64,000 nucleotides of DNA from Oscillospiraceae bacterium (GTDB taxonomy: Bacteria > Bacillota > Clostridia > Oscillospirales > Oscillospiraceae). Location: the NCBI GenBank assembly GCA_902761635.1, contig CACWLG010000001.1, positions 133,258 through 197,257 of the forward strand. Direction: 5' to 3'. Numbering within the stretch: position 1 is the first letter of the stretch; each line of letters begins with the position of its first letter. Made by a program: the position numbers and the translations under genes. Below, piece after piece: positions 1 to 64,000 of the stretch. The notes under the pieces were generated by a model. The model did no database searches and was not told where the DNA came from. It saw nothing but the letters and a program-made list of their open reading frames with translations.

Positions 1-205
1 GCACGTCGGTGCCCTTGCGGCTGTAAATCAGCTCGTAGGGATTCTGGCTCAGCATATCCATGCTGAGGTTGAGCTGGGTGGGGTCGGGCTTGCCGCGGGA
101 CATGTCGAGCTTGAGCCCACGGGCCTTCACAGCCTCATACTGCGCCATGAGCTGCTGGAGCTCGGCGCGCATTTCGTCCTTGGACATGGTCAGATACTTG
201 TTCAT
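1..205 (-). CDS. PLP-dependent aminotransferase, N-terminal part (runs off window)
   Basis: Only the first 68 codons are present; the rest lies left of position 1. The protein starts MNKYLTMSKDEM and contains LDMSRGKP at about residues 33-40, the N-terminal signature of the MocR-like class I aminotransferase family (Pfam Aminotran_MocR), whose members are usually about 430 residues and include aspartate aminotransferases. The start is the ATG at 205; the sequence upstream is A/T-rich with a weak GAGGAA ribosome site. The PLP lysine is outside the window, so the substrate cannot be judged. The family call is fairly secure, the exact reaction is not. Confidence 0.7.
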   Translation of the reverse strand, partial: MNKYLTMSKDEMRAELQQLMAQYEAVKARGLKLDMSRGKPDPTQLNLSMDMLSQNPYELIYSRKGTDV

Positions 206-244
206 TCTTTATTCCTCATTCCCAATAGAATTGTTGACAACCAT

Positions 245-1045
245 TTATATGAGCGGGACGGGCGCAAAGTCCCGGCCGTCAAACTGCCAGAGCTCCTCAA
301 AGCCGCACTCGCGGGCCAGCGCCTCGCAGCGGTCGAAGGCGCAGTCGATGGCGTTGACATCATGGGCGTCGGAGCTGATGCAGATGCGCCCGCCGATGTC
401 CCGCAGGTGCCGCAGCAGCGCCGGCTCCGGATAAGGGCTTGTGCGCCAGCCGCGGCTGATGGCGCCGGAGTTGATCTCAAAGATCTTGCCGGCGGCGCTG
501 AGCTTCTCCATGGCGGCAAAGGCAGCGTCCCGGTAAGCGGGGGCGGCAGTATCATAGAGCAGCACCCGCTCATTGTATTTGGTGGGCAGGTCGAAGTGCC
601 CCACAATGCTGATCTCAGGGTAGTCTGCCATGGCGCTCAGGCGCTCATAATAGAGCTCAGCAGCGCGCCGCTCCCCGCCGTGGACGGCGATCAGCAAGGC
701 CGCCTCCTCCGGATCGGCGTCGATCGGGAAGCCGCCCAGTATGTGGCAGGCCCCGATGATGTAATCATAGGGCGGCACGCTGCGACGCTCGGAGTCCATG
801 TCATACTCCAGGCCGCACCAGACCGCGATGCGCCCGGCATAGGCAGCCTGGAGGCGGCGCATCTCGTCGATAAAGCGCTGCTCATCCCCCACAGGGCATG
901 TCCAGGCATCCTCTCCGTCGATCGGGCAGTGCAGACTCACGCCGATGGAGCCGAAGCCCGCATGCAGCGCGGCGAGGACCATTGCTTCCGGGCTGTCCTT
1001 CCCATCATCGAAGGTGGTGTGGCAGTGCAGATTCTGACGCGTCAT
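245..1045 (-). CDS. PHP-domain phosphatase, histidinol-phosphatase (HisJ) type
   Basis: A 266-residue protein of the PHP metal-dependent phosphoesterase superfamily. The N-terminal HCH motif (His7, His9) and the downstream GLEYD, GHFD and SSDAH motifs are the spaced metal ligands of this fold. Length and motif order fit HisJ-type histidinol-phosphatases, which hydrolyse L-histidinol phosphate in histidine synthesis. No his genes lie nearby, so another phosphoester substrate is possible. The start at 1045 follows an AGGAGGTCC ribosome site. The gene ends 39 bp before the start of the aminotransferase gene on the same strand and may be cotranscribed with it. Confidence 0.75.
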   Translation of the reverse strand: MTRQNLHCHTTFDDGKDSPEAMVLAALHAGFGSIGVSLHCPIDGEDAWTCPVGDEQRFIDEMRRLQAAYAGRIAVWCGLEYDMDSERRSVPPYDYIIGACHILGGFPIDADPEEAALLIAVHGGERRAAELYYERLSAMADYPEISIVGHFDLPTKYNERVLLYDTAAPAYRDAAFAAMEKLSAAGKIFEINSGAISRGWRTSPYPEPALLRHLRDIGGRICISSDAHDVNAIDCAFDRCEALARECGFEELWQFDGRDFAPVPLI

Positions 1046-1096
1046 AGGCCGGACCTCCTTTTCCTCACATATGATACGTTATTTTAGCCACAGAAA

Positions 1097-1129
1097 AAGC
1101 CCATGTCAAGATTTTCTTGACATGGGCTT
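1097..1129 (-). terminator. Rho-independent terminator after the thioredoxin-like gene
   Basis: A perfect 15-bp inverted repeat (1097-1111 and 1115-1129) with a 3-nt loop, followed on the minus strand by a T run. It lies 4 bp past the stop codon of the thioredoxin-like gene and separates it from the PHP gene. Confidence 0.9.
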
Positions 1130-1132
1130 CCG

Positions 1133-1414
1133 TTAACCAGCCAGCACGCGGTCAAAGGCGGATCGGATGTGGCTCTTGATGTCGGCATAGCTGTGGGTAA
1201 AATGTGCCTCGTAGAGCTTTTCCCCGTTCCAGAAAATCGTCGGCACGCTGTAGTAATCGCGCTGTTCGGCGATCTCCGGCTGCTCGCTCTCCTCGATCCA
1301 GTTGATCTTAATGCCGCCATAAGCGGGGCTTTCCGCGGTCAGCTCTTCGATGGCCTTCCTGGCGTTGCGGCAGTAGGGGCAGGATGCAAGATAGAACAGT
1401 TCGATTTCCTTCAT
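1133..1414 (-). CDS. Small thioredoxin/glutaredoxin-like protein (CPYC)
   Basis: A 93-residue thioredoxin-fold protein. The redox motif CPYC is at residues 12-15, right after the first beta strand as in glutaredoxins, and SVPTIF near residue 56 supplies the cis-proline loop that contacts the active site. It should act in the cytoplasm as a thiol-disulfide reductant or glutaredoxin-like carrier. It sits 9 bp downstream of the rubrerythrin gene, which suggests a small peroxide or oxygen defence operon ending at the terminator at 1097-1129. The natural partner is unknown. Confidence 0.8.
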   Translation of the reverse strand: MKEIELFYLASCPYCRNARKAIEELTAESPAYGGIKINWIEESEQPEIAEQRDYYSVPTIFWNGEKLYEAHFTHSYADIKSHIRSAFDRVLAG

Positions 1415-1423
1415 GCCCCGGCC

Positions 1424-1963
1424 TCAATAGTTCTCGGCGTTGATCTCGAAATAGGCCTGCGGATGGTTGCAGACGGGGCAGACCTCGGGCGCAGCCTCGC
1501 CGACGACGATGTGCCCGCAGTTGCGGCATTCCCAGATCTTCACGCTGCTCTTTTTGAAGACCTCCTGGAGCTCCAGATTTTTCAGCAGTGCGCGGTAGCG
1601 CTCCTCATGGTGCTTCTCGATGGCGGCCACGCCGCGGAACTTGGCGGCAAGCTCGGGGAAGCCCTCCTTCTCGGCGGTGTCTGCAAAGCCCTCATACATG
1701 TCGATCCACTCGTAGTACTCCCCGTCGGCTGCGGCGGCGAGGTTCTCGGCCGTGCTGCCGATGCCGTTCAGTTCCTTGAACCAGAGCTTGGCATGCTCCT
1801 TCTCATTGTCGGCGGTTTTGAGGAAGAGGGCAGCGATCTGCTCAAAGCCCTCCTTCTTGGCCTTGGAGGCGAAATAGGTATACTTGTTCCTGGCCTGGGA
1901 CTCACCGGCAAAGGCGGCCTCCAGGTTTTTTTCAGTCTGCGTACCGGCATATTTGTTTGCCAT
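1424..1963 (-). CDS. rbr: Rubrerythrin
   Basis: A 179-residue protein with the two rubrerythrin domains. The N-terminal ferritin-like four-helix domain carries the diiron ligands (ESQAR, NEKEH, EKHHEE), and the C-terminal rubredoxin domain carries CRNC and CPVC for a mononuclear iron. Rubrerythrins reduce hydrogen peroxide to water in the cytoplasm of anaerobes. The start MANKYAGTQ at 1963 was chosen over longer in-frame options because it has an AAAGGAGG site 8 nt upstream and matches family N-termini. The neighbouring thioredoxin-like protein could be a reductant, which is an inference from position only. Confidence 0.95.
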
Positions 1964-1992
1964 TTTGTATTCCTCCTTTATTTTTTTGAAAA

Positions 1993-2014
1993 CGGGGCCG
2001 ATTGTCCGGCCCCG
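1993..2014 (-). terminator. Terminator-like hairpin upstream of rubrerythrin
   Basis: An 8-bp GC inverted repeat (1993-2000, 2007-2014) followed on the minus strand by TTTTC and an A-rich stretch. It stands 5 bp after the stop of the small open frame at 2019-2147 and insulates rubrerythrin from upstream transcription. Confidence 0.6.
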
Positions 2015-2018
2015 CGCC

Positions 2019-2147
2019 TTACGCTTCCATCGGTTTATACTGCTCTTCTCCGGTCTCTGCGCAGAGGATAAAGTCATTGATCTTCTTTTCATCCCATCCG
2101 GCAGTGAGCAGGGCCAGAATGCTTCGTGACGCTTCCGCGTTTATCAC
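2019..2147 (-). CDS. Possible 42-residue protein of unknown function
   Basis: An open frame from a GTG at 2147 to TAA at 2019, followed directly by a terminator-like hairpin. The peptide ([17 protein letters not shown], then [14 protein letters not shown]) has an ordinary soluble composition. It is not recognised. There is no ATG and no strong ribosome site, and the same frame stays open back to the mgtE stop codon at 2262. It may be a real small protein, the tail of a decayed gene, or a chance frame inside a repeat-like spacer. Codon composition fits the surrounding genome. Confidence 0.3.
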
Positions 2148-2261
2148 CTCATGCCGGTCATTGTGGGCAGCAAGGGCGTTGGAGGGGAAAGCTGCATACG
2201 CCTTCCATCGCTGAAGCGGTCCCCCTCTCCCACACGCCGCATGCGGCTGGTGGAGGCATGG

Positions 2262-3635
2262 TTAAAACAGCAGCGCATTGGCGATGCCGAAGTAGACCAG
2301 CAGGGACAGGGCGTCGACGATCGTGGTGATGAAGGGGCTGGCCATGACGGCGGGGTCGAAGCCCAGCTTCTTGGCAAACAGCGGCAGCGTGCAGCCCACG
2401 ACCTTCGCCACCAGCACGGTCACGGCCATGGTCAGGCAGACGACAAAGGCCGTCATGACGGTGATGTCGGTGTTGCCGAGGATGATGCGGTCAAAGACCA
2501 TGATCTTGACAAAGCACAGCATCGCAAGGGCCACACCGCACAGGACCGCCGTCTGGATCTCCTTCCACACGACCTTCGGCAGATCGCGCAGCTCCAGCTC
2601 GCCCAGGGACAGGGCGCGGATCACGGTAACGGATGCCTGGGAGCCGGAATTGCCGCCGGTGTCCATCAGCATGGGGATGAAGGCCGTCAGCACCACCTGG
2701 GCGGCCAGAGCGCTTTCAAAGCGGGTGATGATCATGCCGGTGAAGGTGGCCGAGACCATCAGCAGCAGGAGCCACGGGATACGGTGCCGGAACAGATCCC
2801 AGGGCGTCGAGCGCAGATAGGTCTTCTCCGAGGGGAGCATACCGGCCATCTTTTCGATATCCTCCGTGGTCTCTTCCACAAGGACGTCGATGGCGTCGTC
2901 GAAGGTGACGATACCGACCATGCGCCCGTCCGTATCCACCACGGGCAGGGCCAGGAAGTTGTATTTGGAGAGCATCTGAGCGACCTCTTCCTGGTCGGTA
3001 AGGGTGCTCACGGAGATCACGTTCTCGTCCATGATCTCGGAGACGACGATGTTCTCATCCGGCGCAAGGAGCATGTCCTTGACGGACACGGTACCGATCA
3101 GCCGCCGCTCCTTGGTGACATAGCAGGTGTAGATCGTCTCCTTGTCCACGCCCGTGCGGCGGATGCGCTGCAGGGCCTCGGCAATGGTCATGTTCGGGCG
3201 CAGGGAGACATACTCCGTGGTCATGATGGACCCGGCGGAGTTTTCGGGATAGCGCAGGATCTCGTTGATTTCCCGGCGCATGTCGGGGTCGGCCTGGGCC
3301 AGGATGCGCTTGACGACGCTCGCGGGCATCTCCTCGACGAGGTCTGCCGCGTCGTCAACATACAGTTCACTTACGACCTCGCGCAGCTCCTTATCGGAAA
3401 AGCCGCGGATCAGATGCTCCTGCAGCTCGGGGCTGAGCTCGGCAAAGGTCTCCGCTGCCAGCTCCTTCGGCAGCAGGCGGAAGAGCAGCGGGGTGCGCTC
3501 CTCATCCATTTCCTCGAAAACGGCGGCGATATCCGCCCCGTTCATGGTGGTGAGAATATCCTTGAGTGTCTGGTACTTTTTGTCATCCAGCAGCTTTTTC
3601 AGGGACTTCACCAGCGATACAGTGTGTTCTGCCAT
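2262..3635 (-). CDS. mgtE: Magnesium transporter MgtE
   Basis: A 457-residue MgtE-type divalent cation channel. The cytoplasmic N domain spans roughly residues 1-125, a CBS pair follows at about 130-260, and about five membrane helices fill 285-457. The GGNSGSQAS signature at residues 327-335 is the family hallmark in the pore region. MgtE imports magnesium down its gradient, and the cytoplasmic domains close the pore when internal magnesium is high. The start at 3635 has an AAAGGAGG site. The gene is transcribed from the promoter at 3837-3866 and has a leader of about 195 nt with its own small open frame. Confidence 0.95.
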   Translation of the reverse strand: MAEHTVSLVKSLKKLLDDKKYQTLKDILTTMNGADIAAVFEEMDEERTPLLFRLLPKELAAETFAELSPELQEHLIRGFSDKELREVVSELYVDDAADLVEEMPASVVKRILAQADPDMRREINEILRYPENSAGSIMTTEYVSLRPNMTIAEALQRIRRTGVDKETIYTCYVTKERRLIGTVSVKDMLLAPDENIVVSEIMDENVISVSTLTDQEEVAQMLSKYNFLALPVVDTDGRMVGIVTFDDAIDVLVEETTEDIEKMAGMLPSEKTYLRSTPWDLFRHRIPWLLLLMVSATFTGMIITRFESALAAQVVLTAFIPMLMDTGGNSGSQASVTVIRALSLGELELRDLPKVVWKEIQTAVLCGVALAMLCFVKIMVFDRIILGNTDITVMTAFVVCLTMAVTVLVAKVVGCTLPLFAKKLGFDPAVMASPFITTIVDALSLLVYFGIANALLF

Positions 3636-3708
3636 CGGGGATTCCTCCTTTCAGGTTACCGTCCGTCCAGGGTAGGAAGCCGACACGCAGACCAAAGTAC
3701 GGCATGTT

Positions 3709-3789
3709 TCAGGATGCTGCGGAAACGCCACAGGTATTCCGCAGCCGACTTCGGCCTGCCGATGTGCCGGTACTGCCTCCAGCGTCCAT
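3709..3789 (-). CDS. Leader peptide / upstream ORF of mgtE (26 residues)
   Basis: Inside the mgtE leader, an ATG at 3789 with a strong GGAGGA ribosome site opens a 26-codon frame ending with TGA at 3709. The RNA over codons 16-26 can fold into a hairpin with a 9-bp stem (GCTGCGGAA pairing with TTCCGCAGC). A well-translated short frame overlapping a stable hairpin upstream of a magnesium transporter suggests translational or attenuation control, but no known mgt leader or M-box motif is recognisable. It could also be a fortuitous frame. Confidence 0.4.
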   Translation of the reverse strand: MDAGGSTGTSAGRSRLRNTCGVSAAS

Positions 3790-3836
3790 GACGTCTCCTC
3801 CTTTTAAATATGGGATTGGGCGTGTGCCCTGTTGAA

Positions 3837-3866
3837 ATTGTAACCCGCGGGACAAGGGTTTGTCAA
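3837..3866 (-). promoter_or_regulatory. Sigma-A type promoter for mgtE
   Basis: On the minus strand a perfect TTGACA -35 box (3861-3866) is followed after 18 bp by a TACAAT -10 box (3837-3842). Transcription would begin near 3830 and give a leader of about 195 nt before mgtE. Confidence 0.75.
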
Positions 3867-3889
3867 CCCAAACCGGCGCCCGATAAAAA

Positions 3890-3915
3890 ACGGACCCTCC
3901 TTACGGAAGGCCCGT
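3890..3915 (-). terminator. Rho-independent terminator after the lipoprotein gene
   Basis: An 11-bp stem with two G-U pairs (3890-3900 and 3905-3915) and a 4-nt loop, followed on the minus strand by six T residues. It lies 15 bp past the stop codon of the lipoprotein gene at 3930. Confidence 0.85.
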
Positions 3916-3929
3916 TCATGCTGCGTGTA

Positions 3930-4658
3930 TCAGCCGTTGTTTGCCGCCGGGGCAGGCGTTCCTGCGGCAGGTGTTCCCTCGGGGGGTGCTTCGCCGTTGA
4001 GAGCGTTCTTGAGTTCATCCAGCTCTGCCTGCAGCTCAGGCGGGAGATCCTCGGGCTGGATGATGGGCTTGACATTCTTGGGGGCGGTGCCGACGCCGTT
4101 GACAACGTCATAGACGATCTCGCCGTTTTCCACCACGGCGGCAACTTCGGAAGAATAGGCGTCCGACATCAAATAGACCTTCACCTTCAGGCCGGGATAC
4201 GCTTCACTGAGCGTCTTTTCCAGAGAGCCCCACATGTTGGGGAGGATATCAAGGATCCGGTTATAGGCGTTGAGAGACTCCGTGTTGTTGCTCTGTGCCA
4301 TCATGATGACATACTGGAAATAATCCATGGCGAGCTTGTATACGATCGTGTTCTCATCCTCGCCAAGCTCGAAGACGCCGACGGAAGGATCTTCCTCGGT
4401 GCGCTGCGCGAGCTCTTCCTCGTTGAGCGAATCCACCACAGACTGCAGGATGGCGGCCACATTGGCTGTCGGCGCAGCAGACGCAGCGGGCACAGCGGAC
4501 GCGGCGGGCGCATCGGGGGCTGCAGGCGCGCTCGGAGCGGCGGAAGCGGCCGGCGAATCGGTGGAAGGCGTGGTCGAAGACGCCTTGGCCGAGGCACCGC
4601 AGGCGGCAAAGCCGAGGCAGAAGCAGAGAACCAAAAGGATGCTGACGGTTTTCTTCAT
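3930..4658 (-). CDS. Secreted lipoprotein of unknown function
   Basis: A 242-residue protein with a lipoprotein signal peptide: a basic start, a hydrophobic core, and lipobox GFAAC with Cys20 as the lipidated residue. An Ala/Pro/Ser-rich spacer covers about residues 22-65 and should hold the folded domain off the membrane. The globular part (about 66-215) resembles small clostridial lipoproteins carrying a DUF4854-like domain, but I cannot confirm that without a search. The C-terminus is again Pro/Ala-rich. It is a single-gene unit between its own terminator and the integrase gene. Function unknown. Confidence 0.6.
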   Translation of the reverse strand: MKKTVSILLVLCFCLGFAACGASAKASSTTPSTDSPAASAAPSAPAAPDAPAASAVPAASAAPTANVAAILQSVVDSLNEEELAQRTEEDPSVGVFELGEDENTIVYKLAMDYFQYVIMMAQSNNTESLNAYNRILDILPNMWGSLEKTLSEAYPGLKVKVYLMSDAYSSEVAAVVENGEIVYDVVNGVGTAPKNVKPIIQPEDLPPELQAELDELKNALNGEAPPEGTPAAGTPAPAANNG

Positions 4659-4799
4659 TTTATAATTCTCCTGTTTGTTTAACCATAGTATGGGTTCACT
4701 TTATCACAAGCCCAAGTCCGCGTCAAGTGTCGTACTGTAAAAGAAACATTAAATTATGTTAAGCTTTTTGAAAGCACGGTTCGAAAATGGCACGTTTTT

Positions 4800-5933
4800 T
4801 CAGGGCATTACCGCCACCGCTTCCATCTGGCGGCGTTTGGTCTCCTCCATCACATGGGCATAGAGATTCATGGTAATGCTGATATCCGCGTGCCCGAGGA
4901 TCTCCTGCAGCGTTTTGGCCTGCATGCCCGATTCGACCGCTCGTGTGGCGAAGGTGTCGCGGAAGGCGTGGGCGCTGAAGCGCTCGATCCCGGCATCCCG
5001 GCAGATAAGATCAATGTCCTTCATGATGCCGCGGGCGCCGAGCAGGCCGCCCCGCGGCGCGCGGAAGATCGGGCCGGTCTCATCCGCGTCTGCCTCCTCG
5101 CCGAAACGCAGCCGGTTTTGCCGCTGCTGGGCCTTGACGGCCTCCAGCGCCGCATGCCGCGCCGGGATCACCCGCATGGAGTGGCCCGTCTTCGTGCTGT
5201 CGCCGATGATCTGGTGCCCGTCGACCGTCCGTGTCAGCGTCCGCTCGATACGGATCATGCCGTCGCAGAAGTCCCCCGGCATGAGGGCGCCGGCCTCACC
5301 GAAGCGGCAGCCGGTATTCAGCAGGAAGGTATAGAACGGGATATACCAGGAGCCGCGCTTCTCGGCAGCGCGGAAAAAGGCTTCCGTCTCCTCCAGCGTG
5401 AGGGCCCGGTGGATCGTCTCCCGGGCCGGTTTTTCCTGAAGCTTCAGACTGCGCATGCCGCGCGTGGGGTTCCAGGCGATCAGCCGCTCAACCAGCGCCG
5501 ACTCCAGGACAGCCCGGATGACGGAGATACTGCGGTTTACGGTGGCGGGCTTGTAGCGCTGCCACAGCGCTGTCTGTACATCCCGGACATGCCGGGTCCC
5601 GAGCTTGTCCAGGCTCATGGCTCCGAGGCGGCAGCCCTCCGGACTGAGCGTGATATCCGCGGCGAGGCGGTAGATATAGCGCTCTGTGCGGATGGTGCTT
5701 GCCCGCACGCTTCCGAGGCGTCCCTGCTCCCATTTCTGGAAATACTGGTCGAGCGTGAGTTCCCTGCCCGAATACCGCAGGCCCTCCTCAATCTCCTGTC
5801 TTCGTGTCAGCTCCTTTTCCTTGCATTCCTTCACGGTTTTGCCATATACACTGTAACGCTTTCCATGAATTGTAAAACGGCTTTCATAGGTGCCGCGTGT
5901 AGTCTTTCGCATCCCCGCCGGGATTCTTGGCAT
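4800..5933 (-). CDS. Tyrosine-type site-specific integrase
   Basis: A 377-residue phage/transposon-type integrase. It has an N-terminal arm-binding region (about 1-55), a core-binding SAM-like domain (about 60-160) and a C-terminal catalytic domain. All catalytic residues are visible: Arg210 (CRFGE), Lys248, His322 and Arg325 (HAFR), His348 (LGHAD) and the nucleophile Tyr358 (NLYAH). It therefore looks active. It starts at 5933 behind a GGAGG site. No excisionase, phage, conjugation or transposition genes lie next to it, so it is either the remnant of a lost element or a solitary recombinase. Attachment sites could not be found by eye. Confidence 0.9.
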   Translation of the reverse strand: MPRIPAGMRKTTRGTYESRFTIHGKRYSVYGKTVKECKEKELTRRQEIEEGLRYSGRELTLDQYFQKWEQGRLGSVRASTIRTERYIYRLAADITLSPEGCRLGAMSLDKLGTRHVRDVQTALWQRYKPATVNRSISVIRAVLESALVERLIAWNPTRGMRSLKLQEKPARETIHRALTLEETEAFFRAAEKRGSWYIPFYTFLLNTGCRFGEAGALMPGDFCDGMIRIERTLTRTVDGHQIIGDSTKTGHSMRVIPARHAALEAVKAQQRQNRLRFGEEADADETGPIFRAPRGGLLGARGIMKDIDLICRDAGIERFSAHAFRDTFATRAVESGMQAKTLQEILGHADISITMNLYAHVMEETKRRQMEAVAVMP

Positions 5934-6188
5934 AGCACTTCCTCCTAATGCTGTTAAGAGCGCAGCATGTTCTCCATGCTATAATACTATATATAAGTGC
6001 CGCTTGAAAACCATTAATCACCCGGATTGTGGTATTTCCGGCGTACACGGAAAGCACGCAGGACAAGCGCCTGCAAGGGGAAAGGGCATGCCGCAAAAAT
6101 GATAAGCTCCGCTGTTGGGGTAAAATAAGGGGTACAGGTTTTGAGTAAAGTATTCAAGTGGTAACAAAAGTGTAAAGAACAGTTACAA

Positions 6189-7166
6189 ATGAAGAAACTG
6201 CTTGCACTGGTTCTTTGCGTGATGATGTTCGTCTCCGTTATGAGCACGAGCGCATTCGCAGCTAAGCCCACCGTTCCTGCGCATCCCGACCTTGACACTG
6301 GTTATCTTATTCCCTCGGCAAACAAGATAAGTGTCGCTGCCAACGAAAAGGCAATCAAGAACGCCAAGGAGAACATCGAGTACATGTACGGCGCCCTGGC
6401 TGCTGACAACGCTGTTTTCGGCGCCATCAAGTCCGTTGATTCTGTTGTCTCCAGCCTTGCCAAAGAAATGTTCAAGGATGTTGACAGCATCTGGGGCATC
6501 ACCGGCGGTACGCTCGAAAGCAACACCAAGACTGTTCTCAGAGACTACATCGGCAGCCAGATCATTCATTACATGGACAACCACAGCAGCGACTTTGAGA
6601 CTGCTTCCACTTCCTACAAGGCCAACGGCCTCGGATTGACTTACACCGGTAAGCAGACCCTGAACGGCGGCTATATCTATGTTGACAATGCTGGCAATAT
6701 CTGGGGTTACAATGGTATCTGGTGGTCCGCTCCTGCTGGCACGTCCATTTCCGATGCTATGGATGACAACGGCGGCGATGTTGTTAACTGGACTGCTACC
6801 AACGCTGTTGTTGGCACCACTACTTGGAAGTATAATCCCATTGCTTATGCCAACACCTTTGCCAAGGCTGTCAATGAAGCTATGGCCAGCAAGGAAGGTG
6901 CTTCCACCCTCCAGAACCTGGCTTACCAGCTCTACGCTCTCAAGGTCTATGATGAGCTTGACGACAAGTTCGACGATCTTTACGACGATATCCTTGTTTG
7001 GGAAGACGGTAAGGCTATCCTGAGCCAGTATCACTTCCACGATACTCTCCCGAACGGCAACCTCGATTGGGGTGATGTCTTCAGCGCCTATGCATTCATG
7101 GATCTCGACGATTATCCCAACTGGAACATTCCTGGTAATATCGCCGATGAAATCCTCGCTCCCTGA
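6189..7166 (+). CDS. Secreted protein of unknown function
   Basis: A 325-residue protein with a clear Sec signal peptide (MKKLLALVLC, cleavage near AFAAK at residues 22-26). The mature chain is acidic and rich in Asp, Asn, Tyr and Trp. It has no cysteine and no recognisable domain. Helical stretches lie at about 45-100 and 225-275, and a Gly/Trp-rich middle (GYNGIWW near residue 178) looks like beta structure. Codon choice favours GCT, GTT and TCC and is less GC-biased than the neighbours, as seen in very highly expressed or transferred genes. There is no strong ribosome site. It stands alone between the integrase and a repeat region, ending in its own terminator. Confidence 0.65.
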   Translation: MKKLLALVLCVMMFVSVMSTSAFAAKPTVPAHPDLDTGYLIPSANKISVAANEKAIKNAKENIEYMYGALAADNAVFGAIKSVDSVVSSLAKEMFKDVDSIWGITGGTLESNTKTVLRDYIGSQIIHYMDNHSSDFETASTSYKANGLGLTYTGKQTLNGGYIYVDNAGNIWGYNGIWWSAPAGTSISDAMDDNGGDVVNWTATNAVVGTTTWKYNPIAYANTFAKAVNEAMASKEGASTLQNLAYQLYALKVYDELDDKFDDLYDDILVWEDGKAILSQYHFHDTLPNGNLDWGDVFSAYAFMDLDDYPNWNIPGNIADEILAP

Positions 7167-7220
7167 TCATCACAGCAAAAGAATCTAAATCTCTGATCCT
7201 GACAATCGGAGAATACGCGC

Positions 7221-7246
7221 ACAGGCCCTGCGAAAGCAGGGCCTGT
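7221..7246 (+). terminator. Rho-independent terminator of the secreted-protein gene
   Basis: An 11-bp perfect stem (7221-7231, 7236-7246) with a GAAA tetraloop, then TATGCTTTT on the plus strand, 54 bp past the stop at 7166. Confidence 0.85.
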
Positions 7247-7327
7247 ATGCTTTTCCCCGAATAGAGCTTGCCTCAAGTAAAGCCGTGGCAACGCCCCCGG
7301 CGGCCCGGCAGCCAAAATATGCGTTTA

Positions 7328-7365
7328 CCCCGGCGAATCCGTAACACCGTACGTTTTCGCCGGGG
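7328..7365. repeat. Inverted repeat in the spacer before the tandem repeat
   Basis: A 10-bp inverted repeat (CCCCGGCGAA at 7328-7337, TTCGCCGGGG at 7356-7365) with an 18-nt loop. The core CCGGCGAA/CGCCGGGG is echoed in the neighbouring 143-bp repeat units. There is no T tract typical of a terminator, so it is recorded as a repeat. Confidence 0.55.
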
Positions 7366-7390
7366 CTGTCTGCTTTATTTCAGGACTGTA

Positions 7391-7691
7391 CCGCCGGGCC
7401 GATGAGGGCATCGGCCCCTACGAAGCAAGGCACAGGTTCCTCCGTCGTAGGGGTCGATCCCCTGATCGACCCGCGCCGGGGAAGCTGCCGCTCAGCAAAT
7501 GCGCCGGGGCGAATCCGCTGACCTTCCACAGTCCCGCCGGGCCGATGAGGGTATCGGCCCCTGCGAAGCAAGGTGCAGGTTCCTCCGTCGTAGGGGTCGA
7601 TCCCCTGATCGACCCGCGCCGGGGAAGCTGCCGCTCAGCAAATGAGCCGGGGCGAATCCGCTGACCTTCCACAGTCCCGCCGGGCCGATGA
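7391..7691. repeat. 143-bp tandem repeat, two full copies plus a partial third
   Basis: Unit 1 is 7391-7533, unit 2 is 7534-7676, and about 15 bp of a third unit starts at 7677. The copies differ at only a few bases. Each unit carries two palindromic modules: one around GGCCGATGAGGG with the matching ATCGGCCCC, and one around GGGGTCGATC with GATCGACCC. Related modules occur at 49121-49242 and in the terminator at 59542-59571, so this is a dispersed intergenic repeat family that has been tandemly amplified here. Together with its flanks it fills the gene-free stretch 7247-7802. Confidence 0.9.
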
Positions 7692-7709
7692 TTATACACG
7701 ATGAATCGG

Positions 7710-7745
7710 CAAAAGGCCACCGGTCAAATAACCGGTGGCCTTTTG
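7710..7745. terminator. Bidirectional terminator at the end of the ABC importer operon
   Basis: A 15-bp perfect inverted repeat (7710-7724, 7731-7745) whose arms begin and end with CAAAA/TTTTG, so it can terminate from both sides. It lies 58 bp past the stop codon of the minus-strand ATPase gene. Confidence 0.85.
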
Positions 7746-7802
7746 CCAGGAGAAGCGGGCCCGGGCCGGCAACCCTGCAGGCTGTGGTTGCCCCGCCACG
7801 CC

Positions 7803-8879
7803 TTACAGGACGTGGACGGAGGCCGGGTCGAAGACCAGGTGGCAGCTGTCGCCCACCTGATAGATGTGTTTGTTCTTGGGGTTGTGCTCCTCAAGCTTGA
7901 CAAGGGTGTTGCCCACCATGACGTGATAGTTCTGGTACGAGCCCATGAAGCAGCTCAGCACCACCCTGCACGGCAGGCCGCCCGCGTCGGCCAGGGTCGC
8001 CGCCTCGGGACGAAGGACGACGGTGTACTCCTTCCCCTTCTCCATATCGTCGCGCCCTTCCACGCGCAGGCTGTTGCCCTCGATATTGAGGAGGACATGC
8101 TTGCCGTCCCGGCCGGTCATGGGGCCTTTGAGGAAGTTTGCCTCGCCGATGAAGTCCGCCACGAACTCGTTGACCGGGTGGTAGTAGATCTCCTGCGGGG
8201 TGCCCATCTGGGCGACGACGCCCTTGGACATGATGATGATATTGTCGGACAGAGCCATGGCTTCGGACTGGTCATGGGTGACGTAGATGGCGGTGATGCC
8301 GACCTCCTGCTGGATGCGGCGGATCTCGGTGCGCATGGTGACGCGCAGCTTCGCGTCGAGGTTTGAAAGCGGCTCGTCAAAGAGGAGGACAGAGGGCTCA
8401 ATGACCAGGGCACGGGCCAGGGCGACGCGCTGCTGCTGGCCGCCGGAGAGCTGGTTGGTCATGCGCCCCTCCATACCGGTGAGCTCCACGAGGTCCAGGA
8501 TCTTCATGACGCGCTCCTTGATCTCCTCCTTCGGCACCTTTCGAAGCTTGAGGCCATAGGCCACGTTGTCAAACACGTTGTAGTGCGGGAGCAGGGCGTA
8601 GCTCTGGAACACCATGGCGGTGTCGCGCTTATTGGGCGTGAGCTCGTTGATGGGCTCGTCGCCAAGGTAGATCTCACCCTCGTCGGGGCTTTCAAAGCCC
8701 GCGATCATGCGCAGAGTCGTGGTCTTGCCGCAGCCGGAGGGGCCCAGCAGCGTCACGAAGGAGCCCGGCTCAATGACCAGAGAGGTATCCTTGACCGCGT
8801 AGAACTCCTTGCCGGTCTTGGGGTCCTGATAGATTTTGGAAATATGCTCGAGGCGTACGCCTTTTTTGACTTTCGCCAT
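7803..8879 (-). CDS. ABC importer ATPase (FbpC/PotA type)
   Basis: A 358-residue cytoplasmic ATPase that would power the importer encoded upstream. Walker A GPSGCGKT is at residues 46-53, the signature LSGGQQQ near 146, and Walker B with D-loop (FDEPLSNLD) near 165. The last 120 residues are a TOBE regulatory domain typical of iron(III), polyamine and phosphonate-type importers. It starts 5 bp after the permease stop codon, behind AGGAGG. The permease gene is broken, so the complex may not assemble unless that defect is an assembly error. Substrate is uncertain; ferric iron or a small organic compound are the usual options. Confidence 0.85.
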   Translation of the reverse strand: MAKVKKGVRLEHISKIYQDPKTGKEFYAVKDTSLVIEPGSFVTLLGPSGCGKTTTLRMIAGFESPDEGEIYLGDEPINELTPNKRDTAMVFQSYALLPHYNVFDNVAYGLKLRKVPKEEIKERVMKILDLVELTGMEGRMTNQLSGGQQQRVALARALVIEPSVLLFDEPLSNLDAKLRVTMRTEIRRIQQEVGITAIYVTHDQSEAMALSDNIIIMSKGVVAQMGTPQEIYYHPVNEFVADFIGEANFLKGPMTGRDGKHVLLNIEGNSLRVEGRDDMEKGKEYTVVLRPEAATLADAGGLPCRVVLSCFMGSYQNYHVMVGNTLVKLEEHNPKNKHIYQVGDSCHLVFDPASVHVL

Positions 8880-8883
8880 GGTC

Positions 8884-10499
8884 TCAATCCTCCTTCATGT
8901 TCTTGCTGGTGCCGAAATGCTTGATGAAAAGGTTCATCAGCAGCACCGCACTGTAGGTGATGATGATCAGAATGGTGGCAAACGCGCAGGCCAGGCTGTA
9001 GGAGCCCTTCTCTGCGAACTCGTTGATCTGCACGGTGATGAGCAGGTAGCTCGGTGTGACAAGCAGGATGACCGCGGAAATGGCGGTGATGCTGCGGACG
9101 AAGGCGGTGACGAGGCCGGAGAGGAAGGAATCCTTGATGAGCGGCAGGGTCACGGTCATGAAGACCTTGAAGCTGTCCGCGCCCATGTCGTAGGCCGATT
9201 CCTCGATCGACTTGTCGATCTGCCGCAGGGCGGAGATGCCGCTTCTGGGGAGAAGCCGCGGATGTAGCCGACGCCGAGAACCGTGCCGGGCACGGCCATC
9301 GCCAGCATGGACACGGCCTCGATAAAGCCCTTGCCCCGGAACTTGCGCTTGACGACGAGGTAGGAGATGATCATGCTCAAAAGCGCTGTGATGGGGGCGG
9401 AGATAAAGCTCAGCACAAAGGAGTCCTTAAAAGCCTTGAGGCCCTTGTAGCGGGTGAAGACCTGGCTGAACCACTTGGTCGTCAGCGGGAAGAAGTGACG
9501 GCCCCAGGTGGGGAAGAGCGCGCCGATGGGCACGCAGATGTACATGAGGATGACAAACGCGGCGGCGAGAGCGCAGAAGATGGTCAGCGGGATCTTCACG
9601 CTCTTGTCCTCGATGAGCATGCGGCCGCGGCTGGCCTTGCCGGTGAGGGTCGCGGCGGTCTTGGCCTCCAGATAGTATTTCTGCACGGCGAACATCAGCA
9701 GCGTGATGCACAGCAGCACCACGGCCATCGCGGCGGCGCCGGCTTTGTCGTACGCGCCGGTGATCTGCAGGTAGATCGTGGTCGCGAGCGTATCATAGGA
9801 GCCGCCGATCAGCATGGGGTTTGCAAAGTCGGCGATGGACTCGATAAAGGTCACGAGGAAGGCGTTGCCGAGGCCGGGCAGCATCAGCGGCAGCGTCACG
9901 TCCATGAAGACCTTCCAGCGCCCGGCGCCCATGTCACGCGCAGCCTCCTCCAGGGAGGGGTCGATGTTTTTCAGCAGCCCTTTCAGCATCATGTAGCAGA
10001 CGGGGAAGAAGGTCAGCGTCTGCACGATGACGATGCCCCAGTAGCCGTAGACGTTGTTGTCATAGATATGCAGCAGATAGCGCGTGATGATGCCCGCCCT
10101 GCCGAAGAGCATGATCATGGACAGGGACAGGACGAAGGGAGGCGACACGACCGGCAGCATGGACACGACCTTGAACAGGCCGCCCACGAACTTGTTCATG
10201 CGCACATAGACCTCCACATACGCAAACAGGAGTCCGATCAGCGCCGAGAGGATGCCCACGACGAAGCCCACCTTCAGCGTGTTCGTGATGGCGCGGGTAA
10301 AGCTCTTCATGGCGAAAACGCGCTTGAAGATGGAAAAGCCGAAGCTCCCGTCCCCCACGAAGCTGTCCACCAGCAGTATTGCCAGCGGGTAGAGAATAAA
10401 CAGGGTCAAAAACGCAATCAGCACGACAATGGTGGTGACCATGATGGGGTCTGCCATCAGTTTTTTCCGGTCCAGCGCCGCGCCCTGGCCTCTTGCCAT
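8884..10499 (-). pseudogene. FbpB-type ABC importer permease with an internal frameshifting deletion
   Basis: The gene starts at ATG 10499 (GGAG 8 nt upstream) and encodes a duplicated permease of two six-helix halves. In the second half the frame reads to GVGYIRGF (near 9255) and then falls out of frame. The correct frame resumes with RSGISALRQID (near 9240) and continues through the EAA-like motif YDMGADSF to the stop at 8884. Family members have about 30 further residues between these two points, including a membrane helix. So roughly 90-110 bp are missing, not a multiple of three. The protein would stop at 9156 without its last helices. Either it is a recent pseudogene or the assembly dropped a segment. 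Confidence 0.8.
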
Positions 10500-10534
10500 A
10501 GGATACACTCCTTTCACATAGATCTATCAAAAAA

Positions 10535-10560
10535 AGGGATGGCGGGAATCCGCCATCCCT
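10535..10560 (-). terminator. Attenuating terminator between binding-protein and permease genes
   Basis: An 11-bp perfect stem (10535-10545, 10550-10560) with a 4-nt loop and a run of seven T on the minus strand. It lies 40 bp after the binding-protein stop and 36 bp before the permease start. Partial termination here would give more binding protein than membrane components, a usual arrangement in importer operons. Confidence 0.85.
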
Positions 10561-10599
10561 CGCGGGATCATAACGTGTTTTGGTATGAAAAAGCTTATA

Positions 10600-11697
10600 T
10601 CACGAGGTCTGGAAACGGCCCTCACCGGTGTCGCCGCCGGCGTTCTCGATCGCCGCCATCACGTCGTTGACGTTCTTCTCGGTATCGGTGACAGCCTTGG
10701 CAAAGTCATAGCCGTCCCACACGAGGCTGGGATCCAGGCCGAACTCTGCGGCAGCCTCGGGCTGCTTGGCGTTATCAATGACCAGGAACTGGTAGGAGCC
10801 GTGCTGTGCGGCCAGCTCAACGCAGTCGGGGCTCAGCGCATACTCCATGAACAGGTGTGCAGCATTGGGATGCGCGGCGCCCTTGAAGATGGCCACAGGG
10901 CCGATCTCGCAGGCAGTGCCGTCCGAGGGGACGACCAGGCCCACGTTGTCGTAGCCGTTGTCAATGATCTGGGTGATGCCGTCATGCAGGAAGCCGATGC
11001 CGATGATGCACTCACCGGTGCCGACATTCTTGGACGGGCCGGAGCCGGACTTGGTGTAGACCTGGACGTTCTTGTCCAGATCGCAGAGGTACTGGATGCC
11101 CTCGTCATGGCCCTTGAGCTGGATCATGAGGTTTGCGACCAGCTTCGGGGTGCCGGCGGTCTTGTAGTTCGACAGCCAGATCAGGCCCTTGTACTCGGGC
11201 TTGAGCAGATCATCCCAGCTCTTGGGCGCCTCAAGGCCCATGCGGTCGAGCTCGTCCTTGTTGACCATGAAGCCCAGCAGGCCCGTGTAGATGCCGTACC
11301 AGTAGCCGTTGGGATCCTTGTAGATGTCCTTGGTCAGGTGAGAGGCGTTCTGGGGCACATAGGAGTTATCCAGGAAGCCCTTGGCAGCCAGGCCGTCATA
11401 GGGGTTGTTGGTGCCGCCGAACCAGACGTCAGCGGAGGGCTTGCCGTTCTCTTCCTCGATCTTGGCAGGGACCTCACCGGTGGACAGACGCTGATAGGTG
11501 GTCTTGATGCCGTAGAGCTTCTCGAAGTTCTCGCAGGCAGCGGCAAGATATTCCTCTTCGCAGGAGCCGTAAACAACGAGCTCACCATCGGCCTTGGCGG
11601 CTGCAATCAGATCGTCCATGCCGTCTGCATGGGCGGAGACCGTGAACAGCGCGAAGACCATGACCAGCGTGAGAATCAATGCGATTGTCTTTTTCAT
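10600..11697 (-). CDS. ABC importer substrate-binding protein (FbpA-like)
   Basis: A 365-residue exported binding protein of the extracellular solute-binding family 1/FbpA group. The signal peptide occupies residues 1-24 (cleavage after VSAHA). The start of the mature domain (GELVVYGSCEEE), ADVWFGGT, and the hinge region with GFMVNKDEL are typical of the ferric/2-aminoethylphosphonate branch. No lipobox cysteine is present, so how it stays at the cell surface is unclear. ATG 11697 follows AAAGGAGG. It is the first gene of the importer operon, behind the promoter at 11794-11822. Substrate is not determined by the sequence. Confidence 0.8.
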   Translation of the reverse strand: MKKTIALILTLVMVFALFTVSAHADGMDDLIAAAKADGELVVYGSCEEEYLAAACENFEKLYGIKTTYQRLSTGEVPAKIEEENGKPSADVWFGGTNNPYDGLAAKGFLDNSYVPQNASHLTKDIYKDPNGYWYGIYTGLLGFMVNKDELDRMGLEAPKSWDDLLKPEYKGLIWLSNYKTAGTPKLVANLMIQLKGHDEGIQYLCDLDKNVQVYTKSGSGPSKNVGTGECIIGIGFLHDGITQIIDNGYDNVGLVVPSDGTACEIGPVAIFKGAAHPNAAHLFMEYALSPDCVELAAQHGSYQFLVIDNAKQPEAAAEFGLDPSLVWDGYDFAKAVTDTEKNVNDVMAAIENAGGDTGEGRFQTS

Positions 11698-11793
11698 GAT
11701 AATCCTCCTTTAACATTTTATCCCGTACAGCCCTTGCGGACTGTGGAGAACGATTCCAGGCTCTTTCAAGAGATCCCCTCGAAAGATAGGTAG

Positions 11794-11822
11794 ATTATAG
11801 CATGTTTTACACAATGAAACAA
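11794..11822 (-). promoter_or_regulatory. Sigma-A type promoter of the importer operon
   Basis: On the minus strand TTGTTT (11817-11822), a 17-bp spacer and TATAAT (11794-11799), 97 bp upstream of the binding-protein start. Confidence 0.7.
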
Positions 11823-11892
11823 GAATATTTCGCCCGCATCCTGTACAAATTGCACATCAAATTCTTGTAGTATTTGACTATTGACAGCGCGC

Positions 11893-11921
11893 AAAAAAAG
11901 AGCAGGCGCCGCAGCACCTGC
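11893..11921 (-). terminator. Terminator of the small-protein cluster
   Basis: An 8-bp stem with one G-U pair (11902-11909, 11914-11921), tetraloop, and a run of seven T on the minus strand. It lies 13 bp past the stop of the 215-residue protein gene. Confidence 0.85.
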
Positions 11922-11933
11922 CCCTGAAGCTGT

Positions 11934-12581
11934 TTACTTGTCTTCCGTGTCTTCTTTTTTTGCTTTTTTGGGTTTGTCCTCTTTGTCGTCCTTTTCGACT
12001 TTTCTGGGTCTTTTGTGCTTGTCCGCCTTGCTTTCATCGACAAGCTTCTTTTCCTTGGCGGCGGGCTTTTCCTCAGCGGCAGCCTTTACCTTGACGGCAG
12101 GCTTCTCCTCGGCGGCGGGCTTCTTCTCTTCCGCAGGCTTTTTCTCGTCCTCCAGCCCCAGGTACTTGATCGCGTTCTCCGCCGCATCGTCAATGGCTTT
12201 CTCGGTCTCGGCCCGGTATTCGGGTGCGTTCTTCTGCACATCCTCCACATAGTCCTCAACCTTCTTGACAGTGTCGGGCGCGACGGTCTTCACGGTCTCA
12301 TAGACGTTCCTGGCCGTCTCGTTCTCGGGGACAGCGCTTTTTTGGCCGGATCTGGAATCGGCGAACAGGCCGAAGTATTTGCCGGCCAGAACCTTGCCGG
12401 CGCCGCCGACCAGGCGGATGTTCTCGGCAGCCTGCGCCTTGAAGTTCGGCACGAACTTGTCCCAGGTGAACTGGCCGCCCTGCTTTTTGGTGGTCTGTGA
12501 CGCCTGCCAGGCGGTATAGATTCCGCCGAGCACGACTGCGGTTTTGAGCGCGCGCTTGGGAAGGCTGGTAAGCTTACTCAT
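11934..12581 (-). CDS. Membrane-anchored helical protein with Lys/Glu-rich tail, paralogue A
   Basis: A 215-residue protein of unknown function. A hydrophobic segment near residues 11-27 (TAVVLGGIYTAWQAS) should anchor or associate it with the membrane. Residues 90-135 form amphipathic helices with the pattern VEDYVEDVQKNAPEYRAE, and the last 75 residues are a low-complexity Lys/Glu/Ala tail. It is clearly paralogous to the next gene upstream, which shares LGGxYTAWQAS and DVxxNAPEY. It may resemble YtxH-type stress proteins in build, but no homology can be claimed by eye. It is the last gene before the terminator, 18 bp after its paralogue. Confidence 0.6.
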   Translation of the reverse strand: MSKLTSLPKRALKTAVVLGGIYTAWQASQTTKKQGGQFTWDKFVPNFKAQAAENIRLVGGAGKVLAGKYFGLFADSRSGQKSAVPENETARNVYETVKTVAPDTVKKVEDYVEDVQKNAPEYRAETEKAIDDAAENAIKYLGLEDEKKPAEEKKPAAEEKPAVKVKAAAEEKPAAKEKKLVDESKADKHKRPRKVEKDDKEDKPKKAKKEDTEDK

Positions 12582-12599
12582 GTTTTTCCTCCTGTATTG

Positions 12600-13160
12600 T
12601 TATTCTTTTTTATCTGTGTCTGCCCTGGTGTCGGTGTCCCCGTCTGCCGCGGCATCGGCGCTGCCGGTGTCCATGGCTTTTCTGGCGGCCTCCTTGACAT
12701 CCTCCACAAATTCCTGGGCCTTGGCCTTGTACTCGGGAGCGTTCTCCCGCACGTCGTCCACAAAGTCGTGCACCTTGTCGATGACCTCGGGGGCTTTCTC
12801 CTTGATCGTCTCAAAGACCTCATCTACCTTGTCGCCCACAGGCGTGCTCTCTCTGGGGGCATCCTTGTAGGCGTAGCCGTTCTCGCCCTGGTCGGAGACA
12901 CGGTAGCCGGTATCGGCGGGTTTGCGGGTCGCGGCAGCCTTTTCGCGCTTTGCGCTCTTGCCGCTCTTCCCGGTGATCCAGGATTTGACGACATCGACAA
13001 CCAGCTTGGAATTTTCAATGGCCTGATCCTTGAAGTTGTGCACGAAGGTCTCCTGATCATAGCCGCCGGTCTGCTTCCTGGTCGTCTCGGAAGCCTGCCA
13101 GGCGGTGTAGACGCCGCCGAGCACAAGCCCGGTCTTGAGAAGCTTGGAAAGGATACCCAT
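12600..13160 (-). CDS. Membrane-anchored helical protein, paralogue B
   Basis: A 186-residue protein of unknown function and sister of the gene downstream. Shared features are a hydrophobic N-terminus (LKTGLVLGGVYTAWQAS, residues 8-24), a short segment with FVHNFKDQA against FVPNFKAQA, and an amphipathic helical region at about 120-165 with VDDVRENAPEYKAKA. The C-terminus is acidic and Asp/Ala-rich rather than Lys-rich. It starts at 13160 behind AGGAGG. The conserved anchor and variable charged tails suggest a structural or envelope role, which is speculation. Confidence 0.6.
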   Translation of the reverse strand: MGILSKLLKTGLVLGGVYTAWQASETTRKQTGGYDQETFVHNFKDQAIENSKLVVDVVKSWITGKSGKSAKREKAAATRKPADTGYRVSDQGENGYAYKDAPRESTPVGDKVDEVFETIKEKAPEVIDKVHDFVDDVRENAPEYKAKAQEFVEDVKEAARKAMDTGSADAAADGDTDTRADTDKKE

Positions 13161-13204
13161 GTTTTTTACCTCCTGATATCAGCTCGATCATGAGCTGTGA
13201 TTTT

Positions 13205-13429
13205 TTATCCGGCTATTATCATTTTGGAGATCTTGAAGATCTGCCCTGCGAGGTTTTTTGCGAAGGGGATGGCCTTGATGCTGCCGGTCTCCGCCTTGGT
13301 TTTGAGCGCTGCCCGCACGGCGGTGATGCCCGCGCCGACGGCAAGGCCGGCAACAAGGACCTTGGGGACAACGGCAAGCTTGGACTTGACGGACGAAACG
13401 GGCTGTGAAAACTTAGCAATGATACTCAT
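13205..13429 (-). CDS. Small membrane protein of unknown function
   Basis: A 74-residue basic protein. A hydrophobic alanine/valine-rich segment at about residues 23-42 (VPKVLVAGLAVGAGITAV) is a likely membrane helix. It lies in the same-strand run with the two paralogous helical proteins and, like them, begins with a short polar stretch before the hydrophobic segment. It is not recognised. The start ATG at 13429 has a GGAGGAAAAG site. It is probably cotranscribed with the protease gene 70 bp upstream. Confidence 0.55.
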   Translation of the reverse strand: MSIIAKFSQPVSSVKSKLAVVPKVLVAGLAVGAGITAVRAALKTKAETGSIKAIPFAKNLAGQIFKISKMIIAG

Positions 13430-13499
13430 TTTTTCTTTTCCTCCGGTAATTTTTATCTGGATAAAACAGCAGGGCGCTGTCTGTCAAAACGCTGCGTGG

Positions 13500-16184
13500 T
13501 CAGAACGCCAGCCAGTAGTGGTTGCCGAAGAGATCGGTGATGCGGTAGCTGGGAGCACATTGATTGGTGAGATAGGTGTTCGACAGAACCAGCGGGCTTG
13601 TGACCGTGAAGCCCGAGTCGAGCAGATGGCTGCTCTGATAGCTGCCGTCATAGCCGTAGTAGTCGCACACGAAAACCAGCTTGTCGCCGTACTGGATCGG
13701 GATCAGGCCCTTCGGCGCGGTTTCGGTCTCGCCCTTTTCATAGAAGGGATAGGCCCCCGTGACGGTGCCGTAGGGGTTTTCGTCATCGAAAACGACCTGC
13801 AGGTTCACAAGCTCGCCGTTCAGGAGCGCCGGGATGCGGCCGATGCTGGTCCAGGTCCCGTCGGGATTGAGCGTGTCGGACACCAGGTAGTAGGCGACGA
13901 GCTGCCCGTTGAGGGTGAGGACGGTCCCGTCATGCTCCAGGACCAGGGCGTCCCCGTCAAACTCGAAGACGTTGTCAAGGCCGAGGTCGATATAGCCTTC
14001 GCCGTCATCGGCAAAGATGTTGAGCTCCACCGTCTGTACCTTTGCCCATTCCTCGTCCGTAAGCTCGAGCACGGGCCTGCCGTTCTTATAGCTCACGGCA
14101 ATGCGGCCGGGATCGAGGAAGTCGCCCGCCATCTGCCTGGCAGAGGAGGCGATGAGCTTTGTATCCACCCAGCTCAGGTCTGCCGGCATACTGCGCCCGG
14201 AGAAAGCGGAGAACAGGCCGACCAGATCGCCGAGGTCCACGCTGTAGCCCGCAGAGCTCTGGCCGTAGCCGTTGGTATAGCTGCCGGAGAGGGAGCCCAG
14301 GGGAGAAGTGCTGCCGTAGGGTGAGCCGCCGTAAGCGCTGCTGCCGGCATAGGCGGAGGAGCCAAACAGGCTCTCCAGCAGATCGCCGTAGCCGCCGGTG
14401 CCGAAGAGGCTGTCCCACCCGTCATAGCTCTGGGAGGCGCTTCCGCCGAGCTGCCCGCCGTATTCCACGCTCGCAAAGCTCTTGATGACCTTGGCATACT
14501 CCTCGTCCAGGCCCAGCACATCATAGGTATTGACCGCGGAGGACACAGAGCTCATGCTCTCATAGGGGAAGTAGATGCTCAGGCCATAGCATTTGGTGAT
14601 GGTGGTGCCGTTATATTTGACGCAGTCCTGGATCGTCCGGGCCAGAGCCTTGCCCTCCTCAGAGCCGATGCGCAGGGCCAGGTCGGCCAGATCCACCTGG
14701 TTGATGCGGGTGGACTGGGCAAACTGCCGCGCCCCGGCGCGGGCGTTGGAGACCTGGCGGTAATCGCTGCCCTCGATCATCTCGTTGGTGGAGACGGAGA
14801 AGTCCCGGAAGACTGCGGGGAGCTTGCTCTCCAGCTCGACCAGGTCGGTCATGGCGAGGGTGACCTGGGCGCTGCCGGACTTCTGGCGGCAGGCGCTGAC
14901 ATAGCTGTCAATGATGGTCTTGCCGAGAGTCTCCGTGGAGACGGAGGTGTTGCGCGACAGGGCGTTGAGCCAGTCGGTATAGTACCAGCCGGTGCCGGGC
15001 TCCACTTCCTCCGAGGCGATCAGGTAGTCGGCATGGTTTGCGGAGACCAGCGCCGTCTCCAGCGTGGACATGAGGCAGGCATCATAGCCGATCCAGTCGA
15101 AGTTGACCTCGGCGTTCTCGAGGGCCTGGCTGATCTGCGGCAGGGTCATGGAGCTGCGCCCGCCGGTCTTCTCATCATAGCCGTAACCGCTGATGGAGCC
15201 GCCGCCGTGGTCCCAGAGAATGAGGATGTTCCGGTTCGCGGGGTAGTTTTTCGCGCAGTACTGGATGAATTTGGTGAGATTGCCGGGATCGGTCATGGCA
15301 GCGCTGCCGAAGTTCTTTTCCAGGCGCTCCAGTCCCCCGCTCTGCACCCGGTAGACCTGGTTGACAGAGCTGGAGACCACGTTGTTTTTCCAGGTTCTGG
15401 CGCCGCCGGTCTCCACAATGACGTTGACCTTGTCGGAAAGCCTGGCCTTCGTCATCTCACTGAGGTCAGAGGTGGCCATGCCGTACTTGGATTCGAGGTC
15501 CGTGCCGCACATGTAGATCATGACGGTGACATCGTCCCGGCCGCCGCCGAGGGGAGTGAAGAACCTTGCGCGGGCGTCCGCCGCAGCGGGCGCGGCCGTG
15601 GGTTCGGGCGCGGCCGTGGGCTTCGGCGTGCTTGTCGGCTTCGGTGCGGAGACGGTTCCGGGCAGATCCTGCAGCAGACCGCCGCCTGCGGCGTCGGAAG
15701 TGCCTGTCGGGTTCGTCCCGGAATAGCTTTCACCATAGCCGTAGAGGGAGCCGGGAGGTGTTGTCTGACTGCCCGGCTGCGAGGAAAAGAGACCTGTATC
15801 GTCAATCGTTTGCAGGCCGTCGTCCTGCTGGGTGTAGGCCGGGGCCTGGGTATGGGTGACATAGGCTGTGGGCCGCGGGGTCGCGGCAGGCATGCTCTGC
15901 ACATTGTCGGAGCCGCAGCCGCGGAAAAACAGGAACAGGGCGAGCAGCAGAATGGTGCTGAGGCTGATGCCGCCGGTGGCCCGGCGCGCGCGTGTGCGGC
16001 GCGGAACGCCGCCGAACGGAGCCTGACCGCCGTAGCGCTGAGAGCCGCCCGGCATTGGGCGGGGCCTGCCGTTCTGGCTGCCGCCGCCGACGGGGCCGCC
16101 GGAGTTGATCTGCTGGCCCTTGCGGGCGGTGACAGAACCCTCACCCACCCGTTTATCTCTGCTGTGGGGTCTGTTGTTATCCAT
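13500..16184 (-). CDS. Membrane-anchored clostripain-family (C11) cysteine protease
   Basis: An 894-residue protein. A Gly/Arg-rich cytoplasmic tail (1-70) precedes one membrane helix (about 74-88), so the rest should face outside. A Thr/Pro/Ala-rich linker (about 95-205) leads to a C11 peptidase domain starting at VTVMIYMCGTDLE. The catalytic His326 (LWDHGG) and Cys370 (YDACLMS) are present. Clostripains cleave after arginine and often self-process. A Ser/Gly/Tyr-rich segment at about 590-655 and a beta-rich C-terminal domain (660-894) follow. It lies 20 bp downstream of galM and upstream of three small membrane-protein genes. Natural substrates are unknown. Confidence 0.85.
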   Translation of the reverse strand: MDNNRPHSRDKRVGEGSVTARKGQQINSGGPVGGGSQNGRPRPMPGGSQRYGGQAPFGGVPRRTRARRATGGISLSTILLLALFLFFRGCGSDNVQSMPAATPRPTAYVTHTQAPAYTQQDDGLQTIDDTGLFSSQPGSQTTPPGSLYGYGESYSGTNPTGTSDAAGGGLLQDLPGTVSAPKPTSTPKPTAAPEPTAAPAAADARARFFTPLGGGRDDVTVMIYMCGTDLESKYGMATSDLSEMTKARLSDKVNVIVETGGARTWKNNVVSSSVNQVYRVQSGGLERLEKNFGSAAMTDPGNLTKFIQYCAKNYPANRNILILWDHGGGSISGYGYDEKTGGRSSMTLPQISQALENAEVNFDWIGYDACLMSTLETALVSANHADYLIASEEVEPGTGWYYTDWLNALSRNTSVSTETLGKTIIDSYVSACRQKSGSAQVTLAMTDLVELESKLPAVFRDFSVSTNEMIEGSDYRQVSNARAGARQFAQSTRINQVDLADLALRIGSEEGKALARTIQDCVKYNGTTITKCYGLSIYFPYESMSSVSSAVNTYDVLGLDEEYAKVIKSFASVEYGGQLGGSASQSYDGWDSLFGTGGYGDLLESLFGSSAYAGSSAYGGSPYGSTSPLGSLSGSYTNGYGQSSAGYSVDLGDLVGLFSAFSGRSMPADLSWVDTKLIASSARQMAGDFLDPGRIAVSYKNGRPVLELTDEEWAKVQTVELNIFADDGEGYIDLGLDNVFEFDGDALVLEHDGTVLTLNGQLVAYYLVSDTLNPDGTWTSIGRIPALLNGELVNLQVVFDDENPYGTVTGAYPFYEKGETETAPKGLIPIQYGDKLVFVCDYYGYDGSYQSSHLLDSGFTVTSPLVLSNTYLTNQCAPSYRITDLFGNHYWLAF

Positions 16185-16203
16185 ACTATCGCCTCTTTTG
16201 ACT

Positions 16204-17235
16204 TTACTTAATTACGGAGAAGGAATAGGTCGTGACGCTGTGTGCCTGCTCCCCTGCATGCAAAACGGCGGAGGGGAAGCCCCAGTGGTTCGTCCCGTCG
16301 GGCCAGAGCTGGGTCTCCAGGCACACCGCGCCGCGGTCGCCCATCATGACGCCGCCCTTGCCCACCTGCTCCTTCAGGCCGTTGCCGCTGTAAAGCTGCA
16401 CGCCGGGCATGGAGGTATGCACATCCATGCGGATACCGGTCACGGCGCTCTCGAGGGCCGCGCAGTGGGGGTCTATAATGCAGAAGTTGTGGTCATAGCC
16501 CCCGGCGAGACGAAGCTGCGCATGATTTGCGTTGACATCCTGTCCGACGGGCTTTGCCGTACGGAAATCGAAGGGCGTTGCGTCCACGGGGGCGGCGATG
16601 CCGTTGGGGAGGATGCCTTCCCTGATTTCCAGATAGCGCGGGGCGTTGAGCCAGAGCACCTGCTCCATGGCCCTGCCGCAGCCGGAGAGATCGAAGTAGC
16701 TGTGGTTGGTGGGGGCAAAAAGGGTGTCCTGATCGCTCACGGCGTCATACTCGATGTTGACAGCGGCACCCTTCCCGCTGAAGGTATAGGTCACGCTGAC
16801 CTGCAGATTGCCGGGGAAGCCCTGTTCCCCGTCAGGCGAGAGGCGGGAGAAGCGCACGGCGTCCTCACCCAGGATCTCAGCATTCCACATCATGTGGTCA
16901 TAGCCTGTATAGCCGCCGTGCAGGCAGGCCTCGCCGTTATTTTTATCCAGGGGATATTCCTTCCCGTTCAGAGAAAAGCGCGCTCCGCCGATGCGGTTGC
17001 CGACGCGCCCGATCATACCGCCGAGATGGCCGTGGCCGGTCTCATACGCTGCGGCGCTGTCATAGCCCAGCACCACATCGGTCAGGCCGCCATCCTTATT
17101 GGGGACGCAGAGTGCCTGCACAGCCGCGCCATAGTCGATCAGTGTGCAGCTTGCGCCGAGCTCATTGGTGATGGTATAGGCTTTGACTGCCTCACCGGTG
17201 GAGAGTGAACCGAAGGGACGAACAGAAACAGACAT
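16204..17235 (-). CDS. galM: Aldose 1-epimerase (galactose mutarotase)
   Basis: A 343-residue cytoplasmic mutarotase that interconverts alpha and beta anomers of hexoses such as galactose. Family motifs are visible: GRVGNRI (near residue 80), the NHSYFDLSG catalytic-histidine motif (near 180), GYDHNF (near 255) and the C-terminal catalytic Glu in CLETQ. Length is normal for the family. The start at 17235 with GAGGAGG upstream was chosen because the frame, although open far further upstream, loses all similarity there and runs antisense to the PfkB gene. It is divergent from the PfkB gene, a plausible sugar-metabolism pairing. Confidence 0.92.
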   Translation of the reverse strand: MSVSVRPFGSLSTGEAVKAYTITNELGASCTLIDYGAAVQALCVPNKDGGLTDVVLGYDSAAAYETGHGHLGGMIGRVGNRIGGARFSLNGKEYPLDKNNGEACLHGGYTGYDHMMWNAEILGEDAVRFSRLSPDGEQGFPGNLQVSVTYTFSGKGAAVNIEYDAVSDQDTLFAPTNHSYFDLSGCGRAMEQVLWLNAPRYLEIREGILPNGIAAPVDATPFDFRTAKPVGQDVNANHAQLRLAGGYDHNFCIIDPHCAALESAVTGIRMDVHTSMPGVQLYSGNGLKEQVGKGGVMMGDRGAVCLETQLWPDGTNHWGFPSAVLHAGEQAHSVTTYSFSVIK

Positions 17236-17313
17236 AGTGGGGGCCTCCTCTTTCATGGATTTGGAAAGATTGTAGCACAAAGCCAAAAAAAAAGAAATGC
17301 TTTTCGATCCCCA

Positions 17314-17342
17314 TTGACAAATGTTCACATTCTTTTTATAGT
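17314..17342 (+). promoter_or_regulatory. Sigma-A type promoter of the PfkB kinase gene
   Basis: TTGACA (17314-17319), a 17-bp spacer and TATAGT (17337-17342), 35 bp before the ATG at 17377, in the A/T-rich galM-PfkB divergent spacer. Confidence 0.8.
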
Positions 17343-17376
17343 TAATATATAGTCTTAATATGCGGGAGGAACTGCT

Positions 17377-18312
17377 ATGGCGATCGTAGTCGTGGGTGCC
17401 GTCTTCGTGGATGTCAAGGGCTTTCCGGACGACCTGTATCTGCCGACCGGGCGCAACGCCGGGTCCATTGAGTTTGTCCACGGCGGCGTGGGCCGCAATG
17501 TGGCGGAGGATATCGCCAATGTGGAGCTGCGCCCCACCTTCGTGAGTCTGGTGGACGGGAGCGCGCAGGGCGAGGAGGTCATCCGCAAGCTCAGAAAGCA
17601 CAAGGTCAACACCGACTATATCCGCGTTGTCCCAAACGGCATGGGTATGTGGCTGGCTGTGTTCGACGCCTCCGGCGACCTCGCCGGCTCCATCTCCCGG
17701 CGGCCGGACCTCTGGCCCATCTGCGGCATTCTCGATGAAAAAGGGGACGAGATCTTCCGCGACGCCGACAGTGTGGTCATCGAGGCGGATATCGGCAAGG
17801 ACATCGTCAAGCGTGTGCTGGACCTGGCGGAGAAGCACGGCAAGCCTGTATACGGCGTGGTGGCCAATATGAGCCTCGCCTCGGAGCGGCGGGATTTTCT
17901 GCAGCGCATGGACTGCTTCGTCTGCAATCAGGCAGAGGCCGGCATCCTCTTCGTGACGGACTATTCCAAAGCAACGCCTGAAGAGCTGTGCGCGGATCTG
18001 CCCGAGCGGCTCAGGAGCGCCAACATTCCGTCCATCGTCGTCACCATGGGCAGCCGCGGCTCTGTCTACGCCGATATTAACGGTGAGGTGGGGTATTACC
18101 CGGCTGAGCATGTGAAGGTGCGCGACACCACCGGTGCCGGAGACGCCTTCTGCGCCGGGGTCGCCATCGGCCTGAGCTATCACAAGAGCATGCGGGAGGC
18201 TGTGGAGATCGGCACGCGCCTTGCCGCGTCTGTCATCAAGGTATCGGAAAACGTCTGCCCCCGCTTTCGTCCACGTGAGCTGGGCCTGGACATTGATGTG
18301 GAGGAGGACTGA
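17377..18312 (+). CDS. PfkB-family sugar/nucleoside kinase
   Basis: A 311-residue ribokinase-superfamily kinase. The N-terminal GG motif region (HGGVGRNVAED, residues 35-45) contacts the substrate, and the C-terminal DTTGAGDAFCAG motif supplies the anion hole and catalytic base Asp256. The family phosphorylates sugars, nucleosides or pseudouridine using ATP in the cytoplasm. The sequence does not settle which; GGVGRNVAE resembles pseudouridine and adenosine kinases as well as ribokinases. It has its own promoter and a GGAGG ribosome site, and lies 78 bp ahead of the diguanylate-signalling gene. Confidence 0.85.
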   Translation: MAIVVVGAVFVDVKGFPDDLYLPTGRNAGSIEFVHGGVGRNVAEDIANVELRPTFVSLVDGSAQGEEVIRKLRKHKVNTDYIRVVPNGMGMWLAVFDASGDLAGSISRRPDLWPICGILDEKGDEIFRDADSVVIEADIGKDIVKRVLDLAEKHGKPVYGVVANMSLASERRDFLQRMDCFVCNQAEAGILFVTDYSKATPEELCADLPERLRSANIPSIVVTMGSRGSVYADINGEVGYYPAEHVKVRDTTGAGDAFCAGVAIGLSYHKSMREAVEIGTRLAASVIKVSENVCPRFRPRELGLDIDVEED

Positions 18313-18390
18313 CGCTCCTGTTTTGTCCGCAGGCTCGGCGATCAACGGCAAAAGGACATTCTTGTCATCGGCCCAGAAAGGAAGACCCTT

Positions 18391-20541
18391 GTGAAAAAGT
18401 ACCAGTTCGACAAGCAGATGATGAAGAGCATGGAGGAATCCTGTCCGCCCTTCGCGGTTTTTCAGTTTCTCAGCAACCGGATCGTACCGGTGGTTCTGAG
18501 CGCCGGCTTCTGTGAGCTGTTCGGCTTTGATGACCGTGCGGAGGCGTACAGGGTCATGGAGTATGACACCTACCGCGACACCCACCCGGACGATATTGCC
18601 CGCGTGGCCGAGGCGGGGCTCCGCTTCGCGCGGGAGGAGGCGGATTACGATGTGGTCTACCGGACACATCTGCCGGGGAAGGGCTATTACCGCATCATTC
18701 ACTCCCGCGGGAAGCACATCTGGCCCGAGGAGGGCGTGCGCCTGGCCTACATCTGGTACACGGACGAGGGGCGCTACACCGATCAGGGCGGCAGTATCGA
18801 GCAGAGCCTCGGCTCCCTGTTCAGCAAGCTCCTGCATGAGCAGAGCGCTATACGCGGCGCGTCCTATAACTATCTGACAGGGCTGCCCAACATGGGCTAT
18901 TTCTTCGAGCTGTCCGAGGCTTGGCGGCGCAAGATCCTGGAGGCGGGCGGAAAGCCTGCCACGCTCTTTCTGGATGTCAACGGCATGCGCCACTATAACC
19001 GCCGCTACGGCTATGCCGAGGGGGATAAGCTGCTGTGCGGCATTGCAAAGCTTCTGGCGCAGTATTTCGGTGCGGACAACTGCGGGCACGTGGGACAGGA
19101 CGGCTTTGTCGTCTATACCGAGGGGGAAGGCGTGGAAGAAAAGCTCAGCGCCCTCTTTGCCGAATGCGCCCGCCTCAACGGGGGCCGTTCCCGCACGCTG
19201 CGGGTGGGGATCTATGTAGAGGAGCAGGCGCCGCTTGTCGACTCCGGCACCGCCTGTGACCGGGCAAAGCTTGCCTGCCATGTCATCCGCGGCACCATGC
19301 TGCCCAAGATCCGCCGCTTTGACGAAAAGATGCTCGCCGATGCGGCCGAGGCCCAGTACGTGGCGGAAAGCCTGGACCGCGCGCTGGAGGAGGGCTGGAT
19401 CCGTGTTTACTATCAGCCGGTGGTGCGCACCTCAACGGGCCGTTTATGCAATGAGGAGGCGCTGGCCCGGTGGCTTGATCCGGTGCACGGCATGCTCATG
19501 CCCGACACCTTCATCCCCATTCTGGAAAAGAGCATGCTGATCTACAAGCTGGACCTCTATGTGCTGGAGCAGGTGCTGCTCCACATGCGGCAGAAGGAGG
19601 CGGCGGGACTGGAGGCGGTGCCCGTGTCCATCAACCTCTCCCGGGCGGATTTTGAAGCCTGTGACATGGTGGAGGAGATCTGCCGCCGGGTGGACAGCGC
19701 CGGCATCAGCCGCAGCAGGATCAACATTGAGATCACCGAGAGCATGGTCGGCCGGGAGCCGGCCTATATGAAAACCCAGATCGAGCGTTTCCACCGGCTG
19801 GGCTTCCATGTGTGGATGGACGATTTCGGCAGCGGATATTCCTCGCTGGACGTGCTGCAGAACATAGACTTCGACCTTATCAAATTCGACATGCACTTCA
19901 TGCGTCGCTTTGCGGATTCGGAGAAGAGCCGGAAGATCCTGGTGGAGCTGATGAAGATGGCGCTGTCCATCGGACTCGACACTCTTGTGGAGGGGGTGGA
20001 GACCCAGGAGCAGGCGGCGTTTCTCAATCTCATCGGCTGTGACAAGGCCCAGGGCTTTCTCTTCGGGAAGCCCGCCGCGCTGGAGGTCATTCTGGACTGC
20101 TATGAGAACGGGCGCGGCATCCGGCAGGAGGATCCTGCCCAGGCAGAGTATTATACCACCATCGGCACCACGAATCTGAGCGATCCCTCCGTGATCAGCA
20201 GCGGCAGCTTCGCGATGCACTCCTTCCCGGACACGGTGCCCATGGCGGTGCTGGAGAAGGACGGAGACCACCTGAGCCTTCTGCGCTGCAACCGCTCCTA
20301 CGGGGAATATCTGCGGCAGATCGTGGATGACGCGGAGATTGCGTACGCGGACGGAGAGATCCTTCTCAATTCGCCGGCCCTCGCCCGCATGGCCGAGAAG
20401 GCGCAGAAGTCGGAGGATTGGGTCCCCGTGCTCGAACGCAGCGACGACGGGCACATCTCCCGCTCCTTCGCCCGGCGCATTGCGGTAAACCCCGTCACCG
20501 GCGCATCGGCCATTGTGCTGGTCGTACTGGCGATCCTGTGA
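18391..20541 (+). CDS. PAS-GGDEF-EAL signalling protein, probable c-di-GMP phosphodiesterase
   Basis: A 716-residue cytoplasmic protein starting at GTG 18391 behind AAAGGAAG. A PAS-like sensor covers about residues 20-130. A GGDEF domain follows (about 150-310), but its active-site loop reads GQDGF instead of GGDEF, so cyclase activity is unlikely. The EAL domain (about 325-575) keeps the metal and catalytic motifs: EALARW, INLSR, EITES, DDFGSGYSS and VEGVET. It should therefore hydrolyse cyclic di-GMP. The last 130 residues have no clear identity and may be a second divergent PAS. No membrane helix is seen. Confidence 0.85.
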   Translation: MKKYQFDKQMMKSMEESCPPFAVFQFLSNRIVPVVLSAGFCELFGFDDRAEAYRVMEYDTYRDTHPDDIARVAEAGLRFAREEADYDVVYRTHLPGKGYYRIIHSRGKHIWPEEGVRLAYIWYTDEGRYTDQGGSIEQSLGSLFSKLLHEQSAIRGASYNYLTGLPNMGYFFELSEAWRRKILEAGGKPATLFLDVNGMRHYNRRYGYAEGDKLLCGIAKLLAQYFGADNCGHVGQDGFVVYTEGEGVEEKLSALFAECARLNGGRSRTLRVGIYVEEQAPLVDSGTACDRAKLACHVIRGTMLPKIRRFDEKMLADAAEAQYVAESLDRALEEGWIRVYYQPVVRTSTGRLCNEEALARWLDPVHGMLMPDTFIPILEKSMLIYKLDLYVLEQVLLHMRQKEAAGLEAVPVSINLSRADFEACDMVEEICRRVDSAGISRSRINIEITESMVGREPAYMKTQIERFHRLGFHVWMDDFGSGYSSLDVLQNIDFDLIKFDMHFMRRFADSEKSRKILVELMKMALSIGLDTLVEGVETQEQAAFLNLIGCDKAQGFLFGKPAALEVILDCYENGRGIRQEDPAQAEYYTTIGTTNLSDPSVISSGSFAMHSFPDTVPMAVLEKDGDHLSLLRCNRSYGEYLRQIVDDAEIAYADGEILLNSPALARMAEKAQKSEDWVPVLERSDDGHISRSFARRIAVNPVTGASAIVLVVLAIL

Positions 20542-20550
20542 TCCTGTTGA

Positions 20551-20584
20551 AAAGACCTCCTGCCCGGCCGGGCAGGAGGTCTTT
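20551..20584. terminator. Bidirectional terminator between converging genes
   Basis: A 34-bp perfect palindrome (AAAGACCTCC ... GGAGGTCTTT) followed by T residues on the plus strand and preceded by A residues, so it can serve both the GGDEF/EAL gene and the converging oxidoreductase gene. Confidence 0.9.
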
Positions 20585-20596
20585 TTGTTTGATCCT

Positions 20597-23209
20597 TTAT
20601 TTCGCTTCGCTCATTTTGCGGATTTCAATGCGCTTGCGGCGGCCCTCGACAAAGACGGGCAGCGCTTTCGGGCGATCAAAGTAGTCAATGCTCTCCACGT
20701 AGGTGCGCTTGCGCAGGTGGATGGCGTCGAACTTGCAGCGAGTCGTGCACACACCGCAGCCGAGGCACTTGTTGGGATCGACAAAGGAGGCGCCGCAGCC
20801 GAGGCAGCGTGCCGTCTCCTTCTTCATCTGCTCCTCGGTGAAGGTCCTGCGGTCATCCCGGAAGCTGGAGGCCCTGGCCTCGTCCCTGCCGGGGATCTGG
20901 CGCGCCGTCGCATCATAGCCGCGTTTGACGGTGTCGAAGTCCACGTTTTCCTTGTCAAAGGCGCGGTAGGTGAGGCGGTCGCGGCCGATGGTCAGGCTCT
21001 GGCCCGGCTGGACATAGCGGTGGATAGAGATGGCCGCCTGCTTGCCCTGGGCAATGGCGTCGATGGCGAACCTGGGCCCGGTGTGGGCGTCGCCGCCAAC
21101 GAAGATATCCGGCTGGGAGGTCTGATAGGTGACCTCATCGGCAAGGACGCGGCCCTTCTCGTCGCACTGGACCTCGCCGAGATCCAGGCCCTCAAGGTCG
21201 ATGCGCTGGCCGACGGCGGCAAGGATGGCGTCGCAGCGGACGACCTTGTCCCCCTCGCAGTGAAGGGCGGCGACCTTGTTGTTCTTGCCCTCGATCTCCA
21301 CGGGCTTATGCTCGAAGAGGAACTTCACGCCCTCCTCCTTCGCCTCTTGAACCTCAGCGGGATCGGCGGGCATATCGCTCTCCCTGCGGCGGTAGGCCAC
21401 CGTCACCTGCGCGCCGAGACGGACAGCCGTGCGGGCCACATCCATGGCCACGTTGCCGCCGCCGATAACGACGACCTTCTTGCCGACAGTCGGGAGCGCG
21501 CCGGAATTGACCTCACGCAGGAAATCAATGCCGCCCCAGACGCCCTTGAGGTCTTCGCCCGGGATGCCGAGGGGTGCGGATTTCTGCGCGCCGACAGCGA
21601 GATAGATGGCGCTGTAGCCCTGGTCGCGGAGCTGCTGGACAGTGATGTCCCTGCCGATCTCCACGCCGCAGCGGAAGATGACGCCCAACTCCTTGAGAAC
21701 GTCGATCTCGGCGTCCAGGACGGTTTTCTCCAGGCGGAAGCTCGGAATGCCGTAGCGCAGCATGCCGCCGGGCTGTTCGTTCTTGTCGAAAACGGTGACC
21801 CTGTAGTTGTCGGCGGCGAGGTAATAAGCGCAGCTCAGCCCGGCGGGACCGGCGCCGATGACGGCGATCTTCTTGTCCGAGAAATCATAGAGCTTTTTCG
21901 GGACAAAGCGGGTGTCGCGCTCAAGCTCCCGGTCGGCAATGAACTTCTTGACCTCGTCGATGGCGACGGCGCGGTCAATATCGCCGCGGGTGCACACATC
22001 CTCACACTTGCGGTTGCAGACGCGGCCGCAGACGGCGGGCAGGGGGTTTTCCTTCTTGATGAGCTCCAGCGCCTCCAGGTACCTGCCCTGGGCGGCAAGC
22101 TTCAGATAGCCCTGCACGGCGATGTGGGCGGGACATGCGCTCTTGCAGGGCGCGGTCCCCTCGGGCGCCACATACTCGCGGTTGGTGCGGTGCTCGGGAT
22201 TCCAGTGCTCCGGCGTCCACTCGATATCATCGGGCAGCTCATGCGGTTCGTGCGCGATGGGGGTCCTGGCGCAGAGCTTCTGGCCCATCTGGATAGCATT
22301 GTTGGCGCAGCGGTCCGTGCACTGGCCGCAGGCGACGCACTTGGCTTCGTCGATCTCGGCCACGTAGTTGCTGCGGGAGGTTTCGGGGGTGTTGTAATAC
22401 TGGCTCACGCCGAGGGCCAGGCAGCTCTCGGGCATGCAGTTGCAGATGGCAAAGGTCTCCCCCTGGTGCAGGGTGGTGATCTGGTGGACGCAGCCGCGCT
22501 CGTCGCACTTTTGGACGAGGGCCTTGGCCTCCTCCAAAGTGCAGGGTCTGCCCTTGCCGGAGCGGTTGAACATGTCGCCCACATGGCCCATGAAGATGCA
22601 CAGGCCCTCGTCCAGATCGCCGCTGCCCTCGCCCATGAGCTTGCGCACGCGGCGGCACTGGCAGGGCGTGATGCTCAGGTGCCCTTCGTTTTCCTCCAGG
22701 TACTTGCTGACGCGCTCGTTGTCGATCTGCTGGGCGTCGGCCGGGATGGCGCTCTCGACGGGGATGACGCGCATGATGCCCGCACCCATGGGGGTGTTGG
22801 GCGCATGCTCGATCTGGCTGGTGGTGGCGTGCTGATGGAAGGCATAGGCAATCTCGGGATGGGCAAGACAGAATTTTTCGTTGATGAGCAGGAACTCAAA
22901 GATGCCGGGGGTGTAGGGCGGCAGCAGGTAGAGCTCCAGCCCCACCACGGGCACCAGGACCTGCACCACAAGGCCGATGTCAAAGATCTCATGCAGCACC
23001 TCACGGGTGCGCTTGATGCTCAGTCCCGCCTTGTGCGCGATGATAGGGACGAAGGCCGGCTTCATGTCGGTCAGTGCCAGCATGACGGTGATCTGCTCGT
23101 CCGTGATCCACTGCTCAAAGAGCTTGTATTCGGCACAGTCGGGCGTGATCTTATAATGCCCGCCGTTGATTTTTTCGCAGAGCTTGATCAGATTCTCTCT
23201 AACTGCCAC
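20597..23209 (-). CDS. Large Fe-S/FAD oxidoreductase with GltD-like core
   Basis: An 870-residue flavoprotein. An N-terminal region (about 1-285) has cysteine clusters (CQCRR, CNCMPESC) and a helical start unlike GltD. A ferredoxin-like segment follows (CVACGQCTDRC, near 300). Then comes a complete glutamate-synthase small-subunit type module: CPAHIAVQGY with CGRVCNRKC, the FAD site GAGPAG (near 460) and the NAD(P) site GGGNVA (near 590). The C-terminus adds CLGCG and CLGCGVCTTRC. Such proteins pass electrons between NAD(P)H and a ferredoxin-type or unknown partner. No glutamate synthase large subunit lies nearby, so the electron acceptor is unknown. ATG 23209 follows AGGAGG. Confidence 0.75.
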   Translation of the reverse strand: MAVRENLIKLCEKINGGHYKITPDCAEYKLFEQWITDEQITVMLALTDMKPAFVPIIAHKAGLSIKRTREVLHEIFDIGLVVQVLVPVVGLELYLLPPYTPGIFEFLLINEKFCLAHPEIAYAFHQHATTSQIEHAPNTPMGAGIMRVIPVESAIPADAQQIDNERVSKYLEENEGHLSITPCQCRRVRKLMGEGSGDLDEGLCIFMGHVGDMFNRSGKGRPCTLEEAKALVQKCDERGCVHQITTLHQGETFAICNCMPESCLALGVSQYYNTPETSRSNYVAEIDEAKCVACGQCTDRCANNAIQMGQKLCARTPIAHEPHELPDDIEWTPEHWNPEHRTNREYVAPEGTAPCKSACPAHIAVQGYLKLAAQGRYLEALELIKKENPLPAVCGRVCNRKCEDVCTRGDIDRAVAIDEVKKFIADRELERDTRFVPKKLYDFSDKKIAVIGAGPAGLSCAYYLAADNYRVTVFDKNEQPGGMLRYGIPSFRLEKTVLDAEIDVLKELGVIFRCGVEIGRDITVQQLRDQGYSAIYLAVGAQKSAPLGIPGEDLKGVWGGIDFLREVNSGALPTVGKKVVVIGGGNVAMDVARTAVRLGAQVTVAYRRRESDMPADPAEVQEAKEEGVKFLFEHKPVEIEGKNNKVAALHCEGDKVVRCDAILAAVGQRIDLEGLDLGEVQCDEKGRVLADEVTYQTSQPDIFVGGDAHTGPRFAIDAIAQGKQAAISIHRYVQPGQSLTIGRDRLTYRAFDKENVDFDTVKRGYDATARQIPGRDEARASSFRDDRRTFTEEQMKKETARCLGCGASFVDPNKCLGCGVCTTRCKFDAIHLRKRTYVESIDYFDRPKALPVFVEGRRKRIEIRKMSEAK

Positions 23210-23291
23210 AGGGAATTCCTCCTAAATAGATGTAAATATCATTGGACCATAATAACCGATATTGGCAGTGTAGCCGTTCCCCGCGCAAAAG

Positions 23292-24080
23292 TCAAGTCAA
23301 GCCTTCGTTTTCCTTTTTTCGGTATGCTCCGAAAAGGCTCTCGTAGCTGCCGGGCTCCATGCCGTAAAGGCTGTCGATATACCCGCAGGTGAAAATCTCC
23401 GCCGGGGCGCCGCTGCGGTCCACGCGCCCATCCCTGACGCAAAGCAGGGTATCGGCAAAGCGCTCGGCAAGCTCCAGCTCGTGCATGCTCATGACCACGG
23501 CGATCTGCCGCTCCTTTGAGAGAATGCGCAGAAGCCGGAGAAACTCCAGCTTGTGGCGAATGTCAAGAAAGGAGGTGGGCTCATCCAGAACGAGAAGGCG
23601 CGGCTGCTGGCAAAGGGCGCGGGCCAGCAGGACCCGCTGGCGCTGCCCATCGCTGATGCGCGTAAAATCCCGCTCGGCAAGGGCGGTGATGCCGACCTTC
23701 TCCATGGTCTCGCGCACAACAAGGCGGTCTTTCTCCGTGAGCAGGCCAAGACGGCCCGTATAGGGGTAGCGCCCGGCGGCCACCACCTCCCCGCAGCGCA
23801 TGAGCTCCGGCTCGGGCTTACCGGTCAGGACAGCGGCGCAGAGCCTGGCAAGCTCCCGCTCCCGATAGTCCCGCAGCGCTCTGCCCGCAAGCATGATCTC
23901 CCCGCGCACCGGGGGCAGGGCGCGGATCAGGGTTTTGAGGAGCGTGGACTTGCCCGCCCCGTTCGGGCCGATGAGGCAGAGGATCTGCCCCGCCGCGGCA
24001 TGAAGGTCAATGTCAGAGACCACGGTTTTTTCCCCATAGCCGACAGAGAGCTTTTCCGTATACAGGATCGTCTCCCTCAT
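23292..24080 (-). CDS. BtuD/FecE-type ABC importer ATPase
   Basis: A 262-residue ATPase of the siderophore/cobalamin/heme importer class. Walker A GPNGAGKST is near residues 38-46, the signature reads ISDGQRQR (Asp replacing the usual Gly), and Walker B LLVLDEPTSFLD follows. It overlaps the permease gene by 4 bp (ATGA), which fixes the start at 24080. It is the last gene of the riboswitch-led cobalamin operon. Substrate could be cobalamin or its precursors, cobalt, iron or heme; the operon context favours cobalamin-related or tetrapyrrole cargo. Confidence 0.85.
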   Translation of the reverse strand: MRETILYTEKLSVGYGEKTVVSDIDLHAAAGQILCLIGPNGAGKSTLLKTLIRALPPVRGEIMLAGRALRDYRERELARLCAAVLTGKPEPELMRCGEVVAAGRYPYTGRLGLLTEKDRLVVRETMEKVGITALAERDFTRISDGQRQRVLLARALCQQPRLLVLDEPTSFLDIRHKLEFLRLLRILSKERQIAVVMSMHELELAERFADTLLCVRDGRVDRSGAPAEIFTCGYIDSLYGMEPGSYESLFGAYRKKENEGLT

Positions 24081-25099
24081 ACGCCGCCCCCCTTCCCGCG
24101 CCGAAGCAAAATCCAGATCACGACCGGCGCGCCGAAGATCGCCGTCACCGAGCCGATGGCAAGCTCCGTCGGCGCAAAGAGGGTGCGGGCAAGCAGATCG
24201 CAGCCCAGGCAGAAGCCCGCCCCGCCGAGAAAGCAGGCAGGGATCAGCACACCCGGCCTTGCGGTCCGGAAGAGTCCCTTCATGAGCTGCGGCACCGCAA
24301 TGCCCACGAAGGAGACGGGCCCGGCAAAGGCCGTGACACAGGCGGCCAGGAGGCTTGACAGTCCGATGAGGGCAAGGCGGAAGCGGCGGATATTCACCCC
24401 CATGCTGGCGGCGTAGTCCTCCCCGAGCTGCCAGGCCGCCATGGGCTTTGCCAGGAAAACGCAGCAGACAAGCGCGGCCGCGACGATCAGGGCCGCCGTG
24501 CCGAGCTCTGCCCAGTCCACGCCCGAGAAGCTGCCCATGGACCAGTAGTGGAGGTTTACGATGTGGCTGTCGTCGGCAAAGGTCACCGCGAAATCCGTGA
24601 TCGCCGAGCAGATATAGCCGATCATCACCCCGCAGACGATAAGGCGCGACATGCCCCGGGTCCGGCCCGCCGCAAGCAGGAGAAAGCCTATGGCGAGAAG
24701 CGCCCCCGGAAAGGCAGCACCGATCATGCCCCAGGCGCTCAGGCTCACGCCCCGGTCGAGACAGGCGATCATCGTGAGGGCCACGGTGAGCTTTGCGCCC
24801 GAGGAGACCCCCAGCACAAAGGGCCCTGCAATGGGATTGGAAAAGAAGGTCTGCAGCAGAAAGCCCGCCACTGACAGCGCCCCGCCCAGAAGCGCCGCCG
24901 CAAGCAGTCGCGGCAGGCGTATGCTCCACACGATGCGCGCGGCGCTCTCTGTCCTGTCCCCGGAAAAAAGGGCGTGAAGAAGCGTCCCTGCCCCGATGCG
25001 CGTGCTGCCCACCGCGAGATTGACCAAGCCCAATCCCAGTGTCAGCACAGCCAGGAGCAGGAAACAGAGAAGACTGCGTTTTGTCCGGCTCATGCTCAT
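24077..25099 (-). CDS. BtuC/FecCD-type ABC importer permease
   Basis: A 340-residue permease with about ten hydrophobic helices. Family motifs are visible: RLPRLLAAALLGGALSVAG (residues about 61-79), the NPIAGPFVLGVSSGA segment (near 88-102) that follows it in BtuC/FhuB proteins, and the cytoplasmic coupling region with GPVSFVGIAVPQLM near 265. It works as a homodimer with the ATPase and the binding protein. It starts 1 bp after the binding-protein stop codon. It may import corrinoids, heme or metal chelates. Confidence 0.88.
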   Translation of the reverse strand: MSMSRTKRSLLCFLLLAVLTLGLGLVNLAVGSTRIGAGTLLHALFSGDRTESAARIVWSIRLPRLLAAALLGGALSVAGFLLQTFFSNPIAGPFVLGVSSGAKLTVALTMIACLDRGVSLSAWGMIGAAFPGALLAIGFLLLAAGRTRGMSRLIVCGVMIGYICSAITDFAVTFADDSHIVNLHYWSMGSFSGVDWAELGTAALIVAAALVCCVFLAKPMAAWQLGEDYAASMGVNIRRFRLALIGLSSLLAACVTAFAGPVSFVGIAVPQLMKGLFRTARPGVLIPACFLGGAGFCLGCDLLARTLFAPTELAIGSVTAIFGAPVVIWILLRRGKGGGV

Positions 25100-25100
25100 A

Positions 25101-26201
25101 TCATTGGATCCTGTGTAAATACGTCAAATCCTTGTCTGCCCCGTCCAGTACGGCACGGATGTCCGCGATCATGTCCGCCGCGGCGGAGGAGCGCTGGAAC
25201 ATGCTCATCTCCGTACACCAGACATGGTTTTCCTGCACCGCCTTAAAATCCTTCAGTACAGGGCTGAGAGCGAGAAAGGCGTCCAGATCCTCCACATCCC
25301 CGGCAGTGGTGCTGTTGTAGATCAGCACATCCGCGTCCCGCGCCTGGGCGTAGAAGGATTCCAGCTGGATCGTCACCGTAGACAGGGCGCTGTCCTCCCC
25401 CGGGAGATCGGTGAAGGCCGTTGCGCCGCCGGCAAGCTCGATCATGCGTGTGACATAGTCCGCCGCCCGGCGCACCACAACACCGCCGCCGGGGGTAAGA
25501 TGGAAGAAGGCAACGCTTTTGCCGGAGGGCGCCGCGTTCTCAACTGTCCGGAAAAGCTCCTCCTGGCGGGCGAAGAAGGCATCCGCCTCCGCCTGCCGCC
25601 CGGTCAGAAGCCCGTAGAGCCGTATCCACTCCACCCGCCCGAGCGGGTGGGGCTCGTAGCTGGAATACTCGACCAGCACGGGGATGCCCAGCTCCTCCAG
25701 CTTCTCCCGGACCGCGGGGCTGTGGAGGATCATGGTGTTCTCGATGGCAAGGCCGCAGCCCTCACTGAGCAGCAGCTCATAATCCGGCGCGCTGTATTTG
25801 CCTGCGTACCAGATCCGCTCTTCCTCCATGGCTGCCCGCAGCTCAGGGATGCGCCAGTTCTCCGGGGCGGTGGAGCTGTACTGCACCGCATCCAGAGCCC
25901 CCATCCGCAGGAAGAGATCGGGGGCGGAGGAGCTTGCAAGGTAGAGCTTTTCCGCCGGGACGGGGATGCGCGGCAGGGCCTCCAGGCCCTTCGGAACCGG
26001 GGCCCCGGCAGGCAGGAGCAGATAATCCTGATCCGCCCCGATGCGAAGCCGCGCCGCCCCGCCGTTATAACAGTCCACGGAGAAGTGCTCGGCATAGTGC
26101 AGGTCCATGCTGCCGTGAGGCTCCTCCGTCCCGGAAAAGGCCGCGCCGGGGCAGAGCAGCAGAGAAAGCAGCGCAAGGCAGACGCAGAGCGCCCGCCTCA
26201 C
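25101..26201 (-). CDS. BtuF/FepB-type substrate-binding protein
   Basis: A 366-residue exported binding protein of the periplasmic-binding class III type. The signal peptide covers about residues 1-23. Two lobes are joined by a long helix near 180-215. The first lobe has SSSAPDLFLRMGALD, and the second has ELAGGATAF and the DADVLIYNST motif typical of siderophore, heme and cobalamin binders. It starts with GTG at 26201, which overlaps the TGA of the upstream gene (GTGA), indicating translational coupling. No good lipobox is seen, so retention at the surface may depend on the neighbouring secreted protein or the permease. Ligand unknown. Confidence 0.8.
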   Translation of the reverse strand: MRRALCVCLALLSLLLCPGAAFSGTEEPHGSMDLHYAEHFSVDCYNGGAARLRIGADQDYLLLPAGAPVPKGLEALPRIPVPAEKLYLASSSAPDLFLRMGALDAVQYSSTAPENWRIPELRAAMEEERIWYAGKYSAPDYELLLSEGCGLAIENTMILHSPAVREKLEELGIPVLVEYSSYEPHPLGRVEWIRLYGLLTGRQAEADAFFARQEELFRTVENAAPSGKSVAFFHLTPGGGVVVRRAADYVTRMIELAGGATAFTDLPGEDSALSTVTIQLESFYAQARDADVLIYNSTTAGDVEDLDAFLALSPVLKDFKAVQENHVWCTEMSMFQRSSAAADMIADIRAVLDGADKDLTYLHRIQ

Positions 26202-27055
26202 GGGGCGGCCTCCAGACTCTTCGAGTCAAAGCAGAGAGTGTAGCGGATCTCATGCGGCTCACTCATGGCGACGGTATCGGCGATCACCGCCATGGGCCGG
26301 TCAAAGCAGAGAACCGGGATCTCAAAGGCGGCGTACTCCTCATTCGGGACGGGCAGGATCTTCTCCCCCTCCACCTTCATGTAGTCGTAGTTTTTGCTGC
26401 TCCAGCCGATGCGGGCGGTGCAGCTCCCGTCCTTCACGCTCAGCTCTGCCGGGCTCTGGACACGGGCTTTCCCGCTGCCGCCCGCAAGCTTCACCTCAAC
26501 CAGATAGCGCCCGTCGGCAAGCTGAAGGCTTGAAGCCGTGGTGAAAAAGCCGTCCTTAAAGGCGCTGCGCGGCAGGGAGTCCGCCCGAAAGAGGAGGCTG
26601 CGATCATACCAGAGCTCCTTGTTTTTGCTGTAGGCCGCGCAGGAGACAGGGGCGTCCAGCGCCTCCACCGGGACAGTGAAGGTATGCGCGCCGTCGGCGT
26701 TTTCCGCGAAGGGGACAAAGGCGCTCTCGTCTGCCGATGCCGCCTCTTTGGCGGTGCCTGGGCAGACATAGAGATAGCTCTTGCCGCTCATGGTGAGAAC
26801 GGCGGACATTGCCCCGTCTCTCACCGTGAGCACGGCGCTCTCAATGCGAAACATTGAAGAACTGCACTCCACCGTGACGGGGTATTCCCCGTCCTCAAGA
26901 CTCCCAGCGTAAACCGGGACCATGCCCTCCTCCGTCACATCCTGCACCGTGGTCATCTGAGAGGCGTCTGCCACGTCGGAGGTGTCGGCAAAGGCAGCGG
27001 TGCCCATGCTCAGGAGCATGAACAGCGTGAGACTCAGCGCAAGGCTCTTTCTCAT
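26198..27055 (-). CDS. Secreted two-repeat protein, NEAT-like in appearance, unknown function
   Basis: A 285-residue exported protein with signal peptide (cleavage after AAFAD, near residue 24). Two related beta-rich repeats follow, about residues 52-150 and 165-275. Both begin with LxDGxYxVxV, then xLxVxDGxxxAxxxxSxKxYxYxxV, and end with FxxPVxxxDxPxxxxA. The pattern Ser-x-Lys-x-Tyr after a beta hairpin recalls NEAT domains and other iron-transport associated folds, but I cannot prove homology by eye. It lies between cbiK and the BtuFCD importer and overlaps both by 4 bp, so it is surely part of that system, perhaps as a cell-surface ligand carrier. Confidence 0.55.
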   Translation of the reverse strand: MRKSLALSLTLFMLLSMGTAAFADTSDVADASQMTTVQDVTEEGMVPVYAGSLEDGEYPVTVECSSSMFRIESAVLTVRDGAMSAVLTMSGKSYLYVCPGTAKEAASADESAFVPFAENADGAHTFTVPVEALDAPVSCAAYSKNKELWYDRSLLFRADSLPRSAFKDGFFTTASSLQLADGRYLVEVKLAGGSGKARVQSPAELSVKDGSCTARIGWSSKNYDYMKVEGEKILPVPNEEYAAFEIPVLCFDRPMAVIADTVAMSEPHEIRYTLCFDSKSLEAAP

Positions 27056-28014
27056 TTTATGCTCTCCTCAATGTCGTTTGCGGCCATGGCCTCACGGGTG
27101 TGCTCCACGATGAGCTCCCGGATAGCGGGAAGCTGGCCAAGGCCCTCGACCACACATTCGACCTCATAGCCTGCGGCGGTGAAGACGCTCTTCCAGGAGT
27201 CGTCCTCGTCGCCCGCCATGTCATTGTTGGCGTGGTCGCCCGCCACGATCATCAGGGGGCGCAGTACGACGCGCTTGTATGATCCGTTCTGCACCATCTC
27301 GAGCACTTCCTCAACGCTGGGCTCGGCCTCGACCGTGCCGATGTAATAGTGCTCGCAGCCGGCCTCTTTGAGGACGGTCTGCATTTTGGAATAGACTGCG
27401 TTCGACTCCGCCTCGGTGCCGTGGCCCATGAAGCAGATCGCGGTGTCCCCATCGTCATACTCTGCCGTGGCAGCGGCTACGGCCTCGGCCACCGTGTCAA
27501 AGTCGCGGTCGGTGTTTAAGAGGGGCTCGGCCAGGACGACCCTGTCAAATGCGTCTGCATATTCGGCAAGCTCGTTTTTCAGATCGTTGTACTCAATGCC
27601 GTGCATCAAATGCGTCGGCTGTACAACGAGGGTCTTGACGCCATTGTCGGCCGCACGCTCCAGAGCGTCGTGCACATTGTCGATGGCCTCACCGTCACGT
27701 TCCTTCACGTGGTCGATGATGATCTGGCTTGTGAAGGCGCGGCGCACGCTCCAGTCTGGGAAGGCGGCCTCCAGGTCGCTCTCGATGGCGCCGATGGTCA
27801 GACGGCGGCTGTCGTTGTAGCTGGTGCCGAAGGACACGACCAGCAGCTCGTTTTCCCCGATGCCGTCGGCATTGCGGGGATCGTCCAGGGAGGCGTCGCC
27901 GGTCTCGAAGTCCTCCTCGTCCTTCGCCTCGGCAAAGGCAGACATGGGGGCGCAAGCTGACAGGATCAGCGTAAGGCTCAGGATACAGGTCAGGATCTTC
28001 TTTATGGTTTTCAT
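27052..28014 (-). CDS. cbiK: Exported sirohydrochlorin cobaltochelatase CbiK
   Basis: A 320-residue CbiK-family class II chelatase that inserts Co(II) into sirohydrochlorin in the early-insertion cobalamin route. Metal and catalytic residues are all present: His135 (PTHLMHG), Glu229 (GTVEAEP) and His261 in the AGDHANNDM motif, plus GHG at 197-199. Unlike ordinary cytoplasmic CbiK it begins with a signal peptide and lipobox LSAC (Cys21), followed by an acidic linker to about residue 50. It is therefore predicted to be a lipoprotein outside the membrane. Periplasmic CbiK is known from Desulfovibrio. It overlaps cbiJ and the secreted two-repeat gene by 4 bp each. Confidence 0.88.
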   Translation of the reverse strand: MKTIKKILTCILSLTLILSACAPMSAFAEAKDEEDFETGDASLDDPRNADGIGENELLVVSFGTSYNDSRRLTIGAIESDLEAAFPDWSVRRAFTSQIIIDHVKERDGEAIDNVHDALERAADNGVKTLVVQPTHLMHGIEYNDLKNELAEYADAFDRVVLAEPLLNTDRDFDTVAEAVAAATAEYDDGDTAICFMGHGTEAESNAVYSKMQTVLKEAGCEHYYIGTVEAEPSVEEVLEMVQNGSYKRVVLRPLMIVAGDHANNDMAGDEDDSWKSVFTAAGYEVECVVEGLGQLPAIRELIVEHTREAMAANDIEESIK

Positions 28015-28784
28015 GTTGGTTCTCCTTTTTCCATTTCATTTTTATTTGCATCGCTCAGTCGCGTTATGCACAGATCCAGAACATCGTCAAAGGGCATTCC
28101 GCGCTCCGCCGGGCGGCGCAGGACGATGAGCTGCGCGCCGGTCTCCTTTGCGGCCGCCGCCTTTTCGGGGAAGCCGCCGGGCTTGCCGCCGTCCTTGCTG
28201 ACGACATAGCGGACGCCGTACTGGCGGATGACGGCGGCGTTGAGGTCTTTGGAAAAGGGGCCTTGCATAGCGATGATGTTGCGGTGGGGAATCCCCAGGG
28301 CTTCACAGGCGGCAAGGCTCTCATGGCTCGGCAGAATCCGGGGGATCAGCCGTTCGGGGTCCAGGCAGGTGAAGGCCATGAGCTCCTTCGCCCCGGTTGT
28401 GAGCAGGACGCGGCCCGCGCGTTCTTTGAGATAAGCCGCCGCCTCTGCCGCACTCCCGACCGTGACGGCGTCCGGGATCTCCGAGGCCTCACGCAGAAGG
28501 CGCAGATACTCCACTCCCGCCGATTCGCAGGCCGCCCGGACCGAGGCCGTCACATGGCCTGCGTAAGGGTGCGTGGCGTCCACGCAGAGGTCGGCGTCAC
28601 GCAGGAGCGCCTGCTTTTCCTCCGCCGTGAGGGGGCCGGTACGCGTCTCGACGCCGGGGACCTGACCCTGCTCCTCCTCGCCGTATTCCGTGGCGACACA
28701 GACCGTGACCTCTGCCCCGGCATCAGTCAGCCGCTCTGACAGCTCCCGTCCCTCGGTGGTGCCGCCGAAGATCACGATCTTCAT
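28011..28784 (-). CDS. cbiJ: Cobalt-precorrin-6A reductase CbiJ
   Basis: A 257-residue NAD(P)H-dependent reductase that reduces the macrocycle of cobalt-precorrin-6A to 6B. The Rossmann start IFGGTTEGREL (residues 5-15) and the DATHPYAG motif (near 69-76) are diagnostic of the CobK/CbiJ family, as is VSKDGGKPGGF near 205. It overlaps cbiH by 4 bp (ATGA) and cbiK by 4 bp. It acts in the cytoplasm between CbiD and the CbiET fusion. Confidence 0.93.
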   Translation of the reverse strand: MKIVIFGGTTEGRELSERLTDAGAEVTVCVATEYGEEEQGQVPGVETRTGPLTAEEKQALLRDADLCVDATHPYAGHVTASVRAACESAGVEYLRLLREASEIPDAVTVGSAAEAAAYLKERAGRVLLTTGAKELMAFTCLDPERLIPRILPSHESLAACEALGIPHRNIIAMQGPFSKDLNAAVIRQYGVRYVVSKDGGKPGGFPEKAAAAKETGAQLIVLRRPAERGMPFDDVLDLCITRLSDANKNEMEKGEPT

Positions 28785-29509
28785 GCGTGATACCCCCGGG
28801 GCGTCACCATGCGCCCGCCGATCTCCCGGGTTTGAGACGAGCCGATGAACGCCGTCGTGAACATGTCGGCCCGGGCATCCCGCAGGGTTTTGAGGTCCAG
28901 GATCTGCCAGCTCTCCCCCTCGCGCCCGATCTGCCGGACAAGACCGCAGACCGTGTCGCCGCCCTTTTCCGTGAGCAGGATGTCGCAGGCTTTTTGAAGA
29001 TAGTCCTGCCGGTGCCGGGAGGCGGGGTTATACAGGCAGATGGCAAAATCCCCCTGCGCTGCCAGGCGCAGACGCTTTTCAATGAGCGCCCAGTCGGTCA
29101 GGCGGTCGGAGAGGGAGATCACGCAGAAGTCGTGCCCCAGAGGCGCGCCGAGCAGGGCGCCGCCCGAGAGCGCCGCCGTGACGCCGGGGATCACCGTCAC
29201 CGACGCTCCGGGGTATTCCGGCATGAGCGTGAGCACCGGACCCGCCATGCCGTAAACGCCCGCGTCCCCGCTGCAGACGAGGGCGACGGTCTCCCCCGCC
29301 GCGGCCCGCTCCAGACAGTGGCGGCAGCGTTCGATCTCCCCGGTCATGCCCGTGGTGTAGTATTCCTTCCTCGGGTACATCGGGCGCAGGAGATCCGCGT
29401 AAACGGTATAGCCGCAGATCAGCGCTGCCCTTTCGAGCGCCTCCCGCGCCGCCCCGGTCAGGTTTTCGGCATTGCCGGGGCCGATGCCCACAACGTACAG
29501 TTCAGCCAT
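28781..29509 (-). CDS. cbiH: Cobalt-factor III C17-methyltransferase CbiH
   Basis: A 242-residue SAM-dependent methyltransferase of the uroporphyrinogen-methylase superfamily. The N-terminal VGIGPGN loop binds the substrate and SAM, and the LVCSGDAGVYGMA stretch (near residue 82) and SLSDRLTDW are typical of CobJ/CbiH. It methylates C17 and contracts the corrin ring. The start at 29509 (MAELYVVG) is used because it overlaps the cbiG stop and aligns with family N-termini; an ATG 6 codons earlier is less likely. Confidence 0.92.
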   Translation of the reverse strand: MAELYVVGIGPGNAENLTGAAREALERAALICGYTVYADLLRPMYPRKEYYTTGMTGEIERCRHCLERAAAGETVALVCSGDAGVYGMAGPVLTLMPEYPGASVTVIPGVTAALSGGALLGAPLGHDFCVISLSDRLTDWALIEKRLRLAAQGDFAICLYNPASRHRQDYLQKACDILLTEKGGDTVCGLVRQIGREGESWQILDLKTLRDARADMFTTAFIGSSQTREIGGRMVTPRGYHA

Positions 29510-30491
29510 CCTGCCAGCTCCAATCATAGTCTTTGCGCCTCTCGGCCAGGGCGAAGGTCACCCCGCCGCGGGCGTATTTTTTTTCGATCAGTTTTTCGCC
29601 TGCTTCGATGTTCGCTGCCCGCTCGCAGATATTGTCGACGCCCGTCACGCTCTTTACAAAGGCTGAGGCGCTATACGTCCCCGGCGCGCTCTGAAGCTCA
29701 TCGGCACTGTAAAAACGCAGCGGCCAGCCGTGGGATGCGCAGAAGCGCAGAAGTCCCGCCTCGTCCTGCTTGAGGTCGATGGTGGCGGCACGCTCGACGG
29801 ACTCCGGCACGATGCCGCGTTCGGCGCAGAATTGCCGGAAGGCAGCCTCCAGGGTGTCTTCTCCCGTTCCCCGTCTGCACCCGACACCGAGCGTCAGTAT
29901 ACGCGGGACAAGCTGCAAGGCGCCGCCTGTAAGCGTCCGATAAGACACGACGACATCCGCGTCCCGGCCAAGGCGCACCAGCTCCGGCACAGCTCCGGCG
30001 ACAGGCTGCGGGCAGTCGACGGTGATGATCTCCCCCCGCAGGATCCTGGCGGAGACGTTTTTGATCCGCTCCGGCTGCAGGACAGTCATCCCCTGCCGTT
30101 TTGCCCAGAGATCCACGGCGAAGCGGCGGTTTAAGTCCGTAGCGGTGGTAATCACGGCCTCGCCTCCGGTGAGGGCGGCAAGGCGCCTTGCAAGGGCGTT
30201 GCCCCCGCCGAGATGGCCGGAGAGGATCGGGACGACCCAGCGCCCTGCCTCGTCCATACAGATCACAGCGGGATCGGCCGCCTTGCTTTGGAGATACGGG
30301 GCGATCGAACGCACCGCAATGCCCACGGCCCCGATAAAAACCAGCGCCTCACAGGAAAGGAAGCTCTCCTCTGTCCAACCCGCAAGGGGCTGTGTGTTTT
30401 CCCGCAGCGTCCCACCGAGGGACGCTGCGATCTCGGACGCGAGCTTCCTCCCCCGCTCCGTAAAGGCGGTCAGCGCGATGCCTTCTCTCAT
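29502..30491 (-). CDS. cbiG: Cobalt-precorrin-5A hydrolase CbiG
   Basis: About 329 residues. CbiG opens the lactone of cobalt-precorrin-5A and releases the C20 fragment as acetaldehyde. The N-terminal part has GAVGIAVR and SGHLGGGNALA, the hallmark of the central CbiG domain, and the C-terminal domain contains LGVGCRRGT and a terminal GVDNICERAA segment. The ATG at 30491 overlaps the cbiD stop as ATGA and has GGAG 6 nt upstream, so it is preferred to the ATG at 30503. Early cobalt insertion (with CbiD, CbiK) marks this as the anaerobic pathway. Confidence 0.92.
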   Translation of the reverse strand: MREGIALTAFTERGRKLASEIAASLGGTLRENTQPLAGWTEESFLSCEALVFIGAVGIAVRSIAPYLQSKAADPAVICMDEAGRWVVPILSGHLGGGNALARRLAALTGGEAVITTATDLNRRFAVDLWAKRQGMTVLQPERIKNVSARILRGEIITVDCPQPVAGAVPELVRLGRDADVVVSYRTLTGGALQLVPRILTLGVGCRRGTGEDTLEAAFRQFCAERGIVPESVERAATIDLKQDEAGLLRFCASHGWPLRFYSADELQSAPGTYSASAFVKSVTGVDNICERAANIEAGEKLIEKKYARGGVTFALAERRKDYDWSWQDG

Positions 30492-31621
30492 TCTTTTCTC
30501 CATGTATCCATCAGCTCCTTTGCCCCGGCGGTGAGGCCGGTCAGGTCCTTTTCGCCGGAAAAGAGCAGTGCTCCGATGCGCATGTCACCCGCCCGCTGTG
30601 TCAGCGCCTCCTGAATGGCGCAGAGCAGGCTCTCTATCACGCTCTCCCGCAGGCCGGCGCGATCCAGCACGGCAAGGCAGCCCTCGCTGCTGACCTCCGC
30701 CATCAGAGCGCGGCAGGTCGCCGTGTCCGCGCCGCAGAGGGCAGCGTGACAGACGAAGAGCTCCCGCCGGCAGTCGGCGGTTTTGGAGTGTGTGTTCATG
30801 ATCCCGCCCGCAAGCTTCACAAGCTTGCCGATGTGGCCGATCAGCAGCAGCTCCGCAAAACCCTCGACCCGGGCGGTGTCGATGGCCTCGCCGATATAGT
30901 TGGAGCATTTGGCCCGGGGGATCGGCTCCAGCTCCGGCAGGGACGTGGTGAGATAGTCCATGCCGTAGTTGCCGGGCAGGAGGATGAGACGCTTGCTGCC
31001 GCCTGCAGCCGCCTGACGGATTTCCAGCGCGGTGGTCTCCACGATGGCGCGCTCGCTCATAGGCTCGACGATGCCGGAGCTGCCAAGGATCGAGAGACCG
31101 CCCACGATACCGAGGCGGGGGTTGAAGGTCCGCTTTGCGATCTCCTCCCCGCCGGGGACAAAGATCAGGATCTTAAGCCCGCCGGTGTAGGTACATGCTT
31201 TGCATACCCTCTCCGCCGCCGCCCGGATCATCTCCCGGGGCACACTGTTGATGGCCGCGGCGCCCACCGGCTGGTCAAGGCCCGGCTTCGTCACACGGCC
31301 GACGCCTTCGCCGCCGTCAAGCTCGATGCCGTGTTCTGTCTTCCGAACTGCGGCGCAGATCAGCATGCCGTCGGTCACATCCGGGTCGTCCCCCGCGTCC
31401 TTGCGGATGGCGCAGCAGGCCTCCGGGCCCTCCATGCGGCAGAAGTCCGGCTCCAGCTCCACCTGCCAGCCCCTGGGCGTCATGAGGCTCACGACAGCGG
31501 GCGCCCTGCCCGTGAGCAGCAGCTCCGCTGCCCCGGCCGCGGCAAGGGCTGCACAGGTTCCTGTGGTATAGCCGCAGCGCAGAAGCCTTGTCCCGCTGCG
31601 AATATAGTGTTCAAAGCCCAT
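30488..31621 (-). CDS. cbiD: Cobalt-precorrin-5B C1-methyltransferase CbiD
   Basis: A 377-residue methyltransferase specific to the anaerobic pathway. The N-terminal LRCGYTTGTCAA motif (residues about 14-25), GRVTKPGLDQPVG (near 110) and the GNYG and IGHIGKLVKLAGG motifs (near 240 and 280) are CbiD signatures. It methylates C1 of cobalt-precorrin-5B. The start at 31621 lies within the end of the Cys-rich gene, an 11-bp overlap that suggests translational coupling. Confidence 0.94.
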   Translation of the reverse strand: MGFEHYIRSGTRLLRCGYTTGTCAALAAAGAAELLLTGRAPAVVSLMTPRGWQVELEPDFCRMEGPEACCAIRKDAGDDPDVTDGMLICAAVRKTEHGIELDGGEGVGRVTKPGLDQPVGAAAINSVPREMIRAAAERVCKACTYTGGLKILIFVPGGEEIAKRTFNPRLGIVGGLSILGSSGIVEPMSERAIVETTALEIRQAAAGGSKRLILLPGNYGMDYLTTSLPELEPIPRAKCSNYIGEAIDTARVEGFAELLLIGHIGKLVKLAGGIMNTHSKTADCRRELFVCHAALCGADTATCRALMAEVSSEGCLAVLDRAGLRESVIESLLCAIQEALTQRAGDMRIGALLFSGEKDLTGLTAGAKELMDTWRKE

Positions 31622-31889
31622 CCCTGTCCTCCCGCCGCGCGGCCAGGGCGCTGAGCTCCGGGAAACGCTTGAGCAGGGCGGCATAGTTCTCCCGCCGGTG
31701 AGGAAACGAGCAGGCCTCGCAGCTCTTCACGCCATTTTCGGTGTAGGCATAGTCCCCGCCGCAGGCCTCCCCCAGGGTGTAGAGGGGGCAGTAGCAGAAG
31801 AGGCAATTGAAATCCGCCTCTGCAGTGCCGCTGTGGCAGGGGAAAAACTCGCAGTCCCGGTTTTGAAAGAATTGATAATGCTTTTCCAT
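31611..31889 (-). CDS. Cysteine-rich small zinc-ribbon-like protein
   Basis: A 92-residue protein with ten cysteines in the order CEFFPC, CLFCYC, EACGG and CEACSFP, matching the Cys-rich small domain family (Pfam PF04071), which is often found in cobalamin gene clusters and sometimes fused to corrin enzymes. It probably binds zinc or an iron-sulfur centre. Its job is unknown; carrying cobalt or handling a corrin intermediate has been considered plausible from context. The ATG at 31889 begins 2 bp after the cbiC stop, and its end overlaps cbiD by 11 bp, so it is firmly embedded in the operon. Confidence 0.75.
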   Translation of the reverse strand: MEKHYQFFQNRDCEFFPCHSGTAEADFNCLFCYCPLYTLGEACGGDYAYTENGVKSCEACSFPHRRENYAALLKRFPELSALAARREDRDGL

Positions 31890-31891
31890 CT

Positions 31892-32554
31892 TCAGCTCCA
31901 GCCCCGTTCCTTCGGATCCAGCATGTCTGCCGCAGTGTAGAGCAGGGCGTTGCAGACGGCGGCGGCAATGCTGCTGCCCCCCTTGCGCCCGAGGGCGACG
32001 ATGGCGGGCACGCCATGCTTCTCGCAGCTCTCCAGCACCCGCTCCTTGCTCTCCACGACGTTCACAAAGCCCACCGGCACCCCGATCACAAGCGCCGGGC
32101 GCAGGCCTCCTTCGATCTTCTCCGCGATGCGAAGAAGAGCCGTGGGGGCGTTGCCGACCGCGAGGATGGCGCCCGGGTGCTGTGCCGCCGCCCAATCCAC
32201 GGCGGCGACGGCCCGGGTAGTCCCCTGCGCCCTGGCAGCTTCCGCAACGCACTCGTCCGCCATGAAGCAGTACGCGGCGCCGCCGAGCTTTTTGAGGCCC
32301 GGACGGCTGAGCCCCGCGAGGGTCATGTTGGTATCGGTCACGATCTCCGCTCCCCGCCGCAGGGCCTTAACGCCAGCCTCCACGGCGCCGGAGGTAAAAC
32401 GCAGGTTCCCGGCGTAGTCAAAATCCGCGCTCGCGTGGATGCAGCGGAGGATCACGGCGGCATTCTCCGGCGGGAGCGCGATTCCCCGCGCGCGCAGCTC
32501 TGCCGTGATGATCGCCATGCTGCCGTTTTCTATTTCAGCGGGCCGTGTCTTCAT
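31892..32554 (-). CDS. cbiC: Cobalt-precorrin-8 methylmutase CbiC
   Basis: A 220-residue CobH/CbiC-family enzyme. It moves the C11 methyl to C12 to give cobyrinate. Family features visible are RCIHASADFDYA with the catalytic histidine (near residue 40), TDTNMTLAG (near 73), GNAPTAL (near 135) and the C-terminal GRKGGSSIAAA. It overlaps the end of cbiP by 20 bp. Confidence 0.95.
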   Translation of the reverse strand: MKTRPAEIENGSMAIITAELRARGIALPPENAAVILRCIHASADFDYAGNLRFTSGAVEAGVKALRRGAEIVTDTNMTLAGLSRPGLKKLGGAAYCFMADECVAEAARAQGTTRAVAAVDWAAAQHPGAILAVGNAPTALLRIAEKIEGGLRPALVIGVPVGFVNVVESKERVLESCEKHGVPAIVALGRKGGSSIAAAVCNALLYTAADMLDPKERGWS

Positions 32555-34028
32555 CGGCGTATTCCTCCATGATCTTGTAGATACGCTGCATGTCCAGGGC
32601 CTTTCTCACCGCGTCGGCCAGCAGATCGTATTGCCGGGCCCTTGAGGCGGCGCGCGTCTCGATATGCACGCGGGGGATCGTGATCCCCTTCCGCTCAGCA
32701 AGCCAGGCTGCAAGCTTTTCCACTGCCGCCCCGCTGTCAAAGAGACCGTGCAGGTAGGTCCCGCAGATCATGCCGCTGACTGCGCCGTCCGTCCCGCCGT
32801 CAGGAAAGCGGCAGAATGCTGCGGCAGCCTTCGTGTCGGTCCGGCCCATGTGGATTTCGTAGCCGGTGAGCTCCGCCCCGGCAAGGGGCCCCGCCGTACA
32901 GACAGCCCTGCGGCGTGTACGTATCTTCCCTGCGGTGAACACCGTGTCCACCGGCAGAAGGCCGAGGCCCGGCTGCTCCCCGCCCGCTTCGATGCCCGCC
33001 GGGTCCCGGAGTGTGCGGCCCAGCATCTGGTAGCCGCCGCAGACGCCGAGAATCGGGGTGCCGCGCTTCGCCGCGTCCGCAACGGCCCCGGCAAGGCCGC
33101 AGTCCCGCAGCCACCTGAGATCGGCCATGGTGTTCTTCGTGCCCGGCAGGATAATCATGTCCGGATCTCCGAGCTCCTTCAAACGGTTTACATAATACAT
33201 CCCCATGCTGGGGTGTTCTTCCAGCGGGGCAAAGTCTGTAAAATTGGAGATATGCGGCAGACGGACAACGGCGATCCGGATCGCGCGCGCTGTGTGCTTT
33301 TGCGCGAGGCACGGGGCAAGGCTGTCCTCATCATCGATGTCCGCCCGGACATAAGGCACCACGCCGAGGACCGGCATCTGTGTCAGCGCCTCAAGTTCTC
33401 TCAGGCCGGGGCGCAGCAGCTCCGCATCCCCTCGGAATTTGTTGATGACGGTCCCCTCCACGCGCCGCCGCTCCTCTTCTCTCAGCAGGGCGACAGTGCC
33501 GTAGAGCTGAGCGAAGACGCCGCCCCGGTCAATGTCGCCCGTGAGCAGGACCGGCGCGTTCACGAGGGCGGCAAGGCCCATGTTGACAATGTCGTCCTCG
33601 CGCAGATTGATTTCTGCCGGGGAACCGGCCCCCTCGATGACGAGGATATCGTTTTCAGCCTCAAGGCTCCGATATGCGTTCAGAATGTCCGGGATCAGGC
33701 CGCGCTTCATGCGAAAATACTCCCGCGCATCATAGTGCCCGCGCACCTCGCCGTTGACGATGAGCTGGCTGCCCGTGTCGCTGGAGGGCTTTAACAAAAT
33801 CGGGTTCATGCGCACGTCGCACTCCACGCCTGCCGCCTCCGCCTGCACTGCCTGGGCACGGCCGAGTTCCAGCCCGTCTGGCGTGACGAAGCTGTTGAGG
33901 GCCATGTTCTGGCTTTTGAAGGGCGCGACGCGGTATCCGTCCTGTGCGAAGATCCGGCAGAGGGCCGTGACCAGCAGGCTTTTTCCCGCACCGGACATGG
34001 TGCCCTGGATCATGATTCGTTTAGCCAT
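32535..34028 (-). CDS. cbiP: Cobyric acid synthase CbiP/CobQ
   Basis: A 497-residue ATP- and glutamine-dependent amidase that amidates carboxylates b, d, e and g of adenosyl-cobyrinate a,c-diamide. The N-terminal DTB synthetase-like domain has the P-loop GTMSGAGKS (residues 9-17) and KSQNMALNS. The C-terminal class I glutaminase domain has the nucleophile Cys in GVCGGYQM (near 330) and the catalytic histidine in YLHGLFD (near 427). It overlaps cobD by 8 bp. Confidence 0.95.
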   Translation of the reverse strand: MAKRIMIQGTMSGAGKSLLVTALCRIFAQDGYRVAPFKSQNMALNSFVTPDGLELGRAQAVQAEAAGVECDVRMNPILLKPSSDTGSQLIVNGEVRGHYDAREYFRMKRGLIPDILNAYRSLEAENDILVIEGAGSPAEINLREDDIVNMGLAALVNAPVLLTGDIDRGGVFAQLYGTVALLREEERRRVEGTVINKFRGDAELLRPGLRELEALTQMPVLGVVPYVRADIDDEDSLAPCLAQKHTARAIRIAVVRLPHISNFTDFAPLEEHPSMGMYYVNRLKELGDPDMIILPGTKNTMADLRWLRDCGLAGAVADAAKRGTPILGVCGGYQMLGRTLRDPAGIEAGGEQPGLGLLPVDTVFTAGKIRTRRRAVCTAGPLAGAELTGYEIHMGRTDTKAAAAFCRFPDGGTDGAVSGMICGTYLHGLFDSGAAVEKLAAWLAERKGITIPRVHIETRAASRARQYDLLADAVRKALDMQRIYKIMEEYADEDTAR

Positions 34029-35073
34029 GGAGCACCTCCCTCAGCGCCGTCAGGAGCCGGTCGTTCTCCTCCTCCGTCCGGACAGCGGTGCGGTACCAGC
34101 CTGCCGTAAGGCCGTCAAAGTTCCGGCAGTCCCGGAGGAGAATGCCCCGCGCCCGCAGCGCGTCCGCGAGGTTCGGGTCCCCCGCGTAAAAGAGCAGGAA
34201 GTTCGCCTCCCCCGGGATTACCCGCAGGCCGAGGGCCTCGAGCGCCCGGATCAGGCGGCGGCGTTCAGCGGTGACCAGAGCGCGCAGTTGGTTTACATAA
34301 CATTCATCCTGCAAGGCTGCCGTTCCGGCGGCCTGAGCAGGCACGGATACCGGCCAGGGCTGACCGCAGCCGCAGAGCCTCTCTGCGAGCGCCGCCCTGC
34401 CGCAAAGGGCATAGCCCAGGCGCAGGCCCGCCATGGCATAGGTCTTGGTAAAGGCCTTGAGGATCACCAGCTCCGGCGTCCCGGCAAGCGCCCCGACCAG
34501 GCTGTGCTTTGCGGGGTCTGCGCAGAAATCCAGAAAGCACTCATCGACAGCAAGCGTCATGCCCCGCGCCCGGCAGCGCTCCAGCAGCGACAGCAGGGCG
34601 CTCTGCTCGGCGAGCAGGCCCGTCGGATTATGGGGATTGCAGACAAACAGCAGCTCCGTATCCGGCGGGACAAGGGCGGCGGCATCCGCCGTGAGGCGAA
34701 AATCCCCGGGCAGGGGCAGACGCACGATCTCGCAGTCCTCGAAGGCAAGGGCACGCTCATACTCCGCGAAGCCGGGGACGAACAGCGCCGCCTTTCTGGG
34801 CCGCAGTGTCCGGCAGAGCCGCCAGATCAGATCCGCCGCCCCGCCGCCGCAGACGATGCTGTCTGCGGGTACGCCGTGGTGCGCCGCCAGGGCCTGCCGC
34901 AGGGCGCGGCACTGGGGATCGGGGTAGCGCTCCGCATCCGCCAGGGCCTCAAGCGCCGCCCGCCGTGCCCCCTCCGGCAGGCCGAGGGGACTGATACAGG
35001 CCGAAAAGTCCAGGGGCCTTGTGCCGTATTCCATTTCAAACCCGGCCCAATCGCCGCCGTGGATCAGCTCCAT
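34021..35073 (-). CDS. cobD: Threonine-phosphate decarboxylase CobD
   Basis: A 350-residue PLP enzyme of the class I aminotransferase fold, closest in form to histidinol-phosphate aminotransferase and CobD. It begins with LIHGGDW and LDFSACISPLG, the CobD-type N-terminus. PLP contacts include NPHNPTG (near residue 151) and the Schiff-base lysine in AFTKTYAMAGLR (near 212). CobD makes (R)-1-amino-2-propanol phosphate for the nucleotide-loop linker. Position beside cbiB, its partner step, makes CobD more likely than a histidine enzyme. Confidence 0.88.
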   Translation of the reverse strand: MELIHGGDWAGFEMEYGTRPLDFSACISPLGLPEGARRAALEALADAERYPDPQCRALRQALAAHHGVPADSIVCGGGAADLIWRLCRTLRPRKAALFVPGFAEYERALAFEDCEIVRLPLPGDFRLTADAAALVPPDTELLFVCNPHNPTGLLAEQSALLSLLERCRARGMTLAVDECFLDFCADPAKHSLVGALAGTPELVILKAFTKTYAMAGLRLGYALCGRAALAERLCGCGQPWPVSVPAQAAGTAALQDECYVNQLRALVTAERRRLIRALEALGLRVIPGEANFLLFYAGDPNLADALRARGILLRDCRNFDGLTAGWYRTAVRTEEENDRLLTALREVLHG

Positions 35074-35128
35074 TTCCCATCCCTCTCTTCTCTCTCACTC
35101 CGCCGCCGGGTCAATCAAGGCTTAATGC

Positions 35129-36103
35129 CTACGGAATCCATATGCACAGCAGCATACGCAGCGCCCCCAGCACCGCAAGGCCCAGCACCGCCCCGGCGTA
35201 TTCCAGGCGGCAGGCGCGGCGGATATCCCCGGGGACGATCTCCCGGCGCTTGTCCCCAAGCCAGGGCTTTTCATGCCGCACGCCGAAGTAGCGTGCCGGG
35301 CCGCCCAGGCGCAGGCCCAGCGCCCCCGCCATGGCTGCCTCGCACTGGGCGGAATTGGGGCTTGCGTGTTTTCGCCGGTCCCGCCGCCAGATGCGAAAGG
35401 CCGAAGCCGCATCCTCCCCCATAAGCCATGCCGCTGCGATCAGCAGCAGGGCGGCAAGGCGCGCGGGGAGGAAATTTGCCGCGTCATCCAGCTTCGCCGG
35501 GGCCCGGCCGAAGTGGAGATAGCGCGCGTTTTTATAGCCGAGCATGCTGTCCATCGTATTGATAGCCTTATAGCAAAGGGCAAGCGGCGCGCCGCCCGTC
35601 AGCATCCAGAAAAGCGGGGCGACCACCCCGTCGGAAAAATTCTCCGCCACAGTCTCCACCGCCGCACGCGTGACCCCCGCAGCGCTGAGCTCATCGGTGT
35701 CACGGCCCACGATCCGGGAAACGGCTCTGCGGGCAGCGTTCAGCCCCTCGGTCTCCAGTGCGGTCATGACACGCATGGCCTCGACGCGCAGATCCTTGAC
35801 GGCCAAGGCCTGCCAGCACCAGATCACCTCCAGCGTGAAGGAGAGCTTCGGGGAGAGAGCGTCCAGCGCGCGCAATGCAAGCTTGCAGAACGCAAATGTC
35901 CCGCCACTCATCAGGAGCGCCAGCGTAAGGCCCGCGCGGTACTCGCCCTGCGGCGTTTTGGGGAACAGGGCGCGCAGGCGCTTTTCCAGGGCCGTGATGG
36001 CTTTGCCCATCAGCACCACCGGATGAACGGGTGCAAGCCGGGCGGGATCGCCCAGCAGCAAATCCAGCACAAAGCCGCAGAGGGCAGCAAGCAGAATCCT
36101 CAT
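35129..36103 (-). CDS. cbiB: Adenosylcobinamide-phosphate synthase CbiB
   Basis: A 324-residue integral membrane protein with about four to five helices. It joins aminopropanol phosphate to adenosyl-cobyric acid. Motifs LLLGDPARLAPVHPVVLMG (near residues 13-31), ENFSDGVVAPLFW (near 150) and the C-terminal region with NSAQCEAAMAGALG are typical of the CobD/CbiB membrane family. The start at 36103 forms an ATGA overlap with cobC. Confidence 0.94.
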   Translation of the reverse strand: MRILLAALCGFVLDLLLGDPARLAPVHPVVLMGKAITALEKRLRALFPKTPQGEYRAGLTLALLMSGGTFAFCKLALRALDALSPKLSFTLEVIWCWQALAVKDLRVEAMRVMTALETEGLNAARRAVSRIVGRDTDELSAAGVTRAAVETVAENFSDGVVAPLFWMLTGGAPLALCYKAINTMDSMLGYKNARYLHFGRAPAKLDDAANFLPARLAALLLIAAAWLMGEDAASAFRIWRRDRRKHASPNSAQCEAAMAGALGLRLGGPARYFGVRHEKPWLGDKRREIVPGDIRRACRLEYAGAVLGLAVLGALRMLLCIWIP

Positions 36104-36663
36104 CTGCGAAAGTCCACCTCCCGCAGGACATGCAGGCGCTGCCCGTCCCACTCGAGCGCCCAGCCGCAGCCGCAGGGGCGCTGGCCCTGCCAGTATTCCC
36201 GCGTAGGCTCGCCCCAGCGCTCAAGGGCTGCCATCTGCGTGCCGCCGTGGGCGACGATTACAAGCGGATCCTCTTCCCTTTGCAGGAGCGCTTCCAGCGC
36301 AGTACAGACCCGGGCCGCGTATTCTGGCAGATCCTCGCCGCCGGGGCAGCGGCCGGTGCACCCGCCGTCCACCCAGGCGCGGTAAGCGGCATCATGCTCC
36401 ATCTCCCACCAGCCGCGCCCTTCAAAAGCGCCGAAGTCCATTTCCCGGAGATCCGGGATCACGAGCTGCACAGACGCCGGGAACAGGATCGCCGCCGTCT
36501 CCCGGGCGCGCAGCATCGGTGAGACATAGACACGCTCAGGAGCAAGCTCCGCCCGCTTTAATTCCGCGCAGCCACGGGCGGAAAGGCCCTCGTTCAGCGC
36601 ACCCTGATAGCGTTTTTCCTCGCCGAGGCGGGTGAGGCCGTGTCGAATGAGATAGAGCTTCAC
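36100..36663 (-). CDS. cobC: Alpha-ribazole phosphatase-like histidine phosphatase CobC
   Basis: A 187-residue histidine-phosphatase superfamily enzyme. The catalytic RHG motif is at residues 7-9 (LIRHGLT), with VSPMLRARET near 47 and the second histidine in VAHGG near 138. In cobalamin clusters this family removes the phosphate from alpha-ribazole 5'-phosphate or adenosylcobalamin 5'-phosphate. It overlaps the short cobU paralogue by 4 bp. The last 40 residues are unusually Trp/Gly-rich but the enzyme is of normal length. Confidence 0.88.
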   Translation of the reverse strand: MKLYLIRHGLTRLGEEKRYQGALNEGLSARGCAELKRAELAPERVYVSPMLRARETAAILFPASVQLVIPDLREMDFGAFEGRGWWEMEHDAAYRAWVDGGCTGRCPGGEDLPEYAARVCTALEALLQREEDPLVIVAHGGTQMAALERWGEPTREYWQGQRPCGCGWALEWDGQRLHVLREVDFRR

Positions 36664-36992
36664 GGCAGTTTCCCCTTCAGAACCTGCCCCAGACCGCAGC
36701 AGACGCGGATCACCGTGTCGGCGCGCTCCGCCAGCAGGCAGGCAAGGCGGCCCGCGGCCTCGCGCTTTTCGCGCTCCTCCGGGTTGACGGGAATAAGGCC
36801 GCCGCCGATCTCGGTAGCGATGACGATCTCCTTCTGCGCAAGCGCCTGTGCCAAAGCGGTGAGGTCTGCGCCGCAGGCAAGCTCCTGCACATCCCAGACG
36901 GCGCGGGCGGCAAGCGTTTCCTCGCTCAGGCCGAGGGCCTTGCGGATGTATTCTCTTTTCCCCGCAAAGAGCGGGCCGGTGACAAAAATCAT
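36660..36992 (-). CDS. Short CobU-like nucleotide-binding protein
   Basis: A 110-residue protein related to CobU but only about two thirds of its length. The P-loop GPLFAGKRE (residues 6-14) resembles the CobU start, and the second half (EIGGGLIPVNPEEREKREA, AGRLACLLAERAD, VCCGLGQVLKG) matches the CobU C-terminal region. The middle of CobU, with the guanylylation-histidine region, is missing. A full-length cobU also exists in the operon, so this one may be a kinase-only or regulatory form. It lies between cobS and cobC behind GGAGGGAG. Confidence 0.65.
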   Translation of the reverse strand: MIFVTGPLFAGKREYIRKALGLSEETLAARAVWDVQELACGADLTALAQALAQKEIVIATEIGGGLIPVNPEEREKREAAGRLACLLAERADTVIRVCCGLGQVLKGKLP

Positions 36993-37041
36993 GGTGATCT
37001 GACTCCCTCCATCCTCGCCGCGACGGGCGTCGGCAGCTCCC

Positions 37042-37797
37042 TCAGAAGGGGAGCCACTGTCTCACAACCAGCGCGAAAAGCATCCAGAACTCCGCTGTCT
37101 GCAAAAACCACCCGGCGAGATCGCCCGAGAGGCCGCCGAAGTCCCGCACGCACAGACGCCGATAGCGGAGAAACACCAGCGCCGCAGCAAGCGCGGTCTC
37201 CCCTGCCCGCTGCCAAAGCAGCAGGCACACGAGCAGAAGCGAGAGTGCAAGCAGCACATGGCACACGCGCTTTCTCTCCGCGCGCTCGGCAAAGCTGCGG
37301 GCAAGGCCATGGCCTCGGCGCAGGGGAAAGAGCGTGAGCGCCAGGCCTGACAAAGCCCGGGACAGGCAGAAGAGTCCCAGCAGCACCGGAAAGCGCTGTA
37401 CGGGCAGCGCCGTCCACAGGGCGAAGCTCGCAATAAAATATACGCAGAGGCGGATCACCGCAAACGCGCCGAGGTGGGGATCTTTTAAGATTTCCTGCCG
37501 TTTATCCGGCCCGGAGTGGGAGGCAAGTGCGTCACAGGTATCGGCATAGCCGTCCAGGTGGATTCCGCCGGTAATCAGCACCGGCAGCAGGCAGAGCCCC
37601 GCCCCGCGCAGAACGGCGGGCAGAGCAAGGCGCGCGCAGACGAGCTCCCAGCCCCACAGAGCGAGAGCGATCACGGCGCCGATGAGCGGAAAGGCGCAGA
37701 GGCTGTATTTCATGTTGCGCGCATTCCACACAAACTGGGGCACGGGGATGGCCGAGAACATGGAAAAGGCCACGGCAACGGTTTCCAGCACGATCAT
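37042..37797 (-). CDS. cobS: Adenosylcobinamide-GDP ribazoletransferase CobS
   Basis: A 251-residue integral membrane enzyme that joins adenosylcobinamide-GDP to alpha-ribazole or its phosphate. The metal-binding motif GGIHLDGYADTCDA (near residue 76) is diagnostic, and later DFGGLSGDLAGW is characteristic of the C-terminal half. It has about six hydrophobic helices. The start at 37797 overlaps the cobU stop (ATGA). The last codons and stop lie in a GCTCCC...GGGAGC inverted repeat that resembles the dispersed hairpin near 63.9 kb. Confidence 0.93.
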   Translation of the reverse strand: MIVLETVAVAFSMFSAIPVPQFVWNARNMKYSLCAFPLIGAVIALALWGWELVCARLALPAVLRGAGLCLLPVLITGGIHLDGYADTCDALASHSGPDKRQEILKDPHLGAFAVIRLCVYFIASFALWTALPVQRFPVLLGLFCLSRALSGLALTLFPLRRGHGLARSFAERAERKRVCHVLLALSLLLVCLLLWQRAGETALAAALVFLRYRRLCVRDFGGLSGDLAGWFLQTAEFWMLFALVVRQWLPF

Positions 37798-38306
37798 GGC
37801 AGCTCCCCCTTCAGGACATTCGGCAGGCCGCATACGATCTCTGCCGCAAGATCGGCGCAGGCGGCAAGCTCCCGGTTCAGTTCGGCGAGATTGCGCAGAT
37901 AGCGGAGGCTTCCCTCATCGTATTCCTTACCGCCGGAAAAAACCTCGTTCGTCACGACGGTCAGGCTCCCGCAGGACTCCAGCAGGTGCCGAAGGCCCCG
38001 GCGGACAGCCGCGATCCCGCCGCCGTCAGGCTCAAACAGCTCGTTTGCAAGCAGGTTCGACAGATCCTCCAGCAGGATATCGGCCCCGGGTGGGAGCGCC
38101 GCATGCTCCAGATCCAGGCCGCGCTCGAAGGTCTCGAAGCCCCGGCCTGCGCGCTGGAGGCGGTGCTTTTGGATGCGCGCCTGCGCCTCCCTGCCGCGGG
38201 GCAGCATCGTCGCAAGATAGATTTTCTTCCCCGGCAGGCGGCAGACATGTGCTTCAGCAAAGGCACTCTTGCCGCTGCCCGCGCCGCCGATCACCAGCGT
38301 CAGCAT
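37794..38306 (-). CDS. cobU: Adenosylcobinamide kinase / guanylyltransferase CobU
   Basis: A 170-residue bifunctional enzyme that phosphorylates adenosylcobinamide and then transfers GMP. The P-loop GGAGSGKS (residues 7-14), YLATMLP (near 31), the histidine-containing RIQKHRLQR region (near 46), LEDLSNLLAN and VTNEVFSGG are all CobU features. The start at 38306 lies just after the cobT stop codon (TAA-C-ATG). Confidence 0.93.
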   Translation of the reverse strand: MLTLVIGGAGSGKSAFAEAHVCRLPGKKIYLATMLPRGREAQARIQKHRLQRAGRGFETFERGLDLEHAALPPGADILLEDLSNLLANELFEPDGGGIAAVRRGLRHLLESCGSLTVVTNEVFSGGKEYDEGSLRYLRNLAELNRELAACADLAAEIVCGLPNVLKGELP

Positions 38307-38307
38307 G

Positions 38308-39375
38308 TTATCCTCCGTTCTGCGGCGTGTAGGCTTCGATGCCCAGGCGGTCAAAGCCCTGGCCGCTGCGGTAGAGACTGAGCGCCATATCCAGCAGCGG
38401 CAGCAGCATGACCGCGCCGCTGCCCTCCCCAAGGCGCAGGCCGCCGTGGATCGGTGCCTGCAGGCCGAGGGCTTCCACCAGGAATTGTCCCGCAGGCTCG
38501 GCCGAGACATGGCTTGCAAACAGGGCCTTCCGGGCTGCCTCGCAGAGGCGCAGAGCGCAGAGCGCCGCCGCGGCGCTGATGAAGCCGTCGATCACCGCCG
38601 GGGCACCGCAGGCTGCCGCGCCGAGGTACGCCCCGCACATTGCGGCAAGGTCGAGTCCGCCAATTTTGGCAAGGACATCCACCGGGTCACGGGGGTCCGG
38701 GCGGTTCACGGCGAGGGCCTGCTCGATGGCCGAGCGCTTGCGCCGGAGACCCGCATCCGAGAGTCCCGCGCCGCGTCCCGTCACGAGAGAGACTTCGAGA
38801 TTCAGGAGCGCGGAAACCACGGCCGCCGCGGTACTGGTGTTGCCGATGCCCATCTCGCCGACGAGAAGGAGATCCGCGCCGTCGTGCGCGTTCTCGATTG
38901 CAAGCGCCGCGCCCGATTGTATGGCGGCAAGGCACTCCGCGCGAGTCATGGCAGGGCCGCGGCTGATATCCCCGGTGCTGTTCCGGACACGCCGGTCCAG
39001 GACGCCCGGATGGCCGGGAAAGTCCAGCATGCCCATGTCCACCGGGATCACGCGGCAGTCGGCAAGCTTTGCCAGGGGGCTGACGCTGCTGCGGCCTTCC
39101 GCGAGGGCGGCGGCGACCTTCGCGGTCACGCCGCTGTCACACTGGGTCACGCCCTGGGCGACCACCCCGTTATCCGCGCAGAAGACCAGCAGGCGGCGGT
39201 CCCTGAGGCACACGTCTGCGCGGCCCTGCAGGGCGGCAAGCCTTGTGACCGTCTCTTCCAAGACGCCGAGGCTGCCGAGGGGCTTGGCAAGGCTGTCCCA
39301 CTGCCGCTGCGCCGCCTTCCGCGCCCGCTCGTCCGGCGGCGTGATGTGTTCGATTATATCGCAAAGCTTTTCCAT
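38308..39375 (-). CDS. cobT: Nicotinate-nucleotide-dimethylbenzimidazole phosphoribosyltransferase CobT
   Basis: A 355-residue enzyme that activates the lower-ligand base by forming alpha-ribazole phosphate. Motifs KPLGSLGVLE (near residue 31), the conserved FCADNGVVAQGVTQ (near 65), GEMGIGNTSTAAA (near 172) and GRGAGLSDAGL are typical, and the catalytic glutamate lies in HGGLRLGEGSGA (near 318). It overlaps the end of cbiA by 22 bp. No bza genes for the benzimidazole base are in the window, so the base may be taken up or made elsewhere. Confidence 0.95.
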   Translation of the reverse strand: MEKLCDIIEHITPPDERARKAAQRQWDSLAKPLGSLGVLEETVTRLAALQGRADVCLRDRRLLVFCADNGVVAQGVTQCDSGVTAKVAAALAEGRSSVSPLAKLADCRVIPVDMGMLDFPGHPGVLDRRVRNSTGDISRGPAMTRAECLAAIQSGAALAIENAHDGADLLLVGEMGIGNTSTAAAVVSALLNLEVSLVTGRGAGLSDAGLRRKRSAIEQALAVNRPDPRDPVDVLAKIGGLDLAAMCGAYLGAAACGAPAVIDGFISAAAALCALRLCEAARKALFASHVSAEPAGQFLVEALGLQAPIHGGLRLGEGSGAVMLLPLLDMALSLYRSGQGFDRLGIEAYTPQNGG

Positions 39376-40697
39376 TTTTCACACGCCTTTACAAAGCGTT
39401 CGGCAAGCGGCGTCTCCCCGCCGAAATGCAGATGCGGGAAGGCCGCATAGAGCTGCGGTCCTGTATAGCCGCAGCGCCAGGTTCTGCCGTCGGCCTTCTC
39501 CGCGTACAGGTCTTCTCCGTTTTCCGTCGAATCCCAGTAGTGAAACGCATGGGCAGGAATCCGCTCCCCCGTCCGGAAAAGCAGGGAATCCGCCGGGGCA
39601 CAGAGCGTCAGATAGCCGAAGCGCTGGAGGTGCGCGGTTTTCACGCCCCGGCCCGGCAGCACGCCGCACATGGGATGGGCAAAGCCCGCTTCATCCTCAA
39701 GGCTCTGCCCGAGATAGAGGAAGCCGCCGCACTCGGCCACAGTGGGAAGCCCCGCCCTGACCGCCTCCGCAAGGCTCCGCCGCATGGACACGTTCTCTGC
39801 GAGAACCCGGGCATGCACCTCCGGGTAACCGCCGGGAAGGTAGAGCCCATCGGCCTTTGGAAGCTCCGGCTCATGCAGAGGGCTGAAAAAGCAGAGCTCC
39901 GCCCCGGCCTCGCGCAGGGCGTCCAGATTGTCGGCATAGGTGAAGCAAAAGGCCTCGTCCCGCGCCACGGCAATGCGGGCCGCCACCCCCTCAGGGGAAA
40001 GGCGATCTGCACAGCCTGGCAGACTGGGGCATTCGGCAAGCGCCAGCAGCCGGTCAAGGTCAATGTACCTCTCCGCCGCCTCTGCGAGGATTTCCAGGCG
40101 CGCTTCAAGATCCCGGATCTCCTGCGCGGTCATAAGGCCGAGGTGGCGGCTTTCAAAGCGGGCTTCCGCCATCGGCGGCAGAAAGCCCAGCACCGTCAGG
40201 CCTGTCTCCCGTGTGAGGACCGGGGCAAGGGACGCGGCCCGCTTTTCCGGGCAGTCGGCAAGGATCAGGGCCGCAATGGCGCTCTCCGCGCGAAAGCCCA
40301 GCAGACCCCGGAGCTGCGCGGCGAGGGTGAGGGAGCTGCCCTTCGGCGAGACGGCCAGCACGACGGGCGTTCCCGTCAGGCGCGCCAGGGCATAGGCACT
40401 GGCCGTGTCCGTATTGTTCAGCCCGTCGTAGTAGCCCATGGCCCCCTCGATGAGGGCAAGGTCCGCCTCCGCGCGGGAGAGAGTTTTCTGTACGCCTGCC
40501 TCCCCCTGCAGAAACAGGTCGAGGTTGCGGCTGGGGATGCCCAGCGCCCGCGTATGGAACATGGGGTCGATATAGTCCGGGCCGCATTTATAGGCCTGCA
40601 GCCTGACGCCCCGCTTTTTCAGCGCCGCAAGGATAGCGCAGCTTGTCACGGTCTTGCCCGCGCCGCTCGCCATGGCGGAAATCATCAGTGTTTTCAT
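39354..40697 (-). CDS. cbiA: Cobyrinate a,c-diamide synthase CbiA
   Basis: A 447-residue ATP/glutamine-dependent amidase for the a and c carboxylates. The P-loop is ASGAGKT (near residue 10), followed by YKCGPDYIDP. GAMGYYDG is near 87, and the glutaminase domain holds AECGGFLYLG with the nucleophile Cys (near 325). The ATG at 40697 overlaps the stop of the CbiET gene (ATGA), which decides the start over one 3 codons earlier. Confidence 0.95.
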   Translation of the reverse strand: MKTLMISAMASGAGKTVTSCAILAALKKRGVRLQAYKCGPDYIDPMFHTRALGIPSRNLDLFLQGEAGVQKTLSRAEADLALIEGAMGYYDGLNNTDTASAYALARLTGTPVVLAVSPKGSSLTLAAQLRGLLGFRAESAIAALILADCPEKRAASLAPVLTRETGLTVLGFLPPMAEARFESRHLGLMTAQEIRDLEARLEILAEAAERYIDLDRLLALAECPSLPGCADRLSPEGVAARIAVARDEAFCFTYADNLDALREAGAELCFFSPLHEPELPKADGLYLPGGYPEVHARVLAENVSMRRSLAEAVRAGLPTVAECGGFLYLGQSLEDEAGFAHPMCGVLPGRGVKTAHLQRFGYLTLCAPADSLLFRTGERIPAHAFHYWDSTENGEDLYAEKADGRTWRCGYTGPQLYAAFPHLHFGGETPLAERFVKACEKWKSFAI

Positions 40698-41869
40698 GGC
40701 GTCCACCCGCTGATGAGAAAGACGGGGTTCTGCGCCAGCAGCAGCGTGAGGCCGCCCGACGCTTTCCCGCGCGTGACGGACAGCTGCGTCAGCTCCGTCT
40801 CACAGCCGAGCTCCCGCAGAGCGGCGCAGGCATCGTGCAGACTCTCCAGCGTGATCGCCGCGACGCAGACCCGCGCCGCGGGATTGGCCGCATGGACCGC
40901 GTACAGGATCTCCCGCAGCCTGCCCCCGCTGCCGCCGACGAAGACCGCGTCCGGCTTCGGCAGCGCCGCAAGCGCCTCCGGCGCTTCGCCCCGCACAAGG
41001 CGCAGGTTCCAGGCGCCGTGCTTCTTCCGGTTTTCTTCCGCGAGGGCGAGGGCCGTGTCCTCCCGTTCGATCCCCCAGACCGCGCGGCAGGAAAGCGCAA
41101 GCTCCACGGACACGCTGCCCGTGCCGGCGCCGATGTCCCAGCAGCAGTCCCCCGGCTCAATGGCGAGCTGGGAAAGGATCGCGGCGCGGACCGCCTGCTT
41201 GGTCATGGGAATCTTCTCCGCGCGCAGAAAGGCCGTGTCCGGCAAGCCCGGCGCACGGCGCGGCGGGCGCGGGGCAGGCTCCGCCAGCAGGACGCTGAGC
41301 GGCGAGAAGCTCCGTTGCGCGAGCTCTGCGGCGCTCCCCCGGCTGATGCGCTCCCGCGCTGTGCCGAGATCCTCGCCGACGCTGACAGGGAGAAAACCGA
41401 GGCCTGCCTCGGTCAGCTCCCGGCAGATCTCCGCCGGGCCCTGCTTTCCGCCGGTGAGAAAGAAGGCAGGCTTTCCCCCGCAGACCGCCGCGCGTACGTC
41501 ACAGTCCGTCCCATGGGCGCTATAGAGCAGCCAGTCCTGCCAGGGCCTTCCCAGCCTTGCGGCGAAGAGCTGCACGCTGGAGACCCCGGGGATCAGGCGC
41601 ACATCCCTGTCCGCAAGCCTTGGCAGCAGCAGGCGCGCACCGGAGCAGAAGCCGAGGTCCCCGCTGAAGAGCACGGCGATCTCCCCGCTGTCGGCCTTCT
41701 CAATGGCAGCCGTGATCGCGTCCGCCGTCACGGCCTCGATTTGCGGTCTGTCCCCGCCGTATGCCTCCAGCAGACGCTTGGATCCGATCAGCAGCGCCGC
41801 CCGGGCTATGGCCGCGCGGGCGTCTTCCGTGAGCGCGCCGCAGCCGCAGCCGATGAGAGTAACGCTCAT
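40694..41869 (-). CDS. cobL: CbiE-CbiT fusion (CobL-type precorrin-6B C5,15-methyltransferase)
   Basis: A 391-residue fusion. Residues 1-195 are a CbiE domain of the SAM-tetrapyrrole methylase fold (VTLIGCGCG start, LFSGDLGFCSGA near 68, IPGVSSVQLFAARLG near 93). Residues about 205-391 are a CbiT Rossmann methyltransferase-decarboxylase with the SAM loop DIGAGTGSVSVE (near 243) and FVGGSGG. One protein therefore methylates C5 and C15 and removes the C12 acetate carboxyl. It overlaps cbiF by 4 bp and cbiA by 4 bp. Confidence 0.94.
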   Translation of the reverse strand: MSVTLIGCGCGALTEDARAAIARAALLIGSKRLLEAYGGDRPQIEAVTADAITAAIEKADSGEIAVLFSGDLGFCSGARLLLPRLADRDVRLIPGVSSVQLFAARLGRPWQDWLLYSAHGTDCDVRAAVCGGKPAFFLTGGKQGPAEICRELTEAGLGFLPVSVGEDLGTARERISRGSAAELAQRSFSPLSVLLAEPAPRPPRRAPGLPDTAFLRAEKIPMTKQAVRAAILSQLAIEPGDCCWDIGAGTGSVSVELALSCRAVWGIEREDTALALAEENRKKHGAWNLRLVRGEAPEALAALPKPDAVFVGGSGGRLREILYAVHAANPAARVCVAAITLESLHDACAALRELGCETELTQLSVTRGKASGGLTLLLAQNPVFLISGWTP

Positions 41870-42627
41870 ATCCCGTCCGTCCCCTTTCGATAGCCCGTGG
41901 TGAAGTCCGGGGCATACAGGCGGCTGCGATCAAAGTCGGCAGACAGGAAGTCGCCCACCAGCACCAGCGCCGTCTTCGTGATCTGCGCTGCCCGGGCGGT
42001 CTCGGCGAGGGTGGAGAGGGTGCAGCGCAGGCATCTCTCCTCCGGCCAGCTCGCCTTGTACACGATGGCGGCCGGGGTATCCGCCGTGTAGGCGCCCCTG
42101 AGAAGCGCGGCCTGCAGCTCCTCCAGCATCCCCGCGGAGAGGAAGAGGACCATGGAGGCCCCGTGCTGCGCCAGGGCTTCGACGCTCTCCCGCTCGGGAA
42201 CCGGGGTGCGCCCGGCCATGCGGGTGATGATCACGCTCTGGCTCAGGCCCGGGAGCGTGTATTCCGCATGGAGGTCTGCCGCCGCCGCGCAGAAGCTCGA
42301 GACGCCCGGCGTCACGTCATAGTCGATCCCGCGCTCATCCAGCGCCGTCATCTGTTCCCGGATCGCCCCGTAGAGGCTGGGGTCCCCGGTGTGCAGGCGG
42401 ACGGTCATGAGGCCCTGCGCCTCGGCCTCTTCCACGGCAGCAAGCACCTGCTCAAGCGTCATTTCGGCACTGTTGAACACGCGGCAGCCCGCTCTGCAGC
42501 GCTTGAGCAGCGCGGGGTTTACGAGGCTGCCGGCATAGATGACCTGGTCGGCCCGCTCCAGCAGCGCCGCGCCGCGCAGGGTGATGAGATCCGGCGCGCC
42601 GGGTCCGGCGCCGACGAAATGTACCAT
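41866..42627 (-). CDS. cbiF: Cobalt-precorrin-4 C11-methyltransferase CbiF
   Basis: A 253-residue SAM-dependent methyltransferase and first gene of the operon. VHFVGAGPGAPDLIT is the family N-terminus, with VIYAGSLVNP (near 30), HTGDPSLYGA (near 80), TPGVSSF and MVLFLSAG downstream. It methylates C11. The ATG at 42627 follows GGGGGGAT and comes right after the riboswitch terminator, so its expression is directly under cobalamin control. Confidence 0.95.
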   Translation of the reverse strand: MVHFVGAGPGAPDLITLRGAALLERADQVIYAGSLVNPALLKRCRAGCRVFNSAEMTLEQVLAAVEEAEAQGLMTVRLHTGDPSLYGAIREQMTALDERGIDYDVTPGVSSFCAAAADLHAEYTLPGLSQSVIITRMAGRTPVPERESVEALAQHGASMVLFLSAGMLEELQAALLRGAYTADTPAAIVYKASWPEERCLRCTLSTLAETARAAQITKTALVLVGDFLSADFDRSRLYAPDFTTGYRKGTDGI

Positions 42628-42650
42628 GAAGATCCCCCCAGAAAGCAAAA

Positions 42651-42674
42651 ATGACGTGCCCCAAAAGGCACGCC
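42651..42674 (-). terminator. Expression-platform terminator of the cobalamin riboswitch
   Basis: On the minus strand a GC-rich stem (42655-42660 with 42667-42672, plus an outer G-C pair) is followed by ATTTTTGC, 24 bp before cbiF. It would end transcription when cobalamin binds the aptamer. Confidence 0.7.
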
Positions 42675-42679
42675 GAAAA

Positions 42680-42850
42680 GCGGGCGCGATTTCGCGTCCG
42701 GTCCAGCATGCTTCCGGTTCCGGCAGAAGCAGCGCCCCTCCCCCATGTATCTGACTGATCCCTGTCCTGGCAGGGCTTCACAGTGACCGACTCGCCGGGA
42801 TTTGCACCCGATTCCATGTTCCGCTTTGAAAAGCGGGCGGTGAGGAGCGT
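42680..42850 (-). promoter_or_regulatory. Cobalamin (B12) riboswitch aptamer
   Basis: Read on the minus strand this leader contains the class hallmarks in order: GGTGCAAATCCCGGCG (about 42793-42808), GGTCACTGTGAAGCC (about 42774-42788) and the B12-box core AGTCAGATAC (42747-42756), followed by a G-rich stem region. It sits between the promoter at 42867-42895 and cbiF and should turn the 22-gene operon off when adenosylcobalamin is plentiful. Confidence 0.93.
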
Positions 42851-42866
42851 TTTCGATTATGTTCGT

Positions 42867-42895
42867 ATTATACAACAAGCGCTCTCCCCTGTCAC
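42867..42895 (-). promoter_or_regulatory. Promoter of the cobalamin operon
   Basis: On the minus strand GTGACA (42890-42895), a 17-bp spacer and a perfect TATAAT (42867-42872), located just ahead of the riboswitch. It is divergent from the fbp promoter 19 bp away. Confidence 0.75.
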
Positions 42896-42913
42896 GCTTT
42901 TTCCAAACAAATC

Positions 42914-42942
42914 TTGCAGGAGAGGCGAAACTACGGTATACT
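42914..42942 (+). promoter_or_regulatory. Promoter of the fructose-bisphosphatase gene
   Basis: TTGCAG (42914-42919), a 17-bp spacer and TATACT (42937-42942), 51 bp upstream of the ATG at 42993. Confidence 0.7.
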
Positions 42943-42992
42943 GAAGCAAACACAGTCCGCCGAATAAAGGAAAGGAAATAAAGGAACAGGCC

Positions 42993-44978
42993 ATGACAGA
43001 CATGACATTTGACGAAAAGACGCTGCGCTACCTCAGGACGCTCTCCCGCAGCTATCCGAACACCCAGGCGGTCACCACCGAGATCATCAACCTGCGGGCG
43101 GTGCTGAACCTGCCGAAGGGCACCGAGCATTATATAAGCGACATCCACGGCGAGTACCAGGGTCTGCGCCATATCCTGCGAAACGCCTCCGGTTCGGTGC
43201 GCCGCAAGATCGACCAGGCGCTTGGCGATTATGTCTCCGCCGCTGACCGGGACGCGCTGGCAACGCTCATCTACTACCCGGAGCGCAAGCTCAGCCATAT
43301 GCGCCACCGCGGACTGCTGAATGCCGAGTGGTACACCATCACGCTCAAACAGCTCATCGCCATCTGCAAGATCACTACCTCCAAATACACCCGCTCCAAG
43401 GTGCGCCGTATGCTGCCGAAGGAGTACGAGTACATCATCAGTGAGCTCATGACCACCGGCAGCAAAGACTTCAACAAGGAGGAGTATTTCGAGCAGATCC
43501 TCCACAGCATCATCGAGACCGAGGCCGCCGACAGCTTCATCACCGCCATGTGCCACCTGGTACAGGACTCCGTCATCGACAGGCTCCATGTGGTGGGCGA
43601 TATCTACGACCGCGGCGACAGCCCCCATCTCGTCATGGACGAGCTGGAAAAGCAGCGGCACATCGACATTCAGTGGGGCAACCACGACATTCTCTGGATG
43701 GGCGCTGCGGCGGGCAATCTCTGCTGCATCACCAACGCCGTGCGCATTTGCCTGCGCTACAATAACTACGACTTCATGGAGGGCGGCTACGGCATCAACA
43801 TGCGCCCGCTGTCCCTGTTCGCGCTGGAGACCTATGCCGACGATCCCTGCGCCCTCTTCATGCCGAAGAAGGGACCCCAGGACGCCGCCGACCCCCAGAA
43901 TGACGAGGTCATCGCCAAGATGCACAAGGCCATGGCCGTCATCCAGTTCAAAATTGAGGGGCAGACGGCCAAAGCCCATCCCGAGTACCGGATGGAGGAC
44001 AGGCTCCTGCTGGAGAAGCTTGACCTTGAGCACGGGACCGTGACGCTGGACGGGGGAGTGTTCCCCCTGCTGGACACGCACTTCCCTACCATCGACCCGA
44101 AGGATCCCTATGCTCTCACGCCGGAGGAGCAGAAGGTCCTGGAGGGCCTGCAGCTGAGCTTTCTCAACTGCGACAAGCTGCAGCACCATGTCGATTTCCT
44201 GTACAAAAAAGGCGCCATGTACCGCTATTTCAACGGCGTGCTCATGTTCCACGGCTGCATCCCCATGGAAGCGGACGGCAGCTTTACGGAGCTTGAGATC
44301 TATGGCGTCAAATGCCGGGGCCGCAGTCTCTTTGACCGCTGTGAGGAGTTGGTGCGTCAGGGGCGCTACTCCAAGGACAAGGCCCTGCGGCAGCGCGGCG
44401 CGGACTTCATGTGGTATCTCTGGTGCGGCAGCAAGTCGCCCCTGTTCGGCAAAGACAAGATGGCCACCTTTGAGCGCTATTTTATCGCCGACAAGAAGAC
44501 CCACAAGGAAACCTCCGATCCCTATTTCACGCTGGCCTACAATGCGGAGGGCTGCGAGCGGGTGCTGGAGGAGTTCGGCATCGCCGATCCCGACGCCGTC
44601 ATTGTCAACGGCCACATCCCCGTCAAGATCCGCAAGGGGGAAAGCCCGATCAAGGTGCCCGAAAAGCTCTTGATCATCGACGGCGGCATGTCCAAGGCCT
44701 ACCAGTCCGTGACGGGCATCGCAGGCTATTCTCTGGTCTCCAACTCCCACCAGATGTACCTGTCGGAGCATGAGCCCTTTGCTTCCGCCGAGGATATGAT
44801 CCACAACAACCGGGACATGGCCTCGCGCATCATCCCGGTCAAGACCTATCTCAAGCGTGTCACCATCGCTGACACCGACGACGGGCGCGAGATCGCCGCG
44901 CAGATCGAGGATCTCAAGCTCCTGCTGGAGGCCTACCGCACGGGCGCGGTCAAGCAGGACAAGGCCAGCGATACTTGA
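42993..44978 (+). CDS. fbp: Class III fructose-1,6-bisphosphatase
   Basis: A 661-residue cytoplasmic enzyme of the Firmicutes-specific class III family (Bacillus Fbp is of similar length). It hydrolyses fructose 1,6-bisphosphate in gluconeogenesis. The calcineurin-type metal sites are visible: SDIHGEY (near residue 49), GDIYDRGD (near 202) and WGNHDI (near 228), with more ligands in NGHIPVK and a GMSKAYQ motif near the C-terminus. It starts with MTDMTFDEK behind a GGAACAGG-type site. It is followed 23 bp later by a glycosyltransferase gene and may share its transcript. Confidence 0.95.
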   Translation: MTDMTFDEKTLRYLRTLSRSYPNTQAVTTEIINLRAVLNLPKGTEHYISDIHGEYQGLRHILRNASGSVRRKIDQALGDYVSAADRDALATLIYYPERKLSHMRHRGLLNAEWYTITLKQLIAICKITTSKYTRSKVRRMLPKEYEYIISELMTTGSKDFNKEEYFEQILHSIIETEAADSFITAMCHLVQDSVIDRLHVVGDIYDRGDSPHLVMDELEKQRHIDIQWGNHDILWMGAAAGNLCCITNAVRICLRYNNYDFMEGGYGINMRPLSLFALETYADDPCALFMPKKGPQDAADPQNDEVIAKMHKAMAVIQFKIEGQTAKAHPEYRMEDRLLLEKLDLEHGTVTLDGGVFPLLDTHFPTIDPKDPYALTPEEQKVLEGLQLSFLNCDKLQHHVDFLYKKGAMYRYFNGVLMFHGCIPMEADGSFTELEIYGVKCRGRSLFDRCEELVRQGRYSKDKALRQRGADFMWYLWCGSKSPLFGKDKMATFERYFIADKKTHKETSDPYFTLAYNAEGCERVLEEFGIADPDAVIVNGHIPVKIRKGESPIKVPEKLLIIDGGMSKAYQSVTGIAGYSLVSNSHQMYLSEHEPFASAEDMIHNNRDMASRIIPVKTYLKRVTIADTDDGREIAAQIEDLKLLLEAYRTGAVKQDKASDT

Positions 44979-45000
44979 ATCCATCCCACAGGAGTAGAGC

Positions 45001-46461
45001 ATGTCAAAAGAATTGAACATCTGTCTCATCAACGACTCCTTTCCGCCGGAGATCGACGGAGTGGCAAACGCCGTTGTAAACTACGCCAACATCATCACTG
45101 CCAATCACGGCAAGGCCGTGGTCGTCACCCCGGCCAATGCCAGGGCTGATGATTCGATTTTCCAATTCCCGGTGCTGCGCTATCCCAGCGTGGACCTGAC
45201 CAATCTGGTGGGTTACCACGCGGGCTTCCCCTTCTCGCCGGAGGTGCAGAAGAAGCTGGTTGCGGAGGGCTTCGACCTCATCCACAGCCACTGCCCCATC
45301 ACCTCCACGATGCTGGCCCGCTCCCTGCGCGACAGGATCAATGTACCCATCGTGATGACCTACCACACCAAGTTCGACATCGACATCGCTAACGCCATCT
45401 CCAGCAAGCTCCTGCAGGAGGAGGCCAAGCACCTGCTTGCGGAGAACATCAGCGCCTGCGACGAGGTCTGGACCGTCAGCCGCGGTGCGGGAGAAAACCT
45501 CCGCTCCATCGGCTACAAGGGAGATTATATTGTCATGCCGAACGGCGTGGACTTCCCCCGCGGCCGGGTCGATCAGGCGCTGATCCGGGAAATGACCGGG
45601 GCATATGACCTGCCCGCAGATGTGCCGGTTTTCCTCTTTGTCGGGCGCATGATGTGGTACAAGGGCATCCGCATCATCCTCGATGCCCTGAAGCTTCTCT
45701 CGGACGCCGGCGCGGAGTTTCGCATGGTTTTTGTGGGCGGCGGCGGGGACCGGAAGGAGATCGTCGCCTACACCGAAAAGCTGGGCCTTTCAGCGCGTGT
45801 GTTCTTTGTTGAGCCGATCCATGACCGCAACTGCATCCGTGCCTGGTACTGCCGGGCGAACCTGTTTCTCTTCCCCTCCACTTTCGACACCAACGGCCTT
45901 GTGGTGCGCGAGGCCGCGGCCTGTGCGCTGCCGAGCGTGCTGATCCGCGGAAGCTGCGCGGCGGAGGATGCGGAGGACGGCGTGAACGGCTTTCTCATCG
46001 AGGAAAACGCCCCGAGCATGGCTGAGATGCTCCGGACGCTCTGCACAAAGCCGGATCTCGTCAGGTCTGTCGGCGAGGCCGCGCTGCGGGATCTCTATAT
46101 CTCCTGGGAGGAGGCCGTCGCCAACGCCTGCCGCCGCTACGAAGTAGTGATCGAGAACTACCGTGCCGGCAGGTACGCAAGGCACACGAGCCTCACCGAC
46201 GATCTGATCCACAGCATTGCCAAAAGTCTGGACGGCTACAACCGCAGCCGCGACTTTCAGAAGGCCACCATGCAGGCGCTGACGGACAGCTATCACAGAC
46301 TGTACGATCAGCTCATGCCGGAAGGGCAGAAGCGCCTGACGAATCAGCAGGCCCCCCAGGACCGCGACAGCGCCGGTCCGGAGGCGGAGGAAGACCTGTA
46401 CACCGCCGCGCTCATGAACAAGTTCGATGAGATGACAAGGTTCCTGGACAGATTTATGTAA
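45001..46461 (+). CDS. Family 4 glycosyltransferase
   Basis: A 486-residue GT-B retaining glycosyltransferase. The N-terminal lobe begins LNICLINDSFPPEIDGV, the usual GT4 acceptor-side loop. The C-terminal lobe has FVGRMMWYKGI (near 216) and the nucleotide-sugar motif NGLVVREAAACALP (near 299), with the paired glutamate seen as E in VREAA. Residues 390-486 form an unusual helical, acidic extension. The best-known relatives glucosylate diacylglycerol or phosphatidylinositol-type lipids; acceptor unknown here. The gene ends at a strong bidirectional terminator. Confidence 0.85.
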   Translation: MSKELNICLINDSFPPEIDGVANAVVNYANIITANHGKAVVVTPANARADDSIFQFPVLRYPSVDLTNLVGYHAGFPFSPEVQKKLVAEGFDLIHSHCPITSTMLARSLRDRINVPIVMTYHTKFDIDIANAISSKLLQEEAKHLLAENISACDEVWTVSRGAGENLRSIGYKGDYIVMPNGVDFPRGRVDQALIREMTGAYDLPADVPVFLFVGRMMWYKGIRIILDALKLLSDAGAEFRMVFVGGGGDRKEIVAYTEKLGLSARVFFVEPIHDRNCIRAWYCRANLFLFPSTFDTNGLVVREAAACALPSVLIRGSCAAEDAEDGVNGFLIEENAPSMAEMLRTLCTKPDLVRSVGEAALRDLYISWEEAVANACRRYEVVIENYRAGRYARHTSLTDDLIHSIAKSLDGYNRSRDFQKATMQALTDSYHRLYDQLMPEGQKRLTNQQAPQDRDSAGPEAEEDLYTAALMNKFDEMTRFLDRFM

Positions 46462-46466
46462 AAAAA

Positions 46467-46512
46467 GGCTGTGAAGAAAGGGCAGAAACGAACTTGCCCA
46501 GACTTCACAGCC
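46467..46512. terminator. Bidirectional terminator between the GT4 and mntP genes
   Basis: Outer 10-bp stem (46467-46476, 46503-46512) and inner stem GGGCA/TGCCC, preceded by A residues and followed by CTCTTTTTT, so it works from both converging genes. Confidence 0.88.
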
Positions 46513-46537
46513 TCTTTTTTAACAGCTCCCTGCGCGC

Positions 46538-47092
46538 CTACAGCACACCCAGGTGCTCCAGCAGGATCTTGACGCCGATGAGGATCAGGATCACGCCGCC
46601 AGCGATCTCGGCTTTGGCCTTATACTTGAGGCCGAAGACATGGCCGATGCAGACCCCGAGGGCCGAGAGCAGGAAGGTCGTCACGCCGATGAGCGACGCC
46701 GCCGGCAGGATGCGCACCTGCAGGAAGGCAAAGGTGACGCCCACGGCCAGCGCGTCGATGCTTGTGGCGACGGCGAGGGGCAGCATGGTCTTGAAGCTCA
46801 GATCGTCGTTGAGCTCTTCCTTCTGCCGTGCCTCGCGGATCATGCTCAGGCCGATCACGGTCAGCAGACCGAAGGCGATCCAGTGGTCCACGCTCTCGAT
46901 GACGCGCATGAAGCGATAGCCCAGCGCCCAGCCGATGACCGGCATCAGCGCCTGAAAGCCGCCGAAATACAGGCCTACCAGCACTGCGTGCTGCGCCTCC
47001 AGTTTCTTCAGGCTCAGGCCCTTGCAGACGGAGACCGCGAAGGCATCCATGCTCAGCCCCACGGCGATCAGCAGCAGTTCAGCAAAACCCAT
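46538..47092 (-). CDS. mntP: Manganese efflux pump MntP
   Basis: A 184-residue membrane protein with six hydrophobic helices in two related halves. Each half has the MntP acidic motif: SMDAFAVS (residues 14-21) and SIDALAVG (near 111-118). It exports Mn(II) and protects against manganese excess. It lies 32 bp after the plsY-like gene, so it is probably cotranscribed with it; no yybP-ykoY riboswitch is visible in that short gap, although many mntP genes have one. Confidence 0.92.
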
Positions 47093-47124
47093 TGCAGCAT
47101 CCTCCGACAGTGTTTATGGTATGT

Positions 47125-47766
47125 TTATTCATCCAGCTTGTAGGTAATGTCTTCCTTCAGGCTCAGCCTTGGTTCGCTGCGGAGCACGAGGCGTATCATC
47201 GCCGGGATGTGCTTGAAGAGCACCAGGCCAGCCGTCATGAGTGCCAGGCGCAGCAGCAGCGCATCGTCCACCGCGAGCACCGCCACCATCATATACACCA
47301 CTGCCCCGGCGATCGTGCCGAGGGAGAGATAGCGGCTCAGACCGATGACCGCTGCCGTGGCAACCGCGGCTGCAATGCCGACGGAGGTGCCCGCGCACAG
47401 GGCTGCGACGATCATGGCAATGCTGGCATGGCCGCCGCGAAAGCCGTAGAGCGCGGGCCAGAGCCGCCCAAGCACCAGCACGAAGCCCGCGAAGGCCCGG
47501 CCCGCGTCCGCGTGGCCCCGGATGCCGAGCAGCAGGGAGCCTGCGAGGATCGGGATCGCGTCCTTCACCAGCTCCACGGCCAGGAGCTTAAAAAAGCCCC
47601 CGATGCCATAGAGCCGCCGGAAGTTCGAGATCCAGCGGGTGTGGTCCCCCAGGCGCAGGAGATTGCGGTGAAAGACGAAGTTGGAGGCCAGCACCATGGT
47701 GTCCATGCTGCCGAAAAAATACGCAAGGATGGCCGTGATCCCCAGCAGGAGCCAGTAGATGCTCAT
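47125..47766 (-). CDS. Divergent PlsY-like acyltransferase family protein
   Basis: A 213-residue membrane protein with about six helices and the overall PlsY (glycerol-3-phosphate acyltransferase) layout. It sits directly after der, as plsY often does. However, the catalytic motifs are altered. Where PlsY has GSIP, GSGNxGAxN and a GGKG-type glycine motif, this protein has GSMDTM, GDHTRWISNF and FRGGHAS. It may be a non-acyltransferase relative or a PlsY with changed donor use; the normal enzyme may be elsewhere. It overlaps der by 4 bp. Confidence 0.6.
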   Translation of the reverse strand: MSIYWLLLGITAILAYFFGSMDTMVLASNFVFHRNLLRLGDHTRWISNFRRLYGIGGFFKLLAVELVKDAIPILAGSLLLGIRGHADAGRAFAGFVLVLGRLWPALYGFRGGHASIAMIVAALCAGTSVGIAAAVATAAVIGLSRYLSLGTIAGAVVYMMVAVLAVDDALLLRLALMTAGLVLFKHIPAMIRLVLRSEPRLSLKEDITYKLDE

Positions 47767-49088
47767 TCCTTGTCTCCTTTCTGGCGGATCACGATACGGA
47801 TGGGAGTCCCCTCCAGGCCGAAGACGGCGCGGATCTGGTTTTCCAGATAGCGCTGATAGGAGAAATGGAACAGCTCCCTGCTGTTGCAGAAGATGACGAA
47901 GCAGGGCGGCTTGATGCCCGTCTGGGTCATGTAGTAGATTTTGAGGCGCCTACCCTTGTCCGTGGGCGGCTGCACCCGGGCCTGGGCGTCGGCCAGGACG
48001 TTGTTGAGCATGCCGGTGGAGATGCGCATATTCGTCTGGTCGTTGACGAAATTGATCAGCTCAAAGATCCTGTCGGTGCGCTGGCCGGTGAGGGCGGAGA
48101 TAAAGAGGACGGGGGCATAGCTCATGAAGCTCAGATCACGCATGATGTCCTTGCGCATCTTTTCCAGGGTGCCGGTCTCCTTCTCCACAAGGTCCCACTT
48201 GTTGACGATCACGATGCTGGCCTTGCCCGCCTCGTGCGCCAGGCCTGCGATCTTGGTGTCCTGGTCGGTCACACCGTCACGGGCGTCGATCAAAATCAGG
48301 CACACGTCCGCCCGTTCAATGGCGAGCTGGGCGCGCATGACGGAGAACTTCTCCACCCGCTCCTCTACCTTGGACTTGCGGCGGATGCCGGCGGTGTCGA
48401 TGAACATATAGCGGCCCTTGTCGTTTTCGAAGAGGGTGTCCACCGCGTCGCGCGTGGTGCCCGCCATATCGCTGACAATCAGGCGCTTTTCGCCCAGAAT
48501 ATGGTTGATGAGCGAGGACTTGCCGACGTTCGGCTTCCCGATGACGGCGACCTTGATGAAGTCGTCCTCGGCTTCGTTCTCCTCTGCCTCGGGAAAATGC
48601 TGGAGACATGCGTCCAGCAGATCTCCGGTGCCATGGCCGTGCACGGCGGAAACGGCGATCGGGTCGCCGAGGCCAAGCTCATAAAACTCATACAGGGCCG
48701 GGTCCTCCGCGCCGGTGGAGTCGGCCTTGTTCACAGCCAGCACCACGGGCTTGTGCGAGCGCTTGAGCATGTTCGCCACGTCCTTGTCCGCAGCGGTGAC
48801 ACCGGTGCGGATATCGGTGACGAGGATGATGACGGTGGCCGTGTCGATGGCGATCTGCGCCTGTTCGCGCATAAAGAGCAGGATCTCGCTGTCGGTGGAC
48901 GGCTCGATGCCGCCGGTGTCCACCATGTCAAAGGTACGGCCCGCCCACTCACAGGGGGCATATAATCTGTCGCGGGTGACGCCGGGGATGTCCTCCACAA
49001 TGCTCAGGCGCTGGCCCACCAGGCGGTTAAAGAGCATGGACTTGCCCACGTTCGGGCGTCCGACGATGGCGACAAGAGGTCTTGACAT
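47763..49088 (-). CDS. der: Ribosome-assembly GTPase Der (EngA)
   Basis: A 441-residue protein with two tandem GTPase domains and a C-terminal KH-like domain, the architecture unique to Der, which acts in 50S ribosome maturation. G1 motifs are GRPNVGKS (residues 10-17) and GKPNVGKS (near 184-191). G3 DTGG and DTAG, and G4 NKAD and NKWD, are all intact. The start at 49088 has an AGGAGGTAATG site. It heads a der-plsY-mntP unit. Confidence 0.96.
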   Translation of the reverse strand: MSRPLVAIVGRPNVGKSMLFNRLVGQRLSIVEDIPGVTRDRLYAPCEWAGRTFDMVDTGGIEPSTDSEILLFMREQAQIAIDTATVIILVTDIRTGVTAADKDVANMLKRSHKPVVLAVNKADSTGAEDPALYEFYELGLGDPIAVSAVHGHGTGDLLDACLQHFPEAEENEAEDDFIKVAVIGKPNVGKSSLINHILGEKRLIVSDMAGTTRDAVDTLFENDKGRYMFIDTAGIRRKSKVEERVEKFSVMRAQLAIERADVCLILIDARDGVTDQDTKIAGLAHEAGKASIVIVNKWDLVEKETGTLEKMRKDIMRDLSFMSYAPVLFISALTGQRTDRIFELINFVNDQTNMRISTGMLNNVLADAQARVQPPTDKGRRLKIYYMTQTGIKPPCFVIFCNSRELFHFSYQRYLENQIRAVFGLEGTPIRIVIRQKGDKE

Positions 49089-49120
49089 ATTTCATTACCT
49101 CCTAATATCAAAATTCAGCC

Positions 49121-49242
49121 GTAGAGGTCGATCTCCTTCGACCCGGAACGTACCGGATCGCAAATCGCGGGCCGATGATGGGAAGGTGAATTGCCCCAAA
49201 GGGTCAGGAGAGGCCGGCCTGGGCCGCATCGGCCCCTACGGA
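49121..49242. repeat. Dispersed intergenic repeat related to the 143-bp unit
   Basis: The spacer between the DUF512 gene and der contains, at its two ends, GTAGAGGTCGATCTCC...TTCGACCCG and GGGCCGCATCGGCCCCTACGG. These match the two palindromic modules of the tandem repeat at 7391-7691, but the sequence between them differs. The last bases cover the final codons of the DUF512 gene. Confidence 0.65.
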
Positions 49243-50606
49243 TTGGTATTGTATCTGTAAAATTCTTCGTTTTTTTCTTCCCGCACGGGCTGCGGGATCT
49301 CCGGCAGAAGGCCGAACATCGCGTCGCACAGGGCGAAGCCGTCAGACTCCACCGGGTAGATCGGCACGCCCAGGGCGGCGGACGCCTCCTCCAGCTTCAC
49401 GTCGTCCAGAAAGTCGAGCTCCGCCCGGCGCAGCATGTTCTGCGAGATGAGAAGCCGCTCGCCCAGCTCTTTTCCCCGGAGCTGGTCTATCAGGTCCCCG
49501 CCCGTGATGAGCCCCGTGACGTTGATGCTGCGGCCGAAGAAATCGTTCTCAATGGCGTACACATGGCCCTTCAGCTCCGGAAAGGCCGCGCGCGCGTGCT
49601 GCAGGAGCTTTTCGATGTAAGGCGCCGCGGAGACCCCGGCGGCGATGGCAAAGTCGATCCCGTCCGGCGCATCGGCAAGCTTCACGGCGCTATTGAACTC
49701 CGTCTCCAAAAGGCGGAGGGTGCCCACGCCGTTTTCAAGCTGGGTGTATTCCTCATAGTATTCGTCCGGCGGCAGCTCCCGCCCCGCGAGGATATAGAGC
49801 TCATCCCCGCAGAAGAAGATGCGGCTGCCGTGCTTATGGCGGCATTCTTCCGCAAAGCCCTCCACAAGTGCAAGGGTCTCCCCCGCGTGCTCCTTCGTGA
49901 AGGGTGTGAGAGGGGTGAGACGCTTCCGGTGCTTCGTCAGACCCACCGGCACGACGGACACGCTGTGCACCGCAGGCCACAGGGCTTCCAGCTCCCGCAG
50001 GGAGCGCAGAAGCTCCTCCCCGTCGTTGAGGCCGGGGCAGCAGACGATCTGGCAGTTCATAACGATGCCCGCCTTTGCAAAGCGGCGCATGATCTCGATG
50101 CTCTCCCCGGCCCGGGGATTGCGCAGCATTTTGCACCTCAGCTCCGGATTCATGGTGTGCACCGACACGTTGATGGGACTCACACGCAGAGCGATGATGC
50201 GCTCCACCTCCCGCTCCGAGAGATTCGTGAGCGTGATGTAGTTTCCCAGCAGGAAGCTGAGTCTTGCGTCGTCGTCCTTAAAATACATGGTTTTCCGCAT
50301 CCCGCGCGGCAGCTGGTCGATGAAGCAGAAGACGCAGGCGTTGGCGCACGAGCGCGGCGCATCCATGAGATAGCTGCCGAAGTCGAGGCCCAGGTCCCCG
50401 CCCTCGCCCTTTTTGACATGCGCCGTATAGCGCTCCCCGTCCGGCCTTTGCAGGCACACATCCAGTTCCCGGTCGTAGGCGAAGAACTTGTAGTCCAGCA
50501 CGTCGAGGATCTCGTTGCCGTTGATGGACACGATGGTGTCCCCGATCTGTGCCGTCCCGTGCAGAGGACTCGTCGGATCGACAGACTTTATATAGTTGTC
50601 TTCCAT
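49236..50606 (-). CDS. DUF512 radical-SAM-like protein with N-terminal PDZ
   Basis: A 456-residue protein of the DUF512 family common in Clostridia. Residues 1-60 form a PDZ-like domain (GTAQIGDTIVSINGNEI). A radical-SAM-like cluster motif with unusual spacing follows, C87-x3-C91-x2-C94 (SCANACVFCFIDQLP), then the DUF512 domain (about 220-440) with FCGDELYILAGR and ITGGDLIDQL. The presumed 4Fe-4S and SAM chemistry and the substrate are unknown. In many Firmicutes the gene is next to der or ribosome-maturation genes, as here. The start at 50606 has GGGAGGGT. Confidence 0.88.
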   Translation of the reverse strand: MEDNYIKSVDPTSPLHGTAQIGDTIVSINGNEILDVLDYKFFAYDRELDVCLQRPDGERYTAHVKKGEGGDLGLDFGSYLMDAPRSCANACVFCFIDQLPRGMRKTMYFKDDDARLSFLLGNYITLTNLSEREVERIIALRVSPINVSVHTMNPELRCKMLRNPRAGESIEIMRRFAKAGIVMNCQIVCCPGLNDGEELLRSLRELEALWPAVHSVSVVPVGLTKHRKRLTPLTPFTKEHAGETLALVEGFAEECRHKHGSRIFFCGDELYILAGRELPPDEYYEEYTQLENGVGTLRLLETEFNSAVKLADAPDGIDFAIAAGVSAAPYIEKLLQHARAAFPELKGHVYAIENDFFGRSINVTGLITGGDLIDQLRGKELGERLLISQNMLRRAELDFLDDVKLEEASAALGVPIYPVESDGFALCDAMFGLLPEIPQPVREEKNEEFYRYNTNP

Positions 50607-50689
50607 GGCGTGACCCTCCCAACACGCAGCGTTCTTTCAAAATCATTTTTCCGCAGCTTTGCCGCGGCAATAACACCTTACCCTCGCGC

Positions 50690-50767
50690 CGAGCGACCGG
50701 AGCGTCCCCCGCAAGCGGAGGGCGAAAAGCGCGAGTACTCCCGCTTGAAAGCCTTTGCTTTCAAGCG
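50690..50767. repeat. Fragment of the hairpin-type intergenic repeat
   Basis: In the 212-bp gap between DUF512 and rpmF lie an 18-bp segment (GAGCGTCCCCCGCAAGCG, about 50700-50717) shared exactly, in inverted orientation, with the element near 63.69 kb, and a perfect 11-bp hairpin (50742-50752, 50757-50767). Together they look like part of the same repeat family. Confidence 0.6.
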
Positions 50768-50778
50768 AAAAAATAGCA

Positions 50779-50811
50779 AAAGGAGGAGAGGCTTCACACC
50801 TTTCCTCCTTT
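50779..50811 (-). terminator. Terminator after rpmF
   Basis: A 9-bp inverted repeat (50779-50787, 50803-50811) followed on the minus strand by TGCTATTTTTT, 8 bp past the rpmF stop codon. Confidence 0.75.
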
Positions 50812-50818
50812 AGCAGCT

Positions 50819-50952
50819 TTACTTGCTCTCTTCAACAGCGATGACTGTCCGGCCCTTGTACTGACCGCAAGCCTTGCAGACACGATGGGGCATGCAGAAG
50901 AACGCCTCTTGTCACGTCTCTGTCTCGATACTTTTCCTTTTGGGACTGCCAT
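50819..50952 (-). pseudogene. rpmF: Ribosomal protein L32 gene with internal deletion
   Basis: The ATG at 50952 follows AGGAGG and encodes the exact L32 start MAVPKGKVSRQRRDKRRSS. The stop at 50819 belongs to the normal L32 end FCMPHRVCKACGQYKGR...EESK, but in a different frame. The region 50819-50952 is 134 bp, not a multiple of three. About 17-19 residues normally present between RRSS and the FCMPH segment are gone, including the first CxxC of the zinc ribbon. As written the frame continues into a 52-residue nonsense product. The junction falls at a TTCT repeat. It may be a true lesion with a second L32 gene elsewhere, or an assembly error. Confidence 0.85.
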
Positions 50953-51005
50953 GTTGACACCTCCTGTTGACAGCTGTTCTGAGCAGCTTCATAATTCAAA
51001 TACTC

Positions 51006-51497
51006 TTATTTATCCAAAAGCTGCTCAAGCACAGCAAATCTTGGATCAAGGGATTTTCGGCACCCGCAGGGGCCGAGGTTCAGGTTTTTGCCGCATGTGG
51101 GACACAGACCCTTGCAGTCCTCCCTGCAGAGGAACTTGGTCTCCATGTCCAGGATGAAGCAGGTGGAGAGGATCATGTCCAGGTCGATCTCATTGCCCTC
51201 CAGTACAAAGAGCGAGGGATCGTCCTCCGGATTATCCTCCACGATCGTGGCGTCGAGCTCCATCTCCTTGAGGCTTTCAAACTCCTCCCCGCAGCGGTCG
51301 CAGACGCAGATCATCTCCGCCGTCAGCGTCCCCTCAAGATGGAGGATGCCGGCCTCGTTATAGACGCGCCCTTCGGCGCGGGGCTTTGTTGGGTAAGCCC
51401 GGACAGAGGGAAAATCAAGACCGTCGGTCTCCAGCTCACAGGAAAAGGGAACGGAGCCGCCCGGCACTTCGATAATCGAACTCAGATTCAGACGCAT
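51006..51497 (-). CDS. DUF177 (YceD) family protein
   Basis: A 163-residue cytoplasmic protein of the DUF177/YceD family, which almost always lies just upstream of rpmF and affects ribosomal RNA in some bacteria and plants. CVCDRCGEEF (near residue 62) and CREDCKGLCPTCG (near 122) form probable zinc-binding pairs, as in Firmicutes members. The start at 51497 (MRLNLSS) was chosen because a GAGGTG site lies 5-8 nt upstream; an in-frame GTG 3 codons earlier is less likely. It is 53 bp upstream of the broken rpmF. Confidence 0.9.
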   Translation of the reverse strand: MRLNLSSIIEVPGGSVPFSCELETDGLDFPSVRAYPTKPRAEGRVYNEAGILHLEGTLTAEMICVCDRCGEEFESLKEMELDATIVEDNPEDDPSLFVLEGNEIDLDMILSTCFILDMETKFLCREDCKGLCPTCGKNLNLGPCGCRKSLDPRFAVLEQLLDK

Positions 51498-51526
51498 AAT
51501 CAGCACCTCGTCACAGTCGCTTAAGT

Positions 51527-51577
51527 ATTATAGATTACTTGAGAAGACTTGTCAACACAAATTTCTTATAGTATAAT
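51527..51577. promoter_or_regulatory. Divergent promoters with overlapping -35 boxes (DUF177-rpmF and RluA)
   Basis: Minus strand: TTGACA (51550-51555), 17 bp, TATAAT (51527-51532), driving DUF177-rpmF. Plus strand: TTGTCA (51549-51554), 17 bp, TATAAT (51572-51577), driving the pseudouridine synthase gene. The two -35 boxes share five base pairs, so RNA polymerase cannot occupy both at once. Confidence 0.85.
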
Positions 51578-51616
51578 GCAAAAAAAATCTGATTCGGAAG
51601 GGACTTTTTTGTACAA

Positions 51617-52594
51617 ATGAAGGAGTTTACCATTCGGGACAACGATGCCGGGCAGCGGCTGGACCGATTTGTGGGCAAGGCGGTGCCCCTGCTGCCGGAG
51701 TCCCTGCTGCAGAAATACATCCGCTTAAAGCGCATCAAGCTCAATGGCAAGGGCGCCAAACGTGACACGCGGCTCAACAAGGATGATGTGATCCAGCTCT
51801 ACATCAACGACGAGTTTTTTGAAAAGCCGCGGGAGGAAAACTCCTGGCTCAAGGTGGGTACGCCCCGGCTGAACATCGTCTATGAGGATGAAAACATTCT
51901 CCTGCTCGATAAAAAGCCCGGCGTCCTCTGTCACAGCGCCGGGGTCTGGGACTACAACACCCTGATCGCCAACGTCCAGGCCTACATGGCCCAGAAGGGC
52001 GAGTGGCGGCCGAAGGAGGAAAACAGCTTCGCCCCAGCCCTCTGCAACCGCATCGACCGCAACACGGGCGGCATCGTCATCGCCGCGAAGAACGCGGAGG
52101 CCCTTCGCATCCTCAACGACAAGATCCGCGACCGGGAGATCGAGAAGTACTATCTCTGCGCCGTGCAGGGAAAACCCCGGCCCGCCGCCGGGAGGCTTGA
52201 AAACTATCTTTTTAAGGACGCGAAGAAAAACCAGGTTTTCATCAAGGAAAAGCCTGAGCCGGGCGCAAAAACCGCCGTTACGGAGTATCGGGTGCTGCTC
52301 AGCCGCGGGCCCCTGTCGCTGGTGGAGTGCCGGCTTCTCACCGGGCGCACCCATCAGATCCGCGCCCAGATGGCCCATGCGGGCTGGCCGCTTTTGGGCG
52401 ACGGCAAGTACGGCAGCGAGCGCTTCAACAAGGGCTTTGAGGAAAAGGGTCAGGCCCTCTATTCCTACCGCCTGCGCTTCGACTTCCCGACCGACGCGGG
52501 CCTGCTCGAATACCTGCGCGGCAGAGAGTTTCGCGTGCAGCAGGTGGACTTTGCGGAAAAATACTTCGGCGTCACGGAGCTTTCGTTTGAATAG
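51617..52594 (+). CDS. RluA-family pseudouridine synthase
   Basis: A 325-residue enzyme with an N-terminal S4 RNA-binding domain (about 13-60) and an RluA catalytic domain. The catalytic Asp147 lies in NRIDRNTGGI, and the later motifs LLTGRTHQIRAQM and LLGDGKYG are intact. It isomerises uridine in ribosomal or other RNA; RluC and RluD subtypes cannot be told apart here. It has its own promoter and lies divergent from the DUF177-rpmF unit. There is no obvious ribosome site, since the transcript would start about 35 nt upstream with an A-rich leader. Confidence 0.9.
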   Translation: MKEFTIRDNDAGQRLDRFVGKAVPLLPESLLQKYIRLKRIKLNGKGAKRDTRLNKDDVIQLYINDEFFEKPREENSWLKVGTPRLNIVYEDENILLLDKKPGVLCHSAGVWDYNTLIANVQAYMAQKGEWRPKEENSFAPALCNRIDRNTGGIVIAAKNAEALRILNDKIRDREIEKYYLCAVQGKPRPAAGRLENYLFKDAKKNQVFIKEKPEPGAKTAVTEYRVLLSRGPLSLVECRLLTGRTHQIRAQMAHAGWPLLGDGKYGSERFNKGFEEKGQALYSYRLRFDFPTDAGLLEYLRGREFRVQQVDFAEKYFGVTELSFE

Positions 52595-52638
52595 GTGCGG
52601 CTGCTTTCTGCCGCCGGCTGCAGAAGCAAAAAGCAGAG

Positions 52639-52669
52639 GGGTGTGTGCAGAAGGGAAAAGCACACACCC
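52639..52669 (+). terminator. Terminator after the pseudouridine synthase gene
   Basis: A 10-bp stem (52639-52648, 52660-52669) with an 11-nt loop and six following T on the plus strand, between converging genes. Confidence 0.88.
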
Positions 52670-52678
52670 TTTTTTATA

Positions 52679-54313
52679 TCACGCCATCTCTTTGCCGTCC
52701 ACGGTGACCTTGCGGCAGTCATAGATCTGGTAAAAATCGCCCGGAATATCGTGGATATTGCAGCGCTCGATATTCACGCTGCGGCAGCCGTCAAAGCTGA
52801 AGGCACCGTAGCTGCAGTGGTGGATCTCGGTGAAGCGGATGTCCATATCGCTGCAGTTGGCCGCCGTGACGCCCATTACCCCGCAGCCGTAAAGAGAGCA
52901 GTTTTCGACCGTGACGCCATCGGTGCCCATGAAGTTCAGCACCCCGCCCGCGCACTCGCTGATGCCGGCCGTGTGCCCGGCGGTGAAGCCCTCGAGGCGG
53001 ATACCGCCGCAATTTTCAAAGCTGAGCACATCGGCATAGCGGGGCTCTGCCACGATGCTCGCCATGATGGGGCTTGCGCCGACGATTTTCAGGTTCTGCA
53101 CATTCCGGATCACAAGTCCCGGCCCGTCGTAGCAGGGCATCCAGTCATAGTATTCCCCGGCGTCGGTGCCGTAGCCTGCGGCCTCGCTCAGATTATAGAC
53201 GCCGTTTTCAAGATAAACGGAGGTGTCCGGGGCGATGGAGGCCAACAGCTCGTCCACCGTGCGCACATGGATCATGCCGTCCTCGGAGGGCGCCGGTGCC
53301 TCGATGGGGGCCGCCTCCGCCGGGGCGCTCCACTTCGCGTCCTTCTTGAGGGTGAGGGCCTCGAGTTCCGCATCCTCATATGCTTTGCCGTCCGGGTCCA
53401 CAACGCGCTCGCTCGTGCGCCACTGCTCGTCATACCAGCCGTAGGAGCAGGTGTTGTTCTTAAAGGCGCAGCCGTCCACCGTGACCGGATTGACCGCGCA
53501 GAGGAACATGCCGTTAAATGTGTTGCCGCTGACCTCGCAGCCGGCGAGGGTGATGCCGCGCGAGGCGTTTGCCTCCATCAGGGAGCTGCTGGCGCAGCTT
53601 CGCACGAAGGTGTTGATGACCGCGCAGTCCCGGCAGCCGGAGTAGGAGAAGATGCCGCTGTAGCCCTCGATGCCGTAGACAGAGCAGTTGTCCAGAAGGA
53701 TGTCCGCCCCGGCATTGGCGTAGAGGGCGCCGTAGCTGCAGTCCCGGATCGTGGTGCTCAGGGCGCGCACGCCGCGGCTGCGGTCGATCTCCAGGCCGTA
53801 GGTGCCGCAGCCGTAGAGGTCGCAGCGCTCCACCGTCACGTCCCGGCAGGAGCTCAGGTTCACGACCGCGCCGGTGCAGAAGCCAGGGCCGTCGGTGTGG
53901 CCCGCGGTGAAGCCCTCCAGCCGGAGGCCGCGGCAGTTGTCGAATTTCAGCACGCAGGCATAGCGGGGCCTTGTCACGATCTCGACCCCGGGCTTTTCTG
54001 CGCGGATGGTGAGATTGTCCACGCCGTCGATCGCAAGCTCCCAGCCGTCGTCATAGATCTCGTTCCAGCCGTAGTATTTGCTGCCGTACACGCCGTAGCC
54101 CTGGGCTTCGGTGAGGTTGTAGCTGCGGCCGGTGAGGGTGATGGTGGTGTTCGGCGCAATGGCCTTCAAAAGCTCGTCCACCGTGGCAGCCTCCACAGCA
54201 GCGGGCTCTGCCGTCTCCGCCGCCGTGGCGGACATCGGGATCGCCGCTGCCGCCAAGAGCAGCAGCAGGGCCAGGATTGCGGAGAGGACAACACGTTTTT
54301 CCTTGATGATCAT
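52679..54313 (-). CDS. Secreted protein with two right-handed beta-helix domains
   Basis: A 544-residue exported protein. Signal peptide residues 1-31 (cleavage after ATAAE). It consists of two homologous halves, about 42-290 and 370-540, joined by a Pro/Ala/Glu linker. Each half opens with TVDELLxxIAP, then YNLxEAxGYG, YADVLxFxNC-type and LEGFTAGHT segments, then repeating turns such as VTVERCDLYGCG, as in parallel beta-helix proteins of the pectate-lyase superfamily. Catalytic residues for lyase activity cannot be identified, so carbohydrate binding or a structural role is equally possible. Confidence 0.75.
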   Translation of the reverse strand: MIIKEKRVVLSAILALLLLLAAAAIPMSATAAETAEPAAVEAATVDELLKAIAPNTTITLTGRSYNLTEAQGYGVYGSKYYGWNEIYDDGWELAIDGVDNLTIRAEKPGVEIVTRPRYACVLKFDNCRGLRLEGFTAGHTDGPGFCTGAVVNLSSCRDVTVERCDLYGCGTYGLEIDRSRGVRALSTTIRDCSYGALYANAGADILLDNCSVYGIEGYSGIFSYSGCRDCAVINTFVRSCASSSLMEANASRGITLAGCEVSGNTFNGMFLCAVNPVTVDGCAFKNNTCSYGWYDEQWRTSERVVDPDGKAYEDAELEALTLKKDAKWSAPAEAAPIEAPAPSEDGMIHVRTVDELLASIAPDTSVYLENGVYNLSEAAGYGTDAGEYYDWMPCYDGPGLVIRNVQNLKIVGASPIMASIVAEPRYADVLSFENCGGIRLEGFTAGHTAGISECAGGVLNFMGTDGVTVENCSLYGCGVMGVTAANCSDMDIRFTEIHHCSYGAFSFDGCRSVNIERCNIHDIPGDFYQIYDCRKVTVDGKEMA

Positions 54314-54442
54314 GGCATCTGGTCTCCTTTCAGGTTCGGGATCATATTGTGTTCAACGGTATAGACGAAGCCGCCCGGGAAATGTTCCCGCCGCATCTAT
54401 GTAAAACCGCTTCAGATTCTTGCAGGTTTTTGCGAAATTCTT

Positions 54443-54471
54443 TTGACAAATCCCATTTCATGGGTTACACT
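54443..54471 (+). promoter_or_regulatory. Promoter of the Pro/Ala-linker lipoprotein gene
   Basis: TTGACA (54443-54448), a 17-bp spacer that contains a CCCAT/ATGGG inverted repeat, and TACACT (54466-54471), 56 bp upstream of the ATG at 54527. Confidence 0.7.
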
Positions 54472-54526
54472 AAGCTGTGTATACAGTCTCTGTGTATAAT
54501 ACTTGATTTTGAAAGAGGAAGCACTT

Positions 54527-55204
54527 ATGAAAAACAGGATCATTGCGATGGCCCTTGTTATAGTCATGCTGTTCGCCCTGTCCGCCTGCGGCAAGAAGCA
54601 GGAGACCGCACCCACCCCCGCGCCGACTGAGGCGCCCGCCGCGCCGACCGAGGCACCGGCTACCCCTGCCCCCACGGCAGAGCCGACGCCCGCGCCTTCT
54701 GCCGAGCCCACCCCCGCCGGGGTCGAGCCGGATTCCGGCGTGCACACCATCAAGAGCTCAACCAAGAACTTCAGCATTGATTACGACAGCAAGTATGTCG
54801 CAAACGAGCTGCCGAGCGGCGCCATCATCATCAACGCCGGCACCGAAGAGGGGATCCCCTATGTGACCGTTTCCATCATGGAAAAGGAGATCATGGGCCA
54901 GCAGAACGTGACGGATGCCACCACCTATCTGCTCAGCCTCTCCCAGTCCGTGGTTGAGGAACTGGGCGACGCCATCATCAGCGCCCCCAGTCAGCTCCCC
55001 TCCCCCATTGAGGGCCGGGATCTGATCGGCTTCTACTATGTCTTCCAGGACGGCGGCAACAACATCGTCTGCACCTACTTTGCCGAGAAGGCCGCGGACG
55101 ACAGCATTGTGGTCTACAACGCCCGCTCTCTCGAGGGCGAGGATCTCACCACCGTCAATTCCATCCTGCAGCTTGCGGTCGAGTCCTTCAAGCTCGGCGC
55201 ATGA
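54527..55204 (+). CDS. Surface lipoprotein of unknown function
   Basis: A 225-residue protein with signal peptide and lipobox LSAC (Cys20). A low-complexity Pro/Thr/Ala/Glu spacer follows (about 24-70), then a folded alpha/beta domain of about 150 residues with FSIDYDSKYVANEL and a C-terminal helix (VNSILQLAVESFKL). The build resembles PsbP-like or small sensor-type lipoproteins of Clostridia, but no family is claimed. The start at 54527 has an AGAGGAAG site; an in-frame ATG 8 codons earlier lacks one. Confidence 0.65.
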   Translation: MKNRIIAMALVIVMLFALSACGKKQETAPTPAPTEAPAAPTEAPATPAPTAEPTPAPSAEPTPAGVEPDSGVHTIKSSTKNFSIDYDSKYVANELPSGAIIINAGTEEGIPYVTVSIMEKEIMGQQNVTDATTYLLSLSQSVVEELGDAIISAPSQLPSPIEGRDLIGFYYVFQDGGNNIVCTYFAEKAADDSIVVYNARSLEGEDLTTVNSILQLAVESFKLGA

Positions 55205-55224
55205 CCTGCGCTCTCGTCATCATG

Positions 55225-55250
55225 AACGCCGCCCCGGTTGGGGCGGCGTT
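55225..55250. terminator. Terminator between the lipoprotein and ABC-F genes
   Basis: An 11-bp perfect GC-rich stem (55225-55235, 55240-55250), GGTT loop, then TTTTT on the plus strand, 20 bp past the lipoprotein stop. Confidence 0.92.
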
Positions 55251-55253
55251 TTT

Positions 55254-56861
55254 TTATCCCCTCACGTTCTGCTCCAGCTCGCTGATGTGCATGTACTCAT
55301 CGTAGCTGCAGCGGCGGTCGATGATCCCGTCGTCGGTGATCTCGATGATGCGGTTGGCCACGGTCTGGGTGAGCTGGTGGTCATGGCAGGAGAAAAGGAT
55401 GTTGTACTTGAAGGCCTCGAGGCCGTTATTGAGCGCGGCGATGCTCTCAAGATCCAGATGGTTCGTCGGCTGGTCGAGCAGCAGGAAGTTCGCGCCCGAC
55501 AGCATCATGCGGCTGAGCATGCACCGCACCTTCTCTCCACCGGAGAGCACCTTCACCTGCTTGTACACATCGTCCCCAGAGAAGAGCATGCGCCCGAGGA
55601 AGGTGCGCAGATAGCTCTCGCGCTTATCCTCGGAAAACTGGCGCATCCAGTCGATGAGATCATAGTCGCAGTTTTCAAAATAGCTGTTGTGGTCCTTGGG
55701 GAAATAGCTCGGTTCGATGCTGGCGCCCCACTTGACCGTGCCGGAATCCGGCTCCTCCTCGCCCATGAGGATCTTGTAGAGCATCGTGACCGCAAGCTCG
55801 TTTTTCCCGACGAGGGCGATCTTGTCCTCCTTGCCGACAATGAAGCTTACGTTGTTGAGAAGCTTCACCCCGTCCACGGTCTTGGAGACCTCGGTGACGA
55901 AGAGACGGTCCTTGCCCGGCTCGCGGTTGGCCTTGAAGCCCACCCAGGGATAGCGGCGGTTGGAGGCGGGCAGCTCCTCCACGGTGATCTTGTCCAGGAG
56001 CTTGCGGCGCGAGGTGGCCTGGCGGGACTTGGACTTGTTCGCCGAGAAGCGGGCGATAAAGGTCTGCAGCTCCTGGATCTTCTGCTCGGCCTTCTTGTTC
56101 TGATCCTTGATGAGCTTCTGGATGAGCTGGCTGGACTCGTACCAGAAGTCGTAGTTGCCCACGTACATCTTGATCTTGCCGTAGTCGATGTCCACGATGT
56201 GGGTGCAGACGTTGTTGAGGAAATAGCGGTCATGGCTTACGACGAGCACGGTTCCCTCGTAATCCATCAGGAAGTCCTCCAGCCACACGACGCTTGCCAG
56301 GTCGAGGTTGTTGGTCGGCTCGTCCAGCAGGATCACGTCGGGGTGGCCGAAGAGGGCCTGAGCCAGCAGCACCTTGACCTTGAGCCGGGGGTCCATGTCC
56401 CGCATCAGCTCCTGATGCAGCCCCACATCCACGCCGAGGCCCTGGAGGATGCGGCCTGCGTCGCTCTCGGCCTCCCAGCCGCCGAGCTCGGCAAACTCCT
56501 CCTCCAGCTCCGAGGCGCGGATCCCGTCCTCGTCGTTGAAGTCCGGCTTTTCGTAGAGGGCGTCCTTCTCTTTGCCGCAGGCGTAGAGGCGGGGATTGCC
56601 CATGATGACGGTGTCGAGCACCGTATAGTCGTCATAGAGGCTCTGGTTCTGCTTGAGCACGGACATGCGCTGTTTGGGGTCGAGGGTCACCGAGCCGCTG
56701 GTGGGCTCGAGTTCGCCGGAGAGGATCTTGATGAAGGTGGACTTGCCCGCGCCGTTTGCGCCGATGATGCCGTAGCAGTTGCCGGGCGTGAACTGCAGGT
56801 CCACGCGGGAAAAGAGCACGGTCGGCCCGAACTGGATGGAAAGATCGTTGACAGTCAGCAT
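55254..56861 (-). CDS. ABC-F family ribosome-associated ATPase (YbiT-like)
   Basis: A 535-residue soluble protein with two ABC domains and no membrane segments, the ABC-F plan of translation factors that bind the ribosomal E site. Domain 1 has Walker A GANGAGKS (residues 34-41) and LLDEPTNNLD. The linker (about 240-305) is helical and basic. Domain 2 has LSGGEKVR and LLDQPTNHLD, but its Walker A reads GKNELAVTM, lacking the usual Gly-Lys-Ser/Thr. The second Walker B has Gln in place of Glu. The second site may thus bind but not hydrolyse ATP. Confidence 0.88.
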   Translation of the reverse strand: MLTVNDLSIQFGPTVLFSRVDLQFTPGNCYGIIGANGAGKSTFIKILSGELEPTSGSVTLDPKQRMSVLKQNQSLYDDYTVLDTVIMGNPRLYACGKEKDALYEKPDFNDEDGIRASELEEEFAELGGWEAESDAGRILQGLGVDVGLHQELMRDMDPRLKVKVLLAQALFGHPDVILLDEPTNNLDLASVVWLEDFLMDYEGTVLVVSHDRYFLNNVCTHIVDIDYGKIKMYVGNYDFWYESSQLIQKLIKDQNKKAEQKIQELQTFIARFSANKSKSRQATSRRKLLDKITVEELPASNRRYPWVGFKANREPGKDRLFVTEVSKTVDGVKLLNNVSFIVGKEDKIALVGKNELAVTMLYKILMGEEEPDSGTVKWGASIEPSYFPKDHNSYFENCDYDLIDWMRQFSEDKRESYLRTFLGRMLFSGDDVYKQVKVLSGGEKVRCMLSRMMLSGANFLLLDQPTNHLDLESIAALNNGLEAFKYNILFSCHDHQLTQTVANRIIEITDDGIIDRRCSYDEYMHISELEQNVRG

Positions 56862-56994
56862 AGCGGTCTCCTGTTAATGTTGATAGTGCCTACAGTATAG
56901 CGTCTTACGCCGCCCGCTGTCAATGCCGATCGGGTAAATCCTGCGGCCCCGAAGCGCCTGTGCAGGCAGAAACCATGCCGCGGCTACATGCCTC

Positions 56995-57023
56995 TTGAAT
57001 CTGGGAGCTGGCTGTGTTATAAT
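56995..57023 (+). promoter_or_regulatory. Promoter of the leucine-rich protein gene
   Basis: TTGAAT (56995-57000), a 17-bp spacer and TATAAT (57018-57023), 53 bp before the ATG at 57076. Confidence 0.75.
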
Positions 57024-57075
57024 TTACATAACAACATACGTTTTTCATTATGCTCTGATTACAGGAGGTATCTTG

Positions 57076-59514
57076 ATGAACACTGTATTTCGCAAGACGC
57101 TGGCGCTGCTGCTGTGTGCGGCGCTGTGCGCCGGCCTGTTTCCCGCCGCCTTTGCCGAGGGCTTCGCCTTCCCGGACGGCACGGTGATCGAGGATACGAT
57201 CGCCTTCCCCGAACCCGATCCCGAGACCCTGATGGCAAGCTTTCCCGTGCGTGAAGAGCCGGAGCTCTCCGTCGAAGAGACGCTGCGCTTCGAGGTGCCC
57301 GGGGATTCCTTTATCATCCCGAAGAGCATGACGCGCATCGAGGAGGAGGCCTTTGCGGGTGTTGTCGGTATGAAGAGCGTGACGATTCCGGCCGGCGTGA
57401 CCGTGATCGGCGAGGGCGCCTTTGACGGCTGCAGCAGCCTGACCGAGGTCTATTTCTTCGGCACCGGCGCCCAGTGGAGCGCCATCAGCATCGGCGCGCG
57501 CAACGACGCCCTGCGCACCTCCACGGTGATCCTCTCCTCCGGTGAGCGCTGGATCCCCGTTACGGCTGCTTTCTTCCCCTCCAACTACTTCCGCGGCTAT
57601 GTCTCCTCCAACCTCGACAAGGACAAGAACGGCTGGCTCAGCGACGCCGAGAGAAGCGCCGTGACGCAGATCAGCTGCTCCGGTACCGAGGCCTCCCCGG
57701 TGAGTCTCGAGACCCTCAAGGGCATCGAGTACTTCCCGAATCTCGCCAAGCTCTACTGCGCCTATGATGGGCTCACCTCCCTGGATGTCAGCGGGAACAC
57801 GAAGCTGGAGCTTCTGCACTGCGCCGGGAACAGCCTGACAAGCCTGGATGTGAGCAAGAACACAAAGCTTACCTGGCTCTCCGTCAGCAGCAACTCTCTG
57901 AGCACCCTGGACCTCACCCGGAACACGGCTCTCGTGACGCTGTATGCCCATTATAACCAGCTGAAAACGCTGGACCTCAGCAAGAACACCGAGCTTGCCA
58001 ATTTCTTCGCCGCCTATAACCTCTTCACGTCCCTCAACCTGAGCGCCAACACCAGGCTGCAAAGTGTGGAGCTGCTCGCCAACAGCCTGACAAGCCTCAA
58101 TCTCAGCAGCAACACCCTGCTGCAGAAGCTCTACTGCGGCAAAAACGCGCTGGTGAGTCTTGATGTCCGCAGCAACACGCTGCTGGGGACCCTCGACTGC
58201 CACGGCAACAATCTGACAAGCCTGGACGTGAGCCGCAGCAGCGCCCTCACGGATCTGAACGTCGCGGAGAACCGCCTCACAACGCTGGACGTCAGCGCCT
58301 GCGCCCAGCTTGAGCGCCTGCAGTGCTACTCAAACCAGCTCACTTCTCTCGCCCTCGGCAGCAACAGCAAGCTTGACCGCCTCAACTGCGCGGGGAACAG
58401 GCTCGCCGAGCTTGACATCCGGCTGTGCGCGCCGCTGCTGAAGGTCTACAGTGAGATAAGCCCGGTCATCAAAAACGGCATCTGCTTTTATTATGTAAGT
58501 GACGATGCTCCCTATCTCGTGTTTGACCAGGCAACCAGCCTGATCACGGGCACCACGCCCACGCCGCCTCCCAGCGGTATCCCCATCAACGCGGTCAATT
58601 TCCCCGATAACATCTTCCGCAGCAAAGTGTCCCAGGACTGCGACACGAACCACGACGGCTATCTCAGCACAAGTGAGATCGGCGCCGTGACCAGCATGAA
58701 CCTGAACAAGCTGTCCATCACCTCGCTCAAGGGCATCGAATACTTCACCTCGCTCGTAAGCCTGTACTGCAACGACAACCTCCTCACCGAGCTTGACGTC
58801 AGCGCCTGCACCTCGCTCGAGTTCCTGCAGTGCTACCGGAACAGGCTCACGACCCTGACACTCGGCAGCAACAGCAGGCTGGCCCGTCTCAACTGCGCCT
58901 ACAACAGTCTCAGCCAGCTTGACATCCGGCAGTGCCCGCAGCTTCTGACCGTGTACAGCGGGTTAACGCCTGCCCTGCAGGACGGCGTTCTCAGCTATTA
59001 CAGGGGCGACGCTTATCCCTATCTCGTGCTCAACCAGGCGACCACCCTGATCACGGGCACTACACCCACGCCCACGCCTCCCGCCGGCAGCGTACCCATC
59101 ACGGCGGCCTACTTCCCCGACCCCACCTTCCGCGCCGGCGTCAAACAGTTTTATGACGAGAACAACGACGGCTATCTCAGCACGTACGAGGCAAGCAAGG
59201 TGACGAGCATGTTCATGGGCGGTATGGGCATCACCTCGCTCCGGGGCATCGAATACTTCACGAGGCTTGAGATCCTGCGCTGCTTCAACAACGGGCTCAC
59301 CACGCTCGACATCAGCAGCCTGTCGAATCTGCGCATCCTCGAGTGCTACGGCAACTATCTCAGCTCCATCACCGTCAGCTATTGCCCCTACCTTCGGCAG
59401 GCCCTGAATTACGGCACACGCTCCCGGGTCGTGCACGACAACCGCTATTGTGTCCGGTATACCTACAACACAAATGTCTACTTTGAGTGCGACGAGGGCA
59501 TCAACATCTACTGA
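57076..59514 (+). CDS. Secreted leucine-rich repeat protein with EF-hand-like modules
   Basis: An 812-residue exported protein behind AGGAGG. Signal peptide about 1-26. A BspA-like leucine-rich segment follows (VTVIGEGAFDGCSSLTEV, near 105-122). Then come three modules that each begin with a calcium-loop-like stretch (DKDKNGWLSDAE near 185, DTNHDGYLSTSE near 525, DENNDGYLSTYE near 695) and continue SLKGIEYF into LRR strands such as LTSLDVSxNTxL repeated about 21 residues apart. Short Thr/Pro linkers (TPTPP) separate the modules. Such proteins are usually surface adhesins or ligand binders. No sortase motif or membrane anchor is seen. Confidence 0.8.
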   Translation: MNTVFRKTLALLLCAALCAGLFPAAFAEGFAFPDGTVIEDTIAFPEPDPETLMASFPVREEPELSVEETLRFEVPGDSFIIPKSMTRIEEEAFAGVVGMKSVTIPAGVTVIGEGAFDGCSSLTEVYFFGTGAQWSAISIGARNDALRTSTVILSSGERWIPVTAAFFPSNYFRGYVSSNLDKDKNGWLSDAERSAVTQISCSGTEASPVSLETLKGIEYFPNLAKLYCAYDGLTSLDVSGNTKLELLHCAGNSLTSLDVSKNTKLTWLSVSSNSLSTLDLTRNTALVTLYAHYNQLKTLDLSKNTELANFFAAYNLFTSLNLSANTRLQSVELLANSLTSLNLSSNTLLQKLYCGKNALVSLDVRSNTLLGTLDCHGNNLTSLDVSRSSALTDLNVAENRLTTLDVSACAQLERLQCYSNQLTSLALGSNSKLDRLNCAGNRLAELDIRLCAPLLKVYSEISPVIKNGICFYYVSDDAPYLVFDQATSLITGTTPTPPPSGIPINAVNFPDNIFRSKVSQDCDTNHDGYLSTSEIGAVTSMNLNKLSITSLKGIEYFTSLVSLYCNDNLLTELDVSACTSLEFLQCYRNRLTTLTLGSNSRLARLNCAYNSLSQLDIRQCPQLLTVYSGLTPALQDGVLSYYRGDAYPYLVLNQATTLITGTTPTPTPPAGSVPITAAYFPDPTFRAGVKQFYDENNDGYLSTYEASKVTSMFMGGMGITSLRGIEYFTRLEILRCFNNGLTTLDISSLSNLRILECYGNYLSSITVSYCPYLRQALNYGTRSRVVHDNRYCVRYTYNTNVYFECDEGINIY

Positions 59515-59541
59515 AACCGGAACTGTACAGACTTCAAATCC

Positions 59542-59571
59542 GCAGGGGCCGATCCGATGATCGGCCCCTGC
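59542..59571 (+). terminator. Terminator after the leucine-rich protein gene
   Basis: A 13-bp perfect stem (59542-59554, 59559-59571) and five T. Its arms contain the same GGGGCCGATC/GATCGGCCCC core as the dispersed repeat family at 7391-7691, which suggests a repeat recruited as a terminator. Confidence 0.9.
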
Positions 59572-59660
59572 TTTTTCCGCCGTTTTTCCGGACAAAAGCC
59601 GCGGGACACAGAACGACTTGCCCAAAAAAATCGGGCCTATTCATTTTATAAGTGTTTATC

Positions 59661-59689
59661 TTGCATAATGCCGGGCCGTGTGTTAGAAT
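59661..59689 (+). promoter_or_regulatory. Promoter of the CooC-like/dehydratase operon
   Basis: TTGCAT (59661-59666), a 17-bp spacer and TAGAAT (59684-59689), 55 bp upstream of the ATG at 59745. Confidence 0.65.
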
Positions 59690-59744
59690 AATCACGATAG
59701 TATATTCGCATACTGTACACTTTTCTCTGACAGGGGGAACGCTT

Positions 59745-60509
59745 ATGGAACAGAAAGCCAAGATTCTTACGGTTGCCGGCAAGGGCGGCGTCGGAAAGAC
59801 CTCCGTATGCGCATCAATCGTGCGTCTTCTGACGGAGCAGTATCCCGACAAGAAGATCCTGGCCATCGACGCAGACCCCGCCGTCGGGCTGTCCGTTGCT
59901 CTTGGTGTGGACGTAAAGCTGACACTGGACGATATTCGCATGAGCATCGTCGACAGCGTGGAAAACGGAGAAACCAAAGAGGCACTGGAGCTTTTGAGCG
60001 AGGCGCGCTTCCGCATCTTTGACGCGCTGGTCGAGATGCCCGGCTTTGCCTTCCTCGCGATCGGCCGGCCGGAGAGCTCCGGCTGTTACTGCAAGGTCAA
60101 TTCCTACCTCAAGGAAGTCATCAGCATCCTTGCCAACAGCTTCGATTACGTGGTTATCGACGGCGAGGCCGGGATCGAGCAGATCCAGCGCCGTGTGATG
60201 GAGAAGGTCACCCACCTCATTCTGGTCACGGACCAGAGCAAGAAGGGCGCGCAGGTCATCGCAACCATCAAGCAGGTCGCCGATGAGCTGATCGCTTATG
60301 ACAGGATCGGCGTCATTGTCAACCGGGTCACGAATCCTGAGCTTGTCAGCGAGTTCAAGACCCCCGGCGTTGACGTTCTCGCCTGGATCCCCGCCGACAG
60401 CGCTTTTGCCGCAAACGACATCATGGGCAAAAGCGTGATGGAGCTGAGCGCGGATTCCGCCATGCTCAAGGGCGTGAAGGAAGCACTCCGCAACATAGAG
60501 ATTCTGTAA
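59745..60509 (+). CDS. CooC-like metal-cluster maturation ATPase
   Basis: A 254-residue MinD/ParA-class ATPase. The deviant P-loop GKGGVGKTS (residues 12-20), the switch DADPA (42-46) and a CxC motif (Cys114, Cys116 in SGCYCKVN) match CooC, the nickel-insertion factor of CO dehydrogenase, where the CxC pair binds metal at the dimer interface. No CO dehydrogenase genes are here. It is first in an operon with 2-hydroxyacyl-CoA dehydratase-like subunits, so it probably matures or loads their metal clusters. The start at 59745 follows AGGGGGAAC. Confidence 0.8.
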   Translation: MEQKAKILTVAGKGGVGKTSVCASIVRLLTEQYPDKKILAIDADPAVGLSVALGVDVKLTLDDIRMSIVDSVENGETKEALELLSEARFRIFDALVEMPGFAFLAIGRPESSGCYCKVNSYLKEVISILANSFDYVVIDGEAGIEQIQRRVMEKVTHLILVTDQSKKGAQVIATIKQVADELIAYDRIGVIVNRVTNPELVSEFKTPGVDVLAWIPADSAFAANDIMGKSVMELSADSAMLKGVKEALRNIEIL

Positions 60510-60541
60510 TTTCGTAAATTTAGGAAAAAGAGGTGTAACAT

Positions 60542-61741
60542 TTGAAAGATCTTAAGCATCTGATTTTCTTTGAAAAACTGCTTGAGAACGCCGATAATGA
60601 GCTGGTCCGGCAGGCCCAGGCAGAGGGCGGCCTCGCCCTCGGCTATACCTGCTACCACGTGCCCGAGGCTCTGCTCAACATCGGCAACTGCTTCTCCGTG
60701 CGTCTGCGCGCCCCCAACACTGGCTCCATCGACATCGCCACCTATTACATGTCCAACTACACCTGCGAGTACGCCCGCGCACTCGTGGAGCGCGGCATTG
60801 AAGGCGGCTATCAGTTCCTGGACGCCATGATCGGTGTGGACGCCTGCTCGATGATGAACCGCGCCATGGAGCATTTTGAAATCCTCCATGTCAATGACAA
60901 GCCCAACTTCTTTGTCACCCACTGTGACATTCCCTTCAAGATCACCTCCTACACCCTCGAGTCCTACATTAAACAAATGCGCCTGCATGTCCTGAACCCG
61001 CTCACGGAAAAGTTCGGCGTGGACACCTCCGACGATGCCATTCGCGCGGCCGTGAAGGAACATAATGAGGTCTGCGCCATTCTTTCCGAGATCGGCCAGA
61101 TGCGCAAGGCGGAAACCCCCGTCATCACGGGCTATGAGTTCCATGTCCTGAATCTCGTCTCCTACACCTGTCCGAAGAAGCTCATCCTCCCCTACCTGCG
61201 CGAGACGCTCGACGAACTCAGGCTCCGCGAGCCGGACGCAAAGTCTCCCTTCCGCGCACGCGTGGCGATCGTCGGCTCCGAGATCGACGATCCCAAGCTC
61301 ACCCAGCTCATTGAGGGCTGCGGCGCCCTGGTCGTGTCCGACCGCTACTGCTTCGGCTCCACCCCCGGCCGCGAGATCATCGAGCTCAACGACGACGAAC
61401 CCCCCCTGCCCCAGATCTGCCTGCACGTCATGGAGCATTCCGAATGCGCCCGCTACATTGCTGACGAGAAGGTCCTGCAGCGCCGCGAGACAGCGGACCG
61501 CCTCGCCAAGGAATACCGGGCGGAGGGCATTATTTACGAGCAGATGAAGTACTGCGATTACTGGGGCTTCGAGCGCGCGCTCGTCTCCCACATCATGCAC
61601 GATGAATACGGCTGGCCCGTCCTGTCCATTGACAGGCTGTACAACAACGGCAACTCCGGACAGCTGCGCACCCGCGTGCAGGCCTTCGTCGAATCGCTGG
61701 AGATCAAACGTATCCACAAGGAGGCACAAAAGAATGGCTAA
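60542..61741 (+). CDS. 2-Hydroxyacyl-CoA dehydratase / benzoyl-CoA reductase superfamily subunit (short)
   Basis: A 399-residue HgdB/BcrC-type protein starting with TTG at 60542 behind GAGGTG. Possible 4Fe-4S or double-cubane cluster cysteines are seen in GYTCYHVPEA (near residue 38), YTCEYAR (near 77) and DRYCFG (near 274), the spacing typical of the family. In characterised members an ATP-driven activator injects one electron to allow dehydration or ring reduction. It overlaps the next subunit gene by 8 bp. The substrate cannot be inferred; the family also includes double-cubane cluster proteins that reduce small molecules. Confidence 0.8.
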   Translation: MKDLKHLIFFEKLLENADNELVRQAQAEGGLALGYTCYHVPEALLNIGNCFSVRLRAPNTGSIDIATYYMSNYTCEYARALVERGIEGGYQFLDAMIGVDACSMMNRAMEHFEILHVNDKPNFFVTHCDIPFKITSYTLESYIKQMRLHVLNPLTEKFGVDTSDDAIRAAVKEHNEVCAILSEIGQMRKAETPVITGYEFHVLNLVSYTCPKKLILPYLRETLDELRLREPDAKSPFRARVAIVGSEIDDPKLTQLIEGCGALVVSDRYCFGSTPGREIIELNDDEPPLPQICLHVMEHSECARYIADEKVLQRRETADRLAKEYRAEGIIYEQMKYCDYWGFERALVSHIMHDEYGWPVLSIDRLYNNGNSGQLRTRVQAFVESLEIKRIHKEAQKNG

Positions 61742-63530
61742 TAAGGAAAGCAGCGTTTATCCCCCCAAAAAATTCTGGAAAGCCAAAGACAATATGGACT
61801 GGAAGAAGCAGGGCGAGAACGCCGCGGAGTTCCTCGGCATCGCCTGGAAGCTTCTCAAGAGCACCGACTGGAAGAAGTTCGGCGAGGACCGCGCGAACGA
61901 CTGCAAGGCCGACTGGGAGCGCGTAAAGGGTGAATACGCCGACTTCATGGCCCTCAGCAACGACGAGAAGTGGGACCGCGTCGTCAACGGCGAGAGAAGC
62001 CTCGGCCGCCTCTATCGCAAGGGCGCCATGGCCACTGTCCGCCGCGAGTGGCGCGGCGTAAAGGACACCGCCTACGACTTCTATGAGTGGGGCAGGCTGT
62101 GGCTGATGCTGCTCGGAACCTTCTCCAAAGACCTGATCCCCGCCCTCAACGGCGCGCTGTGGTACCGCTGGATGATCTCCTACTTCTGCTGCCACGGCTT
62201 CATGGATAAGAATATTCTCGGCCTGCGCGGCTCGAACCTGCGCATGAGCCATGAGCTCACCTATCAGATTTTCCGCTACGTGGCGGAGAACCTGGTGCTG
62301 CTGAACAAGGCCGACCGCAAAAACGGCAACAGCGACGAGCTCAACCGCATGATGGTCACCTTCGACGAGATGACGATGGGTCAGATCATGGCCGGCTTCC
62401 CCGACCTCTGTGGCATCCCGCACCAGCTTCTGCCCATGTTCCTCGTGTCCGAGATCGACCAGCTCGTCTGCATCCCCTACATTGACGCGGTGGAGTCCTA
62501 CGGCCTGCCCGCCGACACCTGCCCCGTGCCCTCTTCCGAGTGCGGCGCCCTCGTCATCAACGCCCTGCCCGACATGGGTTCCGGCTTCATTTCCAGCTCC
62601 ATGCCCTGCGACGGCTCCACCATGGCCTCCTCCTACTTCTCCCGCCGCTTCCCCAACATCCCCGTCTTTCACCTCTGCTTCCCCGTCCGCTACCTGGATG
62701 AGGCGACCGTGCAGATGGGCGCCGAGGATATCAAGGCCTGCATCAAGTGGATCGAGGAGCGCACCGGCGCCAAGTGGTCCTGGGATCACTACTTTGAGTG
62801 CATGAAGCGCTTCAACCAGGAAACCGATCTGGAGCTGAACAAATGGGAGATCAACAAGTCTTCCCGCCCGCAGCTCATCGGCCCGAGCTACGAGCTCTTC
62901 CGCAAGTGGAACTACGAGATGGACGGCGGCATCGACCCGCGTGTTCTCCCCTCCATGCAGAAGGTCGACCGCATGCTCACCCAGGCCTATGAGAGAGGCG
63001 AGACCGCATGGCCTGAGCGCAAGATGAAGTACCGCGCCATCGTCTGGTCCTGCCCGGCCCACTACTACGCGAACTTCTCCAACTGGCTTGCCAACTGCTG
63101 GGGCATCGACGTGCTGGTGGAGATGGAGTCTTTGAACTTCACCAAGCACCTTGAGACTGAGGACAAGGAAGAGGCCCTGCGCGACCTTGCCCGCCTCTAT
63201 GAGCGCATGGTCATGCGTCGTCACACCAACGGCGGCTACCAGAACGTGGTCGATGAATGCTGGGCCCAGTGCGAGGCCTGGAACGCCAAGCTCGTCATCA
63301 TGTACCAGAACGTGGCCTGCAAGAACATGGCGACCGTCCAGGGCATTCTGGACGAGCAGGGCCGCGCCCGCGGCTACGACCTTATCTGGATCGAGCACGA
63401 TCTGATGGACCCGCGCACCGTCTCCCGCCGCACCATGCGCGACAAGGTCAACGAGTATATGCGCACGGTCATGAAGGCCGAGCCGGTCGACCCGTCCCTG
63501 GTCGAGTTCGAGGACGAGGTATGTATGTGA
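61734..63530 (+). CDS. 2-Hydroxyacyl-CoA dehydratase superfamily subunit (long, N-terminal extension)
   Basis: A 598-residue companion subunit. Its first 140 residues, rich in Lys, Trp and Glu (WKKFGEDRANDCKADWERV), look like a helical extension not found in typical HgdA/HgdB. The rest carries superfamily features: GFPDLCGIPHQLL (near 223), CPVPSSECGALV (near 263), SMPCDGSTMASS (near 286) and a C-terminal domain with VIMYQNVACKNM. Cys residues at these places may hold the cluster. The ATG at 61734 has AAGGAGG. It ends just before a hairpin array, with the activator gene following. Confidence 0.8.
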   Translation: MANKESSVYPPKKFWKAKDNMDWKKQGENAAEFLGIAWKLLKSTDWKKFGEDRANDCKADWERVKGEYADFMALSNDEKWDRVVNGERSLGRLYRKGAMATVRREWRGVKDTAYDFYEWGRLWLMLLGTFSKDLIPALNGALWYRWMISYFCCHGFMDKNILGLRGSNLRMSHELTYQIFRYVAENLVLLNKADRKNGNSDELNRMMVTFDEMTMGQIMAGFPDLCGIPHQLLPMFLVSEIDQLVCIPYIDAVESYGLPADTCPVPSSECGALVINALPDMGSGFISSSMPCDGSTMASSYFSRRFPNIPVFHLCFPVRYLDEATVQMGAEDIKACIKWIEERTGAKWSWDHYFECMKRFNQETDLELNKWEINKSSRPQLIGPSYELFRKWNYEMDGGIDPRVLPSMQKVDRMLTQAYERGETAWPERKMKYRAIVWSCPAHYYANFSNWLANCWGIDVLVEMESLNFTKHLETEDKEEALRDLARLYERMVMRRHTNGGYQNVVDECWAQCEAWNAKLVIMYQNVACKNMATVQGILDEQGRARGYDLIWIEHDLMDPRTVSRRTMRDKVNEYMRTVMKAEPVDPSLVEFEDEVCM

Positions 63531-63615
63531 GTCAGAAGAAGCCTGCTCCATTCCGCTTCCGCGGTTTCCCAAAGAGCCGCGAAAGCTCCATATCCGCAGG
63601 CTCCTTCTTCCTCTC

Positions 63616-63878
63616 AAAATCAAACCCGCTGCGCTGGGCTTTGATTTTGTTAAATTGAGACTTGCAGCTCTCTGCGCGCGCTCGCTTGCGGGGGACGCTC
63701 GCAGACTTGCAGTCTGAGAAGAGTTTTTCCCGAGGTACACGCCCACGGGAAAAACGATCTGAATTGTTTTTTCGCCTTGCGAGGCGAAAAATCAGAGGGG
63801 CGATGCCTGCGTACAACGTGCAGGAACTCCCTCAGTCACCAGTGTGCGCACTGGTGCCAGCTCCCTCAGAGAGGGAGC
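63616..63878. repeat. Hairpin-array intergenic repeat element
   Basis: A 375-bp gap (63531-63905) inside the operon is filled by consecutive inverted repeats: 63616-63624/63640-63648, 63702-63707/63711-63716, 63723-63732/63746-63755, 63768-63777/63782-63791, 63837-63844/63849-63856 and 63860-63867/63871-63878. Most stems are perfect with 2-16 nt loops. The ends carry the GCTCCCTC/GAGGGAGC core seen in many Oscillospiraceae intergenic elements. It codes for nothing recognisable and may influence mRNA stability or processing between the dehydratase and activator genes. Confidence 0.88.
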
Positions 63879-63905
63879 CTATAAAGAAATACGGAGGATA
63901 TATAC

Positions 63906-64000
63906 ATGAAATATTTCGGCGGTTGTGACGTTGGTTCCACCTACACCAAGGCGGTCATTCTGGACGAGGACGGCAAGATGCTTGCCGACACCACCATTCG
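63906..64000 (+). CDS. ATP-dependent activator (HgdC/BcrA/BadF type), N-terminal part
   Basis: The first 31 residues only; the gene runs past the right edge. MKYFGGCDVGSTYTKAVILDEDG is split here as the ASKHA nucleotide-binding start: CDVGST is the phosphate-1 loop that is usually GIDxGST in activators of 2-hydroxyacyl-CoA dehydratases and benzoyl-CoA reductases. It should couple ATP hydrolysis to low-potential electron transfer through a 4Fe-4S cluster at a dimer interface. The ATG at 63906 has GGAGG. It follows the two dehydratase-like subunits and probably serves them. Confidence 0.82.
   Translation, partial: MKYFGGCDVGSTYTKAVILDEDGKMLADTTI

Follow-up and report, generated by a model that had tools for sequence, protein, structure and literature searches.

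Gene content and arrangement

The window, as the whole 64,000-nucleotide stretch analysed here is called, carries on its minus strand, at 23292-28014, five adjacent genes, confirming the module as originally described. An exported class II chelatase of the CbiK type with a signal peptide (27052..28014; Pfam CbiK PF06180, E 8.3e-81) is followed by the secreted two-repeat protein P0002 (26198..27055), a secreted ABC substrate-binding protein (25101..26201; Peripla_BP_2, E 6.2e-26), a FecCD-type permease (24077..25099; PF01032, E 9.6e-79) and an ABC transporter ATPase (23292..24080; PF00005, E 1.1e-27). Four-base overlaps, predicted along the module, link CbiK to the two-repeat protein, the two-repeat protein to the binding protein, and the permease to the ATPase, and another joins cbiJ to CbiK; the binding protein and permease genes, however, do not overlap and are separated by one base.

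This arrangement is widely conserved. In 77 of 80 named loci the gene immediately upstream of the NEAT-like two-repeat protein, and on its strand, is CbiK; the complete five-gene set stands together in 65 of the 80, with some loci truncated at contig ends. L130 and L134, two of the named loci, combine the NEAT protein and the importer with no CbiK beside them, and a third (L166) is cut by a contig end. P0002 and the binding protein are fused in one reading frame in 10 of 77 relatives, and CbiK and P0002 in 2 of 77 loci; the CbiK/two-repeat neighbourhood is more than chance.

Operon context and cobalamin riboswitch

The module forms the end of a 19-kb cobamide operon that is headed by an atypical cobalamin riboswitch. 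Upstream of the module, the rest of the operon (28011..42648, minus strand; Pfam and NCBIfam scans) comprises, reading away from it, cbiJ, cbiH, cbiG, cbiD, cbiC, a cbiP-like gene, an aminotransferase (cobD-like) and cbiB, and further on a phosphatase (cobC-like), a short ORF, cobS, cobT and cbiA-like, cbiET-like and cbiF-like genes; the finer gene names are presumptive and follow general knowledge. The short ORF between the phosphatase and cobS had no Pfam match and is cobU-like by its place. The window genes between cbiF and the ATPase, both included, encode no TonB-dependent outer-membrane receptor.

A riboswitch scan of the window at the Rfam gathering score returned nothing; the compact, atypical cobalamin riboswitch at the operon head (42725..42856, minus strand; RF00174, 24.9 bits, E 0.0092, gathering score 31.5) appeared at a lower threshold. 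The nearest named relative has the same riboswitch in the same place (24.6 bits, E 0.00074), near-identical in the alignment. Across 29 module loci that were chosen for room upstream, 26 have a cobalamin riboswitch upstream on the CbiK strand, among them loci whose examined stretch carries no further cbi gene, and three (L062, L137, L171) have none; the operon parts L181, L182, L183 and L185 showed no riboswitch at the gathering score. In a sample of the order, 13 of 16 module loci adjoin cbi/cob genes (counted by hand), and the three stand-alone loci each have their own cobalamin riboswitch. The original prediction had proposed a search for the five genes outside cobalamin operons; the reverse was seen, and this distribution makes heme or iron uptake a less likely function.

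Exported CbiK

The window CbiK scores 271.6 bits against the Pfam CbiK family (cut-off 26.2). The active-site pair of Salmonella CbiK, His145 and His207 (according to the available text of PMC7689651), aligns with His198 and His261 of the window protein, as counted on the alignment; His135 aligns with Salmonella His83, and Glu229 with Glu175. The window CbiK keeps Glu141, His198, Glu229 and His261; His135, Glu141, His198 and His261 are identical in all 89 aligned exported relatives, and Glu229 in 88 of the 89. His135, Glu229 and His261 had been put forward as the chelatase residues; His261 is catalytic and Glu229 is conserved, but the catalytic partner is His198 and not His135. The NCBIfam equivalog for sirohydrochlorin cobaltochelatase was not reached (233.1 vs. 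400 bits), so that its assignment to a ring and a metal is presumptive.

The N-terminus reads clearly as a signal peptide, as predicted; since signal peptides recur across the clade, a cytoplasmic enzyme with a mis-called start was rejected. The proposed lipobox at Cys21 fared less well: LSAC(21) fits the pattern, but Cys21 is not conserved in the nearest relatives. In the close relatives L101, L102, L103, L105, L107 and L114 the pattern called no lipobox; L102, L107 and L114 have no Cys at this position, and L103, L105 and L114 show an AxA-type site, judged by eye. More widely, among the 76 named relatives whose N-terminus could be read, a regular expression (not SignalP) picked out a lipobox in 66; at least one of the ten misses (L111) resembles a lipobox by eye, and for each gene truncated at a contig end one N-terminus was left out of the survey. 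Export of the window CbiK is therefore solid, whereas its lipid anchoring is not.

Phylogenetically, the window CbiK and 89 exported relatives form one clade with 100/100 support, in a tree where 14 CbiKs count as cytoplasmic because their matches begin at the chelatase domain (N-termini viewed for L068-L070 only); tree and residue count exclude L055, L061 and L066 of the order sample and L033, whose match contains a stop.

NEAT-like protein and importer

The P0002 family appears to be a divergent tandem NEAT-like family, in which 27 of 34 members match PF05031 at E<=0.01 (best 3.8e-11); the curated NEAT cut-off was reached by one of 10 family sequences scored (33.3 vs. 32.8). P0002 itself did not match PF05031, and its Pfam search returned sub-threshold Big_13 and DUF1375 only. 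Searches of the PDB yielded weak matches for the family profile (best 3sik, E 0.22), which were not used, and ferritins at E 0.55 or worse for P0002 alone. Relatives of P0002 are encoded in at least 544 stretches of the species-genome collection.

The binding-protein family profile is nearest in the PDB to 5joq, Lmo2184 (5.2e-6), which we take to be a heme-uptake protein; P0003 alone had no PDB match at 0.01. For the permease, the best NCBIfam model was BtuC, below its cut-off (214.8 vs. 334 bits), and the top-scoring models for the ATPase were FecE and the F420-0 and corrinoid ATPases.

Ring synthesis, chelatases and cobalt uptake in host genomes

HemB was not found in 14 of the 16 module genomes of the order sample and is present in two, whereas 27 of the 34 genomes of that sample that carry another CbiK have it (Fisher p 1e-5); by genus, counted by hand and taking a genus as positive if any member is, the figures are 2 of 11 vs. 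13 of 18 (p 0.008). The samples are not phylogenetically independent and, since many genomes are MAGs, an absence may be an assembly gap. Among 50 named module genomes, selected from 80 by completeness of the module and by spread, HemB occurs in 14 and was not found in 36 (A. desmolans is counted in both the named set and the order sample); two isolates that carry the module, Agathobaculum butyriciproducens and Evtepia gabavorous, gave no HemB match. SUMT was likewise not found in 14 of the 16 genomes by NCBIfam, only the two HemB-positive genomes having one; in all 15 of the 16 genomes that show a methylase gene away from the cbi genes, it is a 16S rRNA methylase. In the window MAG, which is 86% complete, neither HemB nor SUMT was found. 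The idea that the module is always tied to loss of ring synthesis was rejected, because the HemB-positive genomes in both sets show that it is not limited to ring auxotrophs; nor is it the only solution, since 7 of the 34 genomes with another CbiK are also without HemB.

CbiD occurs in 47 of the 50 named module genomes and is missing in three. CbiL was not found in 10 of the 16 order-sample and 14 of the 50 named genomes, among them the window MAG and the five close relatives tested (L101, L102, L103, L106, L108); the near relative L114 has it.

The original prediction had made its reading depend on a second, unexported CbiK. The window MAG has one, truncated at the end of contig C40, which belongs to a different set of ABC-transporter genes and lies outside the cbi operon; 15 of the 16 module genomes showed no other CbiK, and every CbiX match in the 50 genomes searched falls inside a CbiK gene. 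Among small loci of the other kind of CbiK (the best 15 of the 34 genomes), six have cbiM within 1.5 kb; in the three long stretches, which come from three of these genomes, cbiL, hemA and hemB follow. The same cbiM query found none in the 16 module stretches and none in the 80 named module loci.

Proposed extracellular metallation and ring salvage

We give about even chances to the reading that the module is a system for salvaging tetrapyrroles under cobamide control, in which CbiK metallates an external ring before import. The host and most carriers keep the corrin-ring and nucleotide-loop genes and appear to have lost the early ring genes. An external tetrapyrrole of the sirohydrochlorin type would be bound at the cell surface, where the exported CbiK would insert a metal, expected to be cobalt, outside the membrane; the two NEAT-like domains may receive or shield the ring and hand it on to the binding protein. 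Import of the metallated ring would fall to the FecCD permease and the ATPase, and inside the cell CbiL, if the genome has it, or else CbiH could carry synthesis on toward cobamides. Inserting the metal outside would lock the ring into its proper form, and could spare the cell a cytoplasmic chelatase and perhaps a cobalt importer too. Observed directly are the genes, export signals, conserved active site, fusions, linkage and riboswitches, and the lack of HemB and SUMT in most assemblies; we infer which ring and metal are involved, in what order they are passed along and which way transport runs.

The scarcity of HemB and SUMT in module genomes points to a substrate that is probably of external origin and could receive its metal before it is imported; with SUMT confined to two HemB-positive genomes of 16, the input should enter at or after the level of sirohydrochlorin, which is the level of CbiK, and in genomes without CbiL it would have to be a C20-methylated ring. 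The original interpretation is thereby partly supported. Its surface module for tetrapyrrole or metal acquisition is supported by CbiK export, the NEAT match of the family, fusions and linkage; not supported is its statement that a chelatase outside the cell has no direct way to supply the cytoplasmic pathway, as this assumes a ring made inside, yet most module genomes appear to be without HemB (14/16, 36/50) and SUMT (14/16). A bolder version, plausible but somewhat less probable, holds that this clade has relocated metal insertion, as the first committed step toward B12, to the cell exterior: surface CbiK would trap rings released by other microbes as cobalt complexes, the NEAT/ABC relay would import them, lineages without CbiL would live on a C20-methylated ring (Factor III), and B12 synthesis would be shared within the community through half-built rings.

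Some of the same evidence fits other functions. An importer of finished corrinoids or cobinamide (BtuFCD type), with CbiK as an accessory, for example for cobalt loading of cobalt-free corrinoids or as a mere binding protein, would account for the model matches of permease and ATPase, for nucleotide-loop genes near the module in several Lachnospiraceae, and for control by cobalamin riboswitches, which is typical of B12 importers. It is nevertheless unlikely, since the permease misses the BtuC equivalog cut-off, and the corrin-ring genes kept in hosts without HemB and SUMT, like the linkage to NEAT-like domains and a chelatase with intact active site, would go unexplained. Rather unlikely, too, is heme or iron acquisition along the lines suggested for IhtBCDE of P. 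gingivalis, in which the exported CbiK would strip iron from heme or swap its metal and the NEAT/ABC parts would import heme or iron; cobalamin riboswitches at most loci scanned, CbiD in nearly all named genomes and the place in cbi operons are unexpected for an iron system. Three matches speak for it: those of the P0002 family to NEAT, the heme-relay domains of Gram-positive bacteria, of the binding-protein profile to Lmo2184, and of CbiK to FetB (PDB 9b86, "heme-binding protein FetB"; 152.6 bits), presumably the P. gingivalis protein IhtB. In the available text of PMC10913741, FetB is a surface lipoprotein that resembles CbiK, is accompanied by an ABC transporter and is believed to take iron off heme.

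Cobalt uptake by a carrier, whereby CbiK would load the cell's own or a neighbor's tetrapyrrole outside for import as a cobalt complex, replacing CbiMNQO, seems quite improbable. It would suit the fact that cbiM was not matched near the module in any of the 80 named loci, given its presence beside some CbiKs of the other kind, and would also work in HemB-positive hosts such as A. desmolans; most hosts, however, appear to be without HemB, and there the carrier role merges with ring salvage.

If salvage of external rings is correct, the early part of B12 synthesis seems in many gut bacteria to have given way to a surface machine that may catch a ring precursor, load it with cobalt and import it. 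Such a machine could account for vitamin B12 production in bacteria that do not have the early genes, and would add a new level of B12 cross-feeding; the module provides a concrete, cultivable uptake candidate, as it is carried by the isolates A. butyriciproducens and E. gabavorous. For cytoplasmic CbiK, the receipt of cobalt has been argued from buffered cytosolic metal levels (in the available text of PMC7689651); for a CbiK outside, without this buffer, the choice of the inserted metal would become a chemical question.

Comparison with known systems

New here are the NEAT-like nature of the two-repeat family, the clade of exported CbiKs with its linkage and fusions, the riboswitch control, and the missing HemB and SUMT. 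In the Isd/NEAT heme relays and Hup-type heme importers of Gram-positive bacteria, a tetrapyrrole passes from surface NEAT domains to a binding protein and on to a FecCD importer; the module resembles them in its NEAT-like protein, its FecCD importer and a binding-protein profile nearest to Lmo2184. To our knowledge, Isd/Hup-type systems serve iron or heme and include no chelatase, whereas CbiK is linked or fused in the module, under cobalamin riboswitch control. The periplasmic CbiK of the diderm Desulfovibrio vulgaris, which we take to be PDB 2xvx-2xvz, belongs to the same family as the window CbiK and is exported as well (129.2 bits); D. vulgaris reportedly has two CbiKs with separate roles (Lobo 2008). 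BtuFCD importers share with the module the FecCD permease, the Peripla_BP_2 binding protein and the cobalamin riboswitch; the module differs in missing the BtuC cut-off and in its linked exported chelatase and NEAT-like protein.

The Iht system of Porphyromonas gingivalis (IhtA-E) likewise combines an exported CbiK-like lipoprotein with a binding protein, permease and ATPase, and exported CbiK and ABC importer genes stand together in the module as well. Unlike the module, Iht belongs to a diderm host with a TonB receptor and is discussed as heme/iron uptake, and the source text available mentions neither a NEAT protein nor B12 control. P. gingivalis is said to be without the steps to precorrin-2 (available text of PMC6461909), and its Iht system may appear in a new light. 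Tetrapyrrole precursor salvagers, as described in the available text of Shelton et al. (PMC6461909), keep the corrin pathway and have lost the early ring genes, and are mainly Firmicutes and mostly host-associated; the same text defines the salvager phenotype and reports tests of 5-aminolevulinate users. Neither it nor the other literature surveyed, in the portions available, names an uptake system for late precursors; the module genomes appear to show the same pattern of gene loss as these salvagers.

The Module and Its Cobamide Operon

The five adjacent genes predicted at 23292–28014 are real and lie in the same orientation on the minus strand. CbiK (P0001, 27052–28014) matches the Pfam family CbiK with an E-value of 8.3e-81, and the binding protein, permease and ATPase match Peripla_BP_2, FecCD and ABC_tran, respectively; the secreted two-repeat protein P0002 (26198–27055) has no Pfam match above cut-off. 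The module overlaps the preceding cbiJ by four bases and closes a ~19-kb cobamide operon on the minus strand, which reads, by Pfam and NCBIfam scans, cbiF-like, cbiET-like, cbiA-like, cobT, cobS, a short ORF, cobC-like, cbiB, cobD-like, cbiP-like, cbiC, cbiD, cbiG, cbiH, cbiJ and the module; the finer gene names are assumed. Directly downstream of the module, a GltD-like FAD/Fe-S oxidoreductase of 870 residues is encoded at 20597–23209 (minus strand). Elsewhere in the window, two small similar proteins with the common stretch LGGxYTAWQAS are encoded in a row at 11934–13160 (minus strand), followed by a third short ORF at 13205–13429.

A compact cobalamin riboswitch upstream of the first gene of the operon scored 24.9 bits, below the gathering score of 31.5; an element of near-identical sequence occupies the corresponding position in the nearest named relative (24.6 bits, E = 0.00074). 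Among 29 module loci, which were chosen for upstream room and are not a random sample, a cobalamin riboswitch above the gathering score was found in 26 (6/7, 7/7, 1/1, 6/7 and 6/7 by subset, the single locus being L052); all 26 precede CbiK in the same orientation.

Distribution and Linkage

A search with P0001 found CbiK in 50 of the 245 genomes of the order sample. The exported kind, defined in this sample by at least 50% identity to P0001, occurs in 16 of these 50, and the identical 16 genomes hold a P0002 match, as does none of the other 34. The module genes share a single contig in 15 of the 16 genomes; in the other (G107) they are found on two contigs, cut by contig ends. The module stands alone in the stretch examined in three of the 16 genomes (G184, G221 and G170), in each case with its own cobalamin riboswitch (L054, L052 and L057, respectively); it lies beside cbi/cob genes in the other 13. 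In one module genome, G201, cbiC is followed by the exported CbiK, a place taken by CbiK of the other, presumed cytoplasmic kind in loci L068–L070.

P0002 relatives are encoded in at least 544 stretches of the genome_contigs collection. Of the best 80 named loci among these, 77 have CbiK directly upstream of P0002 in the same orientation and 65 have the complete set of five module genes together. The hosts among the matches listed are largely Oscillospiraceae and Lachnospiraceae of ruminant and other guts; the isolates among them are Agathobaculum butyriciproducens, A. desmolans, Evtepia gabavorous, and Clostridium clostridioforme.

Exported CbiK and Its Partner Proteins

The predicted signal peptide of the window's CbiK is clear by eye. 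The lipobox at Cys21 is assigned by pattern alone; a regular expression finds a lipobox in the CbiK of 66 of the 76 relatives with a readable N-terminus, but not in six close relatives of the window's protein. The window's CbiK may be a substrate of either signal peptidase. PMC7689651 gives His145 and His207 as the catalytic residues in the Salmonella enzyme; they align with His198 and His261 of the window's protein. His135, proposed originally as a chelatase residue, is invariant among the 89 exported relatives aligned but corresponds to Salmonella His83, outside the published pair. In a tree of 105 CbiKs, midpoint-rooted and with several long branches, a branch with 100/100 support separates the 90 proteins of the exported kind, including the window's, from 14 of the other kind and a second CbiK of the window's MAG. 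The exported CbiKs of L054 and L057–L065 have an N-terminal insertion of ~45 residues (LIDAIYVQ...AAWDALTDAQKELV) that separates the lipobox from the chelatase domain and may form a short helical spacer. At four loci (L123, L136, L160 and L175), a tandem pair of CbiK matches precedes the NEAT-like protein.

The second CbiK, encoded within L067 (1–4875, on contig C40 of the MAG), is unexported, of cytoplasmic type, and cut by the contig end; it is preceded by genes for a binding protein, a CGGC protein, an ATPase, a FecCD permease and a further binding protein. This ABC transporter set is perhaps a metal or heme system, and the contig is possibly a contamination of the MAG, which is 86% complete with 4.7% contamination.

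NEAT domain matches were found in 27 of 34 P0002 relatives at E ≤ 0.01 (best 3.8e-11); one of ten P0002-family sequences scanned reached the curated NEAT cut-off. The nearest PDB entry to the binding-protein profile was 5joq (E = 5.2e-6), the heme-uptake binding protein Lmo2184. A single open frame encodes P0002 and the binding protein at 10 of 77 loci, and CbiK and P0002 at two (one of them L136, with a frame of 915 codons); the fusions in both pairs suggest a relay from CbiK via the NEAT protein to the binding protein. Variants of the arrangement include tandem binding-protein genes, two in place of one, in L061–L064, and the division of the two NEAT-like repeats between two genes in L057.

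Tetrapyrrole Synthesis in the Hosts

HemB was found in two of the 16 module genomes versus 27 of the 34 genomes with other CbiKs (p = 1e-5); the difference persists among genomes at least 90% complete (2/13 versus 27/31; p = 1e-5) and when counted by genus (2/11 versus 13/18; p = 0.008). The tetrapyrrole methylases of the module genomes are, as a rule, those of cbiF, cbiH and cbiE plus one gene distant from cbi, which is a 16S rRNA methylase in all 15 genomes showing one (in G201 as a fragment that, at 161, falls below the cut-off of 168). SUMT was found only in G221 and G201, the same two genomes with HemB. CbiL occurs in six of the 16 genomes, one of them partial; it was not found in the window's MAG or its close relatives L101, L102, L103, L106 and L108, in which the remaining corrin pathway is present, and it is present in L114, also a near relative. 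Fifteen of the 16 module genomes have just one CbiK match; every CbiX match in the 50 CbiK genomes fell within a CbiK gene. Among 50 named module genomes, selected from 80 for full modules and spread, CbiD was found in 47, HemB in 14 and CbiL in 36; 24 combine CbiD and CbiL without HemB.

In six of 15 small loci with CbiK of the other kind, the cobalt transport gene cbiM is no more than 1.5 kb from CbiK. Three long stretches, drawn from three of these genomes, encode cbiL, hemA and hemB further along; the same cbiM query found no match in the 16 module stretches of the order sample or in the 80 named loci.

Interpretation

The module could serve heme or iron uptake, corrinoid uptake, or the uptake of cobalt through a carrier; an exported chelatase with intact active site, cobalamin control, NEAT-like domains joined to an importer, and a corrin pathway mostly without HemB or SUMT are best explained by salvage of an external ring. 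A ring of the sirohydrochlorin type would be metallated outside the cell by the exported CbiK, and the metallated ring would then be imported; ring, metal and transport step are all inferred. The presence of HemB in two of 16 and 14 of 50 module genomes shows that carrying the module does not preclude ring synthesis. In such hosts, the module may reduce cost or provide cobalt; with an outside CbiK alone, they would still have to metallate their own ring. Lineages without CbiL, including the window's, are unexplained by salvage unless a C20-methylated ring is taken up or an unrecognised enzyme is used.

Comparison With Known Systems

A periplasmic CbiK exists in Desulfovibrio. In Porphyromonas gingivalis, IhtB/FetB is a surface lipoprotein that resembles CbiK and is accompanied by an ABC transporter; the system has been discussed in terms of taking iron from heme or swapping metals (PMC10913741, PMC13227078, PMC13402209). 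This bacterium is said to be without the steps to precorrin-2 in PMC6461909, which defines the class of tetrapyrrole precursor salvagers. The nearest published statement found comes from a rumen study, in which, with Lobo 2008 cited, the cobaltochelatase of one bin is said both to transport sirohydrochlorin and to bind cobalt to it, and BtuFCD genes are noted in that bin; the sections available describe no export, NEAT domains or five-gene set (PMC12654859). A gut-wide reconstruction includes CbiK in the complete pathway to B12; the term tetrapyrrole does not occur in its accessible text (PMC6593275). The portions of the open-access literature covered contained no description of an exported, B12-controlled CbiK linked to NEAT domains, which does not prove that none exists. 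As far as could be seen, the parts of the module are already known, and their assembly and tie to B12 are new.
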